Assembly (NCBI GenBank): GCA_030374765.1
Contig: JARGXX010000080.1
Location: forward strand, 1,550,001-1,614,000
Length of the DNA stretch: 64,000 nucleotides
Reading direction: 5' to 3'
Origin: Agarophyton chilense
Taxonomy: Eukaryota > Rhodophyta > Florideophyceae > Gracilariales > Gracilariaceae
Shown here: piece by piece, positions 1-64,000 of the stretch
How positions within the stretch are numbered: position 1 is the stretch's first letter
Layout: each line of letters begins with the position of its first letter
Program-made: the position numbers and the translations under genes
The notes under the pieces: model-generated
What the model was told of the DNA's origin: nothing
What the model saw: the letters and a program-made list of their open reading frames with translations, nothing else
The model's database searches: none

Positions 1-2
1 GG

Positions 3-839
3 CATGAGATCGAGAGTCCTCGTGGCTGTCCTGTGGAGCTTCCTCCTTCGATCACCTACGTAGGTTCCTTACTCGCGACTGATCCGTTTTCCGGTTATTG
101 GGTAGTCGTGTACAGTGAATTCATCGCGAAGATGGCCGTGTTCATCCTTTGGGATGTATACGACACATATCGTTTGTGGTATATGAGCTCGATTGCTCGC
201 CAATTTGCGAGAGAACTTGATCTGTCGCTCGTCCTGGGTTCACGTGCCAATCACGAAGAATTTCTGCGTCTGATGAATGTCATGGACCAAATTGACTGGA
301 CCCTCATTCCTTCTGAACAGCAGGCTAGAGAACGTTCTCGTCGCGAACATTCACCCGGAAGAATCGGTCCCAGAGGTGACTTTGTCTGGTACGACCCCTG
401 GACAAACCAGCATATCGACGGCGATCACGCCAAATTTCTGCGGGAAACTCTGCGAAAAATGCTTCCAACCCAGCTGACTGGTTACATACACGAGCCAACT
501 GCTCAGAATGACGACGCACTCGTTGACGAGATGCAAGAAATCGATTACGATGAAGAGCCAGAAGAGGTCATCCTCGAGGATCCCGCTTTCGGTGAGAACG
601 ACGGCATAGAGCGAGTGGTCCCTGCAGCGATGCAGAGCGCTATACCTGAGCCTGTTCGACCTGCAGTGGCTTCCCACGAGGCAGAGCTTGGCAATCTGAG
701 TCAGTTCCTCGAGGACGCTGGGATTCCTTCCCATCTTGTTCAAGGAAATCGACAGCAGATTCTGAATCTCTTGCGCTTTTCGATGGGTATCAACTCGAAG
801 CACCCGAATCCCTTACTTTCTTGCCTGCGGGCACTGTAA
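3..839 (+). CDS. Antisense retrotransposon protein (aORF) of element A, 5' end outside window
   Basis: An open frame runs from the window edge to a TAA at 837-839, about 278 codons without a stop. The first ATG/GTG-type start inside the window is not the true start, because the frame and the similarity continue to base 3. It aligns with the C-terminal half of the 591-aa protein at 32086-33861: the motif ELPPxxTYVGS, then a Trp-rich stretch, a YRLWY motif, a GDFxxxDPW motif (GDFVWYDPW here) and a C-terminal FLxxxGI/L segment with acidic linkers between. No known domain is recognised; function unknown. It is more intact than the pol of the same element. Whether it is expressed is inference. Confidence 0.7.
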   Translation, partial: HEIESPRGCPVELPPSITYVGSLLATDPFSGYWVVVYSEFIAKMAVFILWDVYDTYRLWYMSSIARQFARELDLSLVLGSRANHEEFLRLMNVMDQIDWTLIPSEQQARERSRREHSPGRIGPRGDFVWYDPWTNQHIDGDHAKFLRETLRKMLPTQLTGYIHEPTAQNDDALVDEMQEIDYDEEPEEVILEDPAFGENDGIERVVPAAMQSAIPEPVRPAVASHEAELGNLSQFLEDAGIPSHLVQGNRQQILNLLRFSMGINSKHPNPLLSCLRAL

Positions 840-872
840 CAAATCGACTAGCGGTAGTCTTGAGATATCCAA

Positions 873-878
873 AATAAA
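873..878 (+). terminator. AATAAA hexamer downstream of element A aORF
   Basis: AATAAA lies 34 nt after the stop of the plus-strand aORF and reads in the same direction. Equivalent hexamers follow the aORFs of elements B and C, so it is a plausible polyadenylation signal for an antisense transcript. Confidence 0.45.
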
Positions 879-926
879 TTGCTTTGATCTTCTGCAACTT
901 CTTTGCTTCTTCTTCTTTCTTCGGGG

Positions 927-1058
927 CCTCTCCTCTTCTTGCTTCACTTCTCACTTCTTGTGGACCTCCACTCTTCTTGCTTTACTTTTCACTTCTTGTG
1001 TGCCTCCACTCTTCTTGCTTCACTTTTCCCTTCTTGTAGACCTCCACTTCATTCTTCC
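927..1058. repeat. 38-bp tandem repeat, about 3.5 copies
   Basis: Three successive 38-bp units begin at 927, 965 and 1003, with a partial unit from 1041. Each starts with CCTC and contains CTCTTCTTGCTT and an ACTTCTTGT core. The strand is strongly pyrimidine-rich. The array sits in the spacer between the convergent 3' ends of pol and the aORF of element A. Confidence 0.85.
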
Positions 1059-1172
1059 TTCTCCTGGAGTTACTTCATACTTCTGTAGTGTTCAGATTCG
1101 ATCAGGCTCTTCTGACACAACCAAACCGACGAGAGCGTCATCAATGGTGTCTGGGACATCCAGTTTAGCACG

Positions 1173-3640
1173 TCAGCAGTACGCTAGCACATGTGATCGT
1201 GATAGATTGCGTATGGGCTCCCATGTATCGTCTTCGGGTTGATACCCATACCAACGCCCTTTAAACAGTAAACTGTTGTTCTTTGCACGCCATCCATGAT
1301 CTAGAATGCGTTCGATGATAAATTCCATCTCCTCAGTTGCGGACTCCTCAGTCGGGGTGACGCTCCTGTCAACAGGTTCCGTAGCGTTCGCTGTAGCGTT
1401 CGGAACCGTTTCATCACGTTCTGTCGTCTCATCCACATCCGAGGTTCTCAAAGCCAGTCTTCTGGTTTCCATACCTTCCAGTCTGGCCGGTGCTTCCAAC
1501 TTCCTTCTCGGTTTTCCGACCCTTGCGGCGAAAACGCGACTTCAGTTGCCACTGTACGCCTTAGGCTTGCCCCTATGGGCTTCTTCTCTTCCGGATTTAA
1601 GGTGTCCGGATGTTCTGGGGGTCCTAAATGCTCGTTATCCACCGCGAATGGGTCAGCCGATACAGTCATACTGTCTCCATGGGGCGTCTCCACAATTGAG
1701 GTGTCCCTTGTGAACTTCTTCTTTTCTTGAGACCTGCTGCGCTCCTCAGAGAGAGTTACGCTCTTCAATACGTTTTACGGAATTGGCTTGCTGATCTCAA
1801 CTTCAGTTCCTTCTGATTCTACGCCAAATGGCGATTCTGTTCCGTCATCAGGACTCCCTGTAGAGCCTTCACGACTTCTGATATGTGAGGTTTCATCCTC
1901 AATTTCTTTCACGTAAACCGCGTGGTCTGAGGGAGTGACTGCAGTTTGCTGCGCGCTCAATTTGCGGATCACCGTGTCTCCTCTCATTGATACAGTGGGA
2001 GCTTTGATTATGTCATGGGCGGATGCACTGTTTGTCGCAGAACTGTTGTTCAGCCCTGTAAGTCGGATCTCCGGACTCTTTTCACCACGTGGCATTTTTG
2101 GTTTTTTTTTCCTTGCGACCGTACGTCCGCAAGCTCCTGCACAACTAATGGCTGTGGTGGCTCCTACCCCTCAACATCTCTACGTGTGGAATCCTCTCGC
2201 TTTACGTCAGCTTCTTGATCTGGCGCACCAAGTACTCGGTCGCGAGAAATGCGCTCCACCTCAGTACCTCTCCGTATTACCTCGGTATATTCGTCAAATT
2301 CGACAACTTCGTGCGGTCCTGTAGCGATCAGTGCTAACTTATGACGGCGTTTCCGTTCCTTTTCCTCTCCGATCTTTCGGCTATCTTTCCATTCCACTCT
2401 CACGAAAACGTGTCCTCCGACTTGGATATCCGGGAGTGCCCGTCGCATTGACGTGTCGTAATTACGCTTGTAGCGCGCTTGGGCCTTTCCCATCTCTTCT
2501 GCAGCCTGTGTAGTGCGTTTGCACAACTCATTCCTCCAGCGTAAGTGAAACTGAGCCGGCGTCGGCACTGACTCTTCTTCGGTTCAGTCCGAATCTACCT
2601 TGATTGGCAAAGCCGCTGGTCGTCGACATATTGCCAATTCAAAGGGTGTTAGCTTAGTCGACGAATACACTTGCGTATTGTACGCCTAGCAAAGCGTAGC
2701 TGTATACAGATCCCAGTCCTTCGGGTGTTCTCCGATGTAGCGCCGAATTGCGGCGAGTAGTGTACGGTTGTATCGCTCCACCTGCCCGTTACAATGCGGA
2801 TGATACGTCGTGGTGAACACGTTCTTAACTCCAATTATCCTTCATACATCTTGAAAGAAGCTTGCAACGAAGTGCTTCCCTTTATCTGAGAGCAGAGTAT
2901 CCGGTGGTCCGTTGTAATAGACCCAATGGTGCATAAACTCTCGTGCTATCACCGAAGCAGTAATCTGTTTCAGCTGAAAAGTCTTATCCAGCTTAAAAAA
3001 GCGGTCAGTTATTACCAAATGGTATCTGTTTCCCCGCTTCCAGCGGATCAAATCCCCAAGTATGTCAATACTGACATATTGTAGAAGTGCGATTGCTGGG
3101 AACAGCTTCAGGGGCTTCTTCTTTTTCCAGAGCTTCACTCTATTCCTCGCGCACGTTACGCACATCTTAGATTTCGCATGATAATCCATTGCCAAAGTTG
3201 GCCAATAAATGTCCCTTCTGAGGGTTAGATACAGCTTCGTACATCCTGGGTGACCAGACATTTGCGAATAATGTGCCAAATGCAGTACTCTGCTCTTGAG
3301 AGCGTGCGGTATCACGATTTGCTCATTCGATTCAACAGTTCAAACAAAGATTCCTCGATCGTCGAGACGAAAAGGCAACACCTCCCCCCCGTTAAGACGA
3401 GAGCGAATAGCAGGGCAGGAGGCATCTGTGACTTCTTCACGTAATAGCTCTTCAAGAGAGATCCGTTCGAGTTGATCTTCTGGATCAATGTCCATAGTCT
3501 GGGCTACCAGTCATTCCATTTGATAATCCTCTTCTTCTAGATCTTTTAGTTCTTCTTCTTTCGTTCTCGAATTTTCCGTTACCAAACATGGTATTTCATC
3601 ATCGATTTCCAATTGGGTTTCTTTCAAGCGTCGAAATATA
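1173..3640 (-). pseudogene. Element A pol remnant: linker, integrase, chromodomain
   Basis: Read from 3640 downwards: an acidic linker, then an HHCC zinc-binding integrase head (CVTC is clear near 3170) and an integrase core with SIDILG and LSDKGKHF (catalytic Asp residues) at 3315-2842. After a frameshift at about 2840 comes NGQVERYNRT (catalytic Glu) near 2790, then the integrase C-terminus to 2164. Two further open pieces (2095-1775 and 1768-1448) are charged spacer. The last piece (1499-1173) ends in a chromodomain with FIIERILDH and GRWYGYQPEDDTWEP. At least two in-frame stops and several frameshifts make it non-functional. In living elements integrase inserts the cDNA, and chromodomains target chromatin. 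Confidence 0.85.
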
Positions 3641-6600
3641 ACGCAGACGAAATATAAGTAGTTCTTGGTTGCGTAGAAGAACATGAACCCAATGTTTCAG
3701 ACATATGGGCTCCTGTGGGCAAAGACTTCAACTGTTACACCGGCACGAACAGCAGATCCCGACGCGAAATGGAAAGTCTGAAGAAAAAGGTTGATAAAAT
3801 GATTTACATGAAGAAAAAGACAGCCGGTCCTACGTGCCCGTCACAAGTACATCGCGCTAAACAAATTACAAAACCAAATTCTGTCCGAGATGTATTCTCT
3901 CACGTATAATAGAAACCTAGATAATGAAGATGAGGAGCCCAAAAATTGAGTTCAAGAATCTAGTGCAGAACAACCGATTGCAAATGAACAAAAAACCGAG
4001 ACAAAAAGCGTAAAAACCTTGGTTGCTCGAAGCGTTTCTCGGAAAAGGAAAAGAACACAAACAGACGACCGTGCATCCTTTTCCAAACGACTTGGAGTTC
4101 ACTTGGTAAAAACTGTTAGCAAAATGACCAAATCTATGGTGCAGTTGGTTGAAGGGCAGTTGAGAAGAGAACACTGAGAGTTGGCTGCGAGTCGCGATAT
4201 AGAGAGGCCGGTACCTCAGTCTATTGAAAGAAAGATAGAATGGATATTTGGTAGACGAAATGGCGGTGGAGACACTTTTCATGAAACGTAGCAATAAGAA
4301 AACTCGACGTCGTAGATTGTGTCCTCGGCTCGAGTTTCTTGCGCATGTTGGTGCGTAGACAATGATGTGCGAACTGAACCACTTTATCCGACGAGGAGCA
4401 CGCCACTTTTTATCAAGGTTTGCCGCAGAGATGGCATCGTTGTCGGGGACGTCTACGAAAAAGAAGATCTGTTGGTGATGGAGCACCAAGCCGAACATGG
4501 ATCAATTCGGAAAGCAACTTATGGTATCGAGGACATAATTTGCTTGCAAATACGGACGAAGAGTGTTGGTAGTCGTATTTCATCCCCCAAAAGAGAATCT
4601 GAGCTCGTTGAAACAACAATATACGCACAGATACCATGTACAAGTGATATCGCGAACGTAGGCGCGACGGAGGTTGAGCACTGGGGTGGTGGCAAAGGGT
4701 TCTTAAACGGTGGTGCTTGGTGTGTTGTTATATAAAAAATCTGCGGGAGGCTGACTGGGGATGGCGCAAGCAGTTGTAGAGTAGAGACGCTCACATCAGG
4801 TGGTTTGTGACAGAGCAATGGGTTCATAAGGTGAGCGATGATGGTTCGCACAAGAAGAACACGAGGGTGAAAGTTGGGTCCAATAGAAGCTCCGAAGCGA
4901 GAGGGTTTGCAAGGGGGAGGGGGAGTGAGCTCCTAGGCTGACGAATAAAGTCAGTAACTAGAGCCTCCTTGAGCGGATTCAAGCAGCGCGCACTGGCGAT
5001 GATGAGCTTCTTGTGTGCGTATGGCATTAGACGGGTTCAGTAGTGGCGGGGGAATGCAAGATGGCGGCGGCGAACTTGATTATTGTGGCAACCTCACTGA
5101 CGATCGTCATGGTTTCAATGGCTGGCGGGTGTGTGGTGGAACGGCGCAGAGTGAGGTGCATGCTTTTGTTTTGCGTTTCGATCGTGCATCGGGCGCGAGC
5201 TTCTGTCTCCGTGAACTAAATTACGAGAAAACTTGCTGCCAAGCTATTTGTTTGCTTGCCTTCTGGATTGCTTCCTTTCAAGCGCACTAAGCGTTGGTGT
5301 GTCCGTGGATTGGAGCATGCGAGCATAAATGTGTATGCTTCGCGAATGAGTGGTATTTTCGACTTCATGACGGTGTGGTTTCATATTGATCTCCTGCTGC
5401 GAAAGCGATGTTACGTGGATGTGAAATGCGTTTTTACAGTGTGCGTCCACGCACGCACAGAACAATTGATGTAATGCATGTGGGTGATGTTCATATGTGC
5501 ATGATGCATTGATGCCTTTCTTCATCAGATTTTGTGCCGTACACTTTGAAGAAGACCCATCATGAACAACTGCGATCGCGCGCAACAAGTCTGCTGCACC
5601 ATGATGATAGCAGCTGGGGGGGGGGGGGGGGGGGGGGGGGCATCGGGCTCGTCGCATGTTCAGCAAAATGGGCATAATGTCATCTTCGGTGACATGAGAG
5701 ACATACGCTCGTTGCTGTTAGCCCTGGCGCTCCAAGTCTCAACCTTCTTCCACGAGGCCTTTGCATCTGCCGCAACACGTGCGTCTACTTTTCGCAGTTC
5801 TTTCGACTTTCGCCGGGTATGCGCTGTTTCTTACGCACCGTCCTGCGCAGGACCGCCGCGAGACTGGCGCGAGAATAGAATGCTGCACAATTCTCAACTT
5901 CGCAATCCCGTTGCGCTCAGCAAAAGCGGGGCGGTGAAGAGATGCCCTGGTGTGGACCACTCCAGTGTTGGAGAACTGTGCGAAGTGAACTGCGGACAAG
6001 CAAACTCCAACATAACCACCGTTCACAGCGACCTCTTACCAGCGCCCGCCGTGGCGACGTTAAAGATTTGGCGCGAATGGCGCGTGTTTGGCGCGCTTAT
6101 CAAAAATTGTAATATGCGCGCCAACAAAATTGGAAACGCAGTTCCTTGTGCCATCTGCAAATTGTGTTGACGGGCGCTTCAAAACTGATTAGTTTGTGGG
6201 CGTTTCAGCGGTTTGTCTCGGGAGAGCGAGGTGCAACTCTGCGCGCGCCCCAGAAATGTGTGCTCTATCTGCGAGAGGCGGGGCGCTCGATCGAAACTTC
6301 TCAGGCGCTCCCGTTCAGCGCGCACGTACATCTCTTTGGTCGCATTGCGTCTAACGCACCAGCACCAATGTCTTGCTTACAATGGAGCGTTGTTGCTGCT
6401 TTGCGCACTTTGTTTCGGTACTCAACGACGCGGAGCCCCGTCGTGGTCGGACATTTGATCCCGGAGCCGTCGCAATCCAAAAAACTACATAGAATGATTA
6501 TTCAATCGGCCATTATGCCCCACCACCACCGCTGTCTCAGCTTGCACTCCCCCATTCGTCTCGTCGTCCGACACACCCGCAACCTGCGCGCTGATCTCTT

Positions 6601-7039
6601 CGCAACCGTCCTACCTCGCGCCTTTTTCCTGGTTTTGCTCCGTGTAACTAAGGGTGGCCGCTGTGCCTGCGTCGCTGTTTAAAATTAGTTTCACAACGTG
6701 CAATACCGCGATCATAATGAATCTATTCGACGATCGACCAACATAATCAAACAATGCATTTATGCGGCGGATGAATTCCAGCACAGTCTTGTTGCCACTT
6801 TGATGCTTTCCAATGAAGTCCGGTTTTCCGAAAATTTACAGAGATACATGCTAAAGCCAAAAGTAATAACTAATTTCATATGCTAGGGTCAAAGATCTAG
6901 CTGTACGAAGGTTTCATGTCCACGATTTATGTGTCAAATTCGTTTGACAAGTGCTGCTAGGAGCTAAGATAACTACACAAGGTAATGAACAACTACAGCG
7001 AGAACCTTTGTCGGGATAATTTCGAGAGGCACACAAAAA
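3641..7039. other. Intergenic stretch without a recognisable gene
   Basis: No open frame here shows a familiar motif or codon-usage signal. The stretch 3715-4740 has fragmentary Lys/Arg-rich frames broken by many stops and may be a decayed transposon or gene. The 138-aa frame at 4319-4735 and the 202-aa frame at 5562-6170 are low-information; the latter is built around a poly-G run. Confidence 0.5.
5616..5640. repeat. 25-base poly-G homopolymer
   Basis: An uninterrupted run of 25 G. Its length in the assembly may be inaccurate. No gene is attached to it. Confidence 0.9.
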
Positions 7040-7620
7040 TCAAACTTTTTGTCGTCTAAAGTCAACCGAATACTTTCGGGGTTCAGTGTAGCAAAAAAGC
7101 ATTATTTCGTGCGATAGCCATGTATTTGAACACCTTCGATGGTATTCGAACGTTGCGGCTCGTTGCAAACGTAACATTGGGCACCCTATGGCTCCCATGT
7201 CCGAATAAATTGTGTGTGGCGCTTCGTATACCTCAGCAATTTGGTTCTGTCCAATGGATTCGCATACAATAAATGGCACGTAACGCTGAGCATGCTACCG
7301 CGTTTGTAATGGCTGACAGTTAGCTTCTTTTTGAATCTTCGAAAGGCAGCCTTCAAGCGTCGAATCTGCCATTCAGCGCTTTGCCGCTGGCTGAGATACA
7401 TTCGTTGAAATGTAAAACCTGTGACAGCACAATCTTAAGACGCGGGCATGAAGATCATTTCGTTTTTTTAGGACACGAGCCGATTATCTGTTTTTAATCC
7501 GGCTGTTACTAACGAGATCACTATATCCTAAGATGGCATAGCCAGCAGTCGTGTTACCGTCTTCATTCAACGAAAGACAGTACAGTCCTGAAACATACGC
7601 AAGCTTTCTGTCATACAAGA
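7040..7620 (-). pseudogene. PIF/Harbinger-like DDE transposase, C-terminal part (split by element B)
   Basis: Minus-strand translation gives a YAILGYSDLV segment near 7500, which fits the second catalytic-Asp region of Harbinger DDE transposases. It is followed at 7401-7186 by SQRQSAEWQIRRLK, matching the third catalytic region of the family (typically RQxAEWGMRxLQ). Frames shift several times. Element B begins at 7621, and the upstream part of this transposase continues on the far side of B at 34873. The family call rests on motif recognition, not alignment. Confidence 0.5.
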
Positions 7621-8170
7621 TGTTGTATAAACCAAAACAGTAGTGGGGGTGTAAGATCTATCGGTTTCAGGGAGCGCCCAAAGGGCTCGACCTAGGACGC
7701 AGAGGTTGAAGATACCCGTAAGGTTTTGCAGCACCAGCCACTGAAGGGTGCCACAGGAACGGTGGTCGTACTGAGACCACGTTGGGAGACGGTGATGCAC
7801 AGCACACGCGGGTTCAGAAAACCGTAAGGACACTAGACTTGCCTTCATGGTCGAATGTAGAAACCGAAAGAGGTAAAAGAAGTCTAGTAGGTGCTCAACT
7901 TTACAATATTGATCGGGGTGGCCATGCCTGGTGAAGATGTATCTCTTACCTACCACCCGACCTACGGTGGCGTTCCTCGCCACGTGGCCACTGGGAGGTG
8001 CATTTGAGGTGTGCCTTCTTGTGTACTTAATGCTATCTATCTAATACTAAATTAGTGAAAAGCCGTACTAATTGCTAACTAAACCACCGTAGTACTTGAC
8101 GCATGCAGGCAACCATCCACGTCCAACACGAGGCTATCATTACCTTCTTGGTGTAGCTCACTATAGTACA
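7621..8170 (-). repeat. Element B 3' LTR
   Basis: About 550 bp, bounded by TG at 7621 and CA at 8170. It aligns over its whole length with the interrupted right LTR; shared blocks include GCTCGACCTAGGACGC, GGTCGAATGTAGAAACC and AACTTTACAATATTGAT. The divergence between the two copies is clearly larger than between the LTRs of C or D, so B is the older insertion. Confidence 0.85.
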
Positions 8171-8184
8171 GATTCCCCTCCTAG
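8171..8184 (-). other. Element B polypurine tract
   Basis: Immediately inside the 3' LTR the minus strand reads AGGAGGGGAATC just before the LTR terminus. This is the position and composition expected of a plus-strand priming tract. Confidence 0.6.
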
Positions 8185-8642
8185 CGACAGCCACGCCCCG
8201 AGACTGTATCTTAGTGCGTTCGCCAATGTGTTATACCACAGTGCAGCAGTTCCCAGTGCGAGATACACTATACTGTTTGGTAGTGCCGCGCCGTGAGACG
8301 AACAGTTTCGATCACCGTCGTGGTGCTTGAGAATCATCTCCCGTGGTCGTTCGTAACGGCTTCGAAATTACGCTTCCCTCGATGGTTGTCAACGCTGGCC
8401 GGAATTTCATGTACTAATCGGTTTTTGTCTCGTTCTCCGTTGCAAGTTTCGTGTGCGTTCCGTGCCAGACATCCGTCATATCTCGTTGGTTTCTTCTCCG
8501 TTCCTTTTTCCTTCGTCGCGCGTTACCCTCTTGGTTTTATCGTCTCAGGTCGTCTTCTATCTCTTCTCTTCCGTACCGTATTGGCTGGCTCGAATTGGTC
8601 GCGATGCGTGCGGATTTCCCAAAATCTCGTTGTGGCAGTTGA

Positions 8643-10150
8643 ATGTCCGCCAAAGGGTCAACCGAGCACGGTGATCGCTCTCGCCGTGTGTCCAACCCGA
8701 TTACAGGTGTGGGTTTCGTGTCGGTGGGGCCCTTTCGGTTTTTCCCCGCTCAATCAGCGGAGAATTGGAGCACCTTCGAGGAAACATTGCACAACCATCA
8801 TGGTTTGCAGCGAGCGCCAACCCGACCATCGGAAGTTACATAGACCCTGGTGCCGAGGTAATACTGCGTTGGTCTGCTTTTCCATCCCTGTTGGTCACCA
8901 TGTCTGGTAAGTGTCCCCGCCGTTCGAACTGCAGCCGTGAAGTCTCGAAGCCTCTGATCCACTACCTCTTTCGGGGTTGTGGTTGTGGCCAGTTCGCTAC
9001 CGTTCTGGTTTTCTCTTCATCAACAATCCTGGCGAATCGTTTGGTTTCCATACAAGGGCCAGACAGTACGATCCGTACTTATTAAATAGCCCGTCGGCCA
9101 ACCTCAAACCTTATGGTCTGCTCCCAAAGGAAGTCAACCCACTGCATTTGGAGGCCATTTCTTGACCTGTCCCGATTAACACCGCTGGATTGGGTTTGCA
9201 GTTTAAACATCCGACCCTTCCTGGTTATGCCTCATGGCACCGTTGGGACAGCCCCCGTCCTGGCGCCGTGCCACTAGTTTTACTGATGCGGTCCAAGGAG
9301 AAACCTTCCCGTCCTGGGAGACAAGCTGGCTTTCGGAAGCATCAGCAGCATTCACCGTTTCGGTTTATTATCCCTCACACCATCCCGAGCAACCTACCTT
9401 ATCTGCGTTGTACAGACGAGTTTTTCTACTTCTGCACCTGGTGGGACTGTTGCACCGTATCTGTACGTCGATGAAATGGCTGAAGCTTAACTCCGATATA
9501 ATGATGTTCAACAAACACTTCAATACCATTCACTGATTAGATCGTGACCGTTGGGGCGAGGACGCTGCCAACGAGGCCCAGATCCGTTGTCGGAGTAGTC
9601 TCGTTCGTACCATGCAAGGCTTTCACTGCAAGCAGTTCTTTTCTCAAATGACTGAGAATCTCCACAAGTGATACGTTACCGACCGAGCCTGGTGAAATGG
9701 CCTCGTGCGTCCCGACTCCTCCCATGCTGGCCTACTTTGGCAGCCATTCCGACCGAAGCGAGTGGTACTATCATACCATTTGGTCTGTGGCTCTCGCGGA
9801 GCGGGCCGTTCTGGTTGCCCTTCTAGCTGTTAAGGTCTCTCGCGACGGTATTACCTAAGGCAGCCATTGCTCTGACCCTCGGATACCCAGAGAGGTGTGT
9901 GGATCTCCGGTGGATGTCGAGTAGACGTGCATAAGATGTACATTAGGCTACACGGGTGGACAGATGATGTACGGTGGATGTTAAAATTTGACATTTTCGA
10001 ACCCGGGACTGTGTACCCGATGAGAGCGTGATGGGCCGGATATTTGTTGACGGACAAAGGACATTCCATGTCTGGATTGCAGTCCAAAGAACAAAAAGAG
10101 ATTTAAGATTGATGTATGGTTGATGTAATTTGTTTCGCAACTGGCATTTG
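8643..10150 (+). pseudogene. Element B antisense protein (aORF), N-terminal and middle part, decayed
   Basis: The frame starts about 470 bp inside the 3' LTR and reads away from it, as in C and D. A likely start at 8643 gives MSAKGSTEHGDRSRR, similar in style to MAARHDQSASDTGS in C. Motifs recur in order but in shifting frames: QYDPYLLN with NPLHLEAI near 9040-9160; HSPFRFIIP with CTDEFFYFC near 9350-9440 (C has APFEFPIP and GEMSYC); PTPPMLAYFGS near 9715 (C has ELPPVFTYVGS); and HKMYIRLHGWTDDVRW near 9930-9985 (A has HEEFLRLMNVMDQIDW). Many stops and frameshifts disable it, and an insertion cuts it at about 10.2 kb. Confidence 0.6.
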
Positions 10151-10637
10151 GAAAAATGACTCGACACAGAGCCTTCCATCCTATTCTGTTATCAACGGTA
10201 ACGTTATGGACATGGCCGCTACAGCTATAATATAACCTTTGTGTAGCGTTACAGCTAGAGCTGATCTACTCTTATTTCTAGCGCCTGTCTGTGTGGGCAT
10301 GAGCAAGACGCCACCGCAAGCGTTTGGAAGAAAGCTCTTCGATGCGCACTCGTCAGCGCTTCATCAAAGCTTAAAAGCAGTAACAGTTAGAAAGAATGGA
10401 ATCAAGCCAGTCCCGCAAGACATACTGCCTGCTTTTCACTCCAGACTGGGGCACGGACATCACAGTACTTTGGAGAGAATGCCGTAGCTACGCGAAAGCT
10501 TTCTAGACTCGCTGTTTTTGAAGAGCAGACTGATTCACAACGAGACGAAGCTCTTGGTGGGGGTGCTGCGCTGATCGCTCGGCCGTAGCTGGTCGCAAAA
10601 AAGCGTCTAACAACTGCACATCAGTGTCGAGAAGGTC

Positions 10638-11620
10638 TTGGCGGCGGTATGCACGGGCGCCATCGAGATGCACACGTTAACGATGAGCGTTCTGTGCGCA
10701 GAGCGGCTGCATATGAAAGAGACGGTGGCGCTTGCCGCGCTGCTGTACACATTAGACGGTGCCTATGGGCTCAAGGCTTTGATCGTGGAAGTTATGCGTG
10801 TGCGACATGGAGACCACAAAGAACTGGATGGGATGTGCGTGGCGACAAGACGCTCGGTGAGCGCATCGTTTTCTTGTACGCCTCGCTACAATCAGGTGTA
10901 CGAGCACATTGCCGAGCCGCATGACGACATGCAATCGTGCAATCTGCTGACGGCGCGGCTGTCTATTCGCCTGCACGAGCGCTATAGAATACGCGTGGAA
11001 TTCAGTGTGTGCCAGTCAAGCCGACCCAATTATTGCCCCAATTGCGTGACGTGGCGCTAGAAACGGGCATGCGCTTCGCCAGAGACGGCCCGGAACTGCA
11101 GAAGATATTCGACAACGGCGAACCGATGATGGTCATGCATGCGCGCCATACCAGTGCCAGGTTGCACGCATGGGTGCGCTTGTGGCGTGGATTCGTGAAG
11201 TTACCTGCCCTTTCTAGCGCCGAGAAGTTTGCCAACGTGGTGGGCGGTGACGGAGCGCAGATATATATCGCCAGCACCCTACAATCCTGCTACATGGAGA
11301 AGATGGCTGCCACAGCCAAAGCGCTGCGCTACGACGCATACGTAATCGTGACGGGCAGACAGAACGACATCACGGGCGTGGATTTGGGCGCCTTTCCTCA
11401 TACCGTGCTTCCGTGTGGCAGTCGGGAAGGCAGTGGCGCATCTACGCGGCGCCAGGTGCGCTTTCGAGCACGCTCTGCACAGCGAAAAGAATGCCCCCCG
11501 AGGCGCGTGCAGCGCGCGGCGGGCGACAAGAGACGTTTCGAATTTAAAAGTACGGGCGGCACGGCAAAGATGTCAACGGCTTGTTTGACCGGCGCGCTGC
11601 AGCCCCGCGGCCGGCTTTAA
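10638..11620 (+). pseudogene. Unrecognised two-frame coding relic in GC-rich island
   Basis: Two overlapping plus-strand frames, 10638-11060 and 11009-11620, look like one gene with a -1 shift. The first carries MKETVALAALLYTLDGAYG; the second carries RFARDGPELQKIFDNGEP and ALRYDAYVIVTGRQNDITG, which have normal protein composition, followed by an Arg-rich tail. I recognise no domain. It lies inside the block that interrupts element B, so it may be cargo of a DNA transposon or captured host sequence. It could also be chance open frames in GC-rich DNA. Confidence 0.3.
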
Positions 11621-13185
11621 ATGGCGAGCTGGAGGCATTGCGCTGCAATTGCTGCGCTTTGCTCCTCCAGCCGTTGACGTTGAGACAAAAGGTATTCACT
11701 TTTCGTTTCATTACACCGCTAGTATCGTCCAATGCTTCGCTTTCGCTCCGGGAGTGAATAAAAGCGCGCACCTTGCATGGTATCTTTCTTACCTCATCAC
11801 GTCTCCCTCACTCCTAACCCCGACCCTCGCTCCCTACATGACGCTAGACTCGACAGATGGAGCTCCACCGAAGCCGTTGGGTGCTGACTAGCGCGCGCCC
11901 TGCGCCAGGGAGCACGACAGATAGTAAGCTGGTTCCGCCACTTGCGACTCCACGCATGAAGCGACTTTGTCAGTATCAGGAACCCAGTGCATGGAAATGC
12001 ATGTATGCATGCGTGCAAGCGTGAACACGCCGGCACAGCTTCTGACAGGGAAAGTTCCGCGGATTGGCGTGCAGCACAGGCATCGGCACACTCAAGCGCT
12101 GGGGTGTGCGGCACTGAGCCTTGGGCTAGCGCGCCATTGGAGACACGTCCGCTCCAATGATAGTGCACTTGCGACGTTCAGGGCTCTGGCGTGTTAACTG
12201 GGGAGCTCGTTCGCAGCAACGTGTGGGCCGTAACTAACGTGAGTGTGGTGCAGTGCTAAGACTGGCAGCGCGACGGGCACTAATGCGGTAGTCAAAACAT
12301 CGCATTACATCTAACACCCGCCTTGTGTCCTTGCGTTGATGCAGCGCTTTAACGTGCATTCCATTTGCGTTCTGCGCGCCGCCTTTTCGCGCCTCCATCT
12401 AAGGCTAACAGCAGCATCCGGCGGCAGGTGGCTGCAATTGCCCGGCGCGCTCGCGTATTATAGAATTGTTGCTAGCCGGGCAACAAGCGACGCCGGTTGT
12501 GTGCGCGTTCCGCCCTCTACCGCCCCTCCAAACTTTACCTCACGCTAACTTCCCGCCCCCCTTCTCCCGTTCAATTCTCTCCCCCTCCCCAACACCATTA
12601 AACTTCTTCCTTTCGCACTGCTTCCCATCTGCCTATGGAGCCCCCTCCAGCCCTTTTTATTCCGGATGAGAAGCAACTAGATGTCCACTGGATGTTGGGG
12701 AGATGTCCAAATGAAGTACAGGTGATATTTTGGACGATCCACAGATGTCCATATGATATTTTTAAAAATGTTTAATTCAGAATATGGCTTGACACACGGA
12801 TGTCCTCGTCATAGTGCATCAGATTAATTGATGCCCACTTGATGTTCTTTGGATATTTTTTGTACAACTTGGTTTCCTTGTTGTGGCCTTATTGGTATAC
12901 AGTACATTTCAAATCGGAAACATTACGCGGTCGCCTTAATTTTCGCCGTTAGTCTGTCACCTGATCTCTAATACTTCAATTCTGAGAGCTGTGCCAAATT
13001 GAAGTCCCGATTTCTTGCGGCCACCCTTCGTACGACCTCAGAACGCCCCGTCTCTCATCTTCTCATTTCTGCGTGGGTTGCAGCTTGTGTGAGCTGCGCG
13101 TCAAAGGTGCTTGCACAAAAGCACCTATGTATATATCGAAAAACAGCGATTCCGAAAATCTGGACGGCTGTGAACCCGCACTACC

Positions 13186-13640
13186 GCGCAGCCAAAACAC
13201 CGACACTTCGCAGCTCCGCCTAAACCCACTGCTTCACCGCCATGAAGCACTCACGCCGACTCGCCGCACCGCTTTCATGCCCCAACACCAACACGCCACA
13301 CCGCCGACTAATCGCACCACCGTCAAGCCCCAATGCCCAACTCCTGCATCTCTCACACGCCACACCTTCTCACCTCCACACAGCCGCTCCACTTTCAAAC
13401 CGCAACTCCTATTCTCCGAACTAGCGTACTGCGTTCGACCACACCGCCGACATGCTGCACCGTTTATCCGTCTCACCGTCGACACACCAAACCGCCGAAA
13501 AGTCGCAACGACTCACCGTCCTCGGGCTCAAACACCGACGTGCATCAACACCAAAATCCAGCCGACCCAAGACTTGGACACTCCAATGGGCCAAAATGCG
13601 ACTCTGGACCACCAACGTATAGACGCATACTCCTAATACT
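13186..13640. repeat. C/A-rich degenerate tandem sequence
   Basis: The plus strand is built from irregular repeats of words such as CACACCGCCGAC, CGCACCAC and AAGCCCCAA with units of very roughly 50-65 bp. It is strongly C/A-skewed, and long frames on both strands here reflect that composition. Probably a decayed minisatellite. Confidence 0.45.
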
Positions 13641-14147
13641 GTCAAGCTCCAATACGGATACGCTGCACCCCACTGGTAAGATGCAACGCCTAAATCGCAA
13701 CTTCGAAACAATTAAATGCCTCTCAAAGTCCGCATTTCTAAACCCAATTCCTATTCACTGCATGTGGCAGCTACAAAGTGTCAGAGATCCATAAACACTG
13801 AACAGAATACTGTCGTGTGCTTGCATAGGTAGGCCCCTTGAGGAGTGGAACATATAAATTCCGTGGGATTTGCTTTGTAACACCGTCTTTATGGCTCTGT
13901 CACACCCCATCGCTGCGGAACTGCAATACTGCAAGACTATTACATTCTATTCCGAAATCAAATCAACATGCATTGGAGATGCCGGTATGCCACAATTCTG
14001 AATGATGCCTACTGGGACGTAGTTTGTCAAGATGATTTACGTAGACAAGACTGATGCAAATACCATAACTATAGTGTATATAATGACAACATTCGATGAA
14101 AAATGGGGATCTAAATACGAATAGTTCCATAACGTCCTGTGAGACAA

Positions 14148-15377
14148 TTACTGGAAAGTACGAAATGCATGCAGGCGTATAGGAAACTGTGGTAACAAAC
14201 TATATCCATTGTTACACATATCCAACGTGGTGTATGAAGCAGTTCTAGAAACTCTTCGTGAGCCTACTTCTGCCATGAATCTAACGCCTTCCTCTTGATT
14301 TCCCAACTGCTCCTCTAACCCTCGGGTGCGCATAAGATGAAGAATTCGATTTGACCTCGCCCGCGAGAAGCTATGTCGTGTACCTCGAAAGGCATGAGCG
14401 ACAGTCCTCGAGGAGGGTGTTGGACGCTGTAAGGGACTATCCGTCACTACGTTACGTTCGACATGGCGTAAGCGAGTCGCTGTGCGTTGGATAGGAGTTG
14501 GAGCTGGAGTTATCTCATCCTCATCTGCAAGCAGTGTATCTTCTTCCAAGGTTGAAGAAATTGAGATTTTAAAACGGACATTTTCGTTTGTAGTACGTGG
14601 AAAAACGTCTTGCGTTTGCGATACCGTTCGAGTTTGAGTTTGAAAGCTCTGACTTCCTTCCTGTGTTACTAATTGCTGGTCTAAAAGATCATTCGGGCCA
14701 TCACTTTCGGACTGGCGGGGAGTTTCCGGGTCGTATCGGGGAGCAACACGCTGAGGTTGGCGCCCAATCTCGGCGGTCCCATCACATATATCACCAGTCG
14801 CGTAGTTTGAAGCATCTACATCATCGCCGTGAGTTTGGACTGCATGTTGGTGAATACTTCCTAACACGGACAGAGTGGAATTTTTCGGGAATAGCTGGCG
14901 GGCAGGTATAGGCCCTGAAGGTGTCGTGGCATTTCTCCTATTTCTTGGACCAGTGTACTTCCGGTCGCGCCTTAATGCATCTTGTGTAAGCATATTTACA
15001 GCCCACTGGCCTTCTGCTTTTCGAAGGAACCTGTAGTGCTTTTCTATCTTCGTGCGCAGCTCAACCAAAATGGTAGGGTGTGTCTGTTGTAAATGGAGAT
15101 ACGTAATTGTACCGTTCTCGGCCACTTTTTGAATGTCGTACACATGCTGTCGTATGCTGCGCATTGCAGACCGAATGAATTCCTCGCTGAGCGCGCCTTG
15201 GGGATCATACACTGTAGTATCCATAGCAGCCACCTTGCGGTTGAAGATCTCTCTCATTTTCTTCTGGGACCCATGACCTTGGACTCCGGTCTTACCCGGA
15301 CGGGGCGACTTCAGTCTAGTAGGGATCGGAATGCAACGCTCTGAAAATGGATTGTTCTCAGCGGCGGTGCTTTTCAT
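14148..15377 (-). CDS. Unknown 409-aa protein, probable second gene of the CACTA-like element
   Basis: A single uninterrupted frame of 409 codons ends at 14148. The N-terminus (residues 1-60) is basic. Residues 75-150 are predicted helical and contain HPTILVELRTKIEKHYRFLRK and a WAVNML segment. The middle (residues 170-330) is Ser/Thr/Gln-rich and acidic, looking disordered. A basic segment near residue 350 (RGTRHSFSRARSNR) follows. No family is recognised. It is divergent from the TNP2-like transposase at 16.1-18.2 kb, about 0.8 kb apart. CACTA elements often carry a second DNA-binding protein gene, so that role is a reasonable guess only. It is intact although the neighbouring transposase is broken. 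Confidence 0.5.
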   Translation of the reverse strand: MKSTAAENNPFSERCIPIPTRLKSPRPGKTGVQGHGSQKKMREIFNRKVAAMDTTVYDPQGALSEEFIRSAMRSIRQHVYDIQKVAENGTITYLHLQQTHPTILVELRTKIEKHYRFLRKAEGQWAVNMLTQDALRRDRKYTGPRNRRNATTPSGPIPARQLFPKNSTLSVLGSIHQHAVQTHGDDVDASNYATGDICDGTAEIGRQPQRVAPRYDPETPRQSESDGPNDLLDQQLVTQEGSQSFQTQTRTVSQTQDVFPRTTNENVRFKISISSTLEEDTLLADEDEITPAPTPIQRTATRLRHVERNVVTDSPLQRPTPSSRTVAHAFRGTRHSFSRARSNRILHLMRTRGLEEQLGNQEEGVRFMAEVGSRRVSRTASYTTLDMCNNGYSLLPQFPIRLHAFRTFQ

Positions 15378-16129
15378 TTAATCATTGCTTGCAAATAGTT
15401 ACGGCATTGCTGCTTGGTATATACGAAATCACAATATGGAATATAAGAAAGCCAAGAGAGAAAACTGATATCTTTGGCGGCCAAGATGGAAGAAAGAAAG
15501 AAACTTGGAATAGAATGGAAGGCACGGGAGGGGAGAATGAGAGACGGAGTTTGCATCGCTGTTTTGCACGAAGAGTGATGCACTACAGTTTCGTTTCGTG
15601 ACGGCGGGAAATGACGGGCATAAAAAATGAAAAGAAAAGCAGAACAACTGGGAGACAAAGGGTACTGTTGTGTCCAAGGTTTCTCATTCCCAACAGTTGT
15701 CTGCTCTGGTGGGTCACCAAAAACGTGAAAGAAAGAGACAAGGCTCACAATCAATTGACTCAATACAGCGCCAAATTGGGGTTGAAGAGCAAGAGGTCAC
15801 GGCATTTACTAAGTTGGAGTACAACAGCTCATGGATCTCAAAACTTAAGAATGGTTACGGCTTGGCCGTGCGGGTCAATGAATATGGAAGGACGTCGAGA
15901 TAAGGCGGATTACAGAGCTTCTACACATTATTGAAACAGGTGGTTTATCGCAAAGCTAGGCAGCAGCTCTACTTCAAACTGATGTTGTTCGGTCTAAATT
16001 CAGCTATGATGTACTTGTCCGGTATGCAGTACGCAGATCTGGTGTAGGAAAGAAGTTTGGCTTCATGTGCTCCTCGAAACACGCTCCGCAATACGGAGTC
16101 TAAGAGCATGGGACGTGTTCTTCGCAGTC

Positions 16130-18190
16130 ATGTGACAAGACGGTGTCTGAACGTCACAAGTACTGGTATAGGACTGTTTCCGAGCAGGTATCCGCGCTTT
16201 GCAAAGAGAAAATCTCGTTTGAATAATTAAAGAAGGGATGCAAGGAAGCATGGGAAGCCATTACCGGGAGAGATGAAGCCCATGGATCTCTTCATGACTG
16301 CTACTGTGGTAATTACTTCAAGGAAAAGCTTTGGGGCTTGATGAGAACTTGGAAAGCAAGCGAAGAACTCCATGTCTTTTTGACGTTCTCATCGGACGGG
16401 ATTGAAGTATTTCGAAGTCGCAGACTCAGCAGGTGGACATGGCCGCTCGTTTTTTTCGTGCTTAATCTAGATCCAATGATAAGATTTCAGGCCTCCAGCA
16501 GTATCTTGGCAGGTTATGTGCCAGGTTCTCATGATAAAGATGAATTTGACAAATTTATGTTACCTAATGTAGATGACCTCATAGAGTTTGAGTCTGGAAT
16601 GAACTTTCGTTGCGCGGACGGAAGATCGAGGACATTACACGGATATTTGATGTTTGTAACAGCTGACTGGCCTGCTGCTAGTAAGCTGATTGGTATGAAG
16701 GGGCACAACGCAGTGAATCCTTGTCGGAGGTGTATGAAGCGAGGAAAGAGATCAGTTGCAGCTGGTAACAGGTTATGGATGCTTCCAGAAGATGGAAACT
16801 ATCTTCGTAGACAGTGTAGTTCAGGATGGCTTGACGAAGAACGAAGCATTTGGATTGACAGGGAATGTCCTGCACTTCGAACAGCAGCAGATATGGAGAA
16901 TATTTGGAGGATACTTGAGAGCGGAGTAAGAAGTTCTGGAACATTAATGAAGGCAACCAGAGCTCATCGAAGGCCTTTGCTGTCTATCCTTTCTGTTAAC
17001 ATCGCAAAATGCTCTCCGTATGACCCTATGCATTTTTGGCTATTGGGCTGGGTCAAACATTTGTTATCTTTGTGTTTCGGCTCACACAAGAAATGTATGT
17101 CATCTCAGTACCCGTTTGTGCTGCAGCCTCCTGTTCTGGGTGAAATGAATGAAGCTCTAGCGCATGGGGCAGCGTGAATTCCAGCTCACTGGGGACGACC
17201 ACCGGAGTCATCTCGCTTTATTGGAGTGTAAAAGGCAGAGAATTACCTAAACGTCGCTTTGTGTTACGCACCGGTTTTCTTCGATAACGTTAGAGAGGAC
17301 AGGAGATTAGTTCAACTCTGGGCTGCTACGTCCACCGTAACCGACATATTGATGGAGACCTCTCCCACGACAGCAGATGTCGTGCACCTTCGTCAAGCAC
17401 TTCAGGTCGCACACACATCGTTTGTAAGGGTTTTCTACAGCACGCCAGCGCATGCGTTTTGTCTGACTCCTAATGCTCACGCTGTCCTTCATATACCTCA
17501 AATGTTTCAGGAGTGTGGGTCTTTGAGGAATGTATCACAGTTCATGGTTGAAAGGCTTGCAGGGAAGCTGGGCGAGATAGAAAAGTCTCGTCACCGTCAG
17601 GAATCGAATCTGTTCCACAAGACTCCCACGCTATTCTAATTGCACATGCTGGACGGTGGCGTCGCGAGGTCATTAACCAAAGCTCATCTGCGAATAAATT
17701 TCAAGGAAGCGGCATACGAAGTTAACAATCCTGCGGTACATAGATGGTCAAGTGTGGCATCAAGAGTTCAAAGTGTGCATGAAGATGCAAACAGTACTAC
17801 GGAGAGAGTAGATGAACGGCTACAATCGGGAATGAGGATTCGCTTTTCAGAAACACAATGTCATCGAAAAGGGGTGGCGCTGCAGACTGCAGTTATGGAT
17901 TATGTTCGAATAGAGCTTTCTCACGACTGCTATGATGTTTGTCTGAAAACTTTAAAAGAATACGGAAAAGAATTAATACCTCAGGGGGATAGCTCTCTAA
18001 TAGTTGAAACGCGAGCGGAGTTTGAACGGCGAAGACGAAACGAAAGTTCAAAGCAAGACAGCGTTGTTGGATAGCGTCCAAGTTTGAAGCAATTCCCAGA
18101 AAGGATCTAGTTGAGACGGAAGAGGACTTGTATGAAGTGTATTACGGTTGTGTTGAGGACATAGTCGAAGCGACTATTGAGTGTCGCACT
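16130..18190 (+). pseudogene. CACTA (En/Spm) TNP2-like transposase, broken by stops
   Basis: One reading frame covers 16338-18074 with stops at about 17175 (TGA), 17232 (TAA) and 17637 (TAA). An N-terminal piece with an in-frame TAA at about 16224 precedes it, and a shifted C-terminal piece follows 18074. TNP2-family hallmarks are the ISxDG-like SSDGIEVFRSRR with WPLVFFVLNLDP (16390-16470), a CRRC cysteine pair near 16720-16740, the SPYDPMHFWLLGWVKHLL segment near 17010-17065 (family: PYDxMHxxxLGxxK), and AHWGRPPESSRF followed by LCYAPVFF (family: GRPPRS...YAPVVL). The transposase would cut and paste its element. Disabling changes are mostly single nonsense mutations, so the loss is not ancient. 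Terminal CACTA repeats were not located. Confidence 0.7.
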
Positions 18191-18214
18191 CAAGCAGAGG
18201 TGACCTGTCGGAAG

Positions 18215-18857
18215 TGTGAGTATCGCTTTGTCTGGTTCTTGCTCCTCCTGATGGAACTTCACATTTCCTCGTTTTAATTCCTACCACGGCTGGCGGTGGT
18301 GAGCCTGCTACAGATCCTTCCATTAGTGGTGCGCTCATCAGGATCCATGGCGTTTGCATCTATAGTCTCAACCGTCCCTGTCCCCGCTCCCTGGACGAAT
18401 CTCCCGCGCTCTTAGGGCAGCTCATCCCGCATCACCCGGACTACATCGCTACTATCAACAAGGCGGTTGCCTCTCGTGATCGGTTTCAGGCCGGGATGTA
18501 CTAGGCCGTCACGCATCACGTGGCGGATCTCAGCACCATTGTGGAACGTGCGGAGACTTCGAACGATCCCCTCATGGGAACAACTGTTGGTATTTTATTG
18601 GCTTGCGCCAGTAATTAAATTTTGGGTGATGTACCGGTGCCCATACTTGGCTCTTTGTTTTTCCATACTGCTCTTCTCCCTTCGTGTACCTCTCCCGGTC
18701 TGCCGCCGACACCTCCGACGCCTCAGGGTTCTGCTCCCCATTGGTCTAGTGCAAGCTCACAGTCCCACACTCCGAACCTTCCTGGTACTGGTGTCGGGCC
18801 TTCTGGAGGACCTTCTTCCACTCCTGGTGTGGATCCCCTCCTGGAGGGGCCTTTGTA
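18215..18857 (+). pseudogene. Probable C-terminal part of element B aORF
   Basis: One plus-strand frame runs from about 18215 to a TAG at 18855-18857 with only two internal stops (TAG near 18502, TAA near 18616). It begins LCLVLAPPDGTSHF and ends in a Pro/Ser/Gly-rich tail finishing DPLLEGPL. Position and direction match the end of the aORFs in A and C: it converges with pol and stops about 0.2 kb short of the chromodomain remnant. I see no clear residue similarity to the A or C C-termini, so the assignment rests on location and on the AATAAA just downstream. Confidence 0.4.
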
Positions 18858-18872
18858 GGTATTTTAGATTAA

Positions 18873-18878
18873 AATAAA
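18873..18878 (+). terminator. AATAAA hexamer downstream of element B antisense frame
   Basis: AATAAA lies 15 nt after the stop at 18855-18857, on the same strand, matching the arrangement in elements A and C. Confidence 0.45.
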
Positions 18879-19029
18879 CTTGTGATTCTTCCTGATTTAA
18901 CATTTCCTTTCTCTCCACACCGAGTAGTTGCACTGCGAATATCTCCCCTGCCCCTTCTTATAGGACTGCACCAAGTAGGTCGTTATCCATCGGTTGGCCG
19001 GGGTTCGTTACTCCTGCGCCAGTACCGTA

Positions 19030-22000
19030 AGCAGAAGTTGCGTGGTACGTGATGAGGTGGTTCCAATGTGTCATCTCAAGAGTTATAGCCCTACCACCGG
19101 AAGCAGGGGCAAACACCTGCTGGTGTTTGTTTTTGAACTGCAATGGTTTCGGTTGCTCATACGGACGCTTCAATCTCTAGGTAACTGCCTAATTAAGGTG
19201 CAGAGCCCTGCTCTCGGGCTCATTGGGTTGTCTTAAGGTCTAAAAGTTTTCTTTAGATGTTGCAATTGAACGATTCAGATACCACTTGGTGAATCGGACG
19301 TCGATGTTGCGGATGACGGATTAACGTCTGGGTCCGCAGTCATGCCACCCTTCTTTGGATCTATTGAGGCCTGGTCTATTAATACGGTGTTTTCGAGTCC
19401 ATTCATTCGAACCGTAACAGTGTGCTCCTTCGCTGTGATTATCTCATATAGTCCTATAGACTTCGGGAGTAGCTTCGACTGGATATCAGCATCGAAACGA
19501 ATATCGTCTTTTTCCTTGGATGGTGTCGGTCTCGATCCGCTGAAAGGGTTATCAGTGAAGACATAGTCCCCAATTTTTACCGTAGCAATCTTCTTTACCC
19601 ATTGGTCGTAGTAGGCCTTATACTGCTTCTGGGCTTCTGTCAGTTTGGCATTTGCTTCCTTTAAGGTTGTCCCGAACTTGTCGAGTAAATTCGTCTTGAC
19701 CTGAGCAAAGGTAAGGGTACCTGCTACTAGGTAGTTTTCGGGTCCTCGTTGAAGGACAATCCCATGAGGTGTCCGTGGGAGGACCAGGTCGAAGGCAGTA
19801 GTCTGCGTAGATCGGTGTACCTGAAGCTTATAAGCATAAGTTAGGGGCTCTACATAATCAGGCAATACAGTTTGGAGTTCTTCTACGTAGTGTCGTAGTC
19901 TTGAAACGATGGTTTTGTTGAAGCGTTCCACTTGGCCGTTTGTTTGTAGATGATAGGCCGTAGTGAAGTAATGCTTCAACCCAAGCATGGTACATACAGC
20001 TTCAAAGAACTTAGAATTTATGTTCGAGCGAGTGTCGGTGAGTGGGTACATTGGGGCACCGTATAGGTGTACCCAATTGTTCAGGAAGGATCTTGCACAG
20101 ACCGTCGAAGTGGTGCTCTTCAGTTGTATGGACCTCGCGAGTTTGGAAAACTGAATGCTGATGATCACCGCGAATCGGAAACTCTCTGGGGTTTTTGGAA
20201 GTGAACCCAGGATGTCGATAGCTACAAATTCCAAGGGCCCAGCCGCGGTGAAAAGCGTCAAACACTTCCTGTGCTTTCGTCAAGCACCTCGGGTCTTTAC
20301 AAAAGAAGCCCAGAGAGCCACATAGGTGTAATCATCGTGGGCCATGTGGAGCGAGTCGAAGTGTTCCTTAAGGTATAATATAACCTTGTGGTTCCTGGAC
20401 GAACTGCCATTCTTTGGAAATGCCATAAATATAATACCTTCGGGCGTAAAAACACTGATACCACCTTCTGGAATGCTCCGTTTAGAGTTAGACTACGTAC
20501 TAGGTAACCTTCATGGTCTATATCGAACTACAATCCTTTGATTCTAACTTGGTTGCCCATTGTCCTGCAGTAGGTATCCGTAACTTGCGCTCGAAATAGT
20601 TACTCTCGGGTAGTGGGAGTGTCCTTCGCTTCTTCGATATCTCCTACCATTTCGAATGATTCCTCCCTCCGTCCTTCTTCATCATTCAATAGTCCTAGTT
20701 GTTCTTCCTTACCATAGGATTGTTCCAGCTGAAGCTTGAAGCATGGTATATCATCTTCTACCGGTTTGGAGCCCAGCCAACTGGTATTTAACCGAAACCT
20801 TCCATCCTTGATGTTGTTTTTTATACCAGGGCAGTATGGGACTTCATATTCAAACTCCGAGAATCGGAGTCTCCACCAAGCTAACCGTCCGAAGGCGTCC
20901 TTCAGACCCAAGATCCAACGTCAGGCTTCATGATCCGTTCGTACAGTAAAGCGAGCACCATATAGGTACGGTGGCAGCATCAAAAGGCTCCATACCATGG
21001 CGAGGAATTTCTTTTCCGTGACGGAGTTGTTTTGTTCCGTATGTGTGAGCGCTCGGCTCAAGCAACCAATTTGTGCTTCTGATACACGGTCCTGCCCCTG
21101 CATGAGACAGCAACCAATTTCGTCATACGAGGTATCAGTATCCAACGTGCATGGCTTTCCTGCTTTCGGTATTGCCAGCAAAGGAAGTGAAAGCAGCGCT
21201 GCCTTCAAGAGATGGAAGACGCCCAGTTCGTCGTAGTCTAGATACACAAACCTTTCCGGTTGACCTTTTTGGAGACGTCGGTTTAGAAGGGCTGCTATAT
21301 TCGCAAATCCTTTGAAAAACCTGTGGAAGACGTTGCACAATCCTATGAAGGAGCGTATATCCGTTTGGGTTCACGTGATTTTCGCTTCTTCTACAGCTCT
21401 GAGATTTTATTTGGCTACTCGAAGTGTTCCTGGCCTGATTGTGTGCCATAGGTACTCCACCTTCTGGTCAAAGAATGTACACTTCCTTAACTACAGAGTT
21501 ACTCACACCTTTCTCAGGAGATATGGTACGGTCCGAACGTGTTAGTCGTGCATCTCCACGGTTCTGGAGTAGATAACGACGTCGTCCATGAACACCAGTG
21601 CGGTTGTTGACCTGACTTTCGATAGCAATACGTCAAGAGCCTGTTGAAAGGTTGCTGGCGCATCCTTTAAACCAAAAGGCATCTTCCGGAATCGGTAGAG
21701 CTCAGCGTGACATGTGAACGCCGTTTTATCTCCGCTTTCCTCGGTTATCTCTATTTTACAAATAGCACAGGTGGCATCCAGTGGGGTGAATTTTTTGCGT
21801 CCAATAAGGAATCGATCCATTCATCGATTCTTGGTATCGGATACGACTCTCTTACCGTTACGACATTCAAATTCCGATAGCCGAAACAGAACCGCATTCG
21901 GGTTTCTCTTCGTTTTTTCACAAGCACCACGGGGCTTGCCCATTCCGCATTTACGGGTTCAATTACACCTTTACGGAGTATTCTCTGCATCTCCTGTATT

Positions 22001-23140
22001 TCTACTTCACTGGCTTTTGGACCGGCCCGGTACAGTTGCTGATGAATAGGCTTGGTGCCTGGCGCCAAGTCTATGCGATGCTTGGTTGCTTCTATCGCAT
22101 CCAGCCATCCCGATCACTTGGTTTCGAGCGGCTCCAGTAGCAAGAGTCTTCTTTTTCGGTTTCTTTCACATTTAAGTCCGATATTTACTTCCTCTCTCCA
22201 GTCCTTCAACCTCTCCACTTCCATGGTGGTGTCGGTAATCTCCGGTTTCGGCGTTTTTCTTTACCTTCTGGTTCTCATTCTTACTTGCCTCGCTATCCTT
22301 ATCGTTCACGTCAACATGAGACCATGATGGTTTCATTGTGAAGATGTGACCTGGTGCCGGGAGCGCTAAGCCGATGACGGTGTTTTGGGGAGCTTTACCA
22401 TGAGGTTGATGAAGTTGCTGAGGTATACCTTGAACGGTTTGTTCGTTATATTTTCGACAATCCCATTTTCCATCAAGGTCGTGTGTTTATCCATTAACTT
22501 CGCATGGTTCTGAAGGGGTACCATACCTGGTCGCAAGGATGTGACTTGTACTACAATTTGATGGGAAGGTAGAATGGATACCCTGTAAGCTAGCCAACCC
22601 ATATGGGATATTGTACCTGCTGGTTGGTTTGCAATCTCCCGTTTGGTGTTCTGTTTTTGGGGTCCTCGGCGCTTACCAATAATAGCAATGCGGGGTCCTT
22701 TGTTGAAAAAAAACGTCTGGGATCTGGGGAATACACCCCGGATGCGGTGGCCGATAAACGATGTTTCCAGAGTGCAGTCCATTGAGAGTTGGTTGAACAC
22801 AATGAAGTGGACCCTTACTTTCAGGTTTCTAACCATGACCATAAGGGTCAGCTGACTACGGACTGAACGAGGTGTATTGTTAGCACCAGAGACTGGGTTC
22901 TGCAATGTGCAGGGCTGTATCCTGTCCAATAAAATTGGTAATAGTAGTCTGAAATTCATCAGATTGGGTCCCAATCCTGTATCCAGGACGGAAACATATG
23001 GAACCAAATGGTTAGTAGTAAAGCCGAGAGTGATGCCTACCTCATACTTACTGTGTTTGAGGGAGCATATAGTGGCTGGGTCATCAATAAATTCTTCCTC
23101 TCCAGTGACCAATGGGTAGTCATACATACTTGAATCAGAT
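19030..23140 (-). pseudogene. Element B pol remnant: protease, RT, RNase H, integrase, chromodomain
   Basis: From high to low coordinates: aspartic protease with VLDTGLGPN (23127-22366); reverse transcriptase with ASPVVLVKKR, KTAFTCH, MPFGLKDAPATFQQ and the catalytic FMDDVV (22068-21542); RNase H with LDTDTSYDEIGC and a YGARFTVRTDHEA end (21340-20921); a linker (20911-20600); integrase with FVAIDILG, LTDTRSN and TNGQVERFN, the D, D, E catalytic set (20261-19275); and a decayed chromodomain near 19040-19140 readable as FRW-GYNS-DDTLEPP with two stops. Frames break repeatedly. The catalytic motifs remain readable, but no continuous polyprotein exists. Confidence 0.85.
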
Positions 23141-23399
23141 GGTATTAGATGGCCTTACGAGTGGGCCCGGTTGGGGGTGGCCTTCTCTGCAACCGGATGG
23201 CGTTTTCCGCCTTGTGGACGGACTCAGCTTCCTAAGTTCCGTCCTTGACCAAATTGACATATTGAGATGCCATAGGAAGCGCATTCGCGTTTATCTCAAG
23301 GTGAGCCGCTGCGGGTTGGGGATGGAAGACTTCCCGATGGTTCTGCTGCCGCACCTGTCGGAACATGGCTCGTATCGGGGGAACCACGCTGCTACACTG

Positions 23400-25350
23400 C
23401 GTCGCCAAATGGTGGAGAGATAAAAAACCAGCAAAGATGGGTGAGTGGTGTGGGGTCTCCTAGTTCTATTATGGTTGGTTTTGGCTGGACCTTATTAGGG
23501 AAAGGCATTATCGTTCTGTATACGGGTCGCCCACCAACCTGGATGGCATATGGTACTGAAGGAACCGAGTGGAGTGAAGCGGATACCATTGTTGAAGGAG
23601 TCGAAGGTGGTTGTGATGGGATTTAACCAGGTAATGAAATCGACCAGGTGGAACTGGGAAACAAATGTTACCCGACCTGAGAGATGTCGCTCAGATGAAT
23701 CGCTTGCCCAGGAGGTGTGTGCCCGGCTGATCCATCATCGGTCGTGGAGGCTTCTTCAATGCCGAAGACTGACAGTTTCGGTTTATCCATTATCCCTTTC
23801 GGTGTGGGAGCCACTGTCCCTTTTCCCATTCATAGTGTATCTCCTAGGCCCTGCGCATAAGGCAGCAGTGCGTTGTGATCCACCCTACGGTTTGTACCAC
23901 GGTAATTCCTTACCTGAGACCTTGCTGGTTTATCAATGTTATCAGCGTACATTGAGTTTAACCTTGTGGTAGTAAAAACCCTACCGCACTGGGACGCCGT
24001 CGCCCAGAGCGAGCGTGCGTAATTCAATTCGGTTTGTTTTGCTCGTTGACGATGCGTGAACACCGCAGAGTAGGCCTCCTGAATCACCTCATCGGTTGCA
24101 TAGGTCTCCAAGAAGAAGCTCACCACCCGTAGGTATGTAGTCAGCACTTCCGTCTGTTCATCATCCACTGCCATGGTATTGCCCTTTAAGCGGCTTTGAA
24201 ACATGTCAGCGACCTGATTTTTGACGTAAAACTGAAATAACCACATTGCGGCTCCATCTGAAAACCCATTTTGGTCACAAGCTATCTTGCAACTCTGAAA
24301 AAAGTTGATGATAGCAACGGGGTCATTTCCCGAAAAGTGGGTATCCTCCATCTGGAAACTGAGCTTTCGATGATGCTTATTTATCTTCTGAGGCACCTCT
24401 TTGGTATACTCATAGTTCTTGTTCTCCAACCTATAGGTGTGATTATTGACAGCCTTTGTAAAAAGGTCGTCCAACGGAACGATCACCTGGAGGTCAGGAT
24501 CGCTATCGGAATCTGATGCCGAAGAGTCGTACAGTTTTGTCTAACCCTTGCGCTTGTTTTTCTCTTCCTTACGACGGTAATTCTCCTTGCGTTTCCATGA
24601 ATCTCTTCCGTTGTCATCCGTTGACCCAACAGATTGGGTTTTTGAGCTCGAAGAGTCACGGTCCGACCGGTGCCTCTCTCTCTTCGCCCTTTTGGTTTTC
24701 TTTTTTTTCTTACCACATGGTCGTCGGCTTCACTCTTTATCCAATCTCGACTACCCATCTTTACCACCAGAGTCCCTGCCAATGGGTTTATGCACCGCTC
24801 TACCAACCGGTTTCGGTAATTAATAATACTCTGGGCCCTCAATCCCCGGAGACTCTGTCCCTCTCCGAATTCGGTTGTGCGGCTTCTCACTAGTTTTCGA
24901 AGTTGGGATGTTAGTTTGGAGATCGAAAATACCATGAGGTATTTGAAAAGAGCTTGGGCCTTCACCTTGACGGTGTTTGCTTTCACAGCTATTTTGGGTT
25001 CGCAAACCCCATGTGTCTGTAGAAATAGCGCTACCAATTAGTCGATTTGTTTTATTACCTCGTTCTTGAGGTCGTTGATGATAATTACCGGCACACGTTC
25101 CATCACTTCCTATTACGCCCGATCCACCACCAAAGAGGTATTTGAATCGATGTCTAGATGGGGACCAGGAGGCTCACCCTTTTGTCCTACCACATTTGTA
25201 TTTCGGGCTTCTGTCGAGGAACCTTCTGTCTCTCGTCCTGCGGCATCGACCTGAGTGATTCTCGGCTTCCGCAGAAGTTCCTCCGGTTTGTCCAAAATTG
25301 GATTTTCAAGTCCTACTTGTTGGGAGAAGACCACTAACTGGGGCACTAGG
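23400..25350 (-). pseudogene. Element B gag remnant
   Basis: The frames at 25037-24483 (basic, Arg/Lys-rich) and 24486-23830 together give a Gag-like protein. The second contains KLSFQMEDTHFSGNDPVAI, which matches RMQLSLRNQSFTGDDPILV in the Gag of element C, and an SYAT/ETYAT helix followed by QRAKQTELNYARSL matching the C capsid. The CCHC knuckle seen in C was not found here, probably because of decay. Upstream of it is the primer-binding site, downstream the protease. Confidence 0.65.
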
Positions 25351-25509
25351 CGCCCTTGTGACGCGTCTCGGCACGTTTTTCGATTATTTCTCCATTACGG
25401 TTAAAAAATGAGTCAGCAGTAGCAGTAGCTATTCAAGTGACTTCTTCACCAAACGGTACGAATCTACTCTGAATCTTCTCTTTCAATTCCAAACGGGGTA
25501 AAAAACGAA

Positions 25510-25527
25510 TTTTAAGTCGGGGGACCA
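25510..25527 (-). other. Element B primer-binding site
   Basis: Just inside the 5' LTR the minus strand reads TGGTCCCCCGACTTAAAA. It starts with TGG, as expected for pairing with a tRNA CCA end, and matches the site of elements C and D (TGGTCTCCCGACTTAGAA) with few differences. Confidence 0.65.
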
Positions 25528-25530
25528 AAA

Positions 25531-25985
25531 ATTGGTATAAAGAAAGACGGTAGCGGTAGTGTAAAACGTGTTGATTCGATAGAGCGCGCAACGAGCTCGA
25601 CCTAGGACGCGGAGGTTGAAGTTACTCGTAAGGTGGGGCAGCAACAGCCACTGACGGGTGCAGTAAAAATGGAGGTTGTACTGAAAAACGTTGAGAGACG
25701 GCGATACACAATGCCGGCGGGTTCGCAAAACAGTAAAGGCACTATACTTGTTTTTATGGTCGAATGTAGAAACCAAAGGACGTAAAATTAGTCGAGTTGG
25801 TGCTTAACTTTACAATATTGATTGGTGTGGAAATGCTTGTTAAAGATATATATCTCATCGATCACCCGACTTACGGTGGCGCTCCTCGCCGCATGGCCAC
25901 GGGGAGGTGCACTTGAGGTGTGCCTTCTTGTGTATTTAATCCTATCTATCTAATACTAAATTAGCGAAAATCTATACTGATCGGT
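25531..25985 (-). repeat. Element B 5' LTR, first segment
   Basis: This aligns with 7621-8075. The LTR is cut at 25985 by insertion of element C and resumes at 34772. The host 5-mer tcggt at the junction is repeated as tcagt at 34772-34776. Confidence 0.85.
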
Positions 25986-26848
25986 TGAAGAGCAACGCCC
26001 TCCAGGGAGGTTTTTGGGGACTTAAGTTTTTTCCGGAGCCTCCGGCGTGCAACCTCGTTATGAGTAGAAGTAATCCGTTTTCACGGCGATGGCCGGAACG
26101 CCGGTGATGCACCCGCGGGACCGGGTGCCATACACGTGGCCGCAGCGCCCGCGCGACACGTGGCCGCCAGATTGGCCCCTTTGTTAGACGGACATTTAGC
26201 TATTTAGGATAGACTTTATTTATTCTATTCTACGGTGACTACAGTACTTAAGCCGCCGGCCTCGCGGCCGCCGGTCCAGTAAAGTCTCCCCAACAAGGGT
26301 GATCTTCGTCTTCCAGATCTTGGCTCTGGGTCGAAGCGCCTGCGCGGATATACAACTCCTTACGGAGGGATTTTCCGTGGTGCACGGCTTCCCAACCCCC
26401 TTGGACGTTCAAGCAGCCTTCGTGTGTTGGGTATCTATTCTCACTTTCGTGGTTCCCCCCGTGTATACGGTTTGCTACACCCGGCAGTGCCGGCTATTCC
26501 CGAGTCCCCTCTTGCGACTCGTGGTCAACCTCGCCCTCTTGCCTCCGTTCCCATTTTCCTTCACTTTTCCTCCCCTTCATTGGGCAATTCCCGCTCATGC
26601 GGCTCGCACTGACACCTGTCGTGCTCGCCACTCTTGTGGGTTTTGCCTCCTCAGAGGATACGCAAGCACTGCTTCGGCGGGTATTCTCGGCTTCTTTCAG
26701 CCTCCCTGCGCCCGTCGCGACGGTTCGGCTCCGGCTTACACCCGGCATTGCGCGCCGATCCCTGGGAGGGCTCTACCGCGCCGGTTACCTCGTGAGAGGA
26801 AGATCCGGACGTCTTCGTAGGTTTTCCCCTTGGGGGCATTGTCCTACA
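25986..26848 (+). repeat. Element C 5' LTR
   Basis: Runs from TG at 25986 to CA at 26848 and is nearly identical to 33908-34771. It holds two CACGTG motifs 24 bp apart (26133-26138, 26157-26162) in the unit CACGTGGCCGC, and a sense-strand open frame of 173 codons (26299-26820) that is also open in the other three LTRs of this family. Confidence 0.9.
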
Positions 26849-26850
26849 AA

Positions 26851-26868
26851 TTGGTCTCCCGACTTAGA
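26851..26868 (+). other. Element C primer-binding site
   Basis: TGGTCTCCCGACTTAGAA begins three to four nt after the LTR end. The implied tRNA 3' end is GTCGGGAGACCA. The tRNA species was not identified. Confidence 0.7.
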
Positions 26869-26971
26869 AGTCAAGACTGCTTGTGTCCTCTCTGAGGTTG
26901 TTTTCCGTTTAACGGGTTTTCTCCGGTCTCACCGGTTTGCTTTCTATTCTTCCGTCGAGACGGTGTGGCCA

Positions 26972-29083
26972 ATGCTAAGGAGACCGCCTAGCATGGAGCG
27001 TCCCGCAACACGCAGCCGTTCCCGCCAAAGCGGTGACGCCAGGGGCACTGATGTTCCACAGGCCCTGGCTCCAACACCAGATTCCCGGGAGATACCGGTC
27101 ACCGGCACTGAAGACCCGCAGCCCGATTCCGGGTTAACGACCGTCGCAACGGTGGTTTCTCCGCCTCCGCGGTTGGTCGACCAATTGCGGATTGTACGCT
27201 TGGAAGAGCAGCTCCGCTCCCTGCGGGCTGCTCACAATACCCTCTCGAGGGAGTTCACCTCTTTACGAGGAAGCCTCGCTAACCCCCCTCCAAGTGAGTT
27301 AGCCGAGGATATCCGCGTATTGCGGTCGGACGTCAATACACTACTCGAATGTTTTGGCGCTCCGTCTTCCTTCGCAGAAGGTATGGAGAATCGCTTCGAG
27401 CGTCTCCGAAGCCGACTTGAGACGGTCGAGAGGACGCTAACCTCGCCCGCGAACGCGGCTAGACCGGTTGTCTCTCATCGAGAGACCCAGTCGCAGAACC
27501 GGAAGAGCCGGAAGAACCGGGACTCTAACCGTAAGCACGGACACCCGTCCGACTCATCATCTGAGTCGGACGGTAAACCGAGTGACTCGGAGAGTTCCGA
27601 TTCGGCTGTGAGCGATGACCCACAGGATCGTTATGGGCGCTCTTCCCGCTCAAAGCGGTCCTCTGCCACCTACGGGGCCATCCGGCCGCGCCCCAAGGGT
27701 CGGCGACATCCGGGCCTCAAACCCTTGAAGCCCACCAACCCTCTGTACAGGACACTCCTGTCCTACCGGTATTACTGGCTAGAAGATTGCTCTTTAGGTC
27801 GGACACCGCGTGACACGGGTAAAGTGAAAGACTGCATCAAGCGGATGCAGCTTTCACTTCGTAACCAGTCGTTTACTGGGGATGATCCAATTCTGGTCTT
27901 GGATTTCCTACACCGCTTTGTAGCGGAAGCCGATATACTCGGAATGAACGAAGGACAAGCCTACGTGGCGCTACCCTACTTTCTACGGGGTGTCGCTGAA
28001 GATCAGTGTTTGTCGGTTCGGGGCTCGTCGCGAGCCTCCGAAGGAGGTGTGACCTGCTGGCCCGAGGCCGTGCAGTACCTCCTGCGTTCCTACGCAACCA
28101 ACTCCGCGATACAAGCGGCGATACTCGCTTTGAGAGACACTCGACAACGCTCCGGCGAGCTCGAGACCGATTACTCGGTACGCCTGAATAAGGCTTTCCA
28201 CCGTTGTGGTAATGTATACCCCGCTGGGGAACGCTGTACGATGTTCATTGATGGCTTGGATCCACCCATCAAGACTCTTGTCCCCCGTTACAGAGAACAA
28301 GAGCCGAAGGTGACCTACCTTGAACTCGTACAGTTTCCCCGCGCAGAGGGAGATGCACTACGTGCACGCAATCCGGGAACCCGGTCGAAGGCCGCTAAGG
28401 CATTGCTGCTTGAGTCGGACTCTTCTTCACCGTCATTTGCGACGGATGGCATCCCCAAACAGGGTTATGACAATATGAATGTCATCCATCACGATGGTTT
28501 ATCTATTCCGACAACGGAATTACCGTCTACGACGGATGGCTCGGTTGACTCAACCGCAAGGGACACGGAGAACGGGCAGGTCTTTTATCTTAATGACCGC
28601 CGCACTCCGGCCCCCCGTATGCCGTACTCGAACGGAATGACACGAAGTCAGCGCCCTGGATGGGTTGGAAACCGGGAACCCGGAAGATACACCGATGCTC
28701 GGAATGCCGTACCGCGAAACGCGGGAGTGACGTTGGAGTGCCAATTGTGCTACGAGCGCGGGCACACCTCCCCGCAATGCCTTTTATCGCTACGCGATAT
28801 GGCGCGAGTGGTGGATAATTACGAAGCCCTCTCCCCGCAGGAGAAGGGCTCCGTGCCACTCACGTCATATCTCCGCGCGAAGACGGACTTCCCCAACGCA
28901 TTGGCTCACACTCCGAATTCTCGGTACAAACCGGCTCAGCCGGCACGCGCCACACCAGCGCCAAACCACGCTGGTGGATGTCAACCCGCCCCTGCGGTAG
29001 CTACCGTGCAACGGAATCATGCACTCGTTGCCGACGAAGTCGGGCCTTCGCCCGACCAGGACCCTGTACAGGGAAAAGGATAG
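26972..29083 (+). CDS. Gag polyprotein of element C
   Basis: 703 aa from an ATG 123 nt after the LTR; a second ATG 21 nt further on is an alternative, and the frame is also open upstream into the LTR. Residues 60-160 include a coiled-coil-like stretch (LEEQLRSLRAAHNTL). Residues 185-235 are Arg/Ser-rich and acidic. The capsid-like region (about 265-480) contains FTGDDPILVLDFLHRFV and YLLRSYATNSAIQ. A CCHC knuckle (CQLCYERGHTSPQC) sits at about 590-603. Gag would package element RNA and form particles. It ends at TAG 29081-29083 just after a -1 frameshift heptamer. The sister copy in D is frameshifted. Confidence 0.9.
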   Translation: MLRRPPSMERPATRSRSRQSGDARGTDVPQALAPTPDSREIPVTGTEDPQPDSGLTTVATVVSPPPRLVDQLRIVRLEEQLRSLRAAHNTLSREFTSLRGSLANPPPSELAEDIRVLRSDVNTLLECFGAPSSFAEGMENRFERLRSRLETVERTLTSPANAARPVVSHRETQSQNRKSRKNRDSNRKHGHPSDSSSESDGKPSDSESSDSAVSDDPQDRYGRSSRSKRSSATYGAIRPRPKGRRHPGLKPLKPTNPLYRTLLSYRYYWLEDCSLGRTPRDTGKVKDCIKRMQLSLRNQSFTGDDPILVLDFLHRFVAEADILGMNEGQAYVALPYFLRGVAEDQCLSVRGSSRASEGGVTCWPEAVQYLLRSYATNSAIQAAILALRDTRQRSGELETDYSVRLNKAFHRCGNVYPAGERCTMFIDGLDPPIKTLVPRYREQEPKVTYLELVQFPRAEGDALRARNPGTRSKAAKALLLESDSSSPSFATDGIPKQGYDNMNVIHHDGLSIPTTELPSTTDGSVDSTARDTENGQVFYLNDRRTPAPRMPYSNGMTRSQRPGWVGNREPGRYTDARNAVPRNAGVTLECQLCYERGHTSPQCLLSLRDMARVVDNYEALSPQEKGSVPLTSYLRAKTDFPNALAHTPNSRYKPAQPARATPAPNHAGGCQPAPAVATVQRNHALVADEVGPSPDQDPVQGKG

Positions 29084-31752
29084 AGGGAGTCTCCCCTTCG
29101 GGAGAGGCGTCCTCAGAGTTGAGGCTGACGACGCCCGAGGCGCCGATGCCTCGCTCCCCGGTGAAAATCCTGACAAGGAAGGACACTGCAGACGCGGACT
29201 CTAAACACCTCGGTGTTTTGCGTCGACCGTGGATACGGATTAGAAATAACCGGATCCCGGATAGAGTCTTGGTAATGGCCAAGCGTAACTACAAGGTTTA
29301 CGCTGACCTTGGTCTGCACACGCAGTTTATGGTGAGATATCTTACTGTCCTGGATACAGGTGCTGGGCCGAACTTTATTGTGGAATCGGTTTTACCCCCG
29401 CCATTGCGGTCACTCATCCGTTCTGAAATGGTACCCGACGTCTCAGACGCCAATAACAACCCGTTGAAAACGGTTGGTGTGATCGACCCGGTCGTCAGGC
29501 TAGGGCGGATGGTGGTTAAACTAACTTTTATTGTGTGCCGCTCGCTGGCCGCGCCAGTTATACTGGGATGTGACTACTGCGACAGGTTTGTCGACGCCAT
29601 CTGCCCACGCCTTAAGCAGGTGGATCTTGAGGACGGATCGACCGTCCCCATTGTTCGTCAACCGCTAAAGCGGGCATCGAAGAAACACGTTCCTCTTCCT
29701 GCTGCACAGGAGTTCCCCGCCGCTTTTCGCGAGTCTACAAAGCTTCGTGTCGACGAGTCGATTTGCAATCCGCCAAAGTCCCACTCATGGGTGCGAGTCA
29801 GTTCTCGTCAGCACGGTACTCGAATCGTTCGACCGATACCATCACTGTCGAACAGGCATCAACTCGCTTTCGCGGATGGAATCGTTCACATTGAGCCCGA
29901 CAAGTCGTTTTGTGTATGTGTTTCCAACTCTGGAGAGGAACACCAGTATCTGGTTAGGAACCAAGTCATTGGAAGAGTTGCTCCTCACCCCATGTCAATC
30001 TTTACCCTTCAAGGGGATCGTACCGGTTCAACCGGAATGGGTCACTCTGAGGAGGGGGATAATCTCGTCGGAGGTCCCCAGTCTACGCTGAACTTATCCA
30101 CACTGCTGTGTGTGTCGCCACCAGCAGTACTGGTTAAGTTATCCAATGGTTCTTGGATTGTTGTCATCGACAACCGTCGGTTCCGCACGACTGACGTCGG
30201 AAAGATACCACCTGAGTTGGTGAATTTCAAAGCCCAGCCATTGCTGGATGGGCTACCGAATTGTTCGGATCATGAGAGTTGCTGGAACTCGTGGCTTTCA
30301 GTAATGCCTTCCGCTGTTCAGCGTTCGATGGCCTGCATACGCCCAAGGCGCAGAGGAGGGCCATTTAACAGAACTCTGGATGCTTCAGCCCCTCGCCACG
30401 AGGATGGTTCTCAGAATCCCTCGCATATTGCGGAAGTTTCCGTTTCTACGGTAGGGCTAATCTATCCCATCCAGATGGTTGCTTTACACGCCAATAAGCG
30501 ATTCCCGCTCTACAACCCACCTGTGGGACTCTCTGATATACCGATTCAATCGGACGCTGGCCTGAATGGCCTTTCTTCTCTCACGCCACTGCGCGGTGTC
30601 TATCCCCGCCAGTTGGGCGTTTCTACCACTCTCTATGCCGCTCCGTCTAAGGAGGGGGAGGGGACCAGCTCAATCGCGGAAGCATCGCCGTCGCTACGGA
30701 AGTTTAACCGGACACCCCGGGCAAGGCCCCCGAGCGGGCAACCGGCATCGTCGCCGGACGCCAGTCCGCTCCCGCGGGATGCGGCAGTCAACCCGACCGC
30801 CACGCAACCCCGCAAGGGGAACCAAGGCGCTCGAAGACCCGAAGCCGGGAAGCGAGACCCTACGGACGCTCCGCATCGCGTGGAAGCAACTGAGGGCTCC
30901 CCGCACATTCGCGGTCGCACACCGAGCGTTTCGGTCGATACCGGTACTCCGGCGGGCGCTGCGCAAGCAGGTCTAGCGAGCCACTCCGTTGAGAACGGTA
31001 CGAACCCCATGGGGGAAAAGGGGCGCGACGACAAGTCGAAAACCGCCTCCCTTGCCGAACAATCGGAGCCAACCGTCCGCGACGAACCGACCACCCGTCC
31101 TCAAGGTCACGTGACCCGGGCGGGAGATCGAACCAATGGGCACCCGGCATCCCGGTCATTGGCTGACAGCCACCCCTCGGAGGCGGATCGCCGGGACGGT
31201 GAACCACTCACCGCCCACGGCGCACTGCACGGCGGAAACTGCCCACCAATGGGAACGCCGCATGCCGCAAATCAAGCGGAGGCCTCCGGCAAACCCTCAC
31301 CAAGACGGAAGGACCCCCGCAAACTCGCGGTAAGAGCGGACTTCAGGGAAGCCCCTACCGCCCAGCGGAAACATAACCCGGCCGCGCCGGCAACTTCCGC
31401 GAAGCGGTACGGCAGTCCTGGCAACCTGGCAACAACCGCAGAGCGGAATGACAAACCGGGTGATCCGGAACAGGCGACGACGAGCCCAGCACCACGCGGC
31501 GCTGAGGCTCGGTTCACCACCACCCGGCAAGGCCGGCAAGTTTACGTGCAGGAGTACGTCCTCGACCGAATCGTCGGACATAGCTACGATGAGCACGGGG
31601 TGCTCCAGTACCGGACCCGCTGGTACGGATACGGGCCGGAGTGGGACACCCCGGAGCCCATCGAGCACCTCCCGCGCTCCGGGGTAATGCGATACCACCG
31701 CCTTGCGGGGACCGCACTCCCAGCCACGCTGGTAAACGCCCAAGAGGGATAA
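28978..31752 (+). CDS. Element C second frame: protease - unknown region - chromodomain (no RT/RH/IN)
   Basis: The open frame overlaps the end of gag in the -1 register; translation should enter at about 29074 by frameshifting. The protease has DTG at frame residues 126-128 (TVLDTGAGPNFI). Up to about 29710 it is nearly identical to D. From there to about 30890 the sequence diverges abruptly: first an alignable but only moderately similar linker (SSRQHGTRIV, NQVIGRVAPHP), then about 270 codons of unknown type where reverse transcriptase, RNase H and integrase should be. A Pro/Arg/Ser-rich linker and a chromodomain (YVLDRIVGH, TRWYGYGPEWDTPEP; last 70 residues) follow, again near-identical to D. 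No YxDD or integrase triad is present. It is open throughout despite missing enzymes. Confidence 0.85.
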   Translation: MSTRPCGSYRATESCTRCRRSRAFARPGPCTGKRIEGVSPSGEASSELRLTTPEAPMPRSPVKILTRKDTADADSKHLGVLRRPWIRIRNNRIPDRVLVMAKRNYKVYADLGLHTQFMVRYLTVLDTGAGPNFIVESVLPPPLRSLIRSEMVPDVSDANNNPLKTVGVIDPVVRLGRMVVKLTFIVCRSLAAPVILGCDYCDRFVDAICPRLKQVDLEDGSTVPIVRQPLKRASKKHVPLPAAQEFPAAFRESTKLRVDESICNPPKSHSWVRVSSRQHGTRIVRPIPSLSNRHQLAFADGIVHIEPDKSFCVCVSNSGEEHQYLVRNQVIGRVAPHPMSIFTLQGDRTGSTGMGHSEEGDNLVGGPQSTLNLSTLLCVSPPAVLVKLSNGSWIVVIDNRRFRTTDVGKIPPELVNFKAQPLLDGLPNCSDHESCWNSWLSVMPSAVQRSMACIRPRRRGGPFNRTLDASAPRHEDGSQNPSHIAEVSVSTVGLIYPIQMVALHANKRFPLYNPPVGLSDIPIQSDAGLNGLSSLTPLRGVYPRQLGVSTTLYAAPSKEGEGTSSIAEASPSLRKFNRTPRARPPSGQPASSPDASPLPRDAAVNPTATQPRKGNQGARRPEAGKRDPTDAPHRVEATEGSPHIRGRTPSVSVDTGTPAGAAQAGLASHSVENGTNPMGEKGRDDKSKTASLAEQSEPTVRDEPTTRPQGHVTRAGDRTNGHPASRSLADSHPSEADRRDGEPLTAHGALHGGNCPPMGTPHAANQAEASGKPSPRRKDPRKLAVRADFREAPTAQRKHNPAAPATSAKRYGSPGNLATTAERNDKPGDPEQATTSPAPRGAEARFTTTRQGRQVYVQEYVLDRIVGHSYDEHGVLQYRTRWYGYGPEWDTPEPIEHLPRSGVMRYHRLAGTALPATLVNAQEG
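29071..29105 (+). promoter_or_regulatory. Programmed -1 frameshift site, gag to pol
   Basis: The heptamer G GGA AAA (29071-29077) is in the correct phase of the gag frame (CAG GGA AAA GGA TAG). Slipping back one base yields GKRIEG, exactly the pol frame. Twelve nt downstream a perfect 6-bp stem, TCTCCC/GGGAGA with loop CTTC, spans 29090-29105. Heptamer and hairpin are retained in element D. This is the expected way to make a Gag-Pol fusion at low ratio; a pseudoknot was not modelled. Confidence 0.75.
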
Positions 31753-32020
31753 ACCGTGAACACGGAATGGAATGGCTGATGGCGCCACGCGCCATCTCCG
31801 TCCATGCCCCAACGCGGGGAAGGAAGCAACCGCTCACGCTATCCCAACGTCGTTGGTGGTCGTGCCAGTTACCTGGCCCGCGCGCGAAGCGCCCACCGTT
31901 AAACACGGAACTCCCAGCTAGGCTGGTTCCCTGCAACGCCGGAACCCCGGTTGAAGGCCGGTACCCCGGAAAGAAAGAAGTGGACTTGGGTAAGGGCGTC
32001 GGAAAGGCGACCCTCTGCTT

Positions 32021-32026
32021 TTTATT
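32021..32026 (-). terminator. AATAAA hexamer downstream of element C aORF
   Basis: On the minus strand AATAAA lies 59 nt after the aORF stop. The corresponding site in D is AATATA (46833-46838), a single substitution. Confidence 0.45.
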
Positions 32027-32085
32027 TCTCACTACTGGCAAGGGCGCCCTAGTGGCGCCGCCCTACATTCTACCGGAAGCTCCGG

Positions 32086-33861
32086 TCATTCCTCCGCACG
32101 AGGTGGACCCCCGCCCAGGCGGTTGGCTAAGGCATCCCGCATGGCGGCCACATCACCCGAGATCTCGGAAGGGCGAAGCCCCACCTCCCGAAGGAAGCGC
32201 GCGATGACCTCGCCCCGCTCCGCGCCAGCGGCAGTTGCAGGCGGGCCCGCCACCAATGGAGTCGGATAGGAATCCGTTCGCACGGCATCAGCAGCCCCGG
32301 ATGGAGCCGCACCACCGTATTCAACGGACTCCTCACCGGCCTCGCCGGACTCGTCATCCTCCATCGGAGCGTAACCCGGATCCTCCGGTTCGTTGTCGAC
32401 CATCGGGTCACCATCGGCATAGTCGCGGTAATAGTCGCTCGAGTCGACATACCCTCGCGGGTGGTCGGCCGGGACTTCACGCGGCGCATGCCGGTTGGCT
32501 TCCGCTTCCTCGCGGCTGATCTCGTGGTACTCCCAGGGGTCGAAGTAGATGAAATCCCCCGCTAGCGCGGTATTCCTCCTGAGTCCGGGGCCAGACCCGC
32601 GACGCGGTTGAATGCGTTGGGAGTTCTCCAGCGGGACCTCATCCCACTGGACCCCCTCCACAAAGCCGAGGAGGCCCAGCGTCTCTTCTTCGTTCGCCTC
32701 GCCCCCGAGGGGGATGCGCATGTCCAAACGGCGGATCCCAGCCCGCACACGCGGTGGCACGTACCACAATCGGTATTGGTCGTACGCCTCAGCGAGGATA
32801 AAAGCCGCAGTGCGGACGGCCCATTCGCTTACCACGACGGACCACCACCCCGACTGGGGATCGTTCAAGAACGACGACCCTACATAGGTGAAGACTGGGG
32901 GCAGCTCAATGAAGCAACCCCAGCACGCCTCCAAGGAGGACCACCAGTCTAGGAGACTGACGTACCGACCACGTCGGTGAGCAGGCGCGATGCGCTCAAT
33001 CTCCGTGTCCTGGTAGGGTACGAAATACCCGATCCGGGCCCGCCAACGTCGCTCATCGCGGATGAGGTTCTGAAGGAAGTTTGAGCGCGACTGCCGCGGT
33101 TGGTAGCGGAACTCTGCCCGAAGAATCGGTCGTACCCAGCAAAGGGCTTCTTGCCGAGCGATCGGTGTGCCCCTCCAAGCGAGGGTTTCCAATCCGTTAA
33201 GACGGTCGCAGTACGACATCTCCCCGCGAGTGCGGTAAAGGTGGACGTCGAATTCGACCTCTGGCGGTATCGGGAACTCGAAAGGCGCCCGATGGTGCCT
33301 GAGATAAGCGATCCGCACAAGCGCGGCCTGAGCCTCCGCAGAGGATTCACCGCGTCGGCGGAGTATGTGTTGTACCGGGATGGCGATACGATTACGCCAA
33401 TCCCAGGACATTGTCACCACGCCGGGCAGGTCGCCCGAGAGCATCTCCGAATTATCGGTGTAGGATTGGATCCAATCCTCGTCGCGGACAGCCAATGGGT
33501 GAAACCAAGGCGCATACCGCAACATCGCGGAAGCCTGCCGAGTTCTCGGATTTGCACCCACAAGGGCGTCGTAGGTCGGCCACTGCTGTGGGTCCGCCTG
33601 TCCGCGAAAGCGGGCGCCAATACGGCGGTCTTCGTACGCGAGTTTGGTAACATCCCCAGGGTGGGGCGCGGACCGGAAGCCGGTGGAACCGCCAAGGGCG
33701 GGAGTCGCGGATGTGTTATGACGGTCGGGGTTGGACATGGTGCGTGTTGGTGTGCTGTGGTTGGAATCGGATGCGGAGAGCGTGCGTGGGGTCCTTGGTG
33801 AAGATGTGTTGCTTTCCGGAGACCCGGTGTCGGACGCGCTCTGATCATGACGAGCTGCCAT
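32086..33861 (-). CDS. Antisense retrotransposon protein (aORF) of element C, intact 591 aa
   Basis: The ATG at 33861 lies 46 bp inside the 3' LTR; the frame is open to a stop at 32086, converging with pol 333 bp away. Residues 1-75 are Ser/Thr/Pro/Asn-rich and probably disordered. Residues about 80-400 look folded and aromatic-rich (YAPWFHPLAV, APFEFPIPPEVEF, SRSNFLQNLI, ELPPVFTYVGSSF, WWSVVVSEWAVRTAAFILAEAYDQYRLWY, GDFIYFDPWEYHEI). The tail is acidic, ending in FLREVGLRPSEISGD. No signal peptide, zinc finger or known catalytic motif is seen. Relatives are in elements A, B and D. Expression would need a promoter reading out of the 3' LTR on the opposite strand. Function unknown; plant gypsy elements and retroviruses such as HTLV-1 offer precedents for antisense genes, not homologues. 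Confidence 0.85.
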   Translation of the reverse strand: MAARHDQSASDTGSPESNTSSPRTPRTLSASDSNHSTPTRTMSNPDRHNTSATPALGGSTGFRSAPHPGDVTKLAYEDRRIGARFRGQADPQQWPTYDALVGANPRTRQASAMLRYAPWFHPLAVRDEDWIQSYTDNSEMLSGDLPGVVTMSWDWRNRIAIPVQHILRRRGESSAEAQAALVRIAYLRHHRAPFEFPIPPEVEFDVHLYRTRGEMSYCDRLNGLETLAWRGTPIARQEALCWVRPILRAEFRYQPRQSRSNFLQNLIRDERRWRARIGYFVPYQDTEIERIAPAHRRGRYVSLLDWWSSLEACWGCFIELPPVFTYVGSSFLNDPQSGWWSVVVSEWAVRTAAFILAEAYDQYRLWYVPPRVRAGIRRLDMRIPLGGEANEEETLGLLGFVEGVQWDEVPLENSQRIQPRRGSGPGLRRNTALAGDFIYFDPWEYHEISREEAEANRHAPREVPADHPRGYVDSSDYYRDYADGDPMVDNEPEDPGYAPMEDDESGEAGEESVEYGGAAPSGAADAVRTDSYPTPLVAGPPATAAGAERGEVIARFLREVGLRPSEISGDVAAMRDALANRLGGGPPRAEE

Positions 33862-33893
33862 GCCGACTTCCTCTTCGAGGTGTTCGCCCTGTC

Positions 33894-33907
33894 TTAAGGG
33901 GGGGATA
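33894..33907 (+). other. Element C polypurine tract
   Basis: AAGGGGGGGATA directly precedes the 3' LTR TG at 33908. Element D has the same tract on its strand (44928-44943). Confidence 0.7.
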
Positions 33908-34771
33908 TGAAGAGCAACGCCCTCCAGGGAGGTTTTTGGGGACTTCAGTTTTTTCCGGAGCCTCCGGCGTGCAACCTCGTTATGAATAGGAGTAATCCGT
34001 TTTCACGGCAATGGCCGGAAAGCCGGTGATGCACCGGCGGGACCGGGTGCCATACACGTGGCCGCAGCGCCCGCACGACACGTGGCCGCCAGATTGGCCC
34101 CTTTGTTAGACGGACATTTAGCTATTTAGGATAGACTTTATTTATTCTATTCTACGGTGACTACAGTACTTAAGCCGCCGGCCTCGCGGCCGCCGGTCCA
34201 GTAAAGTCTCCCCAACAAGGGTGATCTTGGTCTTCCAGATCTTGGCTCTGGGTCGAACCGCCTGCGCGGATATACAACTCCTTACGGAGGGATTTCCCGT
34301 GGTGCACGGCTTCCCAACCCCCTTGGACGTTCAAGCAGCCTTCGTGTGTTGGGTATCTATTCCCACTTTCGTGGTTCCGCCCGTGTATACGGTTTGCTAC
34401 ACCCGGCAGTGCCGGCTATTCCCGAGTCCCCTCTTGCGACTCGTGGTCAACCTCGCCCTCTTGCCTCCGTTCCCATTTTTCTTCCCTTTTCCTCCCCTTC
34501 ATTGGGCAATTCCCGCTCATGCGGCTCGCACTGACACCTGTCGTGCTCGCCAATCTCGTGGGTTTTGCCTCCTCAGGGGATACGCAAGCACCGCTTCGGC
34601 AGATATTCTCGGCTCCTTTCAGCCTCCCTGCGCCCGTCGCGACGGTTTGACTCCGGCTTACACCCGGCATTGCGCGCCGATCCCTGGGAGGGCTCTACCG
34701 CGCCGGTTACCTCGTGAGAGGAAGATCCGGACGTCTTTGTAGGTTTTCCCTCTTCGGGGCATTGTCCTACA
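33908..34771 (+). repeat. Element C 3' LTR
   Basis: Runs from TG at 33908 to CA at 34771 (864 bp) and is nearly identical to the 5' LTR, which argues for recent insertion. The 173-codon frame is open at 34221-34742. The overlapping gag-frame extension seen in the 5' LTR is closed here by a TGA near 34648. Confidence 0.9.
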
Positions 34772-34872
34772 TCAGTAGCTAAACCACAGTAGTATACGAC
34801 GCATTCCGGCAACCATTTAAGAGCCAGCACTTGTCTATTATTACGTACTCGGTGTGGCTTACTGTACTACAC
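34772..34872 (-). repeat. Element B 5' LTR, second segment
   Basis: Continues the element B LTR after element C. It aligns with 8074-8170 (GCTAAACCAC, GGCAACCAT, GTGTGGCTTACTGTACTACA) and ends with CA at 34872, followed by the flank ccaga. Confidence 0.8.
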
Positions 34873-35270
34873 CAGATATCAGAGTAATTGATACAAGCAA
34901 GAAGTATTTTCTTCTTGAAGTTACAGACAAGAAGGTATGTAGCCCCTAAATTCTGCGCCATACCGTTAAAGAAATCATTTTGAATGTTAGGTTCGTTGAA
35001 GTTTGCCCAGAGCATACGTGCGCCATTGATAAACGCAAAACCACCTCGAAGCGCATACCGATGCAATTCGGAGTTTTTCCATAAGGGCGCAAGACTTTTT
35101 CATTTTCTATTCAGTTGGCCACTCAATGCAAAAATCAGCGTGTTTTTCTTCGAACAATTAGGCCGAGAGCACGTCTATCACGAATTGAAACCATTCGGAA
35201 ACTGATGTAGGCATGATTCCGAATATCAGACATACTAAATATTACACCTCTTTTGTTTTCATGTACCACT
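34873..35270 (-). pseudogene. PIF/Harbinger-like transposase, upstream part (split by element B)
   Basis: The minus-strand frame ending at the element B junction reads YALRGGFAFINGA, then IQNDFFNGMAQ, then YSDIW at the breakpoint. This follows the pattern of the first catalytic-Asp region of Harbinger DDE transposases (FxDGT..., NxxYNG..., YPGSWHD), although the Asp of the first motif appears as Asn. Across element B the sequence resumes at 7620 with the second and third motif regions. Nothing downstream of 35270 can be read confidently. Confidence 0.45.
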
Positions 35271-36160
35271 TTGGAACTAAAAGCAGGTCCTCACCATGTA
35301 GAAATGATTTCCGGCCTTTTGTGGTCGAAAAGACGACCGTTTCTTATTTTCTGTCGAGTCGACATGAACCAACGGAGAGTATTGTCAAACAGGGAACATG
35401 TTTAGAAACTAGTTGCTACCACAAAGTCTTCTTTTGTGCAACAAAAAATGAATTTTTGCCAAGGCGTTTTATGTATTTAAGATCTTAGAATTACAAAGTA
35501 ATGTAATTTACTGTTTGTGTTGCATATCTTCTGGGACAACGCTTGTCGTCTTGGTTTCGGGTAAGTAATAGAAAAAAGTGGGCAACGCCGTACTGAGTCG
35601 CTCATCTTATTTAAGATCGATGAACGGCGACATTTGGTTATTACTTAGGAATTGTTAAGTTTATTCTCTTGAAGAAGAAAAGAATCTCTTGTGTTTCGCA
35701 AAACGTACCCCAACAAGCGTCTGGAACTCTGGTTCGGGTGCCCCTTTCCCAGCCCAGATTCCGAAATCTGGAAGGCAGCCAGGCCGACGTGTTCAGCTCC
35801 GATTCGTTACTGTTTGGAACTGTGAAATTCTAGGAATTCTGGGACGCAACCAGTACCGCATGAGGCCAAAACTGCAAGCCATTGCACTGCAATTTGGTTA
35901 TTCTGACCACAGTTCTTTTGTGTTTCATTAATTATTTTACTCCGCAAAGAGGAAACGAAAGAAGCATAATGACACCTTTGTACAGAATGCATATGATGAA
36001 TACCAAATGCCTGTTTTCCTTTCCATTTCAATCAATTATTAGTAGCAATTGTGTTCAACGCGGATAACATTTTGTGATGTGCAACTGCAGCGAATCGTGT
36101 TTGTTGACGTCCGAAGATTGATGCATTCTGCACTCACATTCTTTGCCTCGCCACTCTCTC
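35271..36160. other. No recognisable gene
   Basis: AT-richer sequence with only short frames. It lies between the Harbinger relic and the 3' end of the DUF2207-like gene. Confidence 0.5.
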
Positions 36161-37126
36161 TCAACCGCCGCCTCCACCGCCGCCTCCACCGCCGCCTCCA
36201 CCTCCGCCTCCACCTCCGCCTCCACCTCCGCCTCCTCCTCCGCCTCCTCCTCCACCCCAACTAACGAACGCGCGACCGCCGCGACCGCCGCGACCACCGC
36301 CACTCCCGCTCGATTTCTGAAGTACTGCAATAAAGATGAAAAGCCCCACAAATGCGCCAATAGAACCAAGAATGATAGCAGTAACTCTATCAGAACCGCC
36401 TGCAGAAGAAAAGCATTGAAGTTGTTGGGCACATATATCTGTACCTTTCTCTGCAACAAGCACATCTATAGATGTAGATACATCTTGCCACGTGATGATG
36501 GTAGAATTGGTGGTTGACGAAGGTAACACTTTTCCTTCAGGCGCTGCCGCAACGCTAAGCGATGCGTTGCGATTGGCGGTGATAAACGACACTCTCATTC
36601 TGTCGAACGTCTGTTGCCAAGACCCAGTGCGCCATCGTATCACGTTTACCGTTTCGTTTTCCGGCGGCTCGGCGCTTGTTTCAGGACAAGAGGTGGTGAA
36701 TTGTGTCACTCCAGCGTCCAGAATGTACTGCAGCGTGAAAAGCACAGACTGGCGGTTTTTTTCAGTTTTGAGGACCACCTTCGCTTCGTTTCGGCCTTGT
36801 TCGGATTGAAGAAGACCGGATTCAAACACGGTAAGGTTGTCGCGCATGGCAAGCACGTTACGTGCAGACTGCTGTCCATCGATGAGAGGAATGAGCCGAA
36901 ACGCATCGCGCCCCGTGGTGTACGGAAACAAGTATCGTTCTGTGATGTTTGCGGAGCAGTCTTCGTTGCGCACAACTGTGATATCGACGTCACACAGGAA
37001 GGTCGGCGATTGAGATTGGTCTTGTGGCGGCGGTCGATCACATCGTAGAGCAGAGTTTTTCGCTTGAGAGTAGTGTACGCACAAAAGAAACAGCACAAAT
37101 GCGCCTAGGTGGGGCACTTTTTTCAT
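36161..37126 (-). CDS. Secreted/membrane protein resembling DUF2207, Gly-run C-terminus
   Basis: 321 aa. The start at 37126 is chosen because MKKVPHLGAFVLFLLCVHYSQA forms a clean signal peptide; an upstream in-frame ATG at 37189 would spoil it. Residues about 45-230 fit the extracellular part of DUF2207: DVDITVVRNEDCSANITERY then FRLIPL (family: ...ITERI...GIYRxIPL), YILDAGVTQF, and IRWRTGSWQQTFDRMRV (family: LYWNVxGxxWxxxI). One membrane helix at 249-270, an Arg/Gly spacer with VSW, then an unbroken run of about 31 Gly. Bacterial members also end in Gly-rich tails. A TATA box lies 142 bp upstream. No intron. Function of the family is unknown; transfer from bacteria is possible. Confidence 0.65.
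   Translation of the reverse strand: MKKVPHLGAFVLFLLCVHYSQAKNSALRCDRPPPQDQSQSPTFLCDVDITVVRNEDCSANITERYLFPYTTGRDAFRLIPLIDGQQSARNVLAMRDNLTVFESGLLQSEQGRNEAKVVLKTEKNRQSVLFTLQYILDAGVTQFTTSCPETSAEPPENETVNVIRWRTGSWQQTFDRMRVSFITANRNASLSVAAAPEGKVLPSSTTNSTIITWQDVSTSIDVLVAEKGTDICAQQLQCFSSAGGSDRVTAIILGSIGAFVGLFIFIAVLQKSSGSGGGRGGRGGRAFVSWGGGGGGGGGGGGGGGGGGGGGGGGGGGGGGG
36165..36256. repeat. (GCC/TCC/ACC)n trinucleotide tract coding poly-Gly
   Basis: About 90 bp of NCC triplets on the plus strand, in higher-order 9-bp units such as CGCCTCCAC. It encodes the Gly run of the minus-strand gene and creates long shadow frames on both strands. Confidence 0.9.
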
Positions 37127-37267
37127 GTTTGAATGCCGGAAGAAGCTGTTTTGAAGCTCAAGATATTGCCAGGAGATGTAGACTGACACACAAGGGGCGA
37201 GACACCAAGCGAAGAAGCGGTTGCGTTTTCAGGATTGTGGAATGAGTTTTGACTCCGAGGTCGGAGA

Positions 37268-37276
37268 CCTTTTATA
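37268..37276 (-). promoter_or_regulatory. TATA box of the DUF2207-like gene
   Basis: The minus strand reads TATAAAAGG, 142 bp upstream of the chosen ATG. Confidence 0.55.
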
Positions 37277-40200
37277 GGTTCAAGCTAGGACGGCAACACG
37301 GACAAATGTGTTTGCATTTCTCCAGATGTGGACCAATGAAGAAGGAGCAACAACGAATAGATAGTATGCCTTGGGGCGGGACTTTAGCCGCCCTTCATAC
37401 GCTGTACACGTCAGAGCATCTCGAGCGGGGGAAGGAAAAAGGCCTCTAATAGAGTTGGTAAATAGATACACGCAGACAATGTATTAGGTGTACTGTTTCA
37501 CGCATAATACTTTTTTTCGCCCATATTGCTGTATTGATAAAAGTAGTTACCTAATATGATACAGTGATAAACGGTTTTGCTAAGCATTGTGCACATCCCC
37601 GACAACAGGTTCTTGGGCCTTATCGCACATGCTCTGCTGCGCATATTATATCAACAATGCGTATTGACTGGAACTGATGCTCATTCCGTTTCGTCGTTTG
37701 GTTTTTTCCGTGTGCAGCGCAATTGATATGGAGAGGAACAATCTTCTATCTGGAAAAACTGCAATCTACGGAGATTCCATCAATAAAACTGTTGCCGCCA
37801 TCGGGGGGCTCCAAAACCGCAATAAAGACAATACTAGTTTCATTCGCCTGTGAGAAATGTATGTGATGTTTGGAATGGCAGCGAAAAACAATCGCGGAAG
37901 TGCCACCAGCTCTGCGCAGGCTAAATGATTTCCGAACAAACGTACAAACGAAAAAATAAATAAATTGGAGACAACTACAATCTGCAGGACTACGAGCTGT
38001 TTAGACATCCTTACAAGAGCAGCTGAAAAAAAGAGAGTGTATTGTGGAAACAAATTGAGACCCCGGACATGCCATCAACTCTGCGGAAGATAAATGAAAC
38101 ACGGAATCAAATCGCTAAATGGATCATGGACGCTCTTGCACACACACTATAATACTTTTGGTTGACCAAGTCGCAGTTGGCAGAGGGACGTCAGAGATCA
38201 TTATCTAATCTCAGAGAGTGTTAAACCTTACTTGGCCCTGTACAAAGTAGGCAAGCAATAGAGACCGTACATGCTACAAATTACATAGATTGTTACATTA
38301 CACAACAGAGGTTTCCCAATAGCAATCCAACAAACTATATAGAAGGGCGCTAAGACATCCCCACCCCCCCCCCCAGAAGCTTAGTCTGGCAGATCCCAGG
38401 TTATCTTTAACTACAGTGCGATCTTGAACTAGCATCCGCACTAACACGTTTGTGTGCAGATAGTGGGTGCGTGCAGAAATCGCCAGATCGCCTGCTGGCC
38501 AACTAAGAGCTATTAAACCAACGCCAAGTCCCCTAACCCCTTAACCTCTAAAACCCCTACTCTGTGATCACTACCGCAACTAAGAAAGATAAAAATAAGT
38601 AGATAACAGATATGATGACTAAAATCATACAATTAATGCAAGTTGTGAGGATACGCGCATATGGGCGTAAAATGCACACATAAACAGGAAGGTAAGAACT
38701 GCCTTCCGGTTGGTATTGCTTCCCGCACACATAAGGAAGCCAGCGGAGGCATGTTCGTCATTTGTAGGCTATCGAGTAGTACTTGGTTATGTTCGTCATA
38801 TAGACTGATGTTATTAAAACCAGCGAATCGTACCAGAGCCTTGACGTTACAGTACTAATAGCTACCGTAAACCATGTACTTTCGCATACTCGAAGTATAC
38901 CTTTTACTACCTAGCGATTAAATAAACTATTGAACGTATAAATCTAGAGTTGAATGTCTAGTGTTACAAGTACTGTGCTTCTACGAAGTCGATCTTCTCC
39001 GTGAGACCTGTCAAAAGTGATCCTGACTTTACTTCAAGCTTACTGTTTTACCCTGTCATGAATAGTGCTTCCCCAGAGTACGCTGCACACGCAGCTGACC
39101 TCCTTTCCGCCGCCTCGAAACGAGGAGAAAATGATCTTTTACATTTCTCTTTCCAGCATTCGAGCGAAAATTGCAACACCGAGAACGATTCGGATAGCCG
39201 TTCATAAAACTCGTTTTCGGCTCGAAATGGATCAAAAAATATTATTGAGAGGACAATTTTTTCGTCAAGGGAATTCGACAAGACTTGGCGAGTTGTTATC
39301 GCTTTGGTCTATTAGAAATGGAATATTAGAAAACGATGAATACATTCTTTTCCATGTCAGCCGATCATTATTTGTAGGGCTTACTATGAAACTCGTGAAA
39401 AGTGTTCGCGGAGATATATACAAGTTGTACGTCGACAAAAACAATGGTCGATATGGCATAAAGAAAATCTTACGTCAGAATCGGGGCTTTGATAATTTCA
39501 AATGTTGTTGTTGGGCCACTAATGTAATTTTCCGGCAATGTTTTCGTCGTTCCGTTTTACAATTTGAAGTGGCTTGTTTGTAGCTCGACTTGCCGGTCTT
39601 GAACCGCACTAGTCTATCAAGTGGTTTATATAGGTGTCTAGCAGTTTTAGAATATCTAGTTGCGACCATACGCTAATGTCCTCAATGTTTGCAAATGTTT
39701 GGACTGGTAGTCCGTATTCGGGGTTGAGAGATGCTGGTCATTGTACATCAATTTTGCAATCCATTTCTTTCCACGACGCATATTTTAATACAACTAGGTT
39801 TTCCAATGAAGGTATGAATTCCATCGACTTTACACTGTACTGCTGACCATTTTCCTATTAGTATTAAATACTGAAGTCATAAATACTAGGGACTTGGAAA
39901 AAAAGTGTGCATTTTGCAAAATGGAATGGCACCAAGTGTATGTCAATTGTCATACCAGCTCTGGAGAAGAGTGAAGATGAGGGTGCCATTCACCCTAAGA
40001 AAAAGGCTCAAAGAAGGCGTCTCACCCCTGATATGAAATGGCCAATGAGATATAAGCACATAGTAAATACTCACGTGTTGCCGCCATCATGCGGTTTCCG
40101 AAACAGCTCATACGGAACACCTTTTTCTGGGAAGGAAGCCGACATTCACGGATGCTGTAGATGTACCGCATGCAAGCACATGCGTTTAAAGATAGCCAGC

Positions 40201-40580
40201 TCCACCGATTGGTTACCTCTCGACCAATGCGCACAAACATCTGTAAAGATTCAAACGCACAAACGCTTAGTAGGGTTACACATATGATGTGGCATTCAAA
40301 AGCATGAGCCCTCCAAAAAACCCTCCCATGCCTTGCGCTGCTGGACTTGAAGAAAACGTATGGAACGGTGTCAATCTTGCTTACGCCTTCTTCTTGTGTG
40401 GCGGTCGTCGTCGCACCATACGTGACTCTAGCACAATCAAAGGCACCCATGAGCTCCTCCAATACGTCTTTCAAAAATCTCCCCGACTTCAGTCCGAATT
40501 CAGTCATGCGTTTGGGGCTTGGCGAAGAGCAGTGCACCTGGCCTTCCCCTGCTTCTGCACTCCTCCTCCTGCTGGAACCT
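37277..40580. other. Intergenic region, mostly featureless
   Basis: No gene-like frame is convincing. The frame at 39065-39583 (172 aa) starts after a 70-bp patch (39183-39253) that recurs inverted at 63750-63821 around ATGGATCAAAAAATATT, suggesting a transposon remnant. Sequence from about 40190 to 40694 is homologous to the region upstream of the beta-propeller gene at 59555-60147 and belongs to that duplication. Confidence 0.5.
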
Positions 40581-40586
40581 TGGCCA

Positions 40587-40594
40587 CATAAAGC
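40587..40594 (+). promoter_or_regulatory. TATA-like element of beta-propeller pseudogene
   Basis: CATAAAGC lies 101-108 bp before the ATG, in the same position as TTAAAAGC before the intact paralogue and followed by the same CTCGGTTGGCAG sequence. Confidence 0.35.
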
Positions 40595-40694
40595 TCGGTT
40601 GGCAGTCCAACTTCCCCAATGACTACATTCTCTATTGCATCGCATGATCGCGCCAAATCCCTTTCAGAAACAGCCTCGAACCCAAAGGAGAACA

Positions 40695-42710
40695 ATGGCC
40701 TTCTTCTTCAAGTCCATCTCCCTCGCTTTCCTCCTTTCCTTGCTTGCCAACGCTGCCCATGCGCGCCTCATTAACAAGTTTGGCAACTGCCAGGAGCTCA
40801 AAAACTACTACGTCAACACCATCGTCGATGACGTCGATAAATACGGCTACCATGTCCATAGCGCATACACTCCACAACGCGATCCGAGATCGATCCCGAA
40901 TGATTATGATCCTGGAACCCCGGGTGGCCCCGTCGGAATTCCCCTCCACCGCCCTTTCGCTACACCGCGGCGGGTAGCGGGCGGCAATCTCACCGAGGCG
41001 GATCGCCACACCACCTTGGATCACACCGATGACAATGGTCTTGTCGCAGGCGTCGACTTTTCCTCAATCAACGTTCAGGCCACGGGTGTTGACGACGAGC
41101 CGGACGTTATCAAGACGGACGGCCGCCGTGTGTTCACCATCAGCAGCTTCACTTTTTCCGTTGTGCCAGTGCAGGACGGAGGAAAAGCCGACCGACGTGT
41201 GGGCCGGTTGCAGTTGCCCACCATGGTGCGCGATATGTTGATTGAAGGTGACTTCGTGCTTGTCTTTGGCACCATCTACACTTAAAAGCGCCCAGTATAC
41301 CTTCGGTTCGAGCCTGACGCTCAGTTTAACCATGAAGCCACCGTTGTGTACCAAATTAACGTCAAAGGTGAAACGCCGCGCCTAGTATCTACGCTATACC
41401 TCGAGGGTAGCTTTGTCAAATCTAACCAAGTCGACGGCGTCGTCCGCATTGCCATGCGCTTCAGCCCAATGCGATCTGCTTTGATGTACTTCCCGGTCGG
41501 CAATGTGCAACCGTGGCAGGCCGAGAAATGGAATCGTGAGATCGTCCAATATTCCAGCCCTGGCAACTGGCTGCCGACGTACCGTGTGCAGCGCAATGGT
41601 CGCGAGCAATATGGTGTGTACGCAACGTGCGGTGAAATCTACTACCCGCCTAACGTTTTCGCGGGCCTCGACCTCTTCACAGTCGTCACTATCCCCATTG
41701 GGGGATTTCTTGAGCCGTCCAGCTCGGCATCCATCATTTCGACCGCTGAAACGGTTTTCATCACGAAGAAATCGATGTTTGTGACGACAAGTGAAGGACT
41801 CTCCAAAAATTCCGGCTTAAGCTCGCCGCGCTGGGGCTTCAACTACCACACAGCGATCCATCAGTTCGCGCTGTCAGACGCTGGCGCATCCTACGTCGCG
41901 AGTAATTCCGTGAATGGCAGTGCTATCAGGGAGTTTGCGATGCACGAGTGGAACGACAACTTCTTTATTGCGACGACGGACGGCGCAACCTGGTGGTCTG
42001 GTCGCGATTTTCGGCGCACTAAGGTGAGCGCATTCGTGTCGAACCGAGATAAACGGCAGCTTGTGAAGGTTGGCGAGGTGGGAAACCTTGACGTTAACGA
42101 GCGCAGCTCTTCCCTGCGGTACATTGAAGAAGCGGCATACGTTGTTCCGTCCCGCGCGTTTGAACAAGCAATATACATCATCGATATTTCGAACCCACGC
42201 GCGATGCGCGTGACGGGTGAACTTGAGCTCCGCGGCATCAGCACGTACCTTCACCCAGCCGGACCGGGTCGCGTTCTCGGCTTAGGCGAGCTGTCGACCG
42301 CGCCGACGAGACACACCACAGGCGTGAAAGTGTCATTGTTTGATGTGGGTGACACGACCAACCCCCGCGAGCTGTCATCCTGGACGCTATGGGGAGAATA
42401 CTATGTAGAACGGGATGTTCGCGCGTTCTTGTACTGGCCGCGCGCGAGCGTGGCGGTGATTTCGATGATTTCTGATGTGCTGCGGTTCGCTGGAGCGATA
42501 GTGCTGAATATATCCGAATCAACCATGACGGAGCGCGGCCGCGTGACGCATAAGACAACTAGTGGGTGGGACCGTGGCATCCGGCGCAATGCGATCATTG
42601 GCACCGAGCACCTGTGGTCCATGACGGAGCTAACGCTCCAAGTGAACAATCTGAATAATTTGAGCAAGGTCGAGGCACAGCTTCCCATTTTGCTGCCCAG
42701 CACTCCATGA
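40695..42710 (+). pseudogene. Secreted beta-propeller protein paralogue, one in-frame stop
   Basis: One frame runs from ATG 40695 to the stop at 42710, interrupted only by TAA at 41283-41285, where the intact copy has a TAC codon (VYSYKRPVY versus IYT-stop-KRPVY). It is otherwise colinear with the 668-aa protein at 57548-59554, with the same signal peptide, the GVDDEPDVIKTDG motif and repeated blade-like segments. Upstream sequence including the TATA-like box is also shared. A single recent nonsense change is the simplest reading; a readthrough product or sequencing error cannot be excluded. A second gene product starting at a downstream Met (41346) would lack a signal peptide. Confidence 0.85.
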
Positions 42711-43079
42711 CATTGTGGTAAACCTCGTCTCTAAGTACCGCGGACGGACCAGCTGATACTTTACTATTCTCCTTCAGTTGGCGGCGAGCTCGAGATTCAC
42801 CTTCGAGTACAAGCGCCTCGGAAACAGAAATTCACCCACTTCGCGGCTTATCTAGAGTGTCTATACGACCACTGGCCTCATACAGTGCGCGAAATCTGGA
42901 TAAGCCACCAGCCTATTCCTCTTTACTGTCATCCACAGTCGGCAAATGGGCCTTTTATCGTAGTCAGTACTTATAAAACCATTAAAGAAACTAGTTTCAC
43001 AGCTTTGCAGAACCAGACCTAGCCCACAGTTTTCTGAACTTTAAAAAATCCTGAACAAGATAGCGAAATCTAAATAAAG

Positions 43080-44039
43080 GCCAAAACAAAGAAACACATT
43101 TTTTTCATTCAATACTTTGTCATTTCACCCTTTTTCTCTACCACTTGAATACAGCGTTCCTGTATAGAGCTGTAAAGTGGTTTAATAAACTCTTCGCTCA
43201 AATTATTCCAACATTCAATCACACATTTCAAAAGCGTTCCAACATCTTGGAATTGGCGCCGATTGGCTTAAGCGCGGCGTGCTAAAACCCCCCTAATGTT
43301 TTCCGTAATGTTCGAGTCCGGGGACTTGCCGGGCCCTGTAAAACATTAACGTTAATTTAAGCCAACCACTTTGTAGTATACGCTAAACAGTGCATAAAAG
43401 CTCTGTCTTGCTGAAAAATAAAACTTTTTCCAATTGTTTCGGCCGTAAATGGTATTAATTCTTTCTGCAACACCTCGCAGTACTTCGTAGAGACTTTACC
43501 GACGCAAGCGACCAGAATACTTAAAACCATAGTAAGAATAGCCAACCTATAACATCACACTATCCCATTTATTTTGTCCCTTAGAAATTTTAAGCTCTTT
43601 ATTCGTTTCATCATGCCAATAATGAGCAACTCTATCGTGTTTCCCAAATTCATATTTCTTATTATAAAAAAAGGGTTTCTTCGATTTTATCAGACGAAAA
43701 GTCATTTTCTCTCGAGCCCATGTAAACATTTTCTTTTTATGTATTTTAGTCATCATTAATATTTGTTTCATCATTTTATAGATTAAACTTGGATCATCAT
43801 GTAACACTTGTTTTATGCGTTTGACCAAAACCAAAAGATCATTACCGAGTTCTCTCGAATAGCTAGATGAGTTTGATGCAGAGCGATAAAAAAGGGCTCT
43901 CTTAGCCAACAAACCCATTTTTTTGGTTGTTAGAGCTTTTATAACTTTTGTTGTACATTTCAGGATCTTTGAGGATGTTTTAACCTACAGCGCGAGAAAT
44001 GCTAATTTTTTCAGCAATATTTCTTTAAGAAAAGCAATA
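43080..44039 (-). pseudogene. Tc1/mariner-like transposase relic
   Basis: From 44039 downwards: an HTH-like segment (IAEKISISRAVG then NILKDPEM); a catalytic-domain piece at 43918-43547 with FTWAREKMTF and YYWHDE-like HYWHDETNKE; WDSVML at the break; then 43545-43357 with FQQDRAFMHCLAYTTKWLA, matching the mariner FQQDNAPxH...WL motif around the second catalytic Asp. Further C-terminal pieces (RRVY, a Trp/Leu-rich end) reach about 43080 with stops. The N-terminus is cut by the left LTR of element D at 44040. It cannot make an active transposase. Confidence 0.7.
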
Positions 44040-44927
44040 TGTAGGACAATGCCTCCAAGGAGGAAAACCTACGAAGACGTCCGGATCTTCTTCTCACGAG
44101 ATAGCCGGCGCGGTAGAGCCCTCCCAAGGATTGGCGCGCAATGCCGGGTGTAAGCCGGAGCCGAACCGTCGCGACGGGCGCAGGGAGGCTGAAAGAAGCC
44201 GAGAATATCCGCCGAAGCGGTACTTGCGTATTCTCTGAGGAGGCAAAACCCAAGAGAGTGGCGAGCACGACTGGTGTCAGTGCGAGCCGCAAGAGCGGGA
44301 ATTGCCCAATGAAGGGGAGGAAAAGGGAAGGAAAATGGGAACGGAGGCAAGAGGGCGAGGTTGACCACGAGTCGCAAGAGGGGACTCGGGAATAGCCGGC
44401 ACTGCCGGGTGTAGCAAATCGTATACACGGGCGGAACCACAAAAGTGGGATTAGATACCCAACACACGAAGGCTGCTTGAACGTCCAAGAAGGTTGGGAA
44501 GCCGTGCACCACGGGAAATCCCTCCGTAAGGAGTTGTATATCCGCGCAGGCGGTTCGACCCAGAGCCAAGACCTGGAAGACCAAGATCACCCTTGTTGGG
44601 GAGACTTTACTGGACCGGCGGCCGCGAGGCCGGCGGCCTAAGTACTGTAGTCACCGTAGAATAGAATAAATAAAGTCTATCCTAAATAGCTAAATGTCCG
44701 TCTAACAAAGGGGCAAATCTGGCGGCCACGTGTCGCGCGGGCGCTGCGGCCACGTTTCGTGCGGGCGCTGCGGCCACGTGTATGGCACCCGGTCCAACCG
44801 GTGCATCACCGGCGTTCCGGCCATCGCCGTGAAAACAGATTACTCCTACTCATAACGAGGTTGCACGCCGGAGGCTCCGGAAAAAACTTAAGTCCCCAGA
44901 AACCTCCCTGGAGGACGTTGCTCTTCA
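44040..44927 (-). repeat. Element D 3' LTR
   Basis: 888 bp, 25 longer than its partner because of one additional 24-bp unit carrying the CACGTG-type motif (44727-44732, 44751-44756 as CACGTT, 44775-44780). The 173-codon LTR frame is open on the minus strand at 44590-44069. Confidence 0.9.
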
Positions 44928-44943
44928 TATCCACCCCCTTAAG
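44928..44943 (-). other. Element D polypurine tract
   Basis: The minus strand reads CTTAAGGGGGTGGATA up to the LTR, the same position as in element C with one interruption in the G run. Confidence 0.6.
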
Positions 44944-44974
44944 ACAGGGCGAACACGTCGAAGAGGAAGTCGGC

Positions 44975-46773
44975 ATGGCAGCTCGTCATGATAAGAGCGC
45001 GTCCGACACCGGGTCTCCGGAAACCAACACACCTTCACCAAGGATCCCACGCCAGCTCCTCGCATCAGATTCCAACCACAGCACACCAACACGCACCATG
45101 TCCAACCCCGACCGTCATAACACATCCGCGACTCCCGCCCTTGGCGGTTCCACCGGCTTCCGGTCTGCGCCCCACCCTGGGGATGTTACCACCCGAACTC
45201 CGGCCGTCATCCTCGCGTACGAAGACCGCCGTATTGGCGCCCGCTTTCGCGGACAGGCGGACCCACCGCAGTGGCCGACCTATGACGCCCTTGTGGGTGC
45301 AAATCCGAGAACTTGGCATGGCTCCGCGATGTTGCGGTATGCGCCTTGGTTTCACCCATTGGCTGTCCGCGACGAGGATTGGATCCACTCCTACACCGAT
45401 AATTCGGAGATGCTCCCGGGCGACCTGCCCGGCGTGGTGACCATGTCCTGAGATTGGCGTAATCGTATCGCCATCCCGGTCCACCACATACTCCGCCGAC
45501 GCGGTGAATCCTCTGCGGAGGCTCAGGCCGCGCTTGTGCGGATCGCTTATCTCAGGCACCATCGGGCGCCTTTCCAGTTCCCGATACCGCCAGAGGTCGA
45601 ATTCGACGTCCACCTTTACCGCACTCGCGGGGAAATGTCGTACTGTGACCGTCTTAACGGATTGGAAACCCTCGCTTGGAGGGGCACACCGATCGCTCAG
45701 GAAGAAGCTCTTTGCTGGGTACGACCGATTCTTCGGGCAGAGTTCCGCTACCAACCGCGGCAGTCGCGCTCGAACTTCCTTCAGAACCTCATCCGCGATG
45801 AGCGTCGTTGGCGGGCCCGGACCGGGTATTTCGTACCGTACCAGAACACGGAGATTGAGCGCATCGCGCCTGCTCACCGACGTGGTCGGTACGTCAGTCT
45901 CCCAGACTGGTGGTCCTCCTTGGAGGCGTGCTGGGGTTGTTTCGTTGAGGTGCCCCCAGTCTTCACCTATGTAGGGTCGTCGTTCTTGAACGATCCCCAG
46001 TCGGGGTGGTGTTCCGTCGTGGTAAGCGAATGGGCCGTCCGCACTGCGGCTTTTATCCTCGCTGAGGCGTACGACCAGACCAATACCGATTGTGGTACGT
46101 GCCAACGCGTGTGCGGGCTGCGATCCGCCGTTTGGACATGTGCATCCCCCTCGGGGGCGAGGCGAACGAAGAAGAGACGCTGGGCCTCCTCGGCTTTGTG
46201 GAGGGGGTCCAGTGGGATGAGGTCCCGCTGGAGAACTCCCAACGCATTCAACCGCGTCGCGGGTCTGGCCCCGGACTCAGGAGGAATACCGCGCTAGCGG
46301 GGGATTTCATCTACTTCGACCCCTGGGAGTACCACGAGATCAGCCGCGAGGAAGCGGAAGCCAACCGGCATGCGCCGCGTGAAGTCCCAGGCGACCACCC
46401 GCGAGGGTATGTCGACTCGAGCGACTATTTCCGCGGCTATGCGGATGGTGAACCGATGGTCGACAACAAACCGGAGGATCCGGGTTACGCTCCGATGGAG
46501 GATGACGAGTCCGGCGAGGCCGGTGAGGAGTCCGTTGAATACGGTGGTGCGGCTCCATCCGGGGCTGCTGATGCCATGCGAACGGATTCCTATCCGACTC
46601 CATCGGTGGCGGGCCCGCCTGCAACTGCCGCTGGCGCGGAGCGAGGCGAGGTCATCGCGCGCTTCCTTCGGGAGGTGGGGCTTCGCCCTTCCCAGATCTC
46701 GGGTGATGTGGCCGCCATGCGGGATGCCTTAGCCAACCGCCTGGGCGGGGGTCCACCTCGTGCGGAGGAATGA
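44975..46773 (+). pseudogene. Antisense protein (aORF) of element D, two disabling changes
   Basis: Begins with ATG 48 bp inside the 3' LTR and matches the 591-aa protein of C almost throughout. A Trp codon is changed to TGA at 45449-45451 (after GVVTMS). A 5-bp duplication (gacca) near 46076 shifts the frame just after AEAYDQ, and the frame resumes as LWYVPTRVRAA. A few extra residues (TTRTPAVI) are present near residue 73 relative to C. It reads towards, and ends about 0.33 kb from, the chromodomain frame. The polyadenylation-like hexamer downstream is mutated to AATATA. Confidence 0.85.
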
Positions 46774-46832
46774 CCGGAGCTTCCGGTAGAATGTAGGGCG
46801 GCGCCACTAGGGCGCCCTTGACAATAGTAAGA

Positions 46833-46838
46833 AATATA
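46833..46838 (+). terminator. AATATA, degenerate counterpart of the aORF AATAAA
   Basis: Aligns position for position with the AATAAA of element C with one A-to-T change, 59 nt after the aORF stop. Confidence 0.3.
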
Positions 46839-47106
46839 AAGAAGAGGGTCGCCTTTCCGACGCCCTTTCCCAAGTCCGCTTCTTTCTTTCCGGGGTACCG
46901 GCCTTCTACCGGGGTTCCGGCGTTGCAGGGAACCAGCCTAGCTGGGACTTCCGTGTTTAACGGTGGGCGCTTTGCGCGCGGACCAGGTTACTGGCACGAC
47001 CACCAACGACGTTGGGATAGCGTGAGCGGTTGCTTCCTTCCCCGCGTTGGGGCATGGACGGAGATGGCGCGTGGCGCCATCAGCCATTCCATTCCGTGTT
47101 CACGGT

Positions 47107-47962
47107 TTATCCCTCTTGGGCGTTTACCAGCGTGGCTGGGAGTGCGGTCCCCGCAAGGCGGTGGTATCGCATAACCGCAGAGCGCGGAAGGTGCTCGATG
47201 GGCCCCGGGGTGTCCCACTTCGGCCCGTATCCGTACCAGCGGGTCCGGTACTGGAGCACCCCGTGCTCATCGTAGCTATGTCCGACGATTCGGTCGAGGA
47301 CGTACTCCTGCACGTAAACTTGCCTGCCTTGTCGGGTGGTGGTGACCCGAGCCTCAGCGCCGCGTGGTTCTGGGCTCGCCGTCGCCTGTTCCGGGTCACC
47401 CGGTTTGTCATTTCGCTGTGCGGTTGTTGCCGGATGCCCGTGGCTGCCGTCCCGCTTCGCGGAAGTTGCCGGCGCGGCCGGGTTGTGTTTCCGCTGGGCG
47501 GTAGGGGCTTCCCTGAAGTCAGCTCTTACCGCGAGTTTGCGGGGGTCCTTCCGTCTTGGTGACGGTTCGCCGGAGGCCTCCGCTTGATTTGCGGCATGCG
47601 GCGTTCCCATTGGTGGGCAGTTTCCGCCGTGCAGTGCGCCGTGGGCGGTGAGTGGTTCACCGTCCTGGCGATCCGCCTCCGCGGGGTGGCTGTCAGCCAA
47701 TGACCGGGATGCCGGGTGCCCATTGGTCCGATCTCCCGCCCGGGTCACGTGACCTGGAGGACGGGTGGTCGGACCGTCGCGGACGGTTGGCTCCGATTGT
47801 TCGGCAAGGGAGGCGGTTTTCGACTTGTCGTCGCGCCCCTTTTCCCCCATGGGGTTCGTACCGTTCTCAACGGAGTGGCTCGCTAGACCTGCTTGCGCAG
47901 CGCACGCCGGAGTACCGGTATCGACCGAAACGCTCGGTGCGCGACCGCCAATGTGCGGGTTT
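47107..47962 (-). pseudogene. Element D pol 3' part: Pro/Arg-rich linker and chromodomain
   Basis: The minus-strand frame matches the last quarter of the element C pol frame and ends in a chromodomain (YVLDRIVGH, TRWYGYGPKWDTP). It is out of frame with the reverse transcriptase frame because of the deletion junction near 47962, so it would not be translated as part of Pol without another shift. Confidence 0.8.
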
Positions 47963-50134
47963 GGGCAAGGATAGGATGGGAGCTGTCGTAACTGCCTTAA
48001 TCAAGGAGCGAAAAGATTTCGAATGATCGGTGGTAAATGGCGCAAGCTTCGGTGGCTGGCCCTTCCGCAGTAGCGCGTTTAGCGGAGCGGCGATATCCGA
48101 GAAACTCGGTATAAACCGTCGATAGACGTTGACCAGACCTAAAAAGGATCGGAGCTCCGTTTGAGTACGGGGCTCCTTCGCCTCACAGAGGGACTTGATA
48201 TGAACTTGTTCGATCATTAACCGTCCTGGACGGATGACGTGCCCGAGATACTTCACCGTGTCGGTGAAGAACTCGCACTTCCTCAACTTGAGGGTTATTC
48301 CTGCGTCTTGCAGTACGGTCATCACGTCCCGCACGTGGGTCAGGTGATCGTCCAGGTTTCTGGAAAAGACAATGATGTCGTCCAAGTAGACAAGGCACGT
48401 ACGCCACTTGAAACGAGATATCAGTACGTCTATTGCCCTTTGAAAGGTGGCCGGTGCATTGGTTAAACCAAACGGCATCCGCTTGAAGCGGTAGGAACCC
48501 GAGTGGCAAACAAACGCGGTTTTGTCTCGGTCCTCTTCCCGGACTGGGACTTGCCAGTAGCCCCAGTTAGCATCCAGAGCCGTAAACACGGTAGCGTCCC
48601 CGAGCGAGTCTATACACTCGTCCATGCGCGGAATCGGGTAGGTGTCCCTCACGATGACAGAATTGAGGGGGCGGTAGTCAACGCAAATCCACCACGTGCC
48701 GTCAGCCTTGAGGGCCAGCAGCACCGGTGAAGCCCAAGGAGATTGGGCGGGCTCTATGACTCCAGCACGGAGCATCTTGTCCACCTGAAATTCTTCCTCC
48801 TCCCGAGCTTTCGGTCCCGCCCTGTAAGGGGGTTGTGCAACCGGACGTGCGTCTGGTAGCAAGTCTATCCGATATTCGGTTGTATTGATCTCACCCAGTG
48901 AGCCGTCCCACATTGTGGTAAACTCGCGTAGCATTCCGCGTAAGTGGTCCCGGTTTGAGACCGGTACATGACTCAGGTCCAGGTCCTCGAGGGCCTTGAT
49001 CGGGTCTATCTTATCGTAGCTCGTAGGCTGTGCCGTGGTGTCAGGTGTGGGAACCGACGAGGTCGGAAACGCATCCGTCTTGACGGTTTTATCGAGCGCC
49101 AACTGCTGTGCCTCCCCGGAGGTTTCTGCACCGGATACCGGGAGACCGTCCTCGGTAGAGGGAGTTATTCCGAGTACTTCGGCAGCCGTCACCTTTGTAG
49201 GGAGCATCGCGAGCGGGTGCGGCGTCACAGACCCAATGACTTGGTTCTTTGCCAGCGTCTGGGGAGCCTTTCCCAGATTGGCAACCAACACCCTGAAAGA
49301 GGAATTCGGCGTGACTTGCACGATTCCGTTCGCAACGGTTAACTGAAATTTCTCGTAAAACGAGGGCAAGGGCTGAACAACCCGAAGACCGTGTTGACGG
49401 GAATTGACTGAAACCATAACCTGGCTCTCCGGGGGTATGGTGACTGACGAGGCAACGCGTAGCTTCGTAGAATCCCGGTTCTCCGGTGTGGGTTTCTGCG
49501 CAGCAGGTAGAGGAACGTGTTTCCTCGATGCCCGCTTCAGCGGTTGACGAACAATGGGGACGGTCGATCCGTCCTCAAGTTCCACCTGCTTAAGGCGTGG
49601 GCGGATGGCGTCGACAAACCTGTCGCAGTAGTCACATCCCAGTATAACTGGCGCGGCCAGCGAGCGGCACACAATAAAAGTTAGTTTAACCACCATCCTA
49701 CCTAGCCTGACGACCAGGTCGATCACACCAACCGTTTTAAACGGGTTGTTATTGGCGTCTGAGACGTCGGGTACCGTTTCAGAACGGATGAGTGACCGCA
49801 ATGGCGGGGGTAAAACCGATTCCACAATAAAGTTCGGCCCAGCACCTGTATCCAGCACAGTGGGATATCTCACCATAAACTGCGTGTGCAGACCAAGGTC
49901 AGCGTAAACCTTGTAGTTACGCTTGGCCATTACCAAGACTCTATCCGGGATCCGGTTATTTCTAATCCGTATCCACGGTCGACGCAAAACACCGAGGTGT
50001 TTAGAGTCCGCGTCTGCGGTGTCCTTCCTTGTCAGGATTTTCACCGGGGAGCGAGGCATCGGCGCTTCGGGCGTCGTCATGCTCAACTCTGAGGACGCCT
50101 CTCCCGAAGAGGAGACTCCCTCTATTATTTTCCC
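47867..50134 (-). pseudogene. Element D pol 5' part: protease and reverse transcriptase, truncated
   Basis: The open frame is 739 codons from its first Met (50086) and is entered by frameshift at 50128-50134. Protease DTG is at residues 79-81. The reverse transcriptase carries the classic gypsy motifs: ASPVLLALKADGTW, CVDYRPLN, YPIPRMDECIDSL, FTALDANWGYWQV, KTAFVCHSGSYRF, MPFGLTNAPATFQ, and catalytic YLDD at 567-570, followed by LGHVI and SFLGLVNVYRRF. It then stops inside the region before RNase H, where a deletion joins it out of frame to the chromodomain linker. The polymerase domain itself looks intact; RNase H and integrase are absent. Confidence 0.9.
50106..50134 (-). promoter_or_regulatory. 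Programmed -1 frameshift site of element D
   Basis: Minus-strand heptamer G GGA AAA at 50134-50128, in gag phase and directly before the gag stop TAA (50127-50125). The downstream hairpin is TCTCCT/GGGAGA with loop CTTC, differing from C by a change that keeps a G-U pair. Confidence 0.7.
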
Positions 50135-52231
50135 TGTACCCGGTCCTGGTCGGGCGAAGGCCCGACTTCCTCGGCAACGAGTGCATGATTCCGTTGCACG
50201 GTAGCTACCGCAGGAGCGGGTTGAGATCCACCAGCGTGGTTTGGCGCTGGTGCGGCGCGTGCCGGCTGAGCCGGTTTGTACCGAGAATTCGGAGTGTGAG
50301 CCAATGCGTTGGGGAAGTCCATCTTCGCGCGGAGATATGACGTGAGTGGCACGGAGCCCTTCTCCTGCGGGGAGAGGGCTTCTTAATTATCCACCACTCG
50401 CGCCATATCGCGTAGCGATAAAAGGCATTGCGGGGAGGTGTGCCCGCGCTCGTAGCATAAGTGGCACACCAACGTCACTCCGGCGTTTCGCGTTACGGCA
50501 TTCTGAGCATCGGTGTATCTTCCGGGTTCCCGGTTTCCAACCCATCCAGGGCGCTGAATTCGTGTCATTCCGTTCGAGTACGGCATACGGGGGCCGGAGT
50601 GCGGCGGTCATTAAGATAAAAGACCTGCCCGTTCTCCGTGTCCCTGGCGGTTGAGTCAACCGAGCCATCCGTCGTAGACGGTAATTCCGTTGTTGGAATA
50701 GATAAACCATCGTGATGGATGACATTCATATTGTCATAACCCTGTTTGGGGATGCCATCCGTCGCAAATGACGGTGAAGAAGAGTCCGACTCAAGCAGCA
50801 ATGCTTTAGCGGCCTTCGACCGGATTCCCGGATTGCGTGCACGTAGTGCATCTCCCTCTGCGCGGGGAAACTGTACGAGTTCAAGGTAGGTCACCTTCGG
50901 CTCTTGTTCCCTGTAACGGGCGACAAGAGTCTTGATGGCTGGATCCAAACCATCAATGAACATCGTACAGCGTTCCCCAGCGGGGTATACATTACCACAA
51001 CGGTGGAAAGCCTTATTCAGGCGTACCGAGTAATCGGTCTCGAGCTCGCCGGAGCGTTGTAGAGTGTCTCGCAAAGCGAGTATTGCCGCTTGTATCGCGG
51101 AGTTGGTTGCGTAGGAACGCAGGAGGTACTGCACGGCCTCGGGCCAGCAGGTCACACCTCCTTCGGAGGCTCGCGACGAGCCCCGAACCGACAAAAACTG
51201 ATCTTCAGCGACACCCCGTAGAAAGTAGGGTAGCGCCACGTAGGCTTGTCCTTCGTTCATTCCGAGTATAGAGCTTCCGCTACAAAGCGGTGTAGGAAAT
51301 CCAAGACCAGAATTGGATCATCCCCAGTAAACGACTGGTTACGAAGTGAAAGCTGCATCCGCTTGATGCAGTCTTTCACTTTACCCGTGTCACGCGGTGT
51401 CCGACCTAAAGAGGAATCTTCTAGCCGGTAATACCGGTAGGACAGGAGTGTCCTGTACAGAGGGTTGGTGGGCTTCAAGGGTTTGAGGCCCGGATGTCGC
51501 TGACCGTTGGGGCGCGACCAGATGGCCCCGTAGGTGGCAGAGGACCGCTTGGAGCTGGAAGAGCGCCCATAACGATCTTGTGGGTCATCGCTCACCGACG
51601 AATCGGAACTCTCCAAGTCACTCGGTTTACCGTCCGACTCAGATGATGAGTCGGACGGGTGTCCGTGCTTACGGTTAGAATCCCGGTTCTTCCGGTTCTT
51701 CCGGTTCCGCGACTGGGTCTCTCGATGAGAGACAACCGGTCTAGCCGCGTTCGCGGGCGAGGTTAACGTCCTCTCGACCGACTCAAGTCGGCTTCGGAGA
51801 CGCTCGAAGCGATTCTCCATACCTTCTGCGAAGGAAGACGGAGCGCCAAAACACTCGAGTAGTGTATGGACGTCCGACCGCAATACGCGGATATCCTCGG
51901 CTAACTCACTTGGAGGGGGGTTAGCGAGGCTTCCTCGTAAAGAGGTGAACTCCCTCGAGAGGGTATTGTGAGCAGCCCGCAGGGAGCGGAGCTGCTCTTC
52001 CAAGCGTACAATCCGCGCTTGGTCGACCAACCGCGGAGGCGGAGAAACCACCGTTGCGACGGTCGTTAACCCGGAATCGGGCTGCGGGTCTTCAGTGCCG
52101 GTGACCGGTATCTCCCGGGAATCTGGTGTTGGAGCCAGGGCCTGTGGAACATCAGTGCCCCTGGCGTCACCGCTTTGGCGGGAACGGCTGCGTGTTGCAG
52201 GAGGATCCATGCTAGGCGGTTTCCTCGGCAT
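50125..52231 (-). pseudogene. Gag of element D, frameshifted
   Basis: Starts at ATG 52231 and is colinear with Gag of C (coiled-coil-like stretch, Arg/Ser-rich segment, capsid, CCHC knuckle CHLCYERGHTSPQC). Three lesions are visible relative to C: a 2-bp deletion near 51270 (after RFVAEA), loss of one C in a C run near 50594, and a TAC-to-TAA change near 50386. The frame is also open upstream into the 5' LTR. Confidence 0.85.
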
Positions 52232-52334
52232 TGGCCACACCGTCTCGACGGAAGAATAGAAAGCAAACCGGTGAGACCGGAGAAAATCCGTTAAACGGAA
52301 AACAACCTCAAAGAGGACACAAGCAGTCTTGACT

Positions 52335-52352
52335 TCTAAGTCGGGAGACCAA
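52335..52352 (-). other. Element D primer-binding site
   Basis: The minus strand reads TGGTCTCCCGACTTAGAA just inside the 5' LTR, identical to element C. Confidence 0.7.
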
Positions 52353-52354
52353 TT

Positions 52355-53217
52355 TGTAGGACAATGCCCCCAAGAGGAAAACCTACGAAGACGTCCGGAT
52401 CTTCCTCTCACGAGGTAGCCGGCGCGGTAGAGCCCTCCCAGGGATCGGCGCGCAATGCCGGGTATAAGCCGGAGCCGAACCGTCGCGACGGGCGCAGGGA
52501 GGCTGAAAGAAGCCGAGGATATCCGCCGAAGCGGTGCTTGCGTATCCTCTGAGGAGGCAAAACCCACGAGAGTGGCGAGCACGACAGGTGTCAGTGCGAG
52601 CCGCAAGAGCGGGAATTGCCCAATGAAGGGGAGGAAAAGGGAAGGAAAATGGGAACGGAGGCAAGAGGGCGAGGTTGACCACGAGTCGCAAGAGGGGACT
52701 CGGGAATAGCCGGCACTGCCGGGTGTAGCAAATCGTATACACGGGCGGAACCACAAAAGTGGGAATAGATACCCAACACACGAAGGCTGCTTGAACGTCC
52801 AAGAAGGTTGGGAAGCCGTGCACCACGGGAAATCCCTCCGTAAGGAGTTGTATATCCGCGCAGGCAGTTCGACCCAGAGCCAAGATCTGGAAGACCAAGA
52901 TCACCCTTGTTGGGGAGACTTTACTGGACCGGCGGCCGCGAGGCCGGCGGCCTAAGTACTGTAGTCACCGTAGAATAGAATAAATAAAGTCTATCCTAAA
53001 TAGCTAAATGTCCGTCTAACAAAGGGGCCAATCTGGCGGCCACGTGTCGCGCGGGCGCTGCGGCCATGTGTATAGCACCCGGTCCCGCCGGTGCATCACC
53101 GGCGTTCCGGCCATCGCCGTGAAAACGGATTACTCCTACTCATAACGAGGTTGCACGCCGGGGGCTCCGGAAAAAACTTAAGTCCCCAAAAACCTCCCTG
53201 GAGGACGTTGCTCTTCA
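52355..53217 (-). repeat. Element D 5' LTR
   Basis: 863 bp, nearly identical to the LTRs of C. One of its two CACGTG boxes reads CATGTG. The 173-codon frame is open on the minus strand at 52904-52383. It abuts the copia fragment at 53218. Confidence 0.9.
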
Positions 53218-55286
53218 ATAATGCCAAGGAATACACGTCCAAACGAATGCAGATCATCTACAACCTACACAAAATTCGTCACCACCTGCGCACACCGCAC
53301 CAACCGCAAGAAAACGGCATAGCCGAGAGGCTCAAGATGCGGCTCGGGACACCATCTTCAAATATAATCTACTGCATCACACAGCCACAAACAACTCCCC
53401 ATTCCAGCTATGGTACCGAACCAAACCCACCCTTCGCAAACTCTTCACCTTTGGGCAACTCGGGACAATTCCCGTATACTCTCCCAAAAAGAAACTGCAG
53501 ACACGGGCGGCACCAGCTCGCTACATGTACGGAAACTCACTTAACCACATAGTCGTCCTCAACCTAGCGAACAACACATACCACCAAATACGCGCAAACG
53601 ACTTCCACCCCTACCATACTCACACCGATCCCACGGCAACAACAACAAAAGCCTTCAAAGCCAGATCAAATCACAGACAACCCACGCCCACCAAAACACA
53701 ACTAAACACGCCACCTCCTGCGAACCTTCAACAAGCACGCCGATATCCAAACGCCAAGCAATGGCACACAGCGCATGATCAGGAACTTCGAAATATCGAC
53801 GCCTACAAAAGCATTGACTGGCATCATCCAGAGTTTCAACCACCTCCGGACGCAATCATCCCACTAATGATATTATAAAGATACAAAAGGTCAGCCGAAG
53901 GACACATCATGCAACGAAAAGCACGCTGCAACCTACGAGGCGACCTCATGAAACCCGGTCTACACTACGACCCCCAACACACAACAACATATACCGCGGA
54001 TCGCACCACTCAACGAATGTTACTAGCACTAAATGCCACCCTCAACCTGCCCCTGGAACACTTTGACATCAAGTCGGCCTATCTACACGAAAAGTATCAA
54101 CACGATCGGCCAGTATATGTCAAACAGATGCCCAACTTTGACGGAACATATCAACACGATAGCAAATACGGACGCTTTGTCGGAAACCTATATGGCTCCC
54201 CCCCCGCGACTTACTATTACAACCATGGCTTGAAGCAGTTTCTGTCCACCCATGGATTCGTCAGTTCCGAACACGACCCCTGCCTCTACACACTGAAAAC
54301 AAACGAAGGATACACAATTGTCAGTACCACCATTGATGACTTTCTGGTGTTCGCATCCAAACAATCCTTAATTGACGAACTGTATCACAACATGCTCACC
54401 AAATATAAAATCAAACGCCTTGGTCCTCCCACACGCTTCCTTAACTGGACAATCTCACGAACAAAAGACGGCACACACATTTCACAACCCGACGCAATAG
54501 ACGCCATTCTGCAACAAACACATATGCATGAATGCAATCCCAACCTCACGCCGTACAATAACCTAAAGATCCTGGACCAACAACAGCCAACACCGAAACT
54601 CACACCCACCGCCGCCAAACAATACAGAACGATACTCGGCGAAATACGTTATATAAGAGATAGCACAAGACCCGACATAGCTTATTCAACCAACCGTCTC
54701 GCGCAGCACATGGCAAACCCCCAGCAGCACCATCAACAAGCCCTAAAAAGTCTTCTGCGATATCTCAAAGGAACCAGAACCCATGGATTATTCTTTCCTA
54801 AAACCCAACAACACCAGAGAAAACGAAACCTCCTTCAGGCGTACAGCGACGCCGATTTCGCAAATGAAAAAAACCGAGAAGCAAAATATTGTCGCAATAT
54901 CAACAACCGAGGCAGAATACATCGCCGATACCGACGCAACAAGGCAAACAACATGGTTGGAAAAGCTGCTATGCGATGTTCAAGCACCATCATGCCACCC
55001 CACGCCCCACTACATCGACAATCGCTCCGCAGTCCTCATTGAGCAAAACCAAGCCCCGACAAAGCAGCGCAAGTACATCGACATCCGCCATCACTACCTG
55101 CAGCACCACGTCTCGAACAAAAGTATCCATCTCCATCGCATCCCGACAACCACAATGAAAGCAGATATATTCACCAAACCGCTACACAGCGACCGCTTCC
55201 AACAACTTCGCAACGACCTGCAAATACTATCCCGACCCACGCAAAACTGTGACGTGCCAACCGGGGACTGTCACACACCATCTTGA
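53218..55286 (+). pseudogene. Ty1/copia pol fragment: integrase end, reverse transcriptase, RNase H
   Basis: Starts abruptly at the element D LTR inside integrase (NAKEYTSKRMQ, TPHQPQENGIAERL). After a frameshift and a stop at about 53876 the reverse transcriptase follows (53909-54780) with KARCNLRGDLMKPG, FDIKSAYLHEKY, VYVKQMPNF, a catalytic-box variant TIDDFLVF (usually YVDD), and SYLGEIRYI-type GEIRYIRDSTRPDIAYSTNRLA. RNase H (54780-55286) has QAYSDADFA; then, after a short deletion with a frame change, AISTTEAEYIA, DNRSAVLI, KYIDIRHHYL and ADIFTKPL. The classic copia order integrase-RT-RNase H is clear. No gag, protease or LTR is seen. Confidence 0.85.
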
Positions 55287-55382
55287 GTCATTGCCACGTC
55301 ACATTTTGCACAGTCAAACAGCATTACAGTGACAGAACAGTACTATAGTGAAACGACGACGACGACGAAGTAAAGTTGGGAG

Positions 55383-55571
55383 TTAGTGCCTTTCACTCAC
55401 ACAGACTGTCCTGAAATATGATAAGAATCGCAGTGCTTTGATTGGATCTTTTTCATTAAACCGCTGGGTCATTTGTAGCTGCTTGAGTTTCAAATGGGTT
55501 TCTAACTGTTTGGCCAGTGAGCGGTTTTGTCGACTTCTCGCAATAACCAGCCTGTAACATTTAAGACTCAT
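55383..55571 (-). pseudogene. Short gypsy-type gag capsid fragment
   Basis: The minus-strand frame contains LKQLQMTQRFNEKDPIKALRFL, which resembles the capsid segment MQLSLRNQSFTGDDPILVLDFL of element C. Nothing else of this element is recognisable around it. Confidence 0.45.
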
Positions 55572-57547
55572 ATCTTATTTGAAATCCCCGCTCTTGAGTT
55601 ACATTGTACGTGTTTTACGTGAACCTCTTTAGAAACCTGACTGTGGACAATCACATCTCTTGATATGGCTCAAAGACTACTTTTTGCACAGATTTCATGC
55701 TTACTCTAGGTTGCGCCCAATATTAGTGGGGTGGATTTCTCTTCCATCATGTGATCAGATAATTAGTTCTGAGAAACTACACTCATATGCGTTTTCCAGC
55801 CCGCCACTGCTATTATAACTAGAGACAAGGTAGTGCCCACTTGGCTACACAGTCACCAGAATTGCATATCAAACATTCTTAGTGTGTTAAACTATAGTGG
55901 CGGGACTGCACTGTTTAGCGAAAAAAACATACCGACAGACGGCGTGTTCACATGTCTGTTGACGGCCACATGCACACGTGGTGTGGCCATGAATCCGTAC
56001 AAAAATGAAAATTCCATGAAGTGGAGGGGAGAAATGGAGGGCCTCGTGGTGAGACAGGCGGCGAGATAATGGCACGGATACACGTGAATGAAAAACTAAA
56101 TTAGCTCTAGCAATTGCTTTACTTTTTAGTCAAAATAAGGTTGGCTTTACAGTTGGGCATGAGCTTTGGTGCCCTGAAGTATCGAAAATTGGTTAGAACC
56201 TTTTCAAATATTCTACAAGCACGCCTAATCCTTTTTGTCGACTCTGCGCAGAACAGTTATCAACCCGAACGGTTTATTGCCTGTTTTCCAATTCGTGTTA
56301 ACCTTCCGCACATAATTGGCCGTGTCTGTTGATAGCATGCCGCATAGTCGCCCAAAAGCTTCCGAGTGCTTCCTCATGTAGGCGTAGTCCGCTTTTATCT
56401 GACTGTTTGTACACGCTGAAATCTTCCCACTTCTGAGATTTTCTCATCCGTGACAACACTTCAGCATAAACGTCAACGCCTTCATCTATACTGCGTATGA
56501 AAGCCCTACGAACCATCTGGTATTTCAATGAATATGTATTCGCAATATTTGTAGTATTAAAGATGCACCAAGAAGCGAATGATCAAAATACTGTCAAGTA
56601 GGTACCCAACATTTACAAGTTATTCTTACTATGTCACTCGCTAACAATGAGATATGGAAAGGGTTACTTCATAGGATAAGGCAAAATCAGAATTACTGGA
56701 TTAATATCTATAATACTGTACACTTGTGTCCTGGGACTACTAGATATTTTATTCTTTACTTTTTTGATAAATATCTCATGGCACTTTATAATGTGAACAT
56801 TACAGTACAGTAGCTCTTCTGCCGCATGACAAAAAAAAGGGCACTAAGCCCAGGTCAGGGAAGCAGATGCAAAAAGAGAGGACAATCTTTGTGAGTCTAT
56901 GAAGTCTTTAAGTCGTTATCGACGAAAGAGCACCTATTAAATTAGTGCTAACCGCACCTAAGCTATAGATCTTTTGTCGAGGATGTTTTCTATAATGGCG
57001 GTGTATCTCGTTTTTCTTGACAGTTTGTTGTGTGTTTGTTTGTGTGTTTTGATGGTGTTATATTATGATTTGAACAGGTTTGTGGGTATGATCTCTTGCA
57101 CGAGACGTACCGCCGTACTTAAAGGGCCGTCTCGTGTCTTCACTTATTGTTACATTCTTCAGGATTTCATAAACGTTTCCCATCGCACACTCCTTTCAAA
57201 GGCAGTCGATCGCGATGGGACACCCGCTCTCTGCTGTGCTTTGTTGCAGACATCCACTCTGCGGCCAACCACCACAGTCATCAGTGTAATGTCATTAAAA
57301 TTCTACTACTTGAGATAATGGTAAGTAACATTATATTTAAGTACAAATGCTGTAAACGTATCGAAATCCGATTTTTGTTCAGGGTTTTATATAAAATAGA
57401 TATCCAAAGGACTTTGGTCGACAGAATATTTTGAAAATTCTGGCTAAGCAAGCCAGAAATGAGCAATAAGTGTTTGTTCTAACAGTGAAGAGTATTTACT
57501 TACTTCTCACAAGTTGTGAGTAGTTTGTTATGAAAAAAGGATGAGAG
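55572..57547. other. No recognisable gene
   Basis: Only short frames. A 76-codon minus-strand frame (56528-56298) has protein-like composition (RKSQKWEDFSVYKQSDKSG) but no match I can name. Confidence 0.5.
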
Positions 57548-59554
57548 TCACATAATGGCGACCTGCGCCTCGACATCGCTCAAGTTATTGAGATTGTTGA
57601 CTTGGAGGATGGTCGCCGACATGGACCACAGGTGCTCGTTGCCAATGATCGCATTGCGCTGGATGCTACGTTGCCACCAATCCCACCAGCTTAGCCCAGT
57701 TGTATTATGCGTCACGCGGCCGCGTTCCGTGATGGTTGATTCGGATATATTCAGCACTATCGCTCCAGTGAACCGTTGCTGATCCGAGTACACGTTCACC
57801 GGCATCACTGCCACGCGCTCGCGACGCCAATACAAGAACGCGCGATGATCCCATTGTGCATCCGAATAACTTCCCGACAGCGTCCACGTTGACAGCTCGC
57901 GGGGGTTTGTCTTGTCACTCACATCAAACAATGACACCTTCGCACCTGTGGTGAGTCCCGTCGGCGTGGCCTCCTGCCCTACGCCGAGAAGGCGTCCCGG
58001 TCCGACTGGGTGAAGGTACGAGCTGAAGCCGGGGATCTTAAGTTCACCAGTCACGCGCATCGCGCGCGGGTTCGAAATATCGATAATGTATAGTGGGTCA
58101 ACCTCGCGGAACGTTACTACATATGCCGTTTCTGCGATGTACCGCACGGAAAAGATGCGCTCGCCCACTCCAAGGTTTCCCACCTCGCCAATCTTCACGA
58201 GCTGGCGTTTATCTCGATTCGATGTGAATGCGGTCACCTTACTACGGCTCAAATCGCGACTAGTCCACCAGGTTGCGCCGTCCGTCGTCGCGATAAAGAA
58301 GTTGTCGTTCCACTCGTGCATCGCAAACTGGTTTATGACACTGCCAGTCACGGCGCCACTCGCGACGTAGGATGCGCCGGCGTCTGACAGCGCGAACTGA
58401 TGGATCCCCGTCTGGTAGTTGGGGCCCCAGCGCGGCGAGCTTTCGGGTACATTGTTGAAGCGGATTTCATTTGTCGTTACAAACATTGATTTCTTTGTGG
58501 CGTAAATGGTATCAGCGTCCGACATGATGGATGATGAGCTGGACGGCTCAATAAATCCCCCAATGGGCAACGTGACGACTGTGAGGAGGTTGAAGCCCGC
58601 GAAAACGTCCTGCGAGTAGTAGATTCCACCGCACGTCGCGTACACACCATATTGCTCGCGACCATTGCGCTGCAGACGGTACGTCGGTAGCCAGTTCCCA
58701 GGGCGCGAATATTGGATGATCTCACGATTCCATTTCTCGGTCTGCCAGGGTTGCACGTTTCCCGACGGGTAGTATAACCAAACAGAAGACAATGGGCTAA
58801 AGCGCAGGACAAGGCGGACGACGCCGTCGACCTCGCGAGATTTGACATATCTACCCTCAAGGTATAGTGTAGATACTAGGCGCGGCGTTCCACCTTTGAC
58901 GTTAATTTGGTACACAACGGTGGCCTCGTCGCCATACGAAGGGTCAGTTTTGTACCGAAGGTACACTGGGCGCTTGTACGAGTAGACGTCGCCAAGCACA
59001 AGCAGAAAGTCACCTTCAATCAACATATCGCGAGGCATGGTGGGCAACCGCAACTGGCCCACACGTCGACCGGACTTTCCTCCGTCCTGCACCTGCACAA
59101 CGGAAAAAACGTTGCCGCTGATGGTGAACACACGGCTGCCGTCCGTCTTGATAATGTCCGGCTCGTCAACACCCGTGACCTGAACGTTTGTTGTGGAAAA
59201 GTCGACGCCTGCGACAAGACCATTGTCATCGGTGTCATCGAAGCTGGTGTCGCGATCCGCCTCGGTGAGATTGCCGCCCGCTACCCGCCGCGGTGTAGCG
59301 AAAGGGCGGTGGAGGGCAAGTCCAGCGGGGCCACCGGGGGTTCCAGGATCATCTGGGAGTGTTCCCGGGTCACGGGTTGGCGTGTATGCGTTATAGGAAT
59401 TGAGGCCGTATGGACCGATGAGATTGACGACACGGTTGATGTAGTAGTTATTGAGCTCCGGGCAGTTGCCAAACTTGTTAATGAGGCGCGCGTTGGCAGC
59501 ATTGGCAAGCAAGGCAAGGAGGAAAGCGAGGGAGAAGGACTTGAAGAACGCCAT
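57548..59554 (-). CDS. Secreted beta-propeller domain protein (PF09826-like), intact
   Basis: 668 aa, single exon. Signal peptide MAFFKSFSLAFLLALLANAANA. An N-terminal region with two Cys-poor repeats is followed by NVQVTGVDEPDIIKTDG at residues 123-139, the hallmark of the prokaryotic secreted beta-propeller family (COG4880/PF09826: NVQVxGVDEaDivKTDG). Later blade-like strands include VYQINVKGGTPRLVSTLYLEG, IHQFALSD, ATTDGATWWTSRD, YIIDISNPRAMRVTGEL and VSLFDVSDKTNPREL. It is probably exported and extracellular; its ligand is unknown. A paralogue with one stop lies inverted at 40695-42710, sharing at least 0.5 kb of upstream sequence. The family is mainly bacterial and archaeal, so ancient transfer is plausible. 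Confidence 0.85.
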   Translation of the reverse strand: MAFFKSFSLAFLLALLANAANARLINKFGNCPELNNYYINRVVNLIGPYGLNSYNAYTPTRDPGTLPDDPGTPGGPAGLALHRPFATPRRVAGGNLTEADRDTSFDDTDDNGLVAGVDFSTTNVQVTGVDEPDIIKTDGSRVFTISGNVFSVVQVQDGGKSGRRVGQLRLPTMPRDMLIEGDFLLVLGDVYSYKRPVYLRYKTDPSYGDEATVVYQINVKGGTPRLVSTLYLEGRYVKSREVDGVVRLVLRFSPLSSVWLYYPSGNVQPWQTEKWNREIIQYSRPGNWLPTYRLQRNGREQYGVYATCGGIYYSQDVFAGFNLLTVVTLPIGGFIEPSSSSSIMSDADTIYATKKSMFVTTNEIRFNNVPESSPRWGPNYQTGIHQFALSDAGASYVASGAVTGSVINQFAMHEWNDNFFIATTDGATWWTSRDLSRSKVTAFTSNRDKRQLVKIGEVGNLGVGERIFSVRYIAETAYVVTFREVDPLYIIDISNPRAMRVTGELKIPGFSSYLHPVGPGRLLGVGQEATPTGLTTGAKVSLFDVSDKTNPRELSTWTLSGSYSDAQWDHRAFLYWRRERVAVMPVNVYSDQQRFTGAIVLNISESTITERGRVTHNTTGLSWWDWWQRSIQRNAIIGNEHLWSMSATILQVNNLNNLSDVEAQVAIM

Positions 59555-59653
59555 CGTTCTCCTTTGGTTTCGAAGCTGCTTCTGAAAGAGATTCGTCGCG
59601 ATCGTGCGAAGTGGAGGAGGACTGTCATCGGTGAAGTTGGGCTGCCAACCGAG

Positions 59654-59661
59654 CTTTTAAG
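59654..59661 (-). promoter_or_regulatory. TATA-like element of beta-propeller gene
   Basis: The minus strand reads TTAAAAGC 100 bp upstream of the ATG, followed by CTCGGTTGGCAG, which is conserved in the duplicated copy. Confidence 0.4.
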
Positions 59662-60379
59662 CAGCTGAAAATACTTTGTTGCCAAGGTTCCAGACTCAGC
59701 AGGAGTCCAAAAGCAGGGAAAGGCCATGTGCACTGCTCTTCGCCAAGCCCCAAACGCACGACTGAATTCGCCGAGGTTTTGGAAAGATCGATAGGTGGAC
59801 ATCATGGGTGGTTTTGAGGGCGGTGGAGGATGTATGAGCTTGCGCTGATCCTGGGGCGCTCTGCTCGGGTGGTCACCCACGGTGCGAAGTCGAACGGTAT
59901 CCAAAAAAAAAGGTGCAAGCAAGACGGATACAGCAGCGCAAAGCATGGCAACATCTCTGGAATGCTCATACTTGCGACTAACCACATCATCTCTGTAATC
60001 AGGTGAAGGAACGCATGCGTGGCTTAAGGGTTTTTACCAAGGGTACGTTTCAAACTTCAGAATGAAGCTGTGGTGGGGGAAATCGTTTACAGCGGTTCCT
60101 GGACATTCGTCGAGAGGTACCAATGGTAACCAATCGGTGGAGCATTAACTTCAATCCTTGTTCTTGCATGCAGTGCGTCTAACTTTATTCATTTCTGTCG
60201 CGCATCTGCTTGACACCTTGTTGTCAACGGTACTTTTAGAAATCTGTTGTATCTGCAGCATCTGTAAATCCCAACCTGCTCATCGCTTCAAGCTTTGTTG
60301 TCGGGTTCTCTCCCACAACAGGTGTTCTGTATGGTCGGTTTCGAAAACCAAGTGCAGATAACGGGGCACGAGACACCAA

Positions 60380-60416
60380 AAAATCGGTCCCGAGCAGTAG
60401 ACGAGGGACCGATTTT
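60380..60416. repeat. Perfect 12-bp hairpin
   Basis: AAAATCGGTCCC (60380-60391) and its exact complement GGGACCGATTTT (60405-60416) flank a 13-nt loop. Confidence 0.8.
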
Positions 60417-60468
60417 GCAGTCGAGTGGTTTAGAAAAAGGGGTTTTAGTACTTTTGGGCTTTAAAAGG

Positions 60469-60795
60469 CCCGATTTGATATCACAAGAAACAAGTGTGAT
60501 AACCAAGGACCGCTCAGATATCAGCACTCGAGTGCGATAAATCGGACATATCGCACTGCTGGAACAGTTTTGCCCAATCAACATCAACGCAGCAATCTGA
60601 TGGTGGGGCGTCGGAGTGTTTTCTGTGCCAGTGCATTGCACCAAAAGAGTGCGTATTATTGTCGTGATATCCGCCTGACGCTTCCTTCGCCGTAGCTAGA
60701 TTGTACGATCAACGTAGTGGCTGACAACTTATGGAAGTGCTGATATCAGATCGGTCATTTGATATCGCACTCTTCAAGTGCGATATCAAATCGGG
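60469..60795. repeat. Fold-back repeat with nested hairpins
   Basis: The left arm (about 60469-60542) and right arm (about 60735-60795) are imperfect inverted copies sharing CCCGATTTGATATCAC and GATATCAGCACT words. Each arm also contains small hairpins; the best is a perfect 15-bp stem ATTTGATATCGCACT at 60757-60771, pairing with 60777-60791 across a 5-nt loop. Confidence 0.65.
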
Positions 60796-61074
60796 TGTTT
60801 ATTCATATGCTCCAGAACTTACAGGCTATGCACACTGCACACAACAGTGCGATAAGCAAGATTTATCGAAAATCTCGTGTGATAGCGGGTCACTCAACTG
60901 CAAAATGGTGCTGTCTCGTGTCCCATTTTCTGTATCTACCCGGTTTTCAAAATAAACTACATGTTTACGTATCGATGAAGACCGAACTCACTTGGGGAAG
61001 CCAGGAGCCGACGGCCGCCGGCCTTCTTTTTACATTATCGAATTTGATGCGTGCCGCCGATATGTCAACGGTCC

Positions 61075-61097
61075 TTGGATATCACACTCCAACCAGT
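61075..61097. repeat. Hairpin of the GATATC-CACT type
   Basis: ATCACACT and AGTGTGAT flank a short loop, the same arm words as the fold-back repeat about 300 bp upstream. Confidence 0.5.
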
Positions 61098-63072
61098 GTG
61101 ATGTGTTCGTAGCCGGCTACCAGCATACTTAACATTGATAGTGGGACGAATGTTACGGAGACAAAAGCGAAAGGTCTCAGACGAGTGTTGCTATATCAGT
61201 GGTGCCAAGCGTATAGCAAAACTCACCTGTTGGGTTACGTTGTATGCACATCGCCTTCGGCTCGTTCGGACCTATAATTTGCAGTCTCGTGCCCCGATGT
61301 CAGCACACGGGCACATTCCAGTCTAAACGGGTGTACGCCATGGCGCGTGCCAAGCGGCAGCGCAAAGGGAGACGGGCGCAAATCTCCGCTTCGTGGTATA
61401 TGGCCACGAGTGACGCGCCAGTTACTTGCGCCACCTGGAGTATGTCGATGACGTGGAGCGAGTGAGACCCAGCGACACAATCGCGCATGCTGACGACGTG
61501 TCGTTCGGCATCAGCGACGAGCTCGACGGCATCCATGTTGCCGTACACGCCGTCAACGCGCACACGGAGGCCAAGAGAAGCACGGGGGCGCTGCGGACAT
61601 CGTGGCCGAAAGCGAGCGAGTGACGTAGCGTGCTTGCACGGAAGCGGCGGCTTTCTGGCGTGCTACCATGCGGAACGTGTGTACTATAGCTGCAGTGCAG
61701 GCGACCAAGTGCGTTTGCAAGGCGGAGTTGAAGCCTTTATATTGGCAATGCCCACCGGAGAAGAATGTTGGGCACAAAGACGCGTAGCACGGGCGGCGCG
61801 CTCGGCGCGGCGTGTCTTACTCGGCGGCATGACGGAAGAGCTGCGGCATGTTCCCATCCAGGGCGGGCTTGACGCGGTTGTACTCCTCTCGCGCCGTTCA
61901 AAGGAGGACGAATGTTTCCGCGGCGACGCGGCACCCGGAGTCGTACCTCCTAGCTGCTAGCGGCGCCCGTTTTGTTGTTGTCCGATCACCCTCGCCGCCG
62001 CAACGCCAAAGTTAGCGGACAAGCTCTGGAAAGTAGCCTCCTGCGGCATGCCTACAAACGCGCACAAGCACTTGCATCTCGTCGTCCCGACTCCCACCCT
62101 CGTCCGTCCATCTAATCGCCACCGTCGGCTATGACCACCAGCACGCTACTTTCCTTACTTGACGCCCTCCGCGCACGTCGCCCACATCCACACAGTCCAT
62201 GTCCCGTCTCTTCGTCACCAACGCTGACGCGCACCTCGCTGCCCCATCGCACGGCCCCTCACGACGTCTTCACTCACATTCACACTGCTTCGAACCAACA
62301 CCAACAACGACACCTCTCTCTCTGTCGCGCGTTCACGACGAGCAGCTCGAATTCCATCACCTCTTGTCGGAAATCTGGAAAGCCTGCCGATACATCGAGA
62401 CGGCGTGTGAAGTGCTGCAGTTACTGGCGCATCGAGTTGGCAGACAGCATTCAGAGTAGCCATGAACAGGGGCGGCTCGCTGCGAATACCGAGCTCAGCA
62501 GGCTGTTAAAAGAGGCGCACGAACAGCAGAGATCATCATCAGCGACTTGAGACTATGACTCGACATGGCGTCGAGCAGACACTCCACGACGGCTACGTAC
62601 TGCTCCTGCTCCACCTGACCGCAATGATGTCGGTGCGCAAGGTCACGCGCAATCGCCAACTTGCGAATTACTAAAGGACCACATTCGCCAGATGAGTACA
62701 CACAGAAAGGTTGTCCAATGTAGCGTTGTGCCGCTCATGGCCACGCTCTCCACTGCTAAACTTAGCCTCCCTCGTTGCTCCAGCAAGGTCCGTCGTCGCT
62801 CCTCTGTCACACTGCGCACTTCGGTCCCGCTCCCTCCCTCAGCATTCGCCTTCGCTTTTTTATCGCTCCGAAACCCTCACTGCACAACGCCGAGTATACT
62901 TGCAATTCAAGAAAGAGTTCTCAGATTTATCATGCTTTTATGCACTGACTAGGGTCTTCGATATTCTATTAACGTACAAAAATGAGTGCGGTCGATTGAA
63001 GCCTGGGCAGAGAGCATGATCTCGTGCAACGTGTCATGATAACAGACATCCTCAAGCCCATCGATCCGCGCT
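61098..63072. other. GC-rich island with unrecognised coding-like pieces, then featureless DNA
   Basis: Plus-strand frames at 61426-61623 (EYVDDVERVRPSDTIAHADDV) and 61487-61960 (VYYSCSAGDQVRLQGGVEAF, then MTEELRHVPIQGGLDAVVLL) have protein-like composition. The second has the rough order of a BAH domain (GDxVxL ... ELxHVPI...) but the match is too weak to claim. Frames at 62131-62550 are similar in composition. Together they may be one decayed gene. Confidence 0.3.
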
Positions 63073-63821
63073 TTAGCTTACCCCAGTGGCGAGACACAAA
63101 GCAAGTAGAATTGGATGGAAACGAACTGCAGCAATGACGCGGAGTATAATGTAGATATCAAGCTTTCCTGTCGCATCTCTAAGGTGTCGGAATCTGCCTC
63201 TTTCTTGAATAGTTTGAAAACCCCGCTCGAATATATCCTTTGGCATTCGAAAGCGTCGCACGAAAGTGTCTGAGCTGTGCTTTGGACTTGTACCAAAGTA
63301 GTCGTTCATGACCCGTTCCATAGCTCCACTAAAATCTTGTGAGACTTTCCGGGCTCGCCCTGGTTGTGAACCATTTCTCAATGATAGTAGGGATTCAACC
63401 ATCGTCATGCCAGGGAGTATTTCAGTTGCAATAAGATAAGAGAGCGTCTCATCCTCGCTGAAATCACTTGAATTCAGATAGACACTGTCGATAGCTGTTT
63501 CATATGGGTCGATGGTAGGACTCGAAAGATTTTGTCTATTCTATCTTTTCCATTGCGAGTTCATAGTTTAGAGAAGCCCGTCAGATTCGACCAAGTGTAT
63601 AAAAAGTTGTCATCAGATCTTTCATACAAAAAACTGGTGCTAAATCTTTGAGTATATATAAGAGCATTAGCACTAACAGTATACTAAAGAAGAACAACCA
63701 AGCGAAACATTTTATCTAGCAATAACAATAACAGTAACACATTGATCGTCTTCTCAACAATATTTTTTGATCCATTTCGAGCATAAAACGAGTCATGTAA
63801 GGGGCTATCGGAATGGTTTAC
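63073..63821 (-). pseudogene. PIF/Harbinger-like transposase, N-terminal fragment
   Basis: The minus-strand frame (63408-63073) reads MNDYFGTSPKHSSDTFVRRFRMPKDIFERGF and ends in YIILRVIAAVRF, matching the N-terminal signature of Harbinger transposases (DYF...YxxxxFRRRFRMxxxxFxxI...). The catalytic part is not present downstream in frame. Upstream, an ATGGATCAAAAAATATT patch at 63750-63821 recurs inverted at 39183-39253. Confidence 0.55.
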
Positions 63822-64000
63822 GAAGTCGTAATTTTCCATCTATGGCGGGTGCCATGGGGAAGATCGACTTTATACACAATTGATTGAAACTTATGAAGAA
63901 ATACAGTACTTGCGTTTCACTATAGGTGTTTAACTCCTAAACTATGACGTTCACTAGTTTATTTAGTCGTTTGGTAGATCAAGCTATACTACAGTTTCGC

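Follow-up and report, generated by a model that had tools for sequence, protein, structure and literature searches.

The locus studied here raises the question of whether a long open frame on the strand opposite pol is a gene that Ty3/gypsy elements have kept, and of what its product might do for them. What antisense extra genes do for LTR retrotransposons is not yet understood. The window (the whole stretch of 64,000 nucleotides from Agarophyton chilense that was analysed) holds four Ty3/gypsy elements, A, B, C and D, of which C and D are related copies (Table 1). It had been predicted that A, B and C/D each carry an additional gene in the same slot after pol. A 591-aa frame was indeed present in C on the minus strand; it converges on pol and is flanked by the pol/chromodomain end and the 3′ LTR. 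We consider it almost certain that this frame is a real protein-coding gene, an accessory of Ty3/gypsy elements whose pol ends in a chromodomain-like region, and that it lies antisense, after pol and before the 3′ LTR, and has been associated with pol since before A, B and C split.

Table 1. Positions of the Ty3/gypsy elements and their parts in the window.
Feature	Position	Strand	Remarks
Element A	window's left edge	-	
Antisense gene of A, 3′ part	1..839	+	crosses the window's left edge
Chromodomain-like end of A pol	1125..1328	-	convergent with the antisense gene
Integrase of A	2206..3438	-	at least 3 in-frame stops
Element B	7625-25981	-	LTR pair 79.9% identical
3′ LTR, element B	7625..8072	-	79.9% identity to 25535-25981
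Decayed antisense gene of B	9085..9977	+	9085-9852 aligned to intact B-type relatives; remainder placed by a peptide of the original prediction
gag-pol remains, element B	19281..24492	-	IN/chromo 19281-20872, RT 20603-22110, protease-side region 22411-23079, gag 23545-24492
5′ LTR, element B	25535..25981	-	
Element C	25986-34771	+	LTR pair 97.0% identical
5′ LTR, element C	25986..26848	+	97.0% identity to 3′ LTR across 864 nt
gag-like ORF, element C	26597..29083	+	assigned by position and likeness to other elements
ORF of C, protease-side region and chromodomain end	28978..31752	+	Pfam Chromo E 0.00033, below cut-off
Antisense accessory gene of C	32086..33861	-	591 aa, intact
3′ LTR, element C	33908..34771	+	
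Element D	44035-53217	-	LTR pair 94.6% identical
3′ LTR, element D	44035..44927	-	94.6% identity to 52350-53217
Antisense gene of D	44975..46770	+	one stop and one frameshift
Protease-side and RT ORF, element D	47867..50086	-	RVT_1 E 3e-34
5′ LTR, element D	52350..53217	-	

RT, RNase H and IN were searched for in C and not found. The C copy of the window is a deleted element, which retains gag and the antisense gene together with the protease-side region and chromodomain end. Beyond the window, an element related to C still has recognisable RT, RNase H and IN. The gag-like ORF of C had no Pfam match, and its frame as listed opens inside the LTR, so that the true start may differ. With 21.0 bits, the Chromo match at the C-terminus of C pol fell below the cut-off (25.1 bits), and the chromovirus label of the original prediction is therefore tentative. 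A G-rich, polypurine-like run was read by eye immediately before the 3′ LTR of C. D retains RT, and a search for IN in this element found none. For element A, a search for an LTR pair found none. The copy at L004/L059 showed the same layout as C, lacking RT, RNase H and IN, up to the ends of those loci. The C-like layout suggests a replicating non-autonomous subfamily.

Element B seems to be interrupted, because its antisense remains lie ~9 kb from pol with a tnp2-type transposase frame between them. This frame was observed at 16338-17177 of the window (Transposase_21, E 1.4e-14); given its position within B, a DNA transposon may have split the element. A further B-type gypsy element lies to the left of A on the minus strand (L009:1-5990). 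Elsewhere in the window we observed a beta-propeller protein at 57548-59554 (PF09826, E 4.5e-125) with a diverged inverted copy at 40704-42692 (79-93% alike by piece), and a reverse transcriptase fragment at 53909-55042 that matches RVT_2 (E 2.8e-28), which we take to be the Ty1/copia-type model. The frame at 36161-37189 ends in a long poly-glycine run, looks secreted by eye and had no Pfam match at E 0.01.

At the composition of the C frame, the chance of 591 given codons staying open is ~7e-8. The antisense start codon of C is separated from the 3′ LTR by 46 nt, and the antisense and pol stops are 333 nt apart. The whole antisense gene of A encodes 558 aa and is intact (L009:8163-9839, its end being position 839 of the window). 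Among the matches listed, 49 of 74 C-type copies were free of stops. The window's own B gene is decayed, and the B-type analyses used the last 666 residues of intact loci found elsewhere in the genome (L050-L052), whose stop-to-stop open frames span 842-876 codons.

All seven peptides quoted in the original prediction were located in the window. Those of A lie at 36-68, 252-299 and 375-401 (+), those of B at 9712-9744 and 9930-9977 (+), in two different frames, and those of C at 32875-32907 and 32533-32559 (-). GDFIYFDPW recurs in D at 46300-46326 (+). The paired peptides beginning HEEFLRL and HKMYIRL were both present; the one from B (HKMYIRLHGWTDDVRW, 9930-9977) falls outside the B stretch aligned to the family (9085-9852), so that its pairing with the A peptide is putative.

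Comparison of the proteins upheld the prediction that three diverged lineages hold homologous genes in the same slot and orientation. A matched C with a tblastn E of 2e-35 and a blastp score of 222 bits (shuffled maximum, 27.3), at ~33% identity along most of the length. B against C gave 44.7 bits (E 7e-9), compared with 27.3 for the best shuffle, and 439 of 1000 shuffles gave any match. B against A alone was marginal (29.6 bits; shuffled maximum, 28.9). Profile comparison of A/C-type with B-type proteins gave a probability of 93.3% and an E of 2.6e-7 over 303 colinear columns. The C-B identity of the antisense protein was 22-28%; the corresponding values for IN, over long matches, were 48% for C-A and ~38% for C-B. 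RT of C- and B-type elements was 62% identical over 215 aa. Judged by identity figures rather than a tree, the divergence order of the antisense protein agrees with that of pol. One piece of IN from the B-type element in L009 departs from this order: over 162 aa it is 52% identical to C, which is closer than A is on average.

The antisense protein has diverged faster than RT between C- and B-type elements, and this difference would fit an arms race, with a product that counteracts host silencing of the element. We regard such a role as quite unlikely, because the selection detected (see below) is purifying and the Pfam scan (see below) gave the protein no family match of any kind.

The motif GFRSxPxP was found in 10 of 24 antisense proteins: all four of C-type, all three of B-type from this genome, and the A-type P0003, P0005 and L053. 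It is absent in the other 14, which include A and some truncated proteins. Different synonymous codons encode the motif, indicating that the protein is what is kept; a DNA-level signal was rejected on the same ground. A scan of eight sense-strand proteins did not turn up GFRSxPxP.

We then considered where relatives of the gene lie. A pol/chromodomain match was present downstream on the opposite strand at 52 of 56 loci (L001-L057 without L009, which repeats L010), all of which were chosen for holding the antisense gene. No such match was found at L040, L043, L046 and L049, each ~3.1 kb long. L028, L032 and L037 had same-strand gag/pol matches inside or upstream of the gene besides the convergent ones; these probably come from neighbouring or nested elements. 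In a coordinate test of B-type matches, 86 of 150 antisense cores paired with 86 of 150 chromodomains convergently within 4 kb among the matches listed, and no pair was found in any non-convergent order. Shifting of positions in 200 sets gave a mean of 1.8 convergent pairs and a maximum of 6. The spacing between core and chromodomain was mostly ~1.35 kb (range, 0.6-2.3 kb) among the matches listed. Because the test covered the best 150 cores and the best 150 chromodomains, the 64 unpaired cores are not to be read as lone genes. The convergent slot is thus fixed.

Selection on the protein was estimated within and between types. Mean pairwise omega among eight C copies was 0.52; among three B copies it was 0.47. 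The omega of A against one A50 copy (A50 being the copies ~50% identical to A) was 0.21 and that of A against C was 0.38, with dS saturated in both comparisons. A dN/dS below 1, expected of a gene under constraint, was therefore seen in C, in B and in A against its relatives. The exception was a mean of 0.93 among five A50 copies, these being every copy without a stop in a listing of 44. Third codon positions carried an excess of changes in C (p 5e-4) and B (p 1e-4), and no such excess was present in the five A50 copies. The A50 pattern fits decay after insertion, without supporting constraint.

Changes were also divided by codon position, in tests that ignore relatedness among copies. The A-type alignment comprised 17 of 30 loci (L010-L026), reduced to 16 copies by dropping L012, a near-duplicate of L011. 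Variants common to at least three copies numbered 22/14/38 by codon position (p 0.002; 16 copies), whereas private variants numbered 164/177/180 (p 0.66; the 15 copies other than A). Such a contrast would arise from a protein maintained through transposition and from drift of each copy once inserted. In C-type copies, single-copy variants were skewed towards third positions (45/35/70, p 0.0015); those shared between copies were too few for a meaningful test (4/5/10, p 0.20). The C pattern supports constraint, but not the contrast between private and shared variants.

In three C-type elements in which both genes were scored, the antisense gene had pN/pS values of 0.53, 0.62 and 0.65, and gag had 0.53, 0.74 and 0.78; 3 stops interrupt one of these gag frames. 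With a fourth C-type element, pN/pS of the antisense gene was 0.36-0.50. Codon constraint from a gene on the sense strand was rejected for C and B, as all three sense frames contained stops in 8 of 8 C and 3 of 3 B copies. One sense frame had a pN/pS of 0.51 in C and 0.58 in B, yet it held 18-23 and 32-37 stops, respectively. The open frame in C and B is thus not explained by a sense gene. Together, the homology across A, B and C and the selection on the protein support the prediction that the antisense gene is old and has been kept.

These results also bear on whether the functional product could be an antisense RNA, the open frame being incidental. Retroelement antisense transcripts may act via double-stranded RNA, according to the available text of PMC7264820. 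However, constraint acts at the level of the protein, a long frame is open in three lineages and a motif is kept with different codons. The codon-position results already disfavoured this explanation, and we give it next to no credence.

Copy A required separate consideration, since of the 30 A-type loci retrieved (L010-L039) it alone is free of stops, whereas its integrase has in-frame stops. An intact gene beside a dead pol could be a domesticated host gene. However, the private changes of A numbered 6/8/10 by codon position (p 0.61), with no third-position excess among these 24 changes, a number that gives low power. Domestication of A is thus without support, and we consider it very improbable.

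The predicted protein is ~550-670 aa long, with a low-complexity N-terminus and a conserved core rich in arginine and aromatic residues. Net charge per 50 residues of the core was +7 to +8 in A, C and P0001 and +4 in P0002, and an acidic stretch of -8 to -14 follows the core. At the C-terminus, A- and C-type proteins bear FLxxxGI/L or a near variant of it. In B-type proteins the C-terminus differs and a charged core of this kind is missing.

At least 11 relatives were found in the protein database (the best 8000 word-sharing candidates being scored per search). P0002-P0005, P0008, P0010 and P0011 are unnamed products of Agarophyton chilense, and P0009 (BWQ96_08668) is from Gracilariopsis chorda; P0001, P0006 and P0007 were further relatives among the matches listed. 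None of the 11 carries a precomputed Pfam domain. Searches with one or two short peptide patterns confirmed 0 of 33 pattern matches in IMG/VR and 0 of 24 in prokaryote contigs. No solved structure was matched by sequence.

In a Pfam scan of 22 members, none matched better than E 0.036, in agreement with the view that no described family contains this protein; E3_binding (0.036) and Ish1 (0.092) were matched by single members. Single-sequence scans for the plant mobile domain, which we take to be PF10536, gave no match at E 0.1 among the 22 members. Ish1 (PF10281), a helix-extended-loop-helix DNA-binding motif, was matched weakly over ~27 C-terminal residues in three of five C-terminal tails (E 0.0034-0.19). 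The three tails are all A-type and belong to related members, and their best score was 18.1 bits, below the curated cut-off of 26.6. The tails of C and P0006 had no Ish1 match.

A hydrophobic segment precedes the YRLW motif, and its peak hydropathy over 19 residues was 2.04 in B, 1.63 in A, 1.28 in P0001, 1.24 in P0002 and 1.17 in C. The values for B and A, and the position of env-like genes between pol and the 3′ LTR given in the available text of PMC7264820, would suit a structural or envelope-like particle protein encoded on the opposite strand. However, in A and C the segment includes E and K/R residues, and its peaks in C, P0001 and P0002 are low. Moreover, env-like aORFs are described in the sense orientation in the same text, whereas the gene here is antisense. 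A particle protein is therefore unlikely.

We tentatively propose a nucleic-acid- or chromatin-binding product with an assisting or regulatory part in the retrotransposition cycle. An antisense promoter would lie in or beside the 3′ LTR, the presumed site in C being the LTR itself, and would drive an mRNA of its own that converges on the genomic RNA. The encoded protein might then bind nucleic acid or chromatin and so assist or regulate retrotransposition. That the gene stays open in copies without RT and IN would agree with a function linked to the RNA, particle or chromatin of the element, but an open frame would also be inherited by copies mobilised in trans. Taken as a whole, an old antisense accessory gene with a nucleic-acid- or chromatin-binding role is the explanation that we favour by a modest degree. 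The gene belongs to a high-copy family in three lineages and two named red-algal species, and shows purifying selection while elements are active and neutral decay later. This succession shows that the protein mattered to the elements.

Additional ORFs that lie antisense between pol and the 3′ LTR are termed aORF-3R, and their function is given as open in the available text of Vicient and Casacuberta (2020; PMC7264820). That text describes a nuclear product and an own promoter for Grande gene23, and an antisense promoter in the 3′ LTR of HTLV. According to the available text of Vicient (2025; PMC11963269), all recently active Retand elements examined have antisense coding regions, TRP28 occurs in 97% of clusters and is suspected of binding DNA, and some of the elements are non-autonomous. 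The surveyed titles and abstract openings reported no antisense genes in red-algal LTR elements. In view of the aORF-3R literature, the kind of gene is known, and the protein family and its red-algal setting appear new within the searches made. The original claim of novelty thus appears to hold for the family, which matched no known one in these searches, whereas antisense extra genes as such were already known from land plants.

The slot is that of the aORF-3R of maize Grande gene23, rice RIRE2, Silene Retand, bean PvRetro13 and fungal Boty: in C, pol ends at 31752, the ORF occupies 32086-33861 and the 3′ LTR begins at 33908. Like those genes, the present one is antisense to gag-pol (52 of 56 loci), is a long ORF in many copies and is under constraint like that on other element proteins (pN/pS 0.53-0.65, compared with 0.53-0.78 for gag). 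The elements differ in that those studied here have a chromodomain-like pol end and come from a red alga, whereas Retand is a non-chromovirus lineage. Chromodomain Gypsy elements that are not chromoviruses exist in Ectocarpus, as described in the available text of PMC12477816.

The likeness to HTLV HBZ lies in an antisense promoter in the 3′ LTR, which is reported for HTLV and would be expected here; in the Pfam scan of 22 members, no family match of the antisense proteins pointed to HBZ. For Grande, a separate promoter and a nuclear product are reported, whereas the promoter proposed here is putative. TRP28 (Transposase_28, PF04195) of Retand is likewise antisense, located between pol and the 3′ LTR and suspected of binding DNA. 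Unlike TRP28, 0 of 22 members matched PF04195 at E 0.1 or better. A search of the whole genome likewise gave no PF04195 match, although it also missed its controls. It is conceivable, if rather doubtful, that an antisense regulator able to bind chromatin or nucleic acid was acquired by red-algal Ty3/gypsy elements, independently of those in land plants and retroviruses, and that it has travelled with pol since before the lineages split. If independent acquisition is true, antisense accessory genes are a recurrent solution in LTR retroelements. Defective elements keep the antisense gene both here and in some Retand clusters. The family supplies conserved residues for testing and extends the aORF-3R class to red algae with a seemingly unrelated protein.
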